The position numbers and the translations under genes are program-made. From contig CAJXMD010000013.1 of assembly GCA_913056165.1 (NCBI GenBank), positions 1 through 43,700 of the forward strand: a DNA stretch of 43,700 nt, written 5' to 3'. The notes under the pieces were generated by a model that saw only the letters and a program-made list of their open reading frames with translations, was not told the origin of the DNA and ran no database searches. Every line of letters begins with the position of its first letter. Positions within the stretch are counted from its first letter, which is position 1. This DNA comes from an uncultured Halieaceae bacterium (GTDB taxonomy: Bacteria > Pseudomonadota > Gammaproteobacteria > Pseudomonadales > Halieaceae). Below are positions 1-43,700 of the stretch, in pieces.

Positions 1-48
1 GCCACCGTCACTTTTAACTCGAGAGGACAGTATCCATTTCCTCCAGTC

Positions 49-84
49 CACAAAAAAGGGACCCCATGGGGGCCCTTTTTTGTG
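49..84 (-). terminator. Strong, nearly symmetric hairpin terminator after mcr
   Basis: The stretch is an almost perfect inverted repeat. An A-rich arm plus GGG (51-60) pairs with CCC plus a T-run (73-81), around a short CCCC/GGGG core, with one mismatched pair. It starts 14 nt beyond the mcr stop codon in the direction of mcr transcription. Both strands end in a T-run, so it can act for a convergent gene left of the window as well. Only 48 bases lie to its left and no gene can be called there. Confidence 0.9.
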
Positions 85-97
85 TAGGTGATGGTGG

Positions 98-3000
98 TCA
101 TACGGTGACTGCATTGCCACGGAAGATCTTCGACAGGTACCGACTCTCTTTGGGCGATGGTGCGGGTACAGCACACTGCATGACTGCAGCCACCAGCCGT
201 TCCATTTCTTCAGACAGCTCCTGATCGTTCGAGGGTTCTTCAGTATGAGCACGTCTGGTGAGCTGCACCTGATTCACCGCGGGCACAGTGGGCAATCGCT
301 CGCCCTCTACGCCTAGGGTCACGGTGAAGGCGTGCAGAGAGTTCTTGACGAACAGCGCCAGTGCGAATTCCTCACGGGTGGACGCCAAAGAGGTGTCCGG
401 GGTGATGAGAACAATCTGACAGTTCGGCACCAGTGCTGCGATCCGGGCGCTGCGGAAATGGTGCGTCAGCTGATCGTTGACCAACTGACGGAACTGCTCA
501 TCGGAGAAAACCCGGTCCCAATTGCTGCCACGCTCTCCCGCAAGTGCATTCAGTGGCAGACGCTCGAATGGGCTGCTGACGACCACGTCAAAACCGCCGC
601 CGTTGCGCAATAGATCATCGAGTGCGCCCTCGATGTCATCGCCGATACAGCGGACCTCCACCTTGGTCGCTGACTCCGTATCGATCGAATGACACAGCGC
701 CTTAGCGGTGTCTTCGGTTTTGGTGAGTACCCAAAGCTGATCAACACCGTTTTTGGTAAAACCGTTGGCAATTTCGGTGATTTCAGGCTTCATGCCATCG
801 CCGATCAATACCACCCGCTTACCGTTCAACTTGGCCAGATCCTTCTCACTGGGTGAAAGTAATAGTTCGCCTTCCGTTACCGAGCGATCGAACTTCAAGC
901 CACCCGAGGGGTGAAAGGTCTCGCCGCTCACAATTTCATCGGCGAGGTGGAAGACGGTGGACAGGCCAACCTGTTCGTCGGTCGGCATCTTGTGCAGGTG
1001 TAGCCTGTTAAGAATGCCGGACTCGATTTGGGAGGCGGATTTCTTGCTTGCCTCTTTGTCGAAGAAGGGTGAGGGAGCATCCACGAATGAGCCGAGGAAT
1101 TCATCCTTGTCTTCTTCAGTGAAAATCCCCGCAAGGACAAGTCGCTCCACCAGTTTTACAGCCATTCCCATGTGCATCAGGCACTGGTTGGCACTGCCGG
1201 TGCCGCCCGATTCCTTGACCGTGCTGTAGAGCCGAGAGAGGGCTCGGGGAAGGTCTTTGGTAGGCAGTACGGCAAGGGCATTACCAGAAAGCTTTTTCAC
1301 ATCGTCCAGTGAATAACCGTCAGCTACCGCAGAGATAATGGCGGCGTGAACCTGGTTTAGTCGCTTGTTCTCCAGCACGAGGCGCCCTCGGCGATCGAAC
1401 AGCCCCGGTGCATCACCCAGGCCGCGGAGACGGGCGCCGTCGACCGGGCCCGGTGCCAAGGCATTAATCTGAATTTCCGGGCCGAGGTGCCGGGATAGAA
1501 TTTCAGCCAGCACTCGCTGTCCCGCTTTGGACACCGCATAGTCCGCTCGGTTGGGATAGGCAACGGCAACGTACTTTTCTCCCCCGAAATAACTTGAGAC
1601 GTTAAGGATCGACCCTTTCCCTCGATCTTTCATCAGCGGACCGAACTTGCGGATCAAGCTGTAGTTCGAGATCAGGTTGGCCTCCATAGTGCGGTTCCAA
1701 TCCTTCAAGGTCATATCTACAACCATTTCTTCGGCACCGGAGATACCGGCGTTATTGATCAGGAAGTCCACCTGACCGAAAAGATCGACTGCATGCTGAT
1801 GCAGAGTATCCAGTGCCTGTGGATCTCCCACATCGATATCAGCAAGGATATGAATGCGGGACTCCGGGTTGGGATAGCCTATTCCACGAAGCTCGTCTGC
1901 GATTTCCTGTCGCGCTTCAATCAGTTTGGCTTCGCTCCGGGCACTCAGCAGTACGCGGGCCCCGGCGATGGCAAGGTATCTACCCAACTGGAGACCGATG
2001 CCCAGGCTGCCGCCGGTGATCACTGCCGTCTTGCCTTTGTGCAGGCCTGGAAGCACCCGCATCAGAGACGTGGGCATGGCACCTTTACCAGTGGCGCGCT
2101 TGATGTCCTTTGGAATCCACAGGTTTATCGGGTCCATCTGGCGGACACGGTTGGTCAGGGTAGCCGCCCAGTCGGCTGCAAAGGGCAGTGCGTCCCGGTC
2201 TTCTGTGTCGTAACGAACCAGTTGATTAGGTTGAACAGCCCACTCCAGTTCACCCGCAGTTTTTAGGGTGTCGTCCTCGTGACGCCAGCCGCGAATTAAT
2301 GCTTCGTTCGAGGCGCGAATAACGTCATTGAGCAGGTTGCCGTGGGTATCGCTCGAATTGGTGACATAGGTGATCGCCGGCGGCTCGCACTTGCCAAACC
2401 AGCGGCTGAGATTGGTCGCCAACGTAGAAGCAAAAGCGACCGGCGCTACCACTTCATCCCGCACAAAATTCTCAACATCTTCATCGGTAGCTGTTGAAAT
2501 GGAGTAGCCGTAGTGTCCATTTTGCTTCTGCGGTAATACGATAACCCCGTCGAGTCGGCCAAAGTGGTCATCGATAAACTGCATGGTCCGGTCCATTGAC
2601 TCTCGGCGCAGTGGGTCTAGGTGCGAGAGTTGCACGTTATCCATTTCCTTTGCCTGGATAATGCTTCGCGCATGCCCAACAGCCTCGAGGTTACGGAAAG
2701 CGAGCAGCACTTGGGCGCCGCTTTCGGTGTGCCGCTGGGCGAAGGTCACGGCCTCGTTGTAATCAGCCCCGCCCAGTATCAATACAATGCTGCCGGTCAG
2801 GTCCTCGAGACGCTTGTCGGGCCATGACACTAACTGGGAGCGACTTTGTGCGGGTACCTGCATGCCATTGGTCACCTCAACGTGGTGGCCAGACAGTGCC
2901 GCAGATTCGTTAGAGGCAAGCCAGGTGATTGCCGATGCCACATCGTCGGGTGTGGGATAGCGGTAGGCCAAGCCATCCTCGCCGTCGCGAGTCGTGATCA

Positions 3001-3748
3001 TCAGATCCTTGAACTCTTTGCCGGTACTGCCAGGCTCGAGTCCCTGAAGTTCATCCATGCGAGCAAAGACGGTATCAATGCGCTCGGATTCAATTGGGCC
3101 CGGGAAAATGGTGTTCACGCGAATACCACGGTCCTCACCAAGTTCAAGTGCCAGACCTTTGGATAACGCATTGAGGCCAGACTTGGGCACTACATAGGGG
3201 ATACGGCCGTAATAGTGGGTGCGTGAAAAAATAGTAGAGACGTTAACAATAGATGCTCCGACGGACATATGAGGAGCGGCCGCTCGCGCCATGTTCCATG
3301 GGGCACCCAACAGGTTCATCGCGGAATCAAACATGGTTTGATCCGATTCGCTGGCTCGTTTTTCTGCTTCGGTAAACGGAATATCCCGAAGAGTAAACTT
3401 CGGCCCCGCAGCACCAGCATTGTTAACCAGTACGTCGATTGTGCCGAAGCTCTCAACAGTCTTGGCGACAATATCTCGGCATACCTGCGGATCCGCACAG
3501 TCACCGGCCATGGTTGCCATGCTGTCCCGATCAAAACCCTCGTTGCACAGGGTGTCAACAAAGGCGTCGAGCTTCTCGATATCTCGACCGGTCAGCATTA
3601 CGCGGGCGCCCTCGCGCAACAGCTGTCGCGTGATAAAGCTGCCAATGGAGCCCGCCGCACCTGTCAGCACGATTGACTTGGTGTCGAGTCGGCGTCCAGA
3701 ACGGGACTGGCTGATCATGTCATCGGTAAATTTAACGATCTCATTCAT
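98..3748 (-). CDS. mcr: Bifunctional malonyl-CoA reductase (NADPH)
   Basis: Reduces malonyl-CoA to malonate semialdehyde (C-terminal half in the Chloroflexus enzyme) and then to 3-hydroxypropionate (N-terminal half), using two NADPH. The 1216 residues match the Chloroflexus enzyme (about 1220). Four Rossmann/SDR segments are visible. SDR1 has TGAAGSIG near residue 30 and a Y-x3-K pair near 184/188. A degenerate segment (LILGGAD) lies near 320. A third has TGGSLGIG near 575 and Y-x3-K near 737/741. A degenerate fourth (VLIGDG) lies near 978. This is the SDR1-4 plan known for the family. The start codon overlaps the stop of pcs by 4 nt (ATGA at 3745-3748) and AGGAG lies just upstream, so translation is probably coupled. 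Family assignment is firm; its flux role in this host is inference. Confidence 0.93.
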   Translation of the reverse strand: MNEIVKFTDDMISQSRSGRRLDTKSIVLTGAAGSIGSFITRQLLREGARVMLTGRDIEKLDAFVDTLCNEGFDRDSMATMAGDCADPQVCRDIVAKTVESFGTIDVLVNNAGAAGPKFTLRDIPFTEAEKRASESDQTMFDSAMNLLGAPWNMARAAAPHMSVGASIVNVSTIFSRTHYYGRIPYVVPKSGLNALSKGLALELGEDRGIRVNTIFPGPIESERIDTVFARMDELQGLEPGSTGKEFKDLMITTRDGEDGLAYRYPTPDDVASAITWLASNESAALSGHHVEVTNGMQVPAQSRSQLVSWPDKRLEDLTGSIVLILGGADYNEAVTFAQRHTESGAQVLLAFRNLEAVGHARSIIQAKEMDNVQLSHLDPLRRESMDRTMQFIDDHFGRLDGVIVLPQKQNGHYGYSISTATDEDVENFVRDEVVAPVAFASTLATNLSRWFGKCEPPAITYVTNSSDTHGNLLNDVIRASNEALIRGWRHEDDTLKTAGELEWAVQPNQLVRYDTEDRDALPFAADWAATLTNRVRQMDPINLWIPKDIKRATGKGAMPTSLMRVLPGLHKGKTAVITGGSLGIGLQLGRYLAIAGARVLLSARSEAKLIEARQEIADELRGIGYPNPESRIHILADIDVGDPQALDTLHQHAVDLFGQVDFLINNAGISGAEEMVVDMTLKDWNRTMEANLISNYSLIRKFGPLMKDRGKGSILNVSSYFGGEKYVAVAYPNRADYAVSKAGQRVLAEILSRHLGPEIQINALAPGPVDGARLRGLGDAPGLFDRRGRLVLENKRLNQVHAAIISAVADGYSLDDVKKLSGNALAVLPTKDLPRALSRLYSTVKESGGTGSANQCLMHMGMAVKLVERLVLAGIFTEEDKDEFLGSFVDAPSPFFDKEASKKSASQIESGILNRLHLHKMPTDEQVGLSTVFHLADEIVSGETFHPSGGLKFDRSVTEGELLLSPSEKDLAKLNGKRVVLIGDGMKPEITEIANGFTKNGVDQLWVLTKTEDTAKALCHSIDTESATKVEVRCIGDDIEGALDDLLRNGGGFDVVVSSPFERLPLNALAGERGSNWDRVFSDEQFRQLVNDQLTHHFRSARIAALVPNCQIVLITPDTSLASTREEFALALFVKNSLHAFTVTLGVEGERLPTVPAVNQVQLTRRAHTEEPSNDQELSEEMERLVAAVMQCAVPAPSPKESRYLSKIFRGNAVTV

Positions 3749-6700
3749 CGGAGGGCTCCTGCTGAACCGGTATCAACTTGTGTTAGTTCTTCACCACGCT
3801 GTTGGGCATCACGAATGGCCCAGGCGCGATAGAGTTCTTCTTTCGATTTGAGGCCTGCACGGGGCAGGGCATGGATGGCAACGTAATTGGCACCTTGATG
3901 CCTGTTTTCCCACATTGCCTGGTGAGCTTCGGGGAGCTCCTCCATGGGAACGGGTGTTGGAGGCAGCACCGCGAGGAAGCCCGAGGCAATCTGCTCCTGC
4001 ATTTCCGCGAATTCCCGCGAGGTGTTGAGGTGTGTCCCGCGTATCTCCGCCGTCGGCATGATGATGCGACGTTGCCTTGTCCATACCTGAGGGGCGTAAA
4101 AGCTGAACCGGCATCCCTCGAGGTCCTCGGAGTACACCACGCGGCCAGTATTGGGTTTCACAAGCGCTGATGCCAGCGCGAGCCCATCACGACCCCGTCG
4201 CTCAAAGACCACATCGGGTAAGCCTCGCTTGTCCAGAGTGTTTCTAAGCGCCGGAGCAATCGCCGAGCCGATAGGCTTGAGAGTCTTGTCTGAGAACTCT
4301 CTCACGGCCTCGCGGAATGCGTCGGACTGAGTAAAGGGATCGGGCATGGCCGGGAAAGGTCCGGGAGCGACGAAATCGTCTCCCAGTCGTTTCGCGATCT
4401 CTTCGATGCTGACGACCCCTCGTACTCTGGGCCCAAAGCCTAGAGAGCTTACAAACTCTCGTTGAGCAATGGTGTCGACCAGCACCGCAACCTGACAGCC
4501 TTTCTGGCAGGCAACCTCGATCGCTTCGATCGCCACGTTGTCGACAATGCCGTCATCGGCACCGGGACCGTAGATGATCAGAACGGTTTTCCCCGCGCGC
4601 AAACCTGCTCGCTGGAACATTTTTGCGGGCGATGAAGCACCGCTCTTACCCATGAACGTGAACCGGTAGCCTGAGGACGCTCCGTAAAATGCCAGAACGC
4701 CATTATCCCCAAGCATCTGGAAGGTGCGTGGGAAGGCGTTTTCCCCAGCGTGACTCACCGCGTAATCAATGCTGCCGCCAACAGTCGCCTCGGCTGCTTT
4801 CACAAAGGGCAGGCCTTCGTCATGCCAGGACTTCCAAGCCGACGGGTCATCCGGAACTGCCGTAAAGATATGCTGCCATCGCTCGTCTTTTCGATTGATG
4901 GCTTGGCCGCCAGCGGCCTCCACTCGAGATGCTCGATCATCGCTGGATACCATTCCCAGACAACTCAAGGAGCTGGCAGTCGCACTGCGCAGGCAGTCAT
5001 AGCCCGTGCCGGTAGACGCTCCTTCCACAAATAAGCGTTTGCCGGGCTCGATATCCAGCGTGGTGAAGAGCGCCCGCTGAATGGTGCCCATGGTCAGACC
5101 ATAGGACCCAGCCTCCTCAAAGGTAAGAGAGCCCAGCTTTGGATGGAGCTGGGGTCCCTGAACTGTCAGAAATTGACCGTGGCTCCCATCGTTGCGCTCG
5201 TATCCCTGAATCCGGAAATCCGCGGCCATGGGATCCAATCCCTGATCGGGGGACAGCAATTCGCTCTGCCCTGAATAAATGGTCACGACATCCCCGACAG
5301 CCAGCCGCCCCTCGGAAACCAAGTCGGCGCCCAGCTGCACGACAAGGCCAACGCCGCCAGAGCCGGTCACCTGCACATCAGTTTCGCGGGCGTCAAAAGG
5401 TGATACGGGGATACCTGTCACCGCCCAGATGTCGTTGAAGTTGACCTCAGAAGCAAGCACGTAGACCAAGGCCTCAGCAGCACCCGGTGCGGGAGTCGGG
5501 AAGACAAGGCGCTTCTCGGCGATGGTCGGATCCCCGTGTTCCGGGGCACCATCTGCCTGAGATCGGGCGACGCCCCAACCGTATTGATAGGTGGGGATGC
5601 GGGTTACCCCGGGATAGAAACTGGTCCCCACTGGGAGCAACTCGCCAGATTCCAACAGGGAAGCTTCGAGAGCCTCGTCGGGGTAGGCAGGAACCTCACG
5701 AGGCTGACAGGGCAGCGGTGCGCTGCGCTTCTCGAGGAAAGCCAGAATTCCCGTCGGGCCGGAGGCGGGGTCGCAGACCGCATCTGCGAAGAGTCGGGCT
5801 TCCGCATCAAGACCCGCCGAGACACCTTGGTCGATACCTGTTTGTGTTGCTTCGAGAATGCGCTCAGCTACGTGGGTTCTGCCGCCCGCTCCTAGTTGGG
5901 AAAGCGCCACAGATACTTGAGAATGTTCAGCGAGAGGCGACTCCAGTTTTAAGGGCTGTTCGCGATCTGCAAGCAGGGCTGCATGCTCTGCCAGCACTGC
6001 GGATAGCGGGCTGCTCTCTTTGTTGTTGCTATCAAAATGGGTTCGCAGTCGGGCCATGGCTCGATCGACAGCGGACTCGGCACTCGTTGGTACCACCTCG
6101 TCAACAAGGCCTATCGCCGCAGCGTCGGAGGCGTCAATCGGGCGGCCGCGAAGCATAATGCCAAGGGCCTCCGCTGCGCCGTCAAAGCCTCGACGTTGAT
6201 GGAGCTTACGGGTCAATCGCTGGGTGCCGCCATAGCCGGGTAGCAAGTTGAGGTTGACCTCGGGCTGACCGAAGGTCGCATGATCTGCCGCGATCACGTA
6301 GGCACAGGACAAGAGAAGTTCATTACCACCACCCAGTGCAGGGCCGTTAATCGCGGCTACGACTGGGATAGACAGGCTCTCTATGGCCGAGAAGGCGGCC
6401 TGCGCGGCGTGGGGTGGGGTGAGCGCGGATTCACGGTCGCCTACTTCGCCTATTTTCAATAGTTCTTTGACATCTGCTCCCGCGACAAAGGTGTTCTTGT
6501 TACCGGTGATAACAAGGGCGTCAATGTGATCCTGATGCTTGATCTGGTGAATTACCGTGTGAAGCTCATCGAGCGCCCGCTCGTTTAGCGCGTTCACGGG
6601 TGGGTTGTTAATAAACAACAGCGCAACGGTGTGGCTCTCTGTCAGCCGGTGAACCTCAAGACGGATATAGCGCCAGGTTTGTACGATCTGGCGGGCTTGC

Positions 6701-9177
6701 GCGAGGGCGCCGTGATCGCGCCACTGGGATACGGCGTCGCGGATGACATCAACGACCTCCGGGTTTTTTAGCGTTGATAAATCCCCAAGCGGTGCATCAA
6801 GCAGCAGGGAGCGAAGTGTCCTGCGCATATATTTGCCCGAGCGTGTCTCAGGGAAGGCGGGCACAACAAGGAAATCTGAGGGCACCGCTGTTGCCCCCTT
6901 CTCGCTGCGAACAAGCCCCTGCAATCGCGCAAAATCGTCGTCAGTCAGCTTTCGCCCTGGCGCAGCAACGAGAAACGCGACCGGTGTTTCACCTTTTTCA
7001 TCGTGGGGCGCACCGACCACGACAACATTACCTAACGGTGAGTCCTCGCGCAGGGTCTTGTCACGGAGGATGGCTCCCTCGATTTCCTCGGTGCCTATGC
7101 GGTGACCCGAAACATTGATGACGTCATCGGAGCGACCATGCAAGGTGAATCCGCCGTCCTCGTGTTGCCGGGCGTAATCTCCCTGGGTATAGCTGTAGCC
7201 GGAGTCCCAGCGGTCGAAATAAACGGACTTAAACCGCTCGATGTCACCGCACCACTGGTTAGATCCAAAATTTTCCTTATCGCCCCACAGGGTGTGGGCG
7301 AGGTAAGGATAGGGCGCCGTAATCACCAGTTCTCCTTTTTCGCCAATCTCCGCAGGGCGCCAGGTAGAACCCCGGCCTTCGTCTCCAGCTGATTCGGCGA
7401 CGCGCACCTCCGCTTGTATCCAGGGAAGAGCCCAGGTTTTAGCATCGGGCTGAAGGTCTTTGTAGCCGCCCGCAGGGCATGAAAAAACGATGCCGCCATG
7501 CTCCGTTGCCCAGTATGAATTGATGTAGTGGCTGCAGATGTGGTCCATCGCAAATTGTTGAACAGCTGGCGACACCGGCTCCGCGCAAAAGGTACCCGCT
7601 CGTAGCGACGACATATCGTAGGCGGACATATCTCGCGTGCTCGCAGGGTCGGTCATGACAGCCTTGAGGAAGGTGGAGCCCGCTTTGAAAAGGGTGACAC
7701 CATGTCGCTCGATGGTAGATGCAAAGCGACCCGCGTGAGGGAATAGGGGGGATCCCTCGCAGACAACCGTGGTCATCCCCATAGAGAGGGGGGCGGCAAT
7801 AAGATAGGACTGTCCGGTTATCCAGCCGGGATCGCCAACCACATAGAGTGTGTCATCGGGGGTAGCGTTAAATACCGAGTGCATTGAGTGAGTAACACCG
7901 GCGAGCCAGGCGCCGTGCGTGTGAACGACTCCTTTGGGTTTGCCAGTAGAGCCTGAGGTATAGATGATGAAAAGAGGCCAGTTTGCCTCTACCGGAACGA
8001 CCGATTGCAGGCCATTAATGATTGACCAGTATTGCTGGTCCTCGAGGCCGTTAAGGGAATCAAAATCAGCAATCCCCAAATCTTGCAGGCAGTCGCTGGC
8101 GGCCTGTGCTACCAGGTCATCGGAGTAAACATCACGATCGTGTTCAATCACCTCCTGACCGGTATAGCGCGCTACCACAACCTTATCGATGGTATGACCC
8201 ACGCCCGCAAGAGCGATCGCAACCTGCGTTCGCAGTTTCGCACTAACCTCTGGATTCAGCCCTGTGCAGGTTGAAAGGGCTGCGCCCAGCTCACGCATAA
8301 TGTCCGCACGCTCTAGGGTAATCTCGCTTGCAACCGCGCCGGTAACGGTCGCGATAATATGATCTCGTTCCTCTATGTCCGGGTAATTGCCCAGCGTGTC
8401 CTCGAGGGCTTTGAGCCCAGCTTCCCGTGGGACGTAGTTATCGAGCGCGGGGTCAGTGTATTGACTCTTGAAGGCTACCGCCTCGGCATTTCGGAAGCCT
8501 CCATCTGCAGTGATAACAAGCTTGGCACCTGCATCGTGGAGACGGTCAGACAAAGTCTTTGCTGAAAAGCCACCAAAGACGGGGGTGTAAAGAATGCCGA
8601 GTCGCTGAGCAGCCAGAATATAAAAAATCTGTTCGGGAATATTGGGCATGTTCAGCGCAATACGATCCCCGGTGCGCAGGCCGAGGTTATTGAGCACACG
8701 AGCGCGCAGCGTAACTTCGAGAAGTAGCTGGCGGTAGGTGAAGTGCTGTTCTGTTACCGGGCCTCCTCGGCCAGCATTTTTGGCCGGGTCCCAGCGATCG
8801 CCCTCAAAGATAAGCGCCTTGTTGTGGCCCTGACCCTGAAGAATATGTCGGTCGAGGAGATTAAAGCAGGCGTTCGTATTGGCGCCAACGAACCAACGGA
8901 GATAAGGACTCTGGCTATCATCCAATACTTGCTTCCACAGATCCTTGTCGTCTGCCTTGGTTGAGGTGACAGACTCGCCCGAGTAAGCAGCGTAGCCAAC
9001 CCACTGCTGACTGGCGAGATCAAAGCTGATCCATTGATCTGCCGACTCGTCAAACCAGTGGAGATTTCTGCGGGCAACGTCGCCGTAAAAATTTTCAGGC
9101 GTCTCGTTGATCAAACGGCGGAGGGAGTCCTCCCCCGCCTGTGAGCAAAGCTGCTCCCAAGCTATCCCAACAGTCAT
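3745..9177 (-). CDS. pcs: Propionyl-CoA synthase (trifunctional fusion)
   Basis: Converts 3-hydroxypropionate, CoA, ATP and NADPH to propionyl-CoA inside one polypeptide, keeping the reactive acrylyl-CoA enclosed. The 1810 residues match the family (about 1820). Domain 1 is an acyl-CoA synthetase: P-loop YTSGSTGKPKG near 405-415, YWATEHGG, and the adenylation lysine in SGKYMRR near 781. Domain 2 is an enoyl-CoA hydratase/crotonase with oxyanion segment VAGADVKEL and both catalytic glutamates, in GGGNELLLSC near 953 and QPEVNL near 973. Domain 3, from about 1226, is an MDR enoyl-CoA reductase resembling crotonyl-CoA carboxylase/reductase, with GASTGTGYD near 1390. All three active sites appear intact. 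GGAG sits 10 nt before the ATG. It is the first gene of the pcs-mcr pair. Confidence 0.95.
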   Translation of the reverse strand: MTVGIAWEQLCSQAGEDSLRRLINETPENFYGDVARRNLHWFDESADQWISFDLASQQWVGYAAYSGESVTSTKADDKDLWKQVLDDSQSPYLRWFVGANTNACFNLLDRHILQGQGHNKALIFEGDRWDPAKNAGRGGPVTEQHFTYRQLLLEVTLRARVLNNLGLRTGDRIALNMPNIPEQIFYILAAQRLGILYTPVFGGFSAKTLSDRLHDAGAKLVITADGGFRNAEAVAFKSQYTDPALDNYVPREAGLKALEDTLGNYPDIEERDHIIATVTGAVASEITLERADIMRELGAALSTCTGLNPEVSAKLRTQVAIALAGVGHTIDKVVVARYTGQEVIEHDRDVYSDDLVAQAASDCLQDLGIADFDSLNGLEDQQYWSIINGLQSVVPVEANWPLFIIYTSGSTGKPKGVVHTHGAWLAGVTHSMHSVFNATPDDTLYVVGDPGWITGQSYLIAAPLSMGMTTVVCEGSPLFPHAGRFASTIERHGVTLFKAGSTFLKAVMTDPASTRDMSAYDMSSLRAGTFCAEPVSPAVQQFAMDHICSHYINSYWATEHGGIVFSCPAGGYKDLQPDAKTWALPWIQAEVRVAESAGDEGRGSTWRPAEIGEKGELVITAPYPYLAHTLWGDKENFGSNQWCGDIERFKSVYFDRWDSGYSYTQGDYARQHEDGGFTLHGRSDDVINVSGHRIGTEEIEGAILRDKTLREDSPLGNVVVVGAPHDEKGETPVAFLVAAPGRKLTDDDFARLQGLVRSEKGATAVPSDFLVVPAFPETRSGKYMRRTLRSLLLDAPLGDLSTLKNPEVVDVIRDAVSQWRDHGALAQARQIVQTWRYIRLEVHRLTESHTVALLFINNPPVNALNERALDELHTVIHQIKHQDHIDALVITGNKNTFVAGADVKELLKIGEVGDRESALTPPHAAQAAFSAIESLSIPVVAAINGPALGGGNELLLSCAYVIAADHATFGQPEVNLNLLPGYGGTQRLTRKLHQRRGFDGAAEALGIMLRGRPIDASDAAAIGLVDEVVPTSAESAVDRAMARLRTHFDSNNKESSPLSAVLAEHAALLADREQPLKLESPLAEHSQVSVALSQLGAGGRTHVAERILEATQTGIDQGVSAGLDAEARLFADAVCDPASGPTGILAFLEKRSAPLPCQPREVPAYPDEALEASLLESGELLPVGTSFYPGVTRIPTYQYGWGVARSQADGAPEHGDPTIAEKRLVFPTPAPGAAEALVYVLASEVNFNDIWAVTGIPVSPFDARETDVQVTGSGGVGLVVQLGADLVSEGRLAVGDVVTIYSGQSELLSPDQGLDPMAADFRIQGYERNDGSHGQFLTVQGPQLHPKLGSLTFEEAGSYGLTMGTIQRALFTTLDIEPGKRLFVEGASTGTGYDCLRSATASSLSCLGMVSSDDRASRVEAAGGQAINRKDERWQHIFTAVPDDPSAWKSWHDEGLPFVKAAEATVGGSIDYAVSHAGENAFPRTFQMLGDNGVLAFYGASSGYRFTFMGKSGASSPAKMFQRAGLRAGKTVLIIYGPGADDGIVDNVAIEAIEVACQKGCQVAVLVDTIAQREFVSSLGFGPRVRGVVSIEEIAKRLGDDFVAPGPFPAMPDPFTQSDAFREAVREFSDKTLKPIGSAIAPALRNTLDKRGLPDVVFERRGRDGLALASALVKPNTGRVVYSEDLEGCRFSFYAPQVWTRQRRIIMPTAEIRGTHLNTSREFAEMQEQIASGFLAVLPPTPVPMEELPEAHQAMWENRHQGANYVAIHALPRAGLKSKEELYRAWAIRDAQQRGEELTQVDTGSAGALR

Positions 9178-9664
9178 AGTGTTTTGCTCCAGCCAAGGCG
9201 GTGTGCAACGCCTTTTCTTGCAGTCTGCGACATCGCCGTCGGGTCGCCTGCCATCATTTATAGTGTGAACTTCCGTTTGATCTGGCTTAGCCGGAGAGAC
9301 TCCGGGGGTGCTGTAAACACAGCGGTCAAACCAGATTGTTCAGGTTACGAACAGCCTACCCAGTTGGATTAAAAAAACTGGCACTATTGCAGGTGTGAAA
9401 GCGGGGTAGAGGAGGGCTAGCAGTTGAAGCCCAGCACGATCTCACTGTTTTTACTGTCGTAAGCACCACGTTTCCAGCTTTTAGCGACTTTTTGGGTGAA
9501 AACCCTGCTAATAGGGCGCAAAATACGCCAAGTTCTGAAAAAAGGGTGGTTTTGGCACAGCTCTCAAGGTTTCACGGGTTGATCGGTGGTTAAAACCTCC
9601 GTGGTCTGCTTACCACAACGCAGAGAATCGGGTACCTTGATCACAACCTTAAACCGAGGAGTAC
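9178..9664. other. Intergenic region between divergent pcs and cyclase gene, rich in inverted repeats
   Basis: No convincing gene was found in these 487 bases. The half next to pcs has two short perfect palindromes: CCGGAG-AGA-CTCCGG at 9291-9305 and GCTGT-AAAC-ACAGC at 9310-9323. Both are enclosed by ATCTGG (9280-9285) and CCAGAT (9331-9336). The half next to the cyclase gene has a GGGT-GAAA-ACCC hairpin at 9494-9505. It overlaps alternative pairings CCCT/AGGG (9503-9516) and GGCG/CGCC (9515-9529). These look like operator or leader-RNA elements, but nothing matches a regulator or riboswitch class I recognise. Confidence 0.6.
9257..9285 (-). promoter_or_regulatory. Candidate pcs-mcr promoter with poor -35
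   Basis: On the minus strand TATAAA at 9262-9257 is a good -10 hexamer about 80 nt before the pcs start. The -35 position (9285-9280, CCAGAT) is poor, which would fit an activator-dependent promoter. The palindromes at 9291-9305 and 9310-9323 would then lie just upstream, where an activator could bind. Inferred from sequence only. Confidence 0.35.
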
Positions 9665-9670
9665 GTGATT

Positions 9671-10615
9671 GTGCTGAGAGTAGTAGTGCTGTTGATAACG
9701 ACCTGTTTTTGTCTAACAGGTTTTGCCGATGAAGAGTGCAGCAGTTCGGTTTGGGGACCTGAGGATCAGATTGGGGCGGCAAATAGAATTACCCCTGAGC
9801 GGGTTCAGGCAGCGGCAGCTTTGGTGCGAAAGGGAGAGCGACATCCGTTGGGGATAGTGATCGACCCTGCCATGCCTGCATACCCGCCGCGGTACACTCA
9901 GTTACAAGTCGTACAGCCAAACCAGCACTTCATCACCGATACCAGCTCTCTCTTTGGTTGGAATGCATCTTATAACGATGATGTGCTGCAAATGTGGTTG
10001 GGCACCGGTCCCCAGTTGGATGGTCTTGGACACATGGGTGAGGACGGCGTGTTCTACAACTGCAACCGGGGGGCAGACTTCTCGGCTATTACCGGCCTGA
10101 CTCGACTCGACATTAGCCAAGTGCCCCCCATCGTCGCGCGGGGTGTTCTCGTCGACATGGCGAAACACATGGGTGTCGATGCCCTGGAGGCTGGCCAACC
10201 TATCACCGCGGCCGATCTGCAAAAGGCGCTGTCAGCCCAGCAGATCAATCCGCGAGAGGGGGATGTCATTTTGCTGCATACGGGCTATACCGATGCGCAA
10301 CTGCACTCCAACCCGGAGCTCTGGGCGACCTCAATCCCGGGCATTACTAATGACGCCGCTGGTTTTTTGGCTGGCCTAAAACCCGTGGCTGTTGGAGCCG
10401 ACACCTGGGCGGTGGGCGCAATACCTGCGATCGAGGGCGACAAGCTTTTTTATGATCACATTGTGCTGCTGAAAGAGAATGGCATCTACATTTTGGAAAC
10501 CATGGACACGGGTCGCCTCGCGGCTGAGTCGGTAACCGAGTTCATGTTTGTGCTTGGTCAGGCGCGTTTGAAGGGGGCGGTTCAAATGATCATCAACCCA
10601 GTGGCCATTTGGTGA
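9671..10615 (+). CDS. Exported cyclase-family (kynurenine formamidase-like) hydrolase
   Basis: Belongs to the cyclase/kynurenine-formamidase superfamily (PF04199 type), metal-dependent hydrolases acting on amide or ester bonds. The N-terminus is a clear export signal: a hydrophobic run of about 15 residues ending near CLTGFADEE, with a cysteine that might allow lipoprotein processing, though a lipobox is not convincing. The metal-binding segment reads GTGPQLDGLGH, a variant of the usual GTHxDxxxH in which the Asp and last His are kept. GADTWAVG and a late DTGRLAAE segment also fit the family. Of two in-frame GTG starts, 9671 lies 9 nt after GAGGAG (9656-9661) and is preferred to 9665 (3 nt). 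It converges on the AraC gene. The substrate is unknown. Confidence 0.75.
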   Translation: MLRVVVLLITTCFCLTGFADEECSSSVWGPEDQIGAANRITPERVQAAAALVRKGERHPLGIVIDPAMPAYPPRYTQLQVVQPNQHFITDTSSLFGWNASYNDDVLQMWLGTGPQLDGLGHMGEDGVFYNCNRGADFSAITGLTRLDISQVPPIVARGVLVDMAKHMGVDALEAGQPITAADLQKALSAQQINPREGDVILLHTGYTDAQLHSNPELWATSIPGITNDAAGFLAGLKPVAVGADTWAVGAIPAIEGDKLFYDHIVLLKENGIYILETMDTGRLAAESVTEFMFVLGQARLKGAVQMIINPVAIW

Positions 10616-10689
10616 GTGTCGCCGCTTACTGAGGTTCGCCACCTGATGCTGCTAAGGTGCGACGGAGGTGGTGTATTGGGTAGCGGGGC

Positions 10690-11715
10690 CTACAAGCCCA
10701 TGTGAATTCGATGCTGCTTGCGATAGCGTGAGGGCGACACCCCCCACCAGGATCGAAACGCTGCTCCAAATGCGTTCGCGTGCTCATATCCAAGTTTCTC
10801 AGCGACCTGCTCCACCGACAGCTCGCTGTTTAGCAAAAGCTTTTTGGACCGACTCTGACGCAATTCGGTGCGAACCTGTTGGTAGCTAAGTCCCTGTTCT
10901 TTGAGACGTCGTTGAAGCGTGCGCACTGACATAAATAGCGCTGAGGCCACCGTTTCGATGGGCGCACCGTTGTGATGTAGATGGCTGAGAATGGTATTGC
11001 TAAGCCTCGCGATAAATGGACTGACTCGGATCTCCGCTTCGGTCGGCGCTGAAGATTGAAATGCGCCCACGGCGGGGAGTAGGCCAGTGACCTGTTGCAC
11101 AGCGCGATTAAAAAAGTCTATCGGATAAACTAGTGCTGCTGCTTGCGCGCCATAAACAATGTCACATCTGAGTTCTTTCTTTAAGGCATCGTCACCCGGC
11201 TTCGGCTGCCGGGTAAGAAATGCTTGCGAAGGTGGTGATGGTTCGATGGTTATTTGATCCAGGTTGCGACTGGTGGCGATGAGCATGGCATCGGTGGCCG
11301 AATCCGCGGCCGGGTGTTGGGGTAGCGATAACGCCCAAATCAATTCACAGCGATTAGCTCGGGTACGCATATGTAAATTCCCAAGATCACCGATCAACGA
11401 TTCGGTGGGCGGCAAAACACCCAGCCAATCAGCAACGGTTCGTACGCTCTTGGCGAGCTGTATGTGAAGTGGGCTGAGCTCTGAGGCAACAATTCTGCCG
11501 AGTAAAATGGCGAAGTTAGGCCATTTGCCCAGTGCCTCAAGTTCTTGAAGGGCATTCATTGCCGTAATCAGCGGCACAGTGGAGTCGAGCAGAACAGGCA
11601 TGCTGAGCTCGAGTTGCATTCGCTTGCGCAACGGGTCAGTTGGCACGCCATTTTGCTCGGCGAAATTAAGCACTCTGACCAATGGCGCCGCTGACACATA
11701 GCCTGCGGGTATCAT
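10690..11715 (-). CDS. AraC-family transcriptional regulator (Arabinose_bd-like plus HTH_18)
   Basis: The protein is 341 residues from the preferred ATG at 11715. The N-terminal 200 residues resemble the ligand-sensing domain of OruR/ArgR-type AraC proteins. The C-terminal 100 residues hold the two helix-turn-helix units, including SVRTLQRRLKEQGLSYQQV and ELSVEQVAEKLGYEHANAF followed by FRSWWGVSPSRYR. A longer frame from 11787 exists, but ATG 11715 has GGGGGAAAGG just upstream and starts where family members start. The 194-bp gap to the divergent gene at 11910 probably holds its operator. Likely targets are the 11910-13321 genes or the convergent cyclase; this is inference from position. The effector is unknown. 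Confidence 0.88.
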   Translation of the reverse strand: MIPAGYVSAAPLVRVLNFAEQNGVPTDPLRKRMQLELSMPVLLDSTVPLITAMNALQELEALGKWPNFAILLGRIVASELSPLHIQLAKSVRTVADWLGVLPPTESLIGDLGNLHMRTRANRCELIWALSLPQHPAADSATDAMLIATSRNLDQITIEPSPPSQAFLTRQPKPGDDALKKELRCDIVYGAQAAALVYPIDFFNRAVQQVTGLLPAVGAFQSSAPTEAEIRVSPFIARLSNTILSHLHHNGAPIETVASALFMSVRTLQRRLKEQGLSYQQVRTELRQSRSKKLLLNSELSVEQVAEKLGYEHANAFGAAFRSWWGVSPSRYRKQHRIHMGL

Positions 11716-11909
11716 CGCCTTTCCCCCAAATGTAAAACGCTTTGTTTTTCTTCTGTGGCTGACACCATAACAAATATGCCGCGCCATTTTGTGACGTTAA
11801 TGTGACACAAAATTCTGGTCGCTTCTAGCTGGCCCGGGGGCGCGGCTAGGCTGTCAATCCTTGGACGTCACTCGACGTCTTTCGTTAGCCGTTATGGAGA
11901 GCTCAATCG

Positions 11910-12365
11910 ATGAATATACTAGGCAAATGCCCCCACATGATGTTCGCTTTTTTTCTTTCGATTTTTACCACCGGAGTGTCTGCCGAGATCTGGACCGATT
12001 ACACGCCAAGTGAGCAGGTGACAGAGCTCACTGTTGTCGATGTAAAAACCAACTATCTCGATGATTACCTGATGAATCTAAAGACCACTTGGGTAAAAGC
12101 GATGGAAGTTCAGAAGGAAATGGGCAGCGTAGTGGACTACGGTGTCTGGGTGGCAAATGGAGCCGACTCGCCGAATGTGTGGCTTACCGTGACCTACAAG
12201 GACATGGCCGCCTTGCAGGGCAGTGCGGAGGAGTATGCGGCGTTCATGGCAAAACTTGCTGAGGCAGGTATGGACGAAGAGGCCAACGACAAAACGTCAA
12301 AAGGCTATGAGGAGTACCGACAAATAGTCGACTTCGCTGTTCTGCGAGAAATCACGTACCCCTAA
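11910..12365 (+). CDS. Small exported protein of unknown function
   Basis: Encodes 151 residues. The first 25 form a typical signal peptide, with a hydrophobic core ending in GVSA followed by EIWTDY. The mature part is about 125 residues, acidic, with three tryptophans and a repeated alternation of beta-like and helix-like stretches (VTELTVVDV, YLDDYLMNLKTTWVKAM, SPNVWLTVTY). It might adopt a ferredoxin-like alpha/beta barrel fold, but I do not recognise the family. GGAG lies about 10 nt before the ATG. It is divergent from the AraC gene and precedes the dioxygenase gene by 134 nt, so AraC control is possible. Confidence 0.7.
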   Translation: MNILGKCPHMMFAFFLSIFTTGVSAEIWTDYTPSEQVTELTVVDVKTNYLDDYLMNLKTTWVKAMEVQKEMGSVVDYGVWVANGADSPNVWLTVTYKDMAALQGSAEEYAAFMAKLAEAGMDEEANDKTSKGYEEYRQIVDFAVLREITYP

Positions 12366-12499
12366 CGGAGTAAAACAGGGCTCGATGGAGCGTGTGTCGG
12401 TATTTTACCGGCGCACGGCCCTTGTCGTCCGGTTTCTCTGAGCGCAAACTCAGCCCCCGTTTAGGCTCCCGAGCGAGCCAGCCTGGTGGGGGTTAGTGT

Positions 12500-13321
12500 A
12501 TGGAAATCAAACGTGTAGCAGGTGCCTTGGGCGCAGAGGTATGCGGCGTCGATTTGACGCGCGAACTATCCAAAGAGAGCGCGACCGAAATTCGGCAACT
12601 GCTGAACCAGCATGAGGTGCTGTTTTTTCGTGACCAGCCAGTCGAGGCGGCACCCCACCGTGATCTGGCGGGTATTTTTGGGCCGCTGCAGACCCATCCT
12701 GCCTACGGCACGGTGAGTGGATTTCCAGAGGTCATGATACTTGAGAGCACCGCCGATAATCCTTCAAAAATTGAAGTCTGGCACTCTGACATGACCTTCC
12801 GTCAGCACCCGCCGTCGGTCACAGTACTCCGAGGCGTGGTTATTCCGGAGACCGGCGGTGACACCCTCTTTGCCAGCATGACGGCGGCTTTTGATTCACT
12901 ATCGTCCGGAATGAAGCGCTACCTGGAGGGGTTGGTAGCGGTCCACGATTTTGCTCATGGGTTCAAGGAGAGTCTGGCCGAGCCTGGAGGCCGGGAGCGT
13001 CTTGAAGATGCGTTGAAAAAGAATCCACCGGTCAAGCATCCGGTGATTCAGATCCATCCCGAGACGGGCAAGAAGGTGGTGTTTGTGAACGCACTTTTCA
13101 CGACCCACATAGAGGGCTTGCCGCCATTGGAATCGGCGGAGGTGCTTCGCTTTCTTTACCAACATGCAGTGCTGCCCGAGCACACCTGCAGGTTTGTCTG
13201 GCGGCCTGACAGCGTTGTGCTCTGGGATAACCGGAGCACCCAACATAAACCCGTTAATGACTTTCTACCGGCAAGCCGACGACTGCACCGGGTGGTCAGT
13301 GAGGGCGATCGGCCCTACTAA
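12500..13321 (+). CDS. TauD/TfdA-family Fe(II)/2-oxoglutarate dioxygenase
   Basis: The 273 residues match the TauD/TfdA family (about 280). The iron ligands are visible as H95-x-D97 in WHSDMTF and H249 in STQHKPVND. The 2-oxoglutarate-binding arginine falls in SRRLHRVV near 263. The N-terminus (IKRVAGALGAEVCGVDL) is the typical family opening. Such enzymes hydroxylate and thereby cleave sulfonates, sulfate esters, phenoxyacetates or similar acids. The substrate cannot be told from sequence and no sulfonate transporter genes are adjacent. GGTGGGGG lies upstream of the ATG. It ends 9 nt before the convergent symporter gene, with no clear terminator between them. Confidence 0.88.
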   Translation: MEIKRVAGALGAEVCGVDLTRELSKESATEIRQLLNQHEVLFFRDQPVEAAPHRDLAGIFGPLQTHPAYGTVSGFPEVMILESTADNPSKIEVWHSDMTFRQHPPSVTVLRGVVIPETGGDTLFASMTAAFDSLSSGMKRYLEGLVAVHDFAHGFKESLAEPGGRERLEDALKKNPPVKHPVIQIHPETGKKVVFVNALFTTHIEGLPPLESAEVLRFLYQHAVLPEHTCRFVWRPDSVVLWDNRSTQHKPVNDFLPASRRLHRVVSEGDRPY

Positions 13322-13330
13322 GCGGTGGAA

Positions 13331-14776
13331 TCAGGCGGTTGATTTCAGCCGTTTGATGTAGTCGTTGATATCCCGCTTGACCTCGGGTGCAAATAGATAG
13401 AGCGCTATAAGGTTGGGAATCGCGATCACAAAAATCATGGCGTCGGAGAAGTCGAGTACAGCTGAAAGCTGGACCATGCAGCCGATCACGATGGCACCAC
13501 AAAAGCAGCTTTGGAAGACTAATTCTCGGGCGCGCCCCTCGCCAACCAGGTAGGTCCATGCTTTGAGTCCATAATAGGACCAGGCAAGCAGGGTGGAAAA
13601 AGCAAACAGCAGCGCCGCGACGGCGATCACAAAGGGTGCTGCGCTGAAGTGAATTTCAAAGGCTGCTGAGGTGAGTTCGATACCGGCGAGTTCCCCGTCC
13701 ATCAGGTTATTGGGGATGGCACTGGTCAAAATGACAAGTGAACTCAGGCTGAGAATAATAATGGTATCAATGAAGGGCTCCAGTAAGGCGGTGATGCCCT
13801 CGGACGCGGGCTCCTCGGTCTGAACCGCAGAATGGGCGATCGAGGCAGAGCCGAGACCTGCCTCGTTGGAGAAAAGGGCCCGCTGGAATCCGATGACAGC
13901 CGCACCCAGCGCGCCGCCCGCTGCGGCATCCGGGTTGAAGGCACCGGATACTACGGATACGAGGGCTGCCGGGATGTGCTCGGCACTCAGGATAATAACA
14001 ACCAGTGCGGCGCCGATGTAGAGCAATGCCATAAAGGGAACGAGCACACTGGTAACTCTAGCGATCGAACGTATCCCGCCAATGACCACCAAGGCCACGA
14101 TGCCGGCGAGTATCAACCCGAACAGCCACCCTTTGGTTGCGAGCCAGCTGGGCTCGCCGCCGGTAATGACCAAGACTTGCATATAGGCCTGATTGGCTTG
14201 AAACATATTGCCAATACCAAAACATCCGATGACCATGGCCACGGCATAGAAGACACCCATTGCCTTACCGATAGCGGGTAAGTTGTTCCGGTTGAACCAA
14301 GCCTCCAAGTAGTACATCGGCCCCCCAGAGACGCTGCCATCGGGATTGTGTCTGCGATACTTGACGCCCAGCGTGCACTCAACAAGCTTCGTCGCCATCG
14401 CCAGGACACCGGCGATGAAAAGCCAAAACGCGGCACCTGGTCCTCCAAGGCTAATAGCCACCGCTACGCCGCCAATGTTGCCAACGCCAACCGTGCCAGA
14501 AATTGCGGTAGTGACAGCTTTGAAGTGGCTGATTTCTCCGCGGGCTGTGGCATCGGAAAAGTCACCCCGAACATGTTTAAACGCTAGCCCCAGGGCACGG
14601 AAATTGATGAAACGAAAATAGAGGGTGAAATAGAGCGCGGCGACCGCTAGCCACAGAACAATCAGAGGCACTTCACTGCCAAACAGATTTACCGAGTAAA
14701 ACACCACCGAAGATAATTGAGCGGCTGCGGGTCCCACCCACGCGTCTACGGTGGCATCAAGGTTAGATAAAGTCAT
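13331..14776 (-). CDS. Sodium:alanine/glycine symporter family (AGCS) transporter
   Basis: An inner-membrane Na+-coupled amino-acid importer of 481 residues with about 11 hydrophobic segments. AGCS hallmarks are visible: the GEISHFKAVTTAISGTVGVGNIGGVA segment near 80-105, GGPGAAFWLFIAG, GSVSGGPMYYLE near 148, and ALFSNEAGLGSA near 305. Substrate within the family (alanine, glycine, others) cannot be assigned. The reverse-strand leader from 14777 to the porin terminator has no glycine-riboswitch aptamer that I can see. It is transcribed in the same direction as the upstream porin gene but separated from it by a terminator, so it has its own promoter. Confidence 0.93.
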   Translation of the reverse strand: MTLSNLDATVDAWVGPAAAQLSSVVFYSVNLFGSEVPLIVLWLAVAALYFTLYFRFINFRALGLAFKHVRGDFSDATARGEISHFKAVTTAISGTVGVGNIGGVAVAISLGGPGAAFWLFIAGVLAMATKLVECTLGVKYRRHNPDGSVSGGPMYYLEAWFNRNNLPAIGKAMGVFYAVAMVIGCFGIGNMFQANQAYMQVLVITGGEPSWLATKGWLFGLILAGIVALVVIGGIRSIARVTSVLVPFMALLYIGAALVVIILSAEHIPAALVSVVSGAFNPDAAAGGALGAAVIGFQRALFSNEAGLGSASIAHSAVQTEEPASEGITALLEPFIDTIIILSLSSLVILTSAIPNNLMDGELAGIELTSAAFEIHFSAAPFVIAVAALLFAFSTLLAWSYYGLKAWTYLVGEGRARELVFQSCFCGAIVIGCMVQLSAVLDFSDAMIFVIAIPNLIALYLFAPEVKRDINDYIKRLKSTA

Positions 14777-14920
14777 GTCATCGGTCCCAACTGTTTATGC
14801 TTGGAGTAATGCCCCACGGCAGCCTGCTGAATCCCGATGAGGACGTGTTAGAGAGTGGTCTCACAGTCAAACAAGGTAGGCGCTGGGGCCATTCTGTTCA
14901 AGGGGTAAAGCGGTGGGGCA

Positions 14921-14943
14921 TAAAAAAGCCCACCGAAGTGGGC
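14921..14943 (-). terminator. Rho-independent terminator of the porin gene
   Basis: GCCCAC (14928-14933) and GTGGGC (14938-14943) pair around a CGAA loop. On the minus strand the hairpin is followed by a T-run (14927-14922). It lies 26 nt past the porin stop codon and separates the porin from the symporter gene. Confidence 0.9.
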
Positions 14944-14969
14944 CTGAATAAAAAAGGACCGGATGGAGG

Positions 14970-15713
14970 TTAGAGAGAGAGATCGACTCCGTAGGAGATG
15001 ACAAATTTGACGCTCTGGTTATCCAGTGGGACACCCGTCGCGAAATCGCCTGTGGCATTTGTATCTGAAACCATGAAAGAGAAGCCGCCTTTGGAAATGC
15101 TGACGTTGTAGTCTGCATAGCCGCCGTCGACCCCGTTGAATGAATCGACGAAGTCTCCATCGTGGTAGCCTACATGGAGTCCGATGCCGACACCGTCACC
15201 CACCTCGAAGCCATAATCGGCAGAAACGTAATAGGCACTGCCGAATCCGAAGTCCTCATCAGGGCCCTCGTCGGGTTCCGCGTTCGCAAGCAAGCTGAGA
15301 CCGAGGCCCAAACCGCCGAATCCAACGTTGAAGTAAACCTCGCCGAAGTCATAGCCTGCGGCACTGTCGTAGTTGTAATACAGGTACCCAACATCCATGC
15401 TGACTTCGCCAACACTGAACCCGTATCCCGCGTACATGTCATGCTCGTAAGAGTAGGCGTCAGAGGATTCATACTTGACGTTGGATACCCAAGTACCAGC
15501 GTAGAAGCCGCTGTCAGAAACAAAATCGATTCCGCCCTGGACAGCGGAGTTGTTCATGGTTTGGGTCAGGCCCCGCCAGATGTAGTTGTTGGTGACTGAC
15601 GCGTTTGCGGACCACTCTCCAGCCATGGCAGGCGCTGCAGAGAGTCCACCGACTAGCAGCGCTGCTGCGGCCGCGCGGGTAAAGACAGGACGGTGAGAAG
15701 TTAACAGTTTCAT
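14970..15713 (-). CDS. TorF-family putative outer-membrane porin
   Basis: Encodes 247 residues with a standard signal peptide (hydrophobic core, then SAAPAMA|GEWS near residue 31). The mature protein alternates short aromatic and glycine-rich beta strands and has the family opening WSANASVTNNYIWRGLTQ. It ends in a hydrophobic/aromatic strand. This matches the Gcw_chp/TorF putative porins (TIGR02001 type). It is acidic (many D/E), as is usual for marine outer-membrane proteins. The transported solute is unknown. It is monocistronic, with a terminator on its downstream side and a long leader on its upstream side. Confidence 0.85.
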   Translation of the reverse strand: MKLLTSHRPVFTRAAAAALLVGGLSAAPAMAGEWSANASVTNNYIWRGLTQTMNNSAVQGGIDFVSDSGFYAGTWVSNVKYESSDAYSYEHDMYAGYGFSVGEVSMDVGYLYYNYDSAAGYDFGEVYFNVGFGGLGLGLSLLANAEPDEGPDEDFGFGSAYYVSADYGFEVGDGVGIGLHVGYHDGDFVDSFNGVDGGYADYNVSISKGGFSFMVSDTNATGDFATGVPLDNQSVKFVISYGVDLSL

Positions 15714-16020
15714 AAAGTTTCCTTAATGGCTTCCGTTGTGAGTTGAGTGGGGTGCCCTCCAATAGCTCATCCCCCGAGAGCTTCTGCCGCAGCACCTACG
15801 ACCCTCTCTGCAACCACCTTGCCAACTTTTATAAAACATTGATTAATATGAAAAAAAGGTATGCGGGTTGGGGTTTTGCCTCAAACCACTTCCAAAGGAG
15901 GGGAGTATTTTTGGGGCGTTGGCGCACTAAAGATGTGCGCACGCCGGCTGCCTAACCGTGCGATCATCTGGGGATGAAAGGCCTGCGGTGTTAAACCGCC
16001 TTCATTGCAAGGGATTGAAT
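15714..16020. other. Divergent intergenic region between porin and small exported-protein genes
   Basis: No gene is supported in these 307 bases. A purine-rich stretch with AAAGGAGGGG lies at 15894-15903. It is followed by a bulged hairpin in which GGCGT (15915-15919) and ACGCC (15941-15945) enclose GCGCA (15922-15926) and TGCGC (15936-15940). The hairpin has no T-run, so it is not a simple terminator; it may be part of the leader of the gene at 16021. A short frame starting at 15849 ends at 15955, but its sequence does not look like a protein. Confidence 0.5.
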
Positions 16021-16380
16021 ATGCTTACACGTAGAGTAGTCATTGGATTGGGTTTTGCACTGTCTATAGCGGCAGCAGATGCCGCAGTTCAATGTGATCA
16101 GGTCGTCGAAGCGACCATGGCTGAGCTCCGTCTGGGAGCGGAGGCCTGGTCTGATCAACAGGAAGCCTGGGCACGAACAGCGGCTGCTTCCTCATGCCTC
16201 AAGGCATCCTCGGGCCTTTATGGAGCGGCGGATACCGGCGCTGACCAGTTGACCGACAAAGCAGTTGAATCGACCTCCGAGGAAGATGATGGGGTGTTCT
16301 CTATTTTTTCGGACACCGGGATTACGGTAGAGCCTATGTCAGGTGCCCCCAGCAAAAAGCCTTATGAACGGATTCGTTAA
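16021..16380 (+). CDS. Small exported protein of unknown function
   Basis: Encodes 119 residues from ATG 16021, which has AAGGGA about 8 nt upstream; an in-frame GTG at 15958 gives an unlikely 21-residue extension. Residues 1-23 form a signal peptide (MLTRRVVIGLGFALSIAAAD then AAVQC). The mature part has two cysteines (CDQVV and SSCLK) that could form a disulfide. It also has a helical stretch around WSDQQEAWARTAAASS and an acidic, low-complexity tail. I do not recognise the family. The next gene starts 172 nt downstream. Confidence 0.6.
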   Translation: MLTRRVVIGLGFALSIAAADAAVQCDQVVEATMAELRLGAEAWSDQQEAWARTAAASSCLKASSGLYGAADTGADQLTDKAVESTSEEDDGVFSIFSDTGITVEPMSGAPSKKPYERIR

Positions 16381-16474
16381 CCCGACCTAACCCAGTTTCC
16401 GCCTGTGTTTGAGCGGGTGTAGGGAGGTGTTAGAGGGCGGGCTTGAAAAAAACTTCCCTTTTTAATCCAAAATA

Positions 16475-16493
16475 GAATATGCTTATTCCATAT
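16475..16493. promoter_or_regulatory. Overlapping palindromes, candidate operator for the YeeE/YedE pair
   Basis: Two inverted repeats overlap here: GAATA-TGCT-TATTC (16475-16488) and ATATG-CTTATTC-CATAT (16477-16493). The site is about 60 nt before the first transporter gene, in an AT-rich region suited to a promoter. Related pmpAB-type transporters are controlled by ArsR-type sulfide sensors (BigR/SqrR group) that bind AT-rich palindromes, so such a regulator is a reasonable guess. No regulator gene is adjacent. Confidence 0.4.
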
Positions 16494-16551
16494 CGGTACT
16501 AATAATGGCCTGCCTGCGCTGCGGGGGGCAACAAACCGTGAGGATAAGTCG

Positions 16552-17088
16552 ATGAAAGAAAACGAAGCGATTATTTCGTGGAAAGTGGCGGGATTGGCTC
16601 TCGGCCTGCTGCTTACTCTTGCCACTTTCCTTGTGAAGCCCCTTGGGGTCTCCACGCAATTCGTGGTTACTGATGCGATAGCCGTGCACGCGGTGGCCCC
16701 TGAAGCTGCTGAATCCAACACCTATCTCAGCAAATATGGCTCGAAAGATGATTGGGGCGTGGGTTACGGGTGGATGCTAGTTGCGGGCATGTTTGCCGGT
16801 GGTCTGATCACTTCCCGGCTGCTGCGAGCAAAACAGCCTCAGGCTGACAAGGGCTCAATGCCGCCAATGTGGGCGGCGGTCTTCGGCGCTTCCAGAGGAA
16901 AGAGGTTTGCCGCCGCCTTTGCCGGAGGGGTGCTTTTGCTGTTCGGTGCACGCCTGGCTGGCGGGTGTACCAGTGGTCATATGATTAGTGGCATGTCTCA
17001 GCTTGCGCTCAGCTCTTTTGTGTTTGGCCTGTTCACCTTTGGTTCGGCGATTGCCGCCGCTCATCTACTTTATCGCAAGCGAGGTTGA
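16552..17088 (+). CDS. YeeE/YedE-family sulfur transporter half (PmpA/PmpB-like, first subunit)
   Basis: An inner-membrane protein of 178 residues with about four hydrophobic segments (near 10-30, 70-85, 115-135 and 150-170). It carries the family's cysteine-containing loop GGCTSGHMISG near 140. YeeE/YedE proteins import thiosulfate or related reduced sulfur species. Here the usual fused protein is split in two genes, as in the PmpA/PmpB pairs of Xylella and Agrobacterium. It ends 4 nt before the second half. The DNA start at 16552 follows GAGGATAAGTCG. The substrate is inferred from the family. Confidence 0.85.
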   Translation: MKENEAIISWKVAGLALGLLLTLATFLVKPLGVSTQFVVTDAIAVHAVAPEAAESNTYLSKYGSKDDWGVGYGWMLVAGMFAGGLITSRLLRAKQPQADKGSMPPMWAAVFGASRGKRFAAAFAGGVLLLFGARLAGGCTSGHMISGMSQLALSSFVFGLFTFGSAIAAAHLLYRKRG

Positions 17089-17092
17089 TGAC

Positions 17093-17623
17093 ATGAATAC
17101 CTTAGTCATTGGATTTCTTATTGGTGGGGTCTTTGGAGCGATACTCTACATGGGCGGAGCGACCAGCTATCGACGCATACTGGGTACGCTGCTACTCAAG
17201 GATATGTGGATCATCAAACTGATGTGCACTGCGATTGGCGTAGGGACCCTTGGTATCTATTTATTGGATCTTGGCGGCCTAGCGAACCTCAGTATCAAAC
17301 CCGCTTATTTAGGTGGGGTCGCTCTGGGGGGTATCGTGTTCGGGATTGGTTGGGCGGTATCAGGTTATTGCCCGGGTACTTGTGTAGTCGGTGCGGCAGA
17401 GGGGAAATTCGATGCCATTTTTACGGTCCTTGGCGGCCTAGTAGGAGCGTTTCTTTTTGCTCTTGCCTTTCCCGTGCTGGATGCAATGGTGCTGCAACCC
17501 TTCAATTTTGGTGCCGTAACTTTGCAGGACCTGATTGGTATCAATGCGGTCTATCTAGCGATTCCATTTAGCCTGCTGCTGCTTGCCATGGCATTTTTCG
17601 TGCTCAAGGATCGTTACGAATAG
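17093..17623 (+). CDS. YeeE/YedE-family sulfur transporter half (second subunit)
   Basis: An inner-membrane protein of 176 residues with four to five hydrophobic segments and the second-half signature loop SGYCPGTCVVGAAEG near residues 95-110. An upstream in-frame start at 16988 lies inside the preceding gene, so ATG 17093 is chosen. It lies 4 nt after the previous stop codon, with GAGG just upstream. The two halves together should form one YedE-like channel with a cysteine in each half. It is followed 16 nt later by a strong terminator. Confidence 0.87.
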   Translation: MNTLVIGFLIGGVFGAILYMGGATSYRRILGTLLLKDMWIIKLMCTAIGVGTLGIYLLDLGGLANLSIKPAYLGGVALGGIVFGIGWAVSGYCPGTCVVGAAEGKFDAIFTVLGGLVGAFLFALAFPVLDAMVLQPFNFGAVTLQDLIGINAVYLAIPFSLLLLAMAFFVLKDRYE

Positions 17624-17639
17624 AGGCAATCAGAAAAGC

Positions 17640-17667
17640 AAAAGCCCGGCATTTGCCGGGCTTTTTT
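17640..17667. terminator. Bidirectional terminator between the sulfur transporter and katG
   Basis: AAAGCCCGGC (17641-17650) pairs with GCCGGGCTTT (17655-17664) around an ATTT loop. A T-run follows on the plus strand, and a T-rich tail follows on the minus strand. It sits between two convergent genes and can serve both. Confidence 0.93.
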
Positions 17668-17699
17668 GTGGGGCTGAGCTCCCCTGGGTCGCGCCAGCA

Positions 17700-20003
<2,304 letters not shown>

Positions 20004-20106
20004 TCACTCTTTTGCTGGTTGGTGCAGCCTCATGGCTTCGGCCCACCCCAACACGCTAGTCAACTTTGCGTCCTATTGCTATTGGATTTAACCGACAAAA
20101 CCGATC

Positions 20107-20125
20107 GAAAATTACGATAATTTAC
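20107..20125. promoter_or_regulatory. Fur-box-like palindrome upstream of katG
   Basis: By eye 12 of 19 positions match the classical Fur box, and the core AAATTA-CGA-TAATTT is a perfect inverted repeat. It lies 152 nt before the katG start and about 200 nt before pqqA. Catalase and heme-enzyme genes are often tied to iron status. A PerR-like or other dimeric repressor would fit as well. Confidence 0.4.
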
Positions 20126-20248
20126 ATATAACCGATTGAGGCTTGGCCGAATCTGGGTCTCCGGGCGATAAAGCCCGAGGCACGGTGCGTTAGTGGGTGC
20201 GTTATTGTTGGCAGAGCGGTGCCGTTGCATTGTGTCTGCCATCGACCG

Positions 20249-20278
20249 TTGTGAAGTGGCGTTGATTAGCAGTACACT
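20249..20278 (+). promoter_or_regulatory. Candidate pqqA promoter
   Basis: TTGTGA (20249-20254) and TACACT (20273-20278) are spaced by 18 nt, giving an expected start near 20285, about 40 nt before pqqA. The match to the sigma-70 consensus is moderate. Confidence 0.35.
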
Positions 20279-20323
20279 CCACAAGATCAACTTATCTTTT
20301 GAATTAATCCTGAGGAATTCGCT

Positions 20324-20395
20324 ATGTGGACCAAGCCTGATTACGTAGACCTGCGCGTGGGATTTGAAGTCACGATGTACTTCAGTGTTCGCTAA
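20324..20395 (+). CDS. pqqA: PqqA, precursor peptide of pyrroloquinoline quinone
   Basis: A 23-residue peptide that is the substrate for PQQ biosynthesis: the radical-SAM enzyme PqqE joins the side chains of its conserved Glu and Tyr. The frame begins [11 protein letters not shown] and continues with the hallmark E15-V-T-M-Y19 motif, which holds both residues at the required spacing, then ends FSVR. This matches PqqA in length and in the MxWxKPxxxDxRxGxExTxY pattern. GAGGA lies 7 nt before the ATG. The gene is followed 20 nt later by a hairpin terminator and then by pqqB. It is too short for routine gene callers and easily missed. Confidence 0.95.
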
Positions 20396-20415
20396 GCGAA
20401 CGTCCAAATACAAAG

Positions 20416-20440
20416 TCCGCCACCACGGCGGATTTTTTTT
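20416..20440 (+). terminator. Hairpin terminator/attenuator between pqqA and pqqB
   Basis: TCCGCC (20416-20421) pairs with GGCGGA (20427-20432) around ACCAC, followed by eight T residues (20433-20440). A partial terminator here would give a short, abundant pqqA transcript and less readthrough into pqqB, which is the known arrangement in other pqq operons. Confidence 0.9.
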
Positions 20441-20485
20441 GTCCGGCATTCTTAGGGCCCAAGGTCAACAGGGGAGAGCGTTGTC

Positions 20486-21400
20486 GTGAAGGTCATGGTT
20501 CTGGGTTCAGCCGCGGGGGGCGGTTTTCCACAGTGGAATTGTAATTGCAACAACTGTTGCGGGGTGAGGTCAGGCTCGCTTGACGCGATCCCGCGAACCC
20601 AGTCATCAATCGCTGTGTCGGTAGATGGCGAGCGATGGATACTCCTTAATGCGTCTCCCGATATTCGCTCGCAACTCGAGGCCAACCCTCCCTTACAACC
20701 AAAAAGGGGACGTCGGGATACCGGTGTTCATGGGGTCGTGCTGGCGGACAGCCAAATTGATCATACGACAGGCCTGCTCTTTCTGCGCGAGGGGTGCCCA
20801 CTACGGGTCTATTGCACCGATATGGTGGCTCAGGACCTTAGTACGGGTTTTCCAATCTTTGTAATGTTGCAGAGTTGGGACGGCGGAGTGATACACACGA
20901 CCGTTCCCATTGATGGAAGCGCTTTTCAGGTGAGCGATATCGAAGAAATTTCGATCACTGCGATTCCGTTGGATGGTAAAGCGCCGCCTTATTCGCCACA
21001 CCGGCATGACCCCCACGTCGGTGACAATGTAGGCTATTTGATTGAGGATACTCGTTCGCAGGCGTCCTTGTTCTACGCCCCTGGTTTGGGCCAAATGTCC
21101 TCAGCGCTGTTAGACATGATGGGCGGGGCCGATTGCGTCATGGTCGATGGTACTTTTTGGTCTGAGGACGAAATGCAGCGGGCCGGAGTCGGTACCAAGC
21201 TTGCCAGTGACATGGGGCATTTGCCCCAGAGTGGCGATGAAGGCATGTTGCACTGGCTGTCAAAAATCCCGGGTCCACGCAAGATTCTCATTCACATCAA
21301 CAACACCAACCCGATCCTGATCGAGAACTCACCGGAGCGGAAGCTGGTGGAGGAGAGCGGCGTGGAAGTGGCCTATGACGGGATGGCTTTCGATCTCTAG
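20486..21400 (+). CDS. pqqB: PqqB, metallo-beta-lactamase-fold PQQ biosynthesis protein
   Basis: The 304 residues match the family. The N-terminus carries [15 protein letters not shown] and the cysteine cluster C19-x-C21-x2-C24, the zinc-site signature of PqqB. Later segments [28 protein letters not shown] and HINNTNPIL also fit. PqqB acts after PqqE and is proposed to hydroxylate the tyrosine-derived ring before PqqC closes PQQ. GTG 20486 is chosen because it gives the family start ([12 protein letters not shown]) and follows GGGGAGAG. pqqC, pqqD and pqqE do not follow; the next gene is an acyl-CoA dehydrogenase 156 nt away. Confidence 0.96.
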
Positions 21401-21457
21401 GCTGTTAATTCATTGGTGAATTGCGCCCCTCTAGCCTATTAGGACCCACGAACATAC

Positions 21458-21486
21458 TTGAAAGTAAAGAAAACATACGCTAAGTT
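21458..21486 (+). promoter_or_regulatory. Candidate promoter of the acyl-CoA operon
   Basis: TTGAAA (21458-21463) and TAAGTT (21481-21486) are 17 nt apart, about 70 nt before the acyl-CoA dehydrogenase start. A small inverted repeat (ATTCA/TGAAT) follows pqqB, but it has no T-run, so some readthrough from pqqB remains possible. Confidence 0.35.
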
Positions 21487-21556
21487 CAAATTTGAGATGG
21501 CCCTCTGCCAAAAGCGTTCTTTCCCAGCTGTGTCTCTGTCTAAAAGGTAAACCACA

Positions 21557-22813
21557 ATGGATTTAGGTATATCTGACCGCGTTGCCCCGCTTCTCGAGCA
21601 GGTGCGCAATTACATTACTGAGCATGTCATCCCGGTTGAGCATGAATTTTTTGATGAAATTCGCAAAGGAAGCCCCTGGGAATTTACAGACAGGCAGACT
21701 GAAATATTGGAACAGATCAAGGCTGGGGCTCGAGAGCGTGGCCTGTGGAACTTCTTTCTGACCGGTGACGGCGCACACGGATCAGGTTTGAATACGGTTG
21801 AGTATGCCTACCTGGCGGAGGAGATGGGTAAATGCCATCTTGGTGCCGAGGTTTTCAACTGTTCCGCACCGGACACTGGCAACATGGAAGTTCTGCACAA
21901 ATACGGTAGCGAGGCCCAAAAGAAGCAGTGGCTAGAGCCCTTGATGCGGGGCGAAATTCGCTCCTGCTTCGGGATGACCGAGCCCGGGGTGGCTTCATCT
22001 GATGCAACCAACATTTCGACTCGGGCGGTGCTCGAAGGCGATGAGTGGGTCATCAACGGAGAGAAACACTGGATCTCAGGAGCCGGGGACCCCCGCTGCA
22101 AGATCATGATTTGCATGGTCAAAACCAGTCCGGACGCTCCCAAACATCAGCAGCAGTCACAGATTTTGGTGCCCTTGGATTCGCCTGGCCTTGAGATTCT
22201 TCGGCATCTCACGGTCTTCAACATGGACGATGCGCCCCACGGGCACATGCACCTGAAGTTGAATAACGTGCGGGTTCCGAAAGACAACATCATTTTGGGA
22301 GAGGGCAGAGGCTTCGAGATCTCACAGGGCCGATTAGGCCCCGGCCGAATTCATCACTGTATGCGGTCTATCGGTGCAGCGGAACGGGCACTGCAACTCC
22401 TGTGCGAGCGAGCGACAGGACGAGAAGCTTTTGGAAAACCACTGGCGAGACTCGGGGGCAATATCGACATTATTGCCGATGCACGCATGAACATTGAACA
22501 GGCACGCTTGCTGACTCTGAAAACCGCATGGATGATGGATAATGTCGACGCCAAAGAAGCGCGCATCTGGATTTCGATGATCAAGACGGTGGTGCCCAAT
22601 ATGACGCTGAAGGTGGTTGATGAAGCCATTCAGATGCATGGTGGCATTGGTATTTCGCAAGACACACCGCTCGCTGCGATATGGTCCGGTCAGCGCACCT
22701 TGCGACTGGCTGATGGCCCTGATGCAGTCCACCGCATGGTGGTCGGGCGCCATGAGTTGAAAAAATATATTGCCAGCTCGGGTGATGCTCCTGCGACCTT
22801 TAGAGATGGTTGA
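21557..22813 (+). CDS. Acyl-CoA dehydrogenase (ACAD10/11-like)
   Basis: A flavoprotein that oxidises acyl-CoA to 2-enoyl-CoA, the first beta-oxidation step, passing electrons to ETF. The 418 residues cover the three ACAD domains. FAD-binding segments CFGMTEPGVASSDATN and VINGEKHWISGAGD are clear, as is the C-terminal MHGGIGISQDTPLA. The ending LRLADGPDAVH is that of the ACAD10/11 group, in place of the short-chain-type YEGTSQI. That group handles long or branched acyl-CoAs, so chain length is uncertain. It has an AAAGG ribosome binding site and is the first gene of the seven-gene operon. Confidence 0.92.
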   Translation: MDLGISDRVAPLLEQVRNYITEHVIPVEHEFFDEIRKGSPWEFTDRQTEILEQIKAGARERGLWNFFLTGDGAHGSGLNTVEYAYLAEEMGKCHLGAEVFNCSAPDTGNMEVLHKYGSEAQKKQWLEPLMRGEIRSCFGMTEPGVASSDATNISTRAVLEGDEWVINGEKHWISGAGDPRCKIMICMVKTSPDAPKHQQQSQILVPLDSPGLEILRHLTVFNMDDAPHGHMHLKLNNVRVPKDNIILGEGRGFEISQGRLGPGRIHHCMRSIGAAERALQLLCERATGREAFGKPLARLGGNIDIIADARMNIEQARLLTLKTAWMMDNVDAKEARIWISMIKTVVPNMTLKVVDEAIQMHGGIGISQDTPLAAIWSGQRTLRLADGPDAVHRMVVGRHELKKYIASSGDAPATFRDG

Positions 22814-22933
22814 TGAGAAACGGCTCAGGCCAACCGCGCCAGTGCAGTGTTATTGCTATCGATCTAGGTAGCCTCCTGAAACTCAATCTGGCGCCAACTT
22901 GCTGCGCCGCCAAGGATAAAAAAGGAAGATACG

Positions 22934-23398
22934 ATGACGACACAAACCGTTACCCCGGACGAACTGAAGGCTATGGCGGGCACCAAAGTCGGCACCAGTG
23001 ATTGGATGACGCTTGATCAGCAGCGAATTAACGAGTTTGCCGACTGTACTGAGGACCATCAATTTATTCACATCGATCAGGAAGCGGCCGCAAAGACGCC
23101 GTTTGGCGGCACGATCGCTCATGGGTTTTTGACGCTGTCCATGCTGGTGAAGTTGTGTGAGAGCGTGTCTGTCTATCCTGAGGGCTTGATGATGGGGGTG
23201 AATTACGGCCTGAACAAAGTGCGGTTTCTCGCTCCGGTACCTGCGGGTGGTCGTGTGCGGGCTCATGTGGAACTGGCCAGCGTGGACCAGAAAGACGCCA
23301 ATCGGTTTTTGGTTCAGCAAAACATCACGGTGGAGATAGAGGGCACTGACACCCCCGCGCTCTATGCCGAGTGGATCAACATGTTCTTTATTGCCTAA
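22934..23398 (+). CDS. MaoC-family (R)-specific enoyl-CoA hydratase
   Basis: A hot-dog-fold hydratase of 154 residues that adds water to 2-enoyl-CoA to give (R)-3-hydroxyacyl-CoA. The catalytic pair D37-x4-H42 is present in ADCTEDHQFIHID, followed by PFGGTIAHGFLTLS, the standard hydratase-2 motif. AAGGAAG precedes the ATG. The (R) stereochemistry, if correct, matches the following SDR of the HSD17B4 type. The 120 nt before it hold no supported gene. Confidence 0.92.
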   Translation: MTTQTVTPDELKAMAGTKVGTSDWMTLDQQRINEFADCTEDHQFIHIDQEAAAKTPFGGTIAHGFLTLSMLVKLCESVSVYPEGLMMGVNYGLNKVRFLAPVPAGGRVRAHVELASVDQKDANRFLVQQNITVEIEGTDTPALYAEWINMFFIA

Positions 23399-23422
23399 TC
23401 TTTTTATTTTTCGGAGAAAGCT

Positions 23423-24343
23423 ATGACGATTCGTTACGACGGCAAGGTCGCAATCGTGACCGGTGCAGGAGGAGGTCTTGGCCGTAGCCATGCCATTGAG
23501 CTGGCCAAGCGGGGCGCCAAGGTGGTGGTGAACGACCTTGGAGGCTCGGTCAGTGGTGAAGGTCAAAACAGTGAGGCGGCGCTCGCCGTTGTCGCTGAAA
23601 TCGAAGCATTGGGTGGTGAGGCGATGGCCCACCCCGCCAATGTCGCGGTGATGGAGCAAGTTGAGGATATGGTCTCTCAGACGATGAGCGCCTGGGGTCG
23701 TATCGACATTCTCGTCAATAACGCGGGCATTCTTCGCGACAAAAGTTTTATCAAGATGGAAATGGCTGACTTTAAGTTGGTGCTGGATGTCCACTTGATG
23801 GGCAGCGTTAATTGCACCAAAGCCGTCTGGGAAATCATGAAGAACCAGGAGTACGGTCGCATTGTGATGACCTCGTCCTCCAGTGGTCTCTATGGAAACT
23901 TCGGTCAGAGCAATTATGGCGCCGCCAAGCTCGGCGTGGTTGGCTTTATGAACACGCTGGCCCAAGAAGGTGCCAAATACAACATCCGCGTGAATGCTCT
24001 CGCACCAACAGCAGGTACTCGCATGACCGAGGGGTTGATGTCAGAGCAGGCGTTCAATCTGTTGACTCCCGAGACTGTAACCCCGGCGGTGCTTTACCTG
24101 GTTGCCGAGGACGCCCCGACCCACACGATTTTGGCCGCGGGAGCTGGCGCCTACGCGGTGGCAAAGATTGTGGAAACCGAATCCGTTTGGCTGCCAGAGG
24201 GGGAGCAGACCCCCGAGGGCATCGCGGCCCATTGGGATCAAATTGCAAATGGTCAGGAGACCCAGCTCAAAGCTGGCTTTGAACAAACGTTCCGGATGGT
24301 CGGGAAAGCGGCTGAGGGTCTTGGCATAAAGCTGGAAGGATGA
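23423..24343 (+). CDS. SDR-family 3-hydroxyacyl-CoA dehydrogenase (HSD17B4-like)
   Basis: The 306 residues resemble the dehydrogenase domain of peroxisomal multifunctional enzyme 2, which oxidises (R)-3-hydroxyacyl-CoA to 3-ketoacyl-CoA with NAD. The cofactor motif TGAGGGLG lies at residues 13-20, NNAG near 94, serines before GLYGNFGQSNYG, and the catalytic Y165-x3-K169. The extended C-terminal part after residue 220 is typical of this subgroup. Spacing from the hydratase is 24 nt with GGAG in between. Confidence 0.92.
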   Translation: MTIRYDGKVAIVTGAGGGLGRSHAIELAKRGAKVVVNDLGGSVSGEGQNSEAALAVVAEIEALGGEAMAHPANVAVMEQVEDMVSQTMSAWGRIDILVNNAGILRDKSFIKMEMADFKLVLDVHLMGSVNCTKAVWEIMKNQEYGRIVMTSSSSGLYGNFGQSNYGAAKLGVVGFMNTLAQEGAKYNIRVNALAPTAGTRMTEGLMSEQAFNLLTPETVTPAVLYLVAEDAPTHTILAAGAGAYAVAKIVETESVWLPEGEQTPEGIAAHWDQIANGQETQLKAGFEQTFRMVGKAAEGLGIKLEG

Positions 24344-24409
24344 CGCCCGCGAAAGCAAGCCAGGACCGAAACACCACGCACCAAATCAAACAGGTTAAGG
24401 ATAGAAATT

Positions 24410-25588
24410 ATGCGAGAAGCAGTGATCGTCTCAACAGCAAGGACACCAATTGGCAAGGCCTATCGCGGTGGGTTTAACAACACGGCGTCACCGACCCTCG
24501 GTGGCCATGCGGTGGCGGCGGCGGTTGAGCGAGCCGGCATCGAAGGTGACCGCGTTGATGACTGCATCATCGGCAGCGCGATGCCCCAGGGCACTCAATC
24601 GCTTAATCTGGGTCGAAACGTTGCGCTCCGTGGGGGACTGCCCGTGTCGGTGGCTGGTATGACGATTGATCGGCAGTGCTCATCCGGTTTGATGGCGGTG
24701 GCGACTGCAGCGAAGCAGGTTCTTCATGACGGCATGGAGGTGGTCGTAGGTGGCGGCCTTGAATCGATTTCCCTCGTGCAAAACGAGCACATGAATATGC
24801 ACCGTTTGGTGGATGAGGAATTAGTGGCGATGCACAAGGACATCTATATGCCGATGTTGCAAACGGCTGAGGTGGTCGCCAAACGTTACAACATCGCCCG
24901 GGATGTCATGGATGAATATGGGTTGCAGTCACAGCAGCGCGTTGCGGCGGCTTACGAGGCTGGCAAATATGTCGATGAAATCATCCCGGTCACAACCACT
25001 CGCATCGTATGGGACAAGGAAACCGGTGAGGCATCGGAAGCAGAGGTGACGGTGTCAGCCGATGAAGGGGTACGGGCTTCAACCCTCGAGGGTGTTCAGG
25101 GGCTCAAAACGGTTGTCGAGGGCGGAACCATCACTGCAGGTAACGCATCACAGCTCTCTGATGGTGCTTCTGCGCAGGTGGTTATGGAAGCCAAGCTTGC
25201 CGAGCAGCTTGGCCTCGAACCGCTCGGAGCATACCGCGGAATTGCCGTCGCCGGATGCGAACCCGATGAAATGGGGATTGGTCCGGTCTTCGCTGTGCCA
25301 AAGTTGCTCAAGCAACACGGCCTCTCGGTTGATGATATTGGTCTATGGGAGCTGAATGAGGCGTTTGCTGTGCAGGTGCTCTACTGTCGCGATCAACTGG
25401 GCATCGACAACGATAAACTGAATGTGAATGGCGGTGCGATTGCGGTGGGTCATCCCTATGGCATGAGCGGCTCCCGTATGATTGGACACGCCCTGCTTGA
25501 GGGTAAGCGTAGAGGCGTGAAGTATGTTGTGATCACCATGTGCGTCGGTGGTGGTCAGGGTGCCGCCGGCTTATTCGAGGTTTTTTAA
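24410..25588 (+). CDS. Acetyl-CoA acyltransferase (thiolase)
   Basis: Cleaves 3-ketoacyl-CoA with CoA, releasing acetyl-CoA, or propionyl-CoA from 2-methyl substrates. The 392 residues match the degradative thiolase family. The nucleophile C90 is in [11 protein letters not shown]348 in [10 protein letters not shown] and C378 in [13 protein letters not shown], so the active site is complete. TAAGGATAGAA precedes the start. Its stop is followed after one base by the next gene. Confidence 0.95.
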
Positions 25589-25589
25589 C

Positions 25590-26570
25590 ATGACACGAGC
25601 ACTCGTCTGCAGGGAGCATGGTCTTCCCGATACTCTTGATCTTACCGCCGACTGGGCTGTTCCTGATTTGGGCCCGAATGATGTCCTCGTCGCCACTAAA
25701 GCGGCGGGACTCAACTTTCCTGACGTGCTTATTATTCAGGGCAAGTATCAGTTTCAGCCCGATCTACCCTTTGTGCCCGGCGGCGAGAGTGCCGGAGTGG
25801 TCGAAGCGGTGGGCTCTGAGGTCACGCGCTGGAAGGTGGGTGATGAGGTCCTTCAGATGGGCGGTTCGGGGGCGTTCAGCGCCCAGATCGTGGTCAACGA
25901 GCATGCGCTTCTGCCCAAACCCAAGGCGCTTTCCATGATCGAAGCGGCGGGCATTGGCATTACATACTTTACGTCCTATCACGCGCTTGTTCAGCGGGCG
26001 AATATTCAACCCGGAGAGACGCTACTGGTCCTCGGTGCTGCGGGCGGCGTGGGTAGTACCGCGGTAGAGCTCGGCAAGGCGCTGGGAGCGAAAGTCATCG
26101 CGGCAGCGAGTAGTGATGACAAACTGGAGCTCTGTCGGCAGCTGGGCGCTGACGAGGTGATTAACTATGCCACCGAGGATTTAAAGGCTCGTGTCAAAGA
26201 GCTGACTGGCGGTCGCGGTGTCGATGTCGTCTACGATCCGGTGGGCGGTGATTTTAGTGAGGCCGCCGTCCGCAGTATGGCGTGGCAGGGGCGCTTTCTG
26301 GTTGTAGGTTTTGCCAGCGGGCCGATTCCAAGCATCCCTCTCAATCTCACCCTGCTCAAAGGATGTCAGATAGTGGGTGTGTTCTGGGGCCGATTCGTTG
26401 GCGAAGAGCCCGAGGTTCACCAGCAGAATATTGCGACCTTGTGGGAGTGGTTTGATGCGGGGAAGATCAAGCCCGTCGTCACCGACGTGTTCCCCATAGA
26501 GGAATATGAGGCGGGTTACGCCGCGATGATTGAGCGCCGCGCGAAAGGAAAGGTTATTTTTACGTTCTAG
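25590..26570 (+). CDS. NADPH:quinone oxidoreductase-like MDR enzyme
   Basis: A medium-chain dehydrogenase/reductase of 326 residues from ATG 25590, which lies one base past the thiolase stop; a longer frame from 25548 would overlap thiolase. The N-terminal GroES-like part contains AAGLNFPDVLIIQGKYQ, and the Rossmann motif GAAGGVGSTAVELGKALGAKV lies near 145-165. The zinc-ligand cysteines of alcohol dehydrogenases are absent, which fits the quinone oxidoreductase/enoyl reductase branch. It may reduce an unsaturated intermediate with NADPH; the real substrate is unknown. Confidence 0.88.
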   Translation: MTRALVCREHGLPDTLDLTADWAVPDLGPNDVLVATKAAGLNFPDVLIIQGKYQFQPDLPFVPGGESAGVVEAVGSEVTRWKVGDEVLQMGGSGAFSAQIVVNEHALLPKPKALSMIEAAGIGITYFTSYHALVQRANIQPGETLLVLGAAGGVGSTAVELGKALGAKVIAAASSDDKLELCRQLGADEVINYATEDLKARVKELTGGRGVDVVYDPVGGDFSEAAVRSMAWQGRFLVVGFASGPIPSIPLNLTLLKGCQIVGVFWGRFVGEEPEVHQQNIATLWEWFDAGKIKPVVTDVFPIEEYEAGYAAMIERRAKGKVIFTF

Positions 26571-26571
26571 C

Positions 26572-27720
26572 ATGAGCGAATTCGTCTTCAACACCGTGTC
26601 TCAGGTGGTCGTCGCCAGCGGCGCCTCCGCAGATCTAGGTGGCTATTGTCGGCAGCTCGGCATGAAACGCGTACTGCTTGTGACTGATCCCGGGTTAGTG
26701 GCGGCGGGATTGATCGCCCCCATTTTTGAGGCGCTGTCCTCCTCAGCGGATGGCGCGGTTCTCTTTGACGCGGTCACTGCAGATCCTGCGGATTCAGTCG
26801 TCGCTGACGCCGCCGCACTTGGCCGGGAGCATAAGGTCGACGGTGTTGTGGCGGTGGGTGGAGGCAGCTCAATGGATGTCGCCAAGGTGGTGGCAGTGCT
26901 GCTGGCTGGAACACAGTCTCTTGCGTCTATGTATGGGGTGGACCAGGTTGAGGGCTCCAGGCTTCCACTCATTCTTGTCCCAACTACCGCAGGAACAGGA
27001 TCTGAGGTCACGCCTGTTGCGGTCATCACCACCGGTGCCACCACGAAAGCGGGGGTCAGCTCTCCCGTCTTACTCCCTGATATCGCGCTACTCGACGCGT
27101 CCCTGACCATCGGATTACCCCCTGCGGTCACAGCGATGACCGGCATTGATGCGATGGTTCATGCAATCGAGGCCTATACCTCACGGATCAAGAAAAACCC
27201 TGTCTCTGACATGCTGGCCCACCAGGCTCTGAAACTGCTGTCTCATCATCTCAGGCAAGTATTGGCAGACCCCGGTGATGTGCCCGCTCGTGAGGCAATG
27301 CTCTTGGGATCCATGATGGCGGGGCAGGCCTTTGCCAATGCGCCGGTGGGGGCGGTCCATGCTCTCGCCTATCCATTGGGTGGGCACTATCACATTCCTC
27401 ATGGTCTGAGTAATTCGCTTATGTTGCCCACAGTCCTTGCCTTCAACGCTCGGCAGTCAGAGCAAGACTACGCCAGCCTCTGTCGTGCACTGCCGGGACA
27501 TGTCGCAGAGAGTTCGTCATCGCTGATTGACTGGCTTGTGACGCTGATAGCGGATTCCGGATTACCGACCACCCTTGAGGCGGCCAAGGTGCCGCGGGAT
27601 GATCTCCCCATGCTCGCCGCCGATGCGATGCAGCAGCAGCGGCTACTGGTGAACAATCCGGTACCGGTTGCAGAGGCCGATGCTCTCCTGATGTACGAAA
27701 CCGCGTGGGGATCGAGCTAA
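26572..27720 (+). CDS. Iron-containing (type III) alcohol dehydrogenase
   Basis: The 382 residues run from ATG 26572, one base past the previous stop. The metal ligands D193, H197, H263 and H277 are all present, at the same spacing as in FucO-type enzymes (GIDAMVHAIEAYTS, VHALAYPLGGHYHIPHG). The cofactor motif GGGSSMDVAK and PTTAGTGSEVTP fit the family. Such enzymes interconvert alcohols and aldehydes or ketones with NAD(P)H. Its place in a beta-oxidation operon suggests that the pathway starts from or releases an alcohol or aldehyde; this is inference. Confidence 0.93.
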   Translation: MSEFVFNTVSQVVVASGASADLGGYCRQLGMKRVLLVTDPGLVAAGLIAPIFEALSSSADGAVLFDAVTADPADSVVADAAALGREHKVDGVVAVGGGSSMDVAKVVAVLLAGTQSLASMYGVDQVEGSRLPLILVPTTAGTGSEVTPVAVITTGATTKAGVSSPVLLPDIALLDASLTIGLPPAVTAMTGIDAMVHAIEAYTSRIKKNPVSDMLAHQALKLLSHHLRQVLADPGDVPAREAMLLGSMMAGQAFANAPVGAVHALAYPLGGHYHIPHGLSNSLMLPTVLAFNARQSEQDYASLCRALPGHVAESSSSLIDWLVTLIADSGLPTTLEAAKVPRDDLPMLAADAMQQQRLLVNNPVPVAEADALLMYETAWGSS

Positions 27721-28160
27721 TGTCCCGGATGGCTCCAGAGAGTAGATCAGGTTTTTCTGTTTTTTATGTCGTGCCAACCCGATGGGCGGATAACGACATC
27801 TATGGTCATGCCAATAACGTGGTGTACTACGCGTGGTTCGATACGGTGGTTAATCGATTCCTCATTGAGGAGGCAGGCATGCGGCCAGGGGTAGATAAGG
27901 TGGTTGGTTATGTCGTGTCCTCCGGCTGCGAGTATTTTGCTCCCGTCAGCTATCCGGAGGAACTGGAGTTAGGACTTCGCGTGGTGAGACTTGGTAGCAA
28001 ATCCGTGACCTGGGAAATTGGCGTTTTTCCGGGGTCTGGAGATCAAACTGCCGCGCTGGGACGCTTCACTCACGCCTTCGTTAATCGCGATACCGGCAGC
28101 TCTGCGGAGATCCCGGTTACCATTCGTCGCGCTATCGAGGCATTGCCGTCGGTCTCCTAA
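27720..28160 (+). CDS. 4HBT-type acyl-CoA thioesterase
   Basis: A hot-dog-fold protein of 146 residues with the 4-hydroxybenzoyl-CoA thioesterase signature TRWADNDIYGHANNVVYYAWFD, including the catalytic aspartate in ADNDIYGH. The ATG shares its A with the stop codon of the alcohol dehydrogenase gene (TAATG), so translation is coupled. It probably releases CoA from a pathway intermediate or from dead-end acyl-CoAs. It is the last gene of the operon and converges on the MFS gene 42 nt away. No strong terminator is seen between them. Confidence 0.9.
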   Translation: MSRMAPESRSGFSVFYVVPTRWADNDIYGHANNVVYYAWFDTVVNRFLIEEAGMRPGVDKVVGYVVSSGCEYFAPVSYPEELELGLRVVRLGSKSVTWEIGVFPGSGDQTAALGRFTHAFVNRDTGSSAEIPVTIRRAIEALPSVS

Positions 28161-28202
28161 GCAACATCCCGAGCTGGCGGGAGTATGTGGCTCCCCCTCG
28201 AA

Positions 28203-29441
28203 TTAGCTGGTGGGCTTAAAAGCCGTTATCGCAACAGCCAGTAAAATCACCGCAGCACCGATGGCCGAGAGGGTTGGATCAAACTCGTACAACGAACCAC
28301 ACACGATAGGGCCAATGACGAAACCAGCTGCGGGGCAGGCCGTAATCAATCCCGCCGCGCCACCTTGCTCTTCCGGATCTACCGCCAATGACGCGGCCGC
28401 AGCGATTGCGGGCACGGCTAAACCTAGACCGGTGCCAAGGCAGGCCATGCCCAGCAAAACAAGGGTAAAACTGCCCGGTACGGCAATCAGCATCGGGCCC
28501 GCCATCAGGAAGAGGACGCCTCCCCGAATCAAGGTGAGGGGGGGGCCCTGAAAGCGCTGGGCCACTGTGAGTTGCATGGCCAGTGTGCACAGGGCTGTGA
28601 TCATCAATGCGAAACCGGTGTACTGAGCAGTTTCAGCGCCGGAGAGCTGCAGCATGTCCTGAATGCGGAAAGCGAGGGTTTGTTGGATGCCTGCAAAGCC
28701 GGTGAATCCGCCAAAAGAGCAAAATAGATAGAGTCGCAGTCGGTGATCGAAAACACTGAGTTTGCGGCGTGTTTTGCCATGTGATGCCAGCGATATTGAC
28801 GCTGGCAGGTAGCGCCAGACTACAACGGCCGCGATGGCGGCGAGCGCAGTCGCACAATAGAGCGGGAACAGCAGACCCATGCCCGCGAGAGCGCCGGCCA
28901 AAATCGGTCCTATGATCATGCCGACACTGCTGGCGGTGCCGAGACGCGCGAGTGCGCGAGTACGATGCTGCGGCGCACTGTGGTCTGCCGTATAGGCCGT
29001 GGACCCCGGATTAGTGCCCGACATCATGACCGATTGCAGGCAACGCACCATCAGGAGAGAGGCAAAAAGGCCTGTTCCTGTTACCCAGCCTGCGAAGGCT
29101 GCCTCGAAGGCGAGCGCAAAGATGAGGTTGCCAAGCGCATAACCTGCCAGACCAGCGACGATCACCGGTTTTCGACCCACCCGATCGGACAGTCTTCCCC
29201 AGCTGGGTGAGGCCACGCTGAACACCAGCGCGGAGCAGGCGATCATGGAGTTTATTTGCACCACGCTAAGATTCACCTCCCTGCCTAGGGGCGGAAGGAT
29301 GGCGAAGATAAAGGACTGACCAACAGCCACCGTGAGCAATCCCACAACCAGCAGGTTGAATTGGCGGGAACTCAGCTTTCGGTTGTCGGTGACTGCGGGG
29401 CCTGGGAGTGTCATGTGGATACCGGATTGTGGAGCCCGCAT
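28203..29441 (-). CDS. Major facilitator superfamily transporter
   Basis: An inner-membrane transporter of 412 residues with about 12 hydrophobic segments. The loop SWGRLSDRVGRKPVIVAG near residues 80-97 is the MFS motif A (GxxxDRxGRK), and the second half has a weaker repeat. The overall look is that of a drug/solute efflux member (DHA type). An internal ATG at 29414 is an alternative start with no better ribosome binding site. It converges on the acyl-CoA operon, so export or uptake of that pathway's compound is possible but unproven. Confidence 0.9.
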   Translation of the reverse strand: MRAPQSGIHMTLPGPAVTDNRKLSSRQFNLLVVGLLTVAVGQSFIFAILPPLGREVNLSVVQINSMIACSALVFSVASPSWGRLSDRVGRKPVIVAGLAGYALGNLIFALAFEAAFAGWVTGTGLFASLLMVRCLQSVMMSGTNPGSTAYTADHSAPQHRTRALARLGTASSVGMIIGPILAGALAGMGLLFPLYCATALAAIAAVVVWRYLPASISLASHGKTRRKLSVFDHRLRLYLFCSFGGFTGFAGIQQTLAFRIQDMLQLSGAETAQYTGFALMITALCTLAMQLTVAQRFQGPPLTLIRGGVLFLMAGPMLIAVPGSFTLVLLGMACLGTGLGLAVPAIAAAASLAVDPEEQGGAAGLITACPAAGFVIGPIVCGSLYEFDPTLSAIGAAVILLAVAITAFKPTS

Positions 29442-29483
29442 CCTAGAGGAACGGACAATAAAGGCAAACGAAGGGCAGTTTTA

Positions 29484-29513
29484 TTGGACAGTATGATTGC
29501 CTTCGAATAGACT
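29484..29513 (+). promoter_or_regulatory. Candidate carAB promoter
   Basis: TTGGAC (29484-29489) and TAGACT (29508-29513) are 18 nt apart, leaving a leader of about 145 nt before carA. The leader contains a run of seven T's at 29547-29553 but no stable hairpin directly before it, so I do not call an attenuator. Confidence 0.35.
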
Positions 29514-29664
29514 ATCATCCCAGCCTGTACAGACCCCGCCGCTGCTTTTTTTGCGCTGTTGGGTCAGCGAAATCACAGCCTACTTTACTCGCGCACGCCG
29601 TCATACCCGATGGTGCTCAGCATGACTGCGAGCTTGGTAGGGAAGCACTGACTGGGAGGTCAAC

Positions 29665-30816
29665 GTGTCCAAACCAGCTATCCTCGCTCTCGAAGATGGC
29701 ACCGTGTTCCACGGCCTCTCAATCGGTGCTGATGGCACGACCGTTGGCGAAGTGGTGTTCAATACGGCCATGACAGGCTATCAGGAAATTCTGACCGACC
29801 CTTCCTATGCCAAACAGATCGTCACCCTAACTTACCCGCATATTGGAAATACCGGGGTTACCGCTGAGGACGAGGAGTCCGCAGGCGTAATGGCTGCGGG
29901 TTTGGTGATCCGCGACCTGCCGCTGGTACACAGTAACTGGCGCAGCGAACAGGCTCTGGATGCTTACCTTCGAGATCAAAATACGGTGGCTATCGCGGAT
30001 ATCGATACCCGGAAATTGACCCGAATTTTGAGAGATAAAGGTGCGCAGAGTGGATGCATTATTGCCGGTAGCTCGGTCTCCGAAGAGGAGGCGTTGACGC
30101 AGGCTCGGGGCTTTAGTGGGCTTAAGGGCATGGACCTCGCGAAGGTAGTCACAACCAAAGATCCCTTTATCTGGAAGGAGGGAAGCTGGACGTTGGAGCA
30201 GGGTCATCAGCCGGGAGCCGATGCTGAATTCCATGTTATTGCTTTGGATTTTGGCGTAAAGCGCAACATTTTGCGCATGCTGGTCGATCGCGGGTGTTCG
30301 GTGACGGTTTTGCCTGCCCAGTCCGATGCCGAGACCGTGCTCAGCCACAAGCCTGATGGGGTGTTTTTGTCTAATGGCCCCGGCGACCCTGAGCCCTGTG
30401 TTTATGCGATCAACCTTGCTAAGGATATTATGTCCCAAGGTCTTCCCCTCTTCGGTATCTGTCTGGGTCATCAAATTCTGGCTTTGGCCAGCGGGGCGAC
30501 CACAGAGAAGATGAAGTTTGGGCATCACGGCGCGAACCATCCGGTGCAATGTCTCGAGGATAAAACGGTGATGGTGACGAGTCAGAACCACGGATTCGCG
30601 GTCTCAGAGGACAAGCTACCGTCTACTTTAACGGTTACCCACCGGTCTCTCTTCGATGGCTCTATACAGGGCATCCGCCGCAATGATGTGCCCGCCTACA
30701 GTTTTCAAGGGCATCCCGAGGCGAGCCCCGGGCCCCATGATGCCGCACCTCTTTTTGACTCCTTTATAACCGCTATGCGTGAGCATCGGGCTGGACGCTC
30801 CGGAGGAGACGCCTGA
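29665..30816 (+). CDS. carA: Carbamoyl-phosphate synthase small (glutaminase) subunit
   Basis: Hydrolyses glutamine and passes ammonia to CarB for carbamoyl phosphate, the precursor of pyrimidines and arginine. The 383 residues match the family. The N-terminal domain opens with [11 protein letters not shown]. The class I glutaminase triad is present: C266 in FGICLGHQ, and His and Glu in [13 protein letters not shown]. The GTG start has GGGAGGT 4 nt upstream. Its TGA overlaps the carB ATG by one base. dapB, which often precedes carA in gammaproteobacteria, is not here. Confidence 0.98.
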
Positions 30817-33800
30817 TGCCGAAACGCGTTGATATAGAAAGTATTCTAATTCTGGGCGCGGGACCCATCGTCATCGGTCAGGCCTGTGAGTTTGATTACT
30901 CAGGCGCGCAGGCCTGCAAGGCGTTGCGAGAGGAGGGCTACCGGGTGATTCTGGTTAACTCCAACCCGGCCACCATCATGACCGACCCCGCCATGGCCGA
31001 CGCTACCTACATCGAGCCGGTCGAATGGCAGACAGTTGCCCGGATCATTGAGCGCGAACGGCCCGATGCCATTCTGCCGACGATGGGTGGACAAACCGCG
31101 CTCAACTGTGCGCTCAAGCTTGCTGCAGAGGGTGTCCTTGAGAAGTTTGGGGTCGAGATGATTGGCGCCACCAAGGAAGCGATTGATAAGGCAGAGGATC
31201 GAGAGCTTTTTGATCAAGCCATGAAACGAATCGGCTTGGAAACCCCAAGGGCGTCCCTGGCGCATTCTCTCGAAGAGGCCTTTGGCATTCTTGAGGATAT
31301 CGGTTTCCCCTGCATTATCAGACCTTCTTTTACGATGGGTGGATCTGGCGGCGGTATCGCCTACAACCGAGAGGAATTTGAGGCAATCTGTGTTCGCGGT
31401 CTTGATCTCTCTCCCACTAACGAACTCCTTATTGATGAGTCGCTCATCGGCTGGAAAGAATATGAGATGGAGGTGGTTCGCGATCGCAACGATAACTGCA
31501 TCATTATCTGCTCCATCGAGAACTTTGATGCCATGGGTGTGCACACTGGCGATTCGATTACTGTTGCACCCGCCCAAACCCTGACCGATAAGGAATACCA
31601 AATTATGCGCGATGCCTCGCTGGCGGTGTTGCGCGAAATTGGCGTTGAAACCGGCGGTTCCAATGTCCAGTTTGGACTCTGCCCGGATACGGGTCGTATG
31701 GTCGTCATCGAGATGAACCCGCGGGTATCACGCTCCTCCGCCCTGGCGTCAAAGGCAACCGGATTTCCCATCGCAAAAGTCGCGGCAAAACTGGCGGTTG
31801 GGTACACGCTGGATGAACTGGATAACGATATTACTGGGGGTAAAACCCCTGCCTCGTTCGAACCAGCGATTGATTATGTAGTCACCAAAATTCCCCGGTT
31901 CGCCTTTGAAAAGTTCGCTACTGCCGACGCCCGCCTGACCACGCAAATGAAGTCGGTTGGTGAGGTCATGGCGATCGGCAGAACTTTTCAGGAGTCGCTT
32001 CAGAAAGCACTTCGAGGATTGGAGGTGGGTTCCTGTGGGTTGGAATCCAAGATAACCGTCGTTGACGCAGATACCCGAGCAGAACTAATCGATAAATTGA
32101 CCAACCCGGGAGCGGATCGAATCTGGTTTGTTGCCGATGCCTTCCGCGCCGGATTTTCGCTGGAAGAGGTCGCGGGATATTCAGGCATCGATCCCTGGTT
32201 TCTTGTGCAGCTTTCTGATCTGGTTGAGCACGAGGCAAGTCTATCGGGACGTCCTGTTGCCAGTCTCGACTATGCCGAGTTTCGGCGTCTGAAGCGCAAA
32301 GGCTTCTCCGATGCCCGATTGGCGCTGCTATTGGAATCTTCCGAGGCAGAGGTGAGAGCCCGTCGACACGAGCTGGGTCTGCGCCCGGTTTACAAACGGG
32401 TTGATACCTGTGCGGCGGAGTTTGCAACCTCTACTGCATACATGTATTCCACCTACGAGGAGGAGTGCGAGGCACTGCCGAGTGACCGGCGCAAAATTGT
32501 TGTTCTTGGGGGTGGGCCAAACCGCATTGGGCAGGGTATCGAATTCGATTACTGCTGCGTTCACGCTGCCCTTGCGATGCGTGAAGATGGTTATGAAACC
32601 ATCATGGTGAATTGCAACCCCGAGACTGTGTCCACTGATTACGACACATCGGACCGTCTCTACTTTGAACCGGTAACCCTGGAAGACGTTTTAGAGATTA
32701 TTGCTCTTGAGCAACCTGAGGGAGTGATCGTCCAGTTTGGCGGCCAGACCCCTCTGAAACTTGCTCAGGCGTTAGAGCAGGCAGGTGTCCCCATTATCGG
32801 CACAACCCCAGACCAGATTGATCGAGCGGAAGATCGTGAGCGGTTCCAGCAGATGATCAATGCTCTGTCACTGCGCCAGCCGGAAAATACGACGGTGCGA
32901 AGCGTGGATGAAGCTGTTGAAGCAGCGAGCCAGATTGGCTACCCCTTGGTAGTGAGGCCTTCCTATGTCTTGGGCGGTCGAGCGATGGAGATTGTCTATC
33001 GAGAGGAGGATTTGCTTCGATACATGCGGGATGCGGTCCGCGTATCGGATGACTCCCCCGTTCTTCTAGACAGCTTTCTGAGCGCCGCCATCGAGGTCGA
33101 CATCGATGCAGTGAGCGATGGGAGTACGGTGGTGATTGGCGCCATCATGCAGCATATCGAGCAAGCGGGAGTCCACTCTGGTGATTCCGCTTGCTCTCTT
33201 CCTCCATACAGCTTGCCCGCTGATGTGCAGGACAAGATGCGCGATGTTGTAAAAGCGATGGCCATTGAATTGGGCGTTTGTGGCTTAATGAATGTGCAGC
33301 TCGCTTACCAGGATGACGAAATCTACGTGATTGAGGTAAACCCGAGAGCGTCCAGAACCGTCCCCTTCGTGTCGAAGGCGGTTGGCGTCTCCCTCGCCAA
33401 AATAGCGGCGCGCTGCATGGCAGGTCAGTCTCTCGCGGATCAAGGCATTGAAAAGGAAGTCGTGCCGCCCTTTTACTCGGTCAAAGAGGCGGTGCTCCCC
33501 TTTAACAAGTTCCCCGGTATCGATCCCATACTCGGCCCCGAGATGAAGTCGACGGGGGAGGTGATGGGCACGGGGGATACTTTCGCTGCGGCCTTTGCCC
33601 GCGCTCAGATTGGGGCTGGCGACGTCCCGCCTGAATCCGGACTTGCCCTGTTCAGCGTGCGGGATTCGGATAAAGCCGGTGCTATTGAGGTTGCCAGACG
33701 ACTAGTCGCGCGCGGGTTTACGTTGGCTGCCACTGGAGGCACAGCAAAAGCCCTCGAGTCAGCAGGACTGGAGGTGCGGCGGGTAAATAAGGTCCGTGAA

Positions 33801-34037
33801 GGTCGGCCACATATTGTTGATCTCATTAAAAACGACGAGGCCAGCATTATCGTTAACACGACCGAGGGTCGTACCGCGATCGTGGATTCTGCCCCCATTC
33901 GAGCTAGCGCCGAGCAGCACCGGGTGTACTACACCACCACCCTAGCTGCGGCGGAAGCGGTTTGCATGGCGCTTGAACAGGAAACCGATGTTAAAGTCAG
34001 GCGGCTTCAGGATTTACACGAGAGTATTGAACAATGA
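30816..34037 (+). CDS. carB: Carbamoyl-phosphate synthase large subunit
   Basis: The synthetase subunit, 1073 residues, as in E. coli. Two homologous ATP-grasp halves are visible: [20 protein letters not shown] with [16 protein letters not shown] in the first, and [19 protein letters not shown] with [15 protein letters not shown] in the second. They are joined by the oligomerisation domain (about 400-550). The C-terminal MGS-like allosteric domain starts near 935 and has [16 protein letters not shown]. It is translationally linked to carA (one-base overlap) and greA (four-base overlap ATGA), so the three form one operon. Confidence 0.98.
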
Positions 34038-34510
34038 ACAACGTGCCGATGACTGTCGCTGGAGAGCGAGCACTGCGAGAGGAACTGGAGCGGCTTAAAA
34101 AAGTCGACCGGCCTCGCATCACCCAGGCTATCGCAGAAGCTCGGGAACACGGTGATTTAAAGGAGAACGCGGAGTACCACGCGGCCCGTGAGCAGCAGAG
34201 CTTTGCCGAGGGGCGTATCAAAGACATCGAACACAAACTATCCCACGCTCAGGTCATCGATGTAACGTCGATTGCACACACGGGCAAGGTCATCTTTGGC
34301 ACCACCGTCGATTTGATTAACGTAGAGGATGACAGCGAGGTGACTTACCGTATCGTGGGCGAGGACGAGGCCAACGTTAAGGAAAATCTTATCTCGGTGA
34401 ACTCGCCGATTGCCCGCGCCTTGGTGGGTAAAAGCGAGGGCGATGAGGTGACGGTCAACGCCCCGGGAGGGGATATTCACTACGAGATTGAAGCCGTTCG
34501 ACACGAGTAA
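34034..34510 (+). CDS. greA: Transcription elongation factor GreA
   Basis: Stimulates transcript cleavage by RNA polymerase to rescue arrested complexes. The 158 residues match the usual size. The N-terminal coiled coil carries the acidic tip ([18 protein letters not shown]) needed for cleavage. The C-terminal FKBP-like domain ends in YEIEAVRH. The ATG overlaps the carB stop by 4 nt. Confidence 0.98.
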
Positions 34511-34525
34511 CCCCTCGGTCTATTT

Positions 34526-34544
34526 GAAAACAATTCTCATTCCG
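34526..34544 (+). promoter_or_regulatory. Candidate Fur box before feoA
   Basis: By eye 11 of 19 positions match the classical Fur box; the best part is ATTCTCATT. It lies about 40 nt before the feoA start. Fur control of feoAB is usual, so position supports an otherwise modest match. Confidence 0.45.
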
Positions 34545-34583
34545 GCTACTCTCCGCGCCTGTCCATCAGGCTGAGACTCCCTC

Positions 34584-34850
34584 ATGAATTCTGCGCGCCA
34601 ACCCAAAACCCTGTGGGCGCTTTCCAAGGGCGAAACCTGCGCAGTATCCGGCTACGATGACGCGCTACCCGAGCCCTACCGGGTGCGTCTGATGGAGTTT
34701 GGCTTTCATCAGGGCGAGGCAGTGACCTGCCTGCTGACGCCAGGCTTCGGGGCACCCCGGGTCTACAGGGTGAGTAACACGGTTTTCTCACTGGACAGTG
34801 AAATCGCTCAATACGTCCTGGTTGCACCCGCCGAGGACCCGAATTTATGA
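34584..34850 (+). CDS. feoA: FeoA, SH3-like accessory protein of ferrous iron uptake
   Basis: A cytosolic protein of 88 residues with the FeoA-type SH3-like core, including YRVRLMEFGFHQGEAVTCLL and the late segment FSLDSEIAQYVLV. It assists FeoB; the mechanism is debated. Its stop overlaps the feoB start by 4 nt (ATGA), so the two are coupled. Confidence 0.9.
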   Translation: MNSARQPKTLWALSKGETCAVSGYDDALPEPYRVRLMEFGFHQGEAVTCLLTPGFGAPRVYRVSNTVFSLDSEIAQYVLVAPAEDPNL

Positions 34851-36676
34851 ATCGCGTGCTGCTTATAGGCAGTCCCAATTCGGGTAAAAGCTCTCTGTTT
34901 AATCGTCTGACCGGACTCAATCAGCGGGTGGCAAATTTTCCCGGCATAACGGTTGATGTCGCTTCCGGCCCGATCTCTGGATTGCCCGATGTTGAATTAG
35001 TTGATTTCCCCGGCACCTACTCGCTTCAGCCTATTTCGGGAGAGGAGGCGGTCGCGGTGGAATTTTTCCAGCGGGCCCTCACCGACCCTGACGTTCGTCA
35101 TGTGCTGTGTGTTGTCGATGCAACGCGACTTGAGAAGAGCCTTTATTTTACTTTGCAGGTCATTCGGGAATGTCAGCAGCGGGGTAAAGCCGTCACCGTG
35201 CTGGGCAATATGGCGGACGTTTTGCAGTCGAATGATCTCACTCTCGACCATGCCGGACTCTCTGAGGCTATTGGTGCCCCGGTGTTGATGATTTCCGCTC
35301 GTCAAGGTATCGGCATTGATCAGCTATTGACTCATTTAAGGCAGCGATTAATCACTCAGGAGCCGGTCTCTTCGCGCTGGTCTGAAACACCCGATGCCTT
35401 GCTCCGGGGAACTGCGCACCAGTTGGCACAAGAGTTTGGCCCAAGAGGCGATGTGCTGGTTCGATCCCAACTGCGGCTCGACAGCTTTTTTCTCAATACC
35501 GGCCTTGGTGGAATCGCTTTTTTCTGCATTATGTTTCTGCTCTTTCAGTCCATTTTCACCTGGTCAGCCCCGGTCATGGATGCAGTGGAAGGCGTGGTGA
35601 TGGCAACAGGTGCTGCGCTGGTTCCCCTCATCGAGAATCAGCTGATTGCGGATTTTGTCGCTGATGCCTTGTTTGGTGGCATAGGCGCTTTTCTTGTGTT
35701 TGTTCCCCAGATTTTCGTGCTGACCTTGATCATCGGCATCCTGGAAGACTCGGGTTATTTGGCTCGAGCTGCGCTTATCTGCCACCGCCCACTCAAAGCG
35801 TTTGGACTGACTGGCAAAAGCTTTATTCCTATGCTCTCCGGGGTTGCCTGCGCAATTCCCGCTATTTATGCGGCTCGTGCTGTGGATTCTCCTTGGCAGC
35901 GGGTCATGACGTATTTGGCGATCCCTCTTATGCCATGCTCCGCACGATTGCCCGTGTATGCCCTGTTGATTGCTGTATTCATTCCCAACGAAACAGCTCT
36001 CTTTGGATTGGTGGGTTGGCAGGGACTGGCACTTTTCTCAATCTATTTCTTTGGCATGTTTGCTGCGTTGGTAATTACCGGGATTGTCAGTCGATTTTCC
36101 AAAGGAGTTCGGAGCGAGCTGCCGTTTGTCTTGGAGCTGCCGCCTTACCGTCTGCCCAGTGTTCGCCCGATTTTGCGCATGGCGATTAATCGCAGCAAAC
36201 ATTTCGTTACCAAGGCTGGCAAGGTCATTCTGGCCGTCACCGTTGCGGTGTGGATTCTCGGTTACTTCCCCAATGGCGGCGCCGACCTGGGGTCCTCTTG
36301 GCTCGGCACCTTGGGTCGCTGGATTCAGCCATTGTTTGAACCCATCGGTCTCGACTGGCGGTATGGTGTCGCCATTCTTTCCAGCTTTTTGGCTCGCGAG
36401 GTTTTTGTGGGGACCTTGGGTACTATTTTTGGTATCGAAGGTGCAGAGGAAAATATGCTTCCCCTCGTGGAACAAATTCAGGCGAGCGGTTTGCCCTTGG
36501 GTTCGGGTATAGCCCTGTTGGTTTTTTTCGCCATCGCGCTGCAGTGCGTCTCAACGGTGGCAATCCTGTCCAAAGAGGGATCGCTCTCTCTGGCCTTACG
36601 GATGCTGGTGACCTACCTCGTTGCCGCCTATCTTCTCGCCTTACTAACGTTCAGTGTGGTTGAGGCGGTTCTCTAG
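34847..36676 (+). CDS. feoB: FeoB, ferrous iron transporter with GTPase domain (short form)
   Basis: Imports Fe(II) across the inner membrane. The N-terminal G domain has G1 GSPNSGKSS (8-16), G3 DFPGTYSL and G4 NMAD. The membrane part has the two Gate repeats with their cysteines, in SGVACAIPAIYAAR near 330 and ALQCVSTVAILSKEG near 565. At 609 residues it is shorter than E. coli FeoB (about 770). The spacing suggests a compact GDI region after the G domain, and no long C-terminal tail is present. All core motifs are kept, so it is probably functional. FeoC is absent. The last bases CTAG are shared with the stop codon of the convergent gene. Confidence 0.93.
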   Translation: MNRVLLIGSPNSGKSSLFNRLTGLNQRVANFPGITVDVASGPISGLPDVELVDFPGTYSLQPISGEEAVAVEFFQRALTDPDVRHVLCVVDATRLEKSLYFTLQVIRECQQRGKAVTVLGNMADVLQSNDLTLDHAGLSEAIGAPVLMISARQGIGIDQLLTHLRQRLITQEPVSSRWSETPDALLRGTAHQLAQEFGPRGDVLVRSQLRLDSFFLNTGLGGIAFFCIMFLLFQSIFTWSAPVMDAVEGVVMATGAALVPLIENQLIADFVADALFGGIGAFLVFVPQIFVLTLIIGILEDSGYLARAALICHRPLKAFGLTGKSFIPMLSGVACAIPAIYAARAVDSPWQRVMTYLAIPLMPCSARLPVYALLIAVFIPNETALFGLVGWQGLALFSIYFFGMFAALVITGIVSRFSKGVRSELPFVLELPPYRLPSVRPILRMAINRSKHFVTKAGKVILAVTVAVWILGYFPNGGADLGSSWLGTLGRWIQPLFEPIGLDWRYGVAILSSFLAREVFVGTLGTIFGIEGAEENMLPLVEQIQASGLPLGSGIALLVFFAIALQCVSTVAILSKEGSLSLALRMLVTYLVAAYLLALLTFSVVEAVL

Positions 36677-37035
36677 CTCTCCGGCGATTGCGAATCTACC
36701 CGCTCGTGCTGAAACAGTTTCATTTCCGTCAGGACTAATCGTGCTGCCAGCTTGAGCGCCAGCGTATGGTGGTGCGCGCGCAAGTCGTCAATGCCCGCGG
36801 TGATTTGTTGGTCGAGCTTGTTGATTTCTGGAGTAGAGAGTGAGGCTGGCAGATCCACTCGAAAAGAAAAATTTTCTGCCTCGGTCATCTCTCGATAGAC
36901 GGAGGTTAGTGCATCGATAGCGTATTGGATGAGGGCCTCATCGGCACCCTTTTGGGCTAACAGAGCCCGCAGTTCTCGCTCGAGAAAGGCGAATGCGCGG
37001 GTCTCCTGGCTAGGAAATTCAAGAACTTGTGCCAC
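36673..37035 (-). CDS. Conserved-looking hypothetical protein, yhbY partner
   Basis: Encodes 120 residues with no signal peptide or membrane segment. It is mostly helical and charged: a first helix pair around FAFLERELRALLAQKGADEALIQYA, then a long helix around INKLDQQITAGIDDLRAHHH. I do not recognise the family. It starts 5 nt after the yhbY stop, so the two genes are co-transcribed. Its stop codon overlaps that of the convergent feoB in the palindrome CTAG. Coding status is supported by this tight packing. Confidence 0.75.
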   Translation of the reverse strand: MAQVLEFPSQETRAFAFLERELRALLAQKGADEALIQYAIDALTSVYREMTEAENFSFRVDLPASLSTPEINKLDQQITAGIDDLRAHHHTLALKLAARLVLTEMKLFQHERVDSQSPES

Positions 37036-37040
37036 GGGGT

Positions 37041-37370
37041 CTACAGGCTTCTTAGCAGGTTCGATTTTCTAGGATCAGGGGATGGACTTCGTCGAAGCAG
37101 CGTAGCGGTATTGCCAATGCGCTGGACGAGAGTCGCCCCCGAGCGATCGCAAAGTTCGACGATTAGAGTGTTGCGCAGATCTCTGTCACCCACCGCGACT
37201 TTCAGTTTGATGAGCTCGTGGTCCTTTAGCGCACGGTCGAGTTCCGCAAGCACGCCGTCACTCACCCCTTGACCGCCAATCATGACAACAGGGTTAAGCC
37301 TGTGGGCGATGGCTCTATACTGTTTGAGCTCGCTGTTTTTCAGGGTGGTTGCTTTTGGGTAAGTGGGCAT
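37041..37370 (-). CDS. yhbY: YhbY, CRM-domain ribosome assembly RNA-binding protein
   Basis: Binds pre-50S ribosomal particles. The 109 residues form a single CRS1-YhbY (CRM) domain: [21 protein letters not shown] with the GxxG loop, then [20 protein letters not shown] short basic tail ([15 protein letters not shown]) follows. It is divergent from rlmE by about 80 nt, as in E. coli and many gammaproteobacteria. Confidence 0.95.
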
Positions 37371-37452
37371 TATGGTTTGTGTCGTCGCTATACGGGTAAT
37401 CGGTAAACTTGATATCGTAGTTTACTTGAGCTTTTTACTTGAGTCGCCGTCA

Positions 37453-38076
37453 ATGCCGAAAAAACGTTCTTCCAGCCGCGCGTGGCTAAAAGAGCATCGA
37501 GAAGACCCCTACGTGCAGCGGGCACAGAAAGATGGCTATCGGTCTCGTGCCTGCTACAAATTGCTCGAAATTAACGACAGAGACAGACTGATCAGGCCTG
37601 GCATGACGGTACTCGATCTGGGTGCCGCGCCCGGTGGCTGGTCTCAAATCGCAGCAGATCTTGTCGGCGCAAAGGGGCGCGTCGTCGCGACCGATATCTT
37701 GCCCATGGATAGCTTGGGCGGGGTGGAGTTCATTCAGGGTGACTTCACCGAGGAGGCTGTCTTTGATCATCTGTTGGCAACCATCGGATCGGACGACGTA
37801 GATGTGGTCATGTCCGACATGGCGCCAAATATGAGTGGACTCAATGCAGTCGATCAGCCGCGCGCGATGTATTTGGTTGAGCTCGCCCTAGATCTCGCGC
37901 GCCGCGTGCTGCCGATAGGAGGAGCCTTTCTCGCGAAGGTTTTCCACGGTGAGGGGTTTGAGCCGCTAATGGCTGACTGCAGGGGGCATTTCGATAAGGT
38001 ATTGACCCGAAAACCCGAGGCCTCTCGGCCCAGATCCCGAGAGGTCTATATAGTGGCCACGGGTTTTAAGGGGTAA
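37453..38076 (+). CDS. rlmE: 23S rRNA 2'-O-ribose methyltransferase RlmE (FtsJ)
   Basis: Methylates U2552 of 23S rRNA with S-adenosylmethionine late in 50S assembly. ATG 37453 gives 207 residues, the family size; the longer frame from 37363 would overlap the yhbY start. The SAM-binding motif [14 protein letters not shown], the SDMAPNMSG motif with catalytic Asp, and [10 protein letters not shown] with catalytic Lys are present. The following ftsH starts 144 nt downstream, and this gap probably holds the ftsH promoter. Confidence 0.96.
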
Positions 38077-38220
38077 ATTCAATGAATTCGCGCCATATTT
38101 GGCGTGTATGCTTGCATAAATACCGGGGTAGCCCTTGAAATCCGCGGCTGGAGGCATCACGTAAACCCTATATACTGTCTAGCCGTGCAGCCGGGCGCTG
38201 CAGTCCTTAAGGATCTCGAT

Positions 38221-40146
<1,926 letters not shown>

Positions 40147-40157
40147 GTCATCTCTTT

Positions 40158-41027
40158 ATGAGGTCCGATACCGAGGTGTGCGGCAGTATCGACTGCGCCG
40201 GTAAAAGTCTGGACCTCTCCTCCCCAAAAGTGATGGGGATACTCAATGTGACCCCCGATTCCTTCTCCGATGGCGGGGTTTTCTTTGAACGCGGAAAGGT
40301 GTCTCTAGATCGCGTTTTGGGTCAGGCTGAAGCCATGACCGCTGCAGGTGCCTCGATCCTGGATGTCGGTGGGGAGTCAACCCGACCGGGGGCCGCTCCA
40401 GTCTCTGAAGCCGAGGAGCTTGATCGTGTGATTCCCGTCATCGAGGCCATTAGCCAACGCTTCGATACCATTGTGTCTGTCGATTCCAGCACGGCCTCTG
40501 TGATGCGCGAGGCAGTTGTTGCGGGAGCAGGTCTGATTAACGATGTCAGGGCCCTCCGCCGGGACGGTGCGCTGGTTGCTGCCCGAGATACAGAATTACC
40601 GGTCTGTCTGATGCACATGTCAGATGAGCCCACGACGATGCAAAATAATCCGCAATACCAAGATGTTGTGGCCGAGGTTCGTGTCTTTTTAAGCGATCGC
40701 CTCGCAGATTGTGTAAAGGCTGGTATCCCTGAGCACCTAATTCTTCTCGATCCCGGTTTCGGATTTGGCAAGACCGCAGCCCATAACTATGCCTTGCTTG
40801 CTCATCTTGAGGATATTGTCTCGATTGGCAGACCCGTGCTGGCGGGCTTATCCAGAAAGTCGATGATTGCAGCAGAAATTCACAGAAACCTTGATGAGCG
40901 CTTGCCCGCAAGCCTAGCCCTCGCCACACTGGCTGCGGCAAAGGGAGCCCGTATTATCAGGGCTCATGATGTGAAAGAGACCGCCGACGCAATGGCGATG
41001 GTGGCAGCAATGGAAAGAGAGCTCTGA
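40158..41027 (+). CDS. folP: Dihydropteroate synthase
   Basis: Joins para-aminobenzoate to dihydropterin pyrophosphate in folate synthesis; it is the sulfonamide target. The 289 residues form a TIM barrel with the signatures [15 protein letters not shown] near 27-41, [11 protein letters not shown], and [14 protein letters not shown]. It begins 11 nt after ftsH, and its TGA overlaps the glmM ATG by one base. The order ftsH-folP-glmM is standard in gammaproteobacteria. Confidence 0.97.
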
Positions 41028-42370
41028 TGGCCAAGCGTTACTTCGGGACCGATGGAATTCGTGGACGTGTCGGCGAGACACCCATTACGCCGGATTTCGT
41101 GCTCAAGCTGGGTTGGGCGTGCGGTCGTGTATTCAGTCGTGAGTGGCAGGGTAAGGCCACCGTGCTTATAGGGAAGGACACTCGTGTTTCCGGCTATATG
41201 TTTGAGTCCGCCTTGGAGGCAGGTCTCGTTGCCGCGGGCGTTGATGTCAAACTGCTGGGTCCCATGCCGACACCCGCTATTGCCTTGATGACCCGTAACC
41301 AAAACGCTGCTGCGGGCATTGTTATTAGCGCATCCCACAATCCATTTTTTGACAACGGCATCAAGTTTTTTTGTGATCAGGGGTCCAAGCTGTCGGATGA
41401 AATTGAGCTGGCGATTGAGGCCATGATCGACGAGGAGATGACTACCGTGGAGTCTGCTGCGTTAGGAAAGGCCACTCGGATTGTTGATGCGGCAGGTCGT
41501 TATATCGAATACTGCAAGGCAACCTTTCCCGAAGGTCGAAGCCTCAGAGGACTCAAACTAGTGATTGACTGTGCGCATGGTGCGACCTATCACATTGCCC
41601 CTCAGGTTTTCACCGAACTGGGTGCGCAGGTTGATGTTATCGGTGCGGCACCGGATGGCTTCAACATCAACGACGGCGTTGGTTCAACAGCCACCGAGTT
41701 ATTGCAGGCACAAGTGGTTGAGAAGAAGGCCGATGTGGGCATTGCATTCGATGGTGATGGTGACCGTGTACTGATGGTCGATGCCCAAGGGACACTTGTA
41801 GACGGTGATGAATTACTCTACGTACTCGCCATGCATCGGGTTGCGACAGGTCGGTCCGATCCGGGAGTGGTTGGCACTCAAATGAGCAATATGGGCCTGG
41901 AGTTGGCTCTCGCGGAGCAGGGCTTACAGCTTCAGCGGGCTAAGGTAGGCGACCGTTACGTCAAGGAGCTGATGCATGCCAACGGGTGGCGACTTGGCGG
42001 GGAATCATCGGGCCACATTATTTGCAGCGATGTTGCCACGACCGGAGACGGTATCGTCGCGGCGCTGCAGGTTTTGTCCGCTGTCGTGGCCAGCGGTAAG
42101 TCTTTGTCGGAGCTGCGTTTGGGAATGAAATCCCTCCCGCAAATCATGATTAATGTGCCGACCCCGCCGTCCGGTTGGGGAGAGCAAAGCGATACACCTG
42201 TTGGTGCGGTGTGTCGTGAGGTGGAGGCAGCCCTGGAGGGAAGAGGTCGACTGTTGCTTAGACCCTCGGGTACTGAGCCGGTGGTTCGTGTCATGGTTGA
42301 GGGCGAGGACGAAAGCGAGATTAAAGAGTTGGCGGAACGCGTGGCCGATGCGATTCGTTGCAGTGCCTAA
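41027..42370 (+). CDS. glmM: Phosphoglucosamine mutase
   Basis: Converts glucosamine-6-phosphate to glucosamine-1-phosphate for peptidoglycan and LPS precursors. The 447 residues match the family. The start [14 protein letters not shown], the phosphoserine loop with S103 in [11 protein letters not shown], the metal site DGDGDR and the C-terminal phosphate-binding [12 protein letters not shown] are all present. It is translationally coupled to folP. Confidence 0.98.
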
Positions 42371-42453
42371 GGCTTGACCGGTAATTCGGCCTTGCGGTCC
42401 CATTTCCCTTTCGCTATGCTCGCGCGCCTGTTTTGGCTCGGATCGGTTTCCTG

Positions 42454-43194
42454 ATGAAGGGTTTGGTCATCGCCAACTGGAAGATGAACGCCTCATTGGA
42501 GGCCGTGCGGGTGTTTGCCGAAAAGTGGCAGCACTTACCTGCCTTGACCAATGTTGATACGGTAATTTGTCCGCCCGGGCCTTACCTGCAGGCAGTCAAG
42601 TCGGCCATGGCGGTTGAACTTGGTGCGCAGGACGCATCGGCCCATGTGGCAGGTGCTTACACCGGAGAGGTATCCGCGGAAATGCTCCGTGAGCTCGGGT
42701 GCCAATGGGCTATCGTGGGCCACTCAGAACGACGGGCCTATCACGGGGAATCCAGCCGTGCAGTCGCTGAGAAAGCGATGGCAGTTATGTCCGCCGGGCT
42801 TTGTCCAGTGGTCTGTGTCGGCGAAACCCTCGTCGACCGAGATCAGGGGCGGCACGAGGAGGTGGTAGCGGAGCAGTTGAAAGCTTCCATAGCGGGTGTC
42901 TCGCCTGAACCGCTGGTGGTAGCTTACGAGCCGGTGTGGGCTATTGGCACCGGGGTGACCGCGACGGCTGAGCAGGCAGATGGTATGCACGGCGTCATTC
43001 GTGCCTGTCTGAACCAAGTGTACGGTAGTGAATCATTCGGGATTCGGGTGATATACGGCGGAAGCGTGAAGCCAGAGAATGCTGGCGAGTTATTCGTTTG
43101 CGAGAATATAGATGGAGCCCTCGTTGGAGGAGCGTCTCTGGAAGCTGAAAGCTTCTGGAAAATTGCACAGGCAGCGAATGCCGGGAGTCAGTAA
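42454..43194 (+). CDS. tpiA: Triosephosphate isomerase
   Basis: Interconverts dihydroxyacetone phosphate and glyceraldehyde-3-phosphate in central carbon metabolism. From ATG 42454 the protein has 246 residues; an upstream TTG frame at 42433 is less likely. Catalytic residues N8 and K10 (ANWKMN), H90 (VGHSERR) and E159 (YEPVWAIGTG) are present, with the phosphate-binding YGGSVKPEN near the end. It lies between glmM and secG as in many gammaproteobacteria. Confidence 0.97.
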   Translation: MKGLVIANWKMNASLEAVRVFAEKWQHLPALTNVDTVICPPGPYLQAVKSAMAVELGAQDASAHVAGAYTGEVSAEMLRELGCQWAIVGHSERRAYHGESSRAVAEKAMAVMSAGLCPVVCVGETLVDRDQGRHEEVVAEQLKASIAGVSPEPLVVAYEPVWAIGTGVTATAEQADGMHGVIRACLNQVYGSESFGIRVIYGGSVKPENAGELFVCENIDGALVGGASLEAESFWKIAQAANAGSQ

Positions 43195-43197
43195 AAC

Positions 43198-43614
43198 GTG
43201 GAACAGATTATCTTAGTCGTGCACCTGCTTATTGCGCTGTCGATTATCGGCTTGATTATGATGCAGCAGGGTAAGGGCGCGGACATCGGGGCATCTTTTG
43301 GAGCGGGTGGCTCCCAAACATTATTTGGTAGTGTCGGCAGTGCCAACGTGCTGACCCGCGGAACCGCTTGGCTTGCGGCCGCTTTTTTTGCAACCAGTTT
43401 TGGTCTGGCGATCATTGCTGACAGCCGTACAGCGGGCGAGGAAGATCTTGGTTTTGAGTTGCCCGTTTCAGCGGAGGTGGATTCACCGGCATTGGAAATA
43501 CCGGTAGAATCGGAATTGCCGGAGGGTGACATCCCCGCAGTGTCATTTGACACCCTGGAAGATGTGCCGTCCGTGGAAGCCGTCGACACCGTCGGTGAAA
43601 TACCGGAGGGCTAA
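43198..43614 (+). CDS. secG: Protein-export membrane protein SecG
   Basis: A subunit of the SecYEG translocon. The 138 residues have two membrane segments (about 4-22 and 54-74) flanking the conserved loop MMQQGKGADIGASFGAGGSQTLFG. The tail after residue 80 is long, acidic and proline/valine-rich, and extends past the E. coli protein (110 residues). GTG is the start, 3 nt after the tpiA stop. A tRNA gene follows 9 nt later. Confidence 0.96.
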   Translation: MEQIILVVHLLIALSIIGLIMMQQGKGADIGASFGAGGSQTLFGSVGSANVLTRGTAWLAAAFFATSFGLAIIADSRTAGEEDLGFELPVSAEVDSPALEIPVESELPEGDIPAVSFDTLEDVPSVEAVDTVGEIPEG

Positions 43615-43623
43615 ATAAAATTT

Positions 43624-43700
43624 GCGGAAGTGGTGGAATTGGTAGACACGCTATCTTGAGGGGGTAGTGGCCTATGGCTGTGCGGGTTCAAGTCCCGCCT
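43624..43700 (+). tRNA. tRNA-Leu (anticodon GAG), 3' end cut by window
   Basis: The sequence starts GCGGAAGTGGTGGAATTGG. It has the D-loop GGTAGACACG, an anticodon arm CTATC-TTGAGGG-GGTAG with anticodon GAG, a long class II variable arm and the T-arm GCGGGTTCAAGTCCCGC. The window ends inside the 3' acceptor strand. Placement directly after secG is typical of gammaproteobacteria, where rimP-nusA-infB usually follows. Confidence 0.95.

Follow-up and report, generated by a model that had tools for sequence, protein, structure and literature searches.

Why should a marine bacterium carry, side by side, genes for the two enzymes with which the 3-hydroxypropionate (3HP) bi-cycle of Chloroflexus begins? 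The pair, a malonyl-CoA reductase (MCR) and a propionyl-CoA synthase (PCS), lies at one end of the window, by which we mean the whole 43,700-nucleotide stretch analysed here (GenBank assembly GCA_913056165.1, contig CAJXMD010000013.1), and its contig comes from the draft genome of a marine Luminiphilus related to HTCC2080. The initial annotation had described a possible stand-alone route from malonyl-CoA to propionyl-CoA that might act as an electron sink, supply unusual lipids or aid carbon assimilation in the light. In our view pcs-mcr is likely to be the opening half of the bi-cycle, which photoheterotrophs have retained as a two-gene operon and use to co-assimilate CO2 reductively. The pair is already known from phototrophs of this kind, presumably including HTCC2080 itself, and its distribution is the main new result here; within our partial coverage of the literature we found no paper on PCS in Congregibacter, on 3HP in HTCC2080 or on 3HP in the anoxygenic phototrophs of the Halieaceae.

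An intact pcs-mcr operon

The features of the locus are as follows.

59-80, minus strand: terminator-like hairpin and T-run directly 3' of mcr (stem 75-59, 7 pairs, 6 of them GC, then CTTTTTT)
98-3748, minus strand: mcr, bifunctional malonyl-CoA reductase, 1216 aa, with two SDR stretches; solved relatives 8hi4 and 8hjw
1409-2053, minus strand: C-terminal SDR half of MCR, residues about 566-780, with Tyr737/Lys741
2852-3691, minus strand: N-terminal SDR half of MCR, residues about 20-299, with Tyr185/Lys189
3745-9177, minus strand: pcs, trifunctional propionyl-CoA synthase, 1810 aa, overlapping the mcr start by 4 nt
3808-5538, minus strand: acrylyl-CoA reductase domain of PCS, residues about 1214-1790, related to crotonyl-CoA carboxylase/reductase
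5956-6642, minus strand: enoyl-CoA hydratase-type dehydratase domain of PCS, residues about 846-1074, with Glu953 and Glu973
6730-8937, minus strand: CoA-ligase domain of PCS, residues about 81-816, with Lys782
9178-9664, no strand assigned: intergenic region between pcs and a divergent putative cyclase gene, likely to hold the pcs-mcr promoter

The initial annotation had reported two full-length genes with recognisable catalytic motifs, a 4-nt overlap and a terminator, and on each of these points it was right. Residues 19-1790 of PCS align at 1821 bits with a protein of known structure, 6eqo, which is entered as acetyl-CoA synthetase and which we take to be the PCS of Erythrobacter NAP1, and MCR aligns over residues 18-1216 and 20-1216 with the full-length solved chains 8hi4 (993 bits) and 8hjw (960 bits), both titled only as SDR and presumably MCRs. 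The fused ligase, hydratase and reductase of a trifunctional PCS are all present, with an AMP-binding loop at residues 406-416, the ligase lysine, a pair of hydratase glutamates identical in 6eqo and an alignment that continues to the end of the reductase domain. MCR has the two SDR halves of the bifunctional bacterial type, each with a Gly-rich loop and a Tyr-x3-Lys motif. The catalytic roles of these residues are assumed from family knowledge, as is the division of labour within MCR, in which the C-terminal half presumably converts malonyl-CoA to malonate semialdehyde and the N-terminal half converts this to 3HP.

A terminator scan of 10 kb gave 11 candidates, compared with 8.2 in shuffled sequence, so the scan alone is no proof, but the stem of the hairpin at the end of mcr is the joint longest and most G+C-rich of the 11 and sits at the operon end. 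Since the first position of the window is also the end of the contig, our view of the locus stops at this terminator. Control by a PpsR-type regulator was considered for pcs-mcr and rejected, since the window holds 8 TGT-N12-ACA sites where 7.9 are expected and none lies in the region upstream of pcs (9178-9664).

Supply, exit and light in the host genome

None of the annotated genes of the window encodes a bi-cycle carboxylase, lyase or CoA-transferase, as had been noted before, and several bi-cycle-type genes missing from the window are present elsewhere in the same genome (86.7% complete; that of HTCC2080, G015, is 99% complete). Acetyl-CoA carboxylase is represented by accD on contig C3, and on C22 genes for a carboxyltransferase and a biotin carboxylase stand in one row with mce, mcm and meaB. 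Given this position, the carboxylase pair is read as a putative propionyl-CoA carboxylase, and pcs-mcr would thus have both a supply of malonyl-CoA and an exit to succinyl-CoA. The idea of a stand-alone route survives only in part: the pair does occur without the rest of the Chloroflexus bi-cycle, the HpcH/HpaI family that holds malyl-CoA lyase being absent from three near-complete PCS-bearing sister genomes (G005, G016 and G027), but with accD and the C22 operon at hand propionyl-CoA can proceed to succinyl-CoA. Isocitrate lyase is also encoded (1040 bits against a cut-off of 446), its family occurring in 10 of the 10 genomes searched, and we therefore rejected the idea that the pair stands in for the glyoxylate shunt as the only means of assimilating acetate.

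The same genome carries a photosynthesis gene cluster on C33, where pufL and pufM lie beside pufC, PucC and bch genes of the CobN/BchH, frxC/NifH and nitrogenase types, so that the pcs-mcr pair and a type II reaction centre are found together, as in the photoheterotrophic half bi-cycle of NAP1 and Porphyrobacter ULC335. Judged from sequence, the enzyme pair probably spends energy and reducing power in converting malonyl-CoA to propionyl-CoA. Acetyl-CoA carboxylase would first make malonyl-CoA from acetyl-CoA and CO2, MCR would reduce this to 3HP with 2 NADPH, PCS would use ATP and 1 NADPH to give propionyl-CoA, and propionyl-CoA carboxylase, epimerase and mutase would carry the product to succinyl-CoA. 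Overall, acetyl-CoA and 2 CO2 would yield succinyl-CoA, with 3 NADPH and roughly 4 ATP equivalents spent on the way. Photophosphorylation would provide ATP and spare respiration, and in the light the route could then refill the TCA cycle, absorb excess reductant and fix CO2 beside organic carbon. For the Luminiphilus host we infer flux in this direction and its dependence on light. In Porphyrobacter ULC335 the 3HP bicycle genes, taken as a group, are up by day and down by night according to PMC10674011, which also names Erythrobacter NAP1 among phototrophs with a partial 3HP pathway.

PCS is nested within reaction-centre genomes

The distribution of PCS was examined in two families of genomes of at least 90% completeness, drawn around G109 (an Erythrobacter genome) and G086 (Pseudohaliea), which we read from these named centres as Sphingomonadaceae and Halieaceae. 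Among the 347 genomes of the first, all 33 with PCS fall within the 69 that have a reaction centre (Fisher p 3e-27, kinship not corrected), whilst none of the 278 without a reaction centre has PCS; 36 of the 69 have a reaction centre and no PCS. Among the 78 genomes of the second, 21 of the 22 with PCS lie within the 25 reaction-centre genomes (p 5e-14, again with kinship not corrected), against 1 of 53 without. That single exception has a distant PCS and no MCR. Two borderline cases bear on these counts: a partial PCS in the Halieaceae genome G519, which shares its puf coordinates and hence this partial PCS with G003, fell under the threshold and would raise the figure to 22/25, and G239 of the first family, outside the 69, gave a hit below the cut-off. 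Fifteen of the 21 Halieaceae genomes with both genes belong to one genus. MCR adjoins PCS in all 30 loci fetched from the 33 PCS-bearing genomes of the Erythrobacter family.

A wider set consisted of the best 80 of 281 PCS-encoding stretches and so leans towards PCS like that of the window. Reaction-centre genes were found in 40 of the 50 named genomes tested from these 80; of the 30 left out, 19 come from the tree's Luminiphilus/Halieaceae region and the others are Chloroflexota (including Roseiflexus, L112), Sphingomonadales and one Rhodopila. A reaction centre accompanies 33 of the 35 tested loci scored with mcr and 7 of the 15 scored without it, the latter being contig ends or Chloroflexota. 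Pair-type PCS lacks a reaction-centre hit in three drafts, two with a full mcr (L053 and L072) and one, L046, in which mcr runs off the contig and was scored as missing because the piece fell under the threshold. Conversely, G475 has a clade-I PCS and a reaction centre with no MCR within 3.9 kb after PCS.

PCS also occurs alone, with no MCR beside it, in Azospirillum, Sulfobacillus, the Halieaceae genome G486 and others. These are the same trifunctional enzyme at about 45-50% identity, and Sulfobacillus excepted they form a separate clade of eight, in which none of the seven members tested has a reaction centre (G057 was left out); with Sulfobacillus, the count is none in eight tested. The PCS of Chloroflexota falls within the same family tree. 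Of the 28 clade-II loci with at least 1 kb available beyond mcr, 14 have accA adjoining it, 13 of them after mcr and Roseiflexus before it, which points to malonyl-CoA as the substrate. Thirteen of these 14 cases come from a single region of the PCS tree centred on Sphingomonadales or from its immediate neighbourhood, and in the window's own clade accA is beside mcr in 0 of 18 loci.

The link to light, a guess in the initial annotation, is thus strongly backed by the host's own photosynthesis genes and by the nesting of PCS within reaction-centre genomes. Since the pair is almost confined to reaction-centre bacteria among the genomes examined, these data suggest that it helps them to use CO2 beside organic food in the light. 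A broader formulation seems to us nearly, if not quite, evenly poised: that pcs-mcr is an accessory cassette restricted to phototrophy, powering the conversion of acetyl-CoA and 2 CO2 to succinyl-CoA by light. Its anoxygenic phototrophic carriers would span at least the Pseudomonadota, Gemmatimonadota, Myxococcota and Chloroflexota, its distance from the photosynthesis genes being sometimes small and often large; it would be kept only with a reaction centre, and lone PCS would be another kind of enzyme, serving salvage independently of light. Aerobic anoxygenic phototrophs abound in sunlit water. The presence of PCS in 33/69 and 21/25 phototrophs, compared with 0/278 and 1/53 other genomes, offers a sharp and testable marker for light-driven CO2 co-assimilation.

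Alternative explanations

The pair could belong to one of two autotrophic cycles. It shares with the first half of the Chloroflexus bi-cycle both enzymes, their domain order and the proposed reactions, and C5 of the host genome carries, within about 11 kb, a CitE/HpcH-family lyase, an unassigned CoA-transferase of family III and a MaoC hydratase of half length, the last two being the sole candidates seen on this contig for the mesaconyl-CoA transferase and the 2-methylfumaryl-CoA and mesaconyl-C4-CoA hydratases. We nevertheless regard a complete bi-cycle as highly improbable. Of the two HpcH/HpaI family members in this genome, on C5 and C3, the former is CitE-like and below all NCBIfam cut-offs, far below those for malyl-CoA lyase, citE and Ccl. 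The hydratase scores 209 bits as an itaconyl-CoA hydratase and 97 bits as a 2-methylfumaryl-CoA hydratase, so that the former is the better fit, though neither score reaches its cut-off. Given that the three near-complete sisters lack the lyase family altogether, a complete cycle is not needed; the window's tight pcs-mcr operon differs in this from Chloroflexus and is better read as an anaplerotic half-cycle than as a closed one. NAP1 and ULC335 share the key 3HP enzymes, the lifestyle and the proposed CO2 co-assimilation (PMC10674011), although the Erythrobacter-type PCS belongs to another deep clade, in which accA is frequently beside mcr. For Luminiphilus itself, PMC9802188 proposes a 3-hydroxypropionate/4-hydroxybutyrate (3HP/4HB) cycle in eight MAGs and reports every enzyme. 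We too find MCR, PCS, carboxylase and mutase in the host genome, and in seven sister genomes there is an HpaB-family protein that keeps each of the four ligands of the 4-hydroxybutyryl-CoA dehydratase cluster. In the window's genome and 12 sisters, including HTCC2080, the only HpaB-family protein above the cut-off has C, Y, H and A at these positions (C103 to Y, C299 to A) and so lacks two of what we take to be the three Cys and one His that hold the [4Fe-4S] cluster. The host's HpaB-like gene lies in an operon with the CitE-like lyase and MmgE/PrpD. Two phototrophic Halieaceae that lack PCS (G496 and G497) have the four-ligand form, and among the 34 PCS-bearing genomes searched outside the genus only one, G260, does. 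With two of the four cluster ligands missing, the claim of this archaeal-type cycle fails in the window's genome and is corrected for its part of the genus; that the pair serves such a cycle is very improbable.

Use of the pair outside CO2 co-assimilation also merits consideration. PCS might salvage 3HP from the breakdown of DMSP, acrylate, beta-alanine or uracil, with MCR accessory or reversed, and according to PMC13310141 Luminiphilus is a predicted DMSP degrader and DddD cleavage of DMSP yields 3HP-CoA. Salvage fits the lone PCS of the clade without reaction centres, but it requires neither MCR nor light, yet pcs and mcr stay paired and PCS tracks reaction centres, and the 14 accA-mcr loci indicate malonyl-CoA as the substrate; we think it unlikely here. 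Propionyl-CoA could, in chemical terms, also feed polyester or lipids with odd-numbered or methyl-branched chains, but the host has a dedicated operon leading to succinyl-CoA and the link to light would be left unexplained, making this the least probable of the readings considered. Finally, the pair may simply be carried along with the photosynthesis genes, or close to them, and do an ordinary anaplerotic or redox job. Among 17 genomes with both on one contig, pcs and puf are 34-77 kb apart in 5, 122-128 kb apart in 2 and more than 200 kb apart in 10, and part of the co-occurrence may be co-inheritance. PCS and PufM distances are weakly correlated (Spearman 0.31 over 39 genomes, with none of 500 shuffles as high), and a PufM tree in which the clade-I PCS rows are grouped is not rejected (p-AU 0.07); forcing the 34 non-Chloroflexota rows to group in the PCS tree is uninformative, as any single outgroup clade satisfies that constraint. 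Co-inheritance with no functional tie to light is nonetheless improbable as the whole explanation, since the pair is kept even in the 10 genomes where the distance is largest, and the nesting recurs in two families and several phyla.

Results

The first 9.2 kb of the window is filled by a gene pair for a trifunctional propionyl-CoA synthase (PCS) and a bifunctional malonyl-CoA reductase (MCR):

3745-9177, minus strand: pcs, 1810 aa, first gene of the pair
98-3748, minus strand: mcr, 1216 aa, second gene of the pair
59-75: hairpin and T-run, directly 3' of mcr

Both open reading frames and their 4-nt overlap are as the initial annotation described them, and the hairpin with its T-run is terminator-like. 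Pfam domains comprise AMP-binding, enoyl-CoA hydratase and zinc-type dehydrogenase in pcs, and short-chain dehydrogenase stretches in both the N- and C-half of mcr. PCS aligned over its full length with the solved protein 6eqo (1821 bits), its hydratase and reductase parts also matching separately, and MCR aligned with the full-length solved chains 8hi4 and 8hjw. The motifs expected of working enzymes were found in both proteins; with these present, the loss of a catalytic residue, which the initial annotation had named as refuting its reading, has not occurred as far as alignment can show. The G+C content of the pair (0.56-0.58) is like that of the rest of the window (0.55). Elsewhere in the window, a plus-strand run at 20486-28160 (metallo-hydrolase, acyl-CoA dehydrogenase, SDR, thiolase, quinone oxidoreductase-like, iron alcohol dehydrogenase and thioesterase genes) resembles a cluster for acyl-CoA catabolism.

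The window, contig C13, belongs to a draft genome of 2.43 Mb and 86.7% completeness. Identity of its PCS is 92% with the protein of an uncultured Luminiphilus, falling to about 82% with that of marine gammaproteobacterium HTCC2080. At E <= 1e-100, PCS was matched in 27 of 36 same-genus genomes searched as well as in the window's own, and in 29 of 58 searched overall, the single match outside the genus (47% identity) being in another family. The genome also holds pufL and pufM, adjoined by pufC, PucC and bch-type genes, and by this gene content we read the source organism as an aerobic anoxygenic phototroph. Of 57 genomes from the genus, 44 have reaction-centre genes, among them all 17 with a completeness of 90% or more and little contamination.

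Whether PCS tracks phototrophy was asked in families drawn around an Erythrobacter genome (G109) and Pseudohaliea rubra (G086). In the Erythrobacter family, reaction-centre genes exceeded the cut-off in 69 of 347 genomes and PCS was present in 33, all of them within the 69 and none among the other 278. The P. rubra family had reaction centres in 25 of 78 genomes and PCS in 22; 21 had both (15 in the window's genus, six outside), and the sole PCS-bearing genome lacking a reaction centre, G486, has a PCS of 48% identity with no adjoining MCR. Four genomes (G496, G497, G518 and G519) have a reaction centre without a PCS call, G519 carrying a fragmentary PCS. Fisher p-values (3e-27 and 5e-14, respectively) ignore kinship and indicate scale only.

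Across phyla, reaction centres were found in 40 of 50 named PCS genomes tested, taken from the best 80 of 281 PCS-encoding stretches. By record titles, the 40 comprise Halieaceae and other Gammaproteobacteria, a betaproteobacterium, Sphingomonadales, Rhodopila, Gemmatimonadota, Chloroflexota, and one draft each from Longimicrobiales and Myxococcota. Seven of the ten without a reaction centre have no MCR beside PCS (loci L099, L103, L105, L106, L107, L109 and L114); the other three (L046, L053 and L072), all drafts, have pair-type PCS.

A FastTree of 84 PCS rows gave clade I (32 rows: Halieaceae with Lysobacterales, Woeseiaceae, Longimicrobiales and Myxococcota drafts), clade II (43 rows: Chloroflexota, Alphaproteobacteria, Gemmatimonadota and others) and a lone-PCS clade (8 rows: Azospirillum, G057, G486 and others), with Sulfobacillus apart on a long branch. 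None of the seven lone-PCS rows tested, all but G057, had reaction-centre genes. PCS and PufM trees agreed only loosely. Within the two family samples, pcs and puf share a contig in 17 of 54 genomes having both, separated by 34-77 kb in five, 122-128 kb in two and 216 kb to 2.4 Mb in ten; in the window's genome they lie on separate contigs. The shortest pcs-pufLM gaps (G118 on its contig C11, G255, G381, G323 and G217) suggest a shared region, and the genes may therefore have moved together in part of the set, while most of the 17 keep both far apart.

The mcr match of draft locus L060 (15391-15740) begins only at residue 141, adjoining an otherwise intact pcs, which suggests a frameshift or assembly error. 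L215, on a 4.35 Mb contig of a phototrophic Halieaceae genome (G475), has a clade-I PCS with no MCR in the next 3.9 kb; MCR may lie elsewhere in that genome. In a Longimicrobiales draft (G083, the source of L052), two contigs each carry a pufLM set and the sets differ; either the genome holds a second copy or the bin is mixed.

Discussion

The pair is an intact, already known enzyme pair in an already known phototroph group, and we consider it probable that it serves as half of the Chloroflexus 3-hydroxypropionate (3HP) bi-cycle, from malonyl-CoA through 3HP to propionyl-CoA, for reductive CO2 co-assimilation; this is the best reading. Genes for the flanking carboxylation and mutase steps, which the initial annotation proposed to look for in the rest of the genome, are present there: accD on contig C3 and, on C22, a row of carboxyltransferase, biotin carboxylase with carrier domain, methylmalonyl-CoA epimerase, methylmalonyl-CoA mutase and MeaB genes, whose carboxylase we read from its place as acting on propionyl-CoA. 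Together with the pair, these genes are predicted to encode a route from acetyl-CoA through malonyl-CoA, 3HP and propionyl-CoA to succinyl-CoA, accD being the acetyl-CoA carboxylase subunit seen. Mutase-family matches occurred in all ten genomes searched, and isocitrate lyase was also found in the window's genome.

Salvage of 3HP can be weighed through the neighbours of mcr. The gene accA encodes a subunit of the malonyl-CoA-making enzyme. Among the 28 clade-II loci that extend 1 kb or more past mcr, 14 have accA adjoining it (accA-mcr-pcs in Roseiflexus, pcs-mcr-accA in the other 13), with a further case (L082) cut by a contig end. Since the 13 cluster closely in the PCS tree, they amount to a small number of independent events. 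In clade I, accA was beside mcr at none of 18 loci. This adjacency argues for malonyl-CoA as the entry substrate of the pair, and against 3HP salvage as its main role.

The key dehydratase of the 3HP/4-hydroxybutyrate (4HB) cycle belongs to the HpaB family, which was matched over the family cut-off in 26 of 63 genomes searched, including the window's, and in all but three (G017, G034 and G077) of 23 genus genomes searched. On alignment to the solved dehydratases 1u8v and 6vjr, used as positive controls, the protein of the window's genome retains His and a single Cys at what we take to be the cluster-ligand positions, the other two Cys being replaced by Tyr and Ala. This form is common to 12 sisters (including HTCC2080, G015) and one Lysobacterales draft. 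All four ligands are kept in seven other genus members and in G496, G497 and G260; the hosts comprise another part of Luminiphilus, two phototrophic Halieaceae without PCS and one PCS-bearing Erythrobacter-family genome:

L261, L262, L263, L265, L281, L282, L283, L259, L260, L272: four-ligand 4-hydroxybutyryl-CoA dehydratase candidates

Two distant matches (Sulfobacillus and Chloroflexus) have neither pattern. A published account reports the 3HP/4HB cycle as encoded in eight Luminiphilus MAGs (PMC9802188). Given the ligand split, that claim could hold in one part of the genus; for the window's part it fails on an HpaB-family protein lacking two of four ligands.

A complete 3HP bi-cycle is very unlikely. 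Malyl-CoA lyase is a member of the HpcH/HpaI family, which had some match in seven of ten genomes searched and none in the near-complete, PCS-bearing G005, G016 and G027. In the window's genome, the family match on contig C5 is CitE-like and scores under every NCBIfam cut-off; a second lies on C3.

For half of the bi-cycle in CO2 co-assimilation, the nearest experimental support for what may be a light role is, by analogy, Porphyrobacter ULC335, where 3HP-bicycle genes are reported as up by day and down by night, the authors proposing that CO2 is co-assimilated with organic substrates (PMC10674011). What is new here is the tight nesting of PCS in reaction-centre genomes within two families with many non-phototrophic members, for which a search of mostly open-access literature found no published report. 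Also added are the separation of paired from lone PCS, the association of accA with mcr, and the use of the cluster ligands to test the 3HP/4HB claim.

The CitE-like gene itself stands in one operon:

L288 (contig C5 of the window's genome), 10866-17448: operon of MmgE/PrpD and CitE-like genes with the HpaB-family gene lacking two of four cluster ligands, divergent from MaoC

An additional gene, GntR-like by eye, lies upstream, and the divergent side carries the adjoining itaconyl-CoA-hydratase-like MaoC and an acyl-CoA-dehydrogenase-like gene. By inference, these C5 genes resemble a cluster for breaking down a branched dicarboxylic acid.
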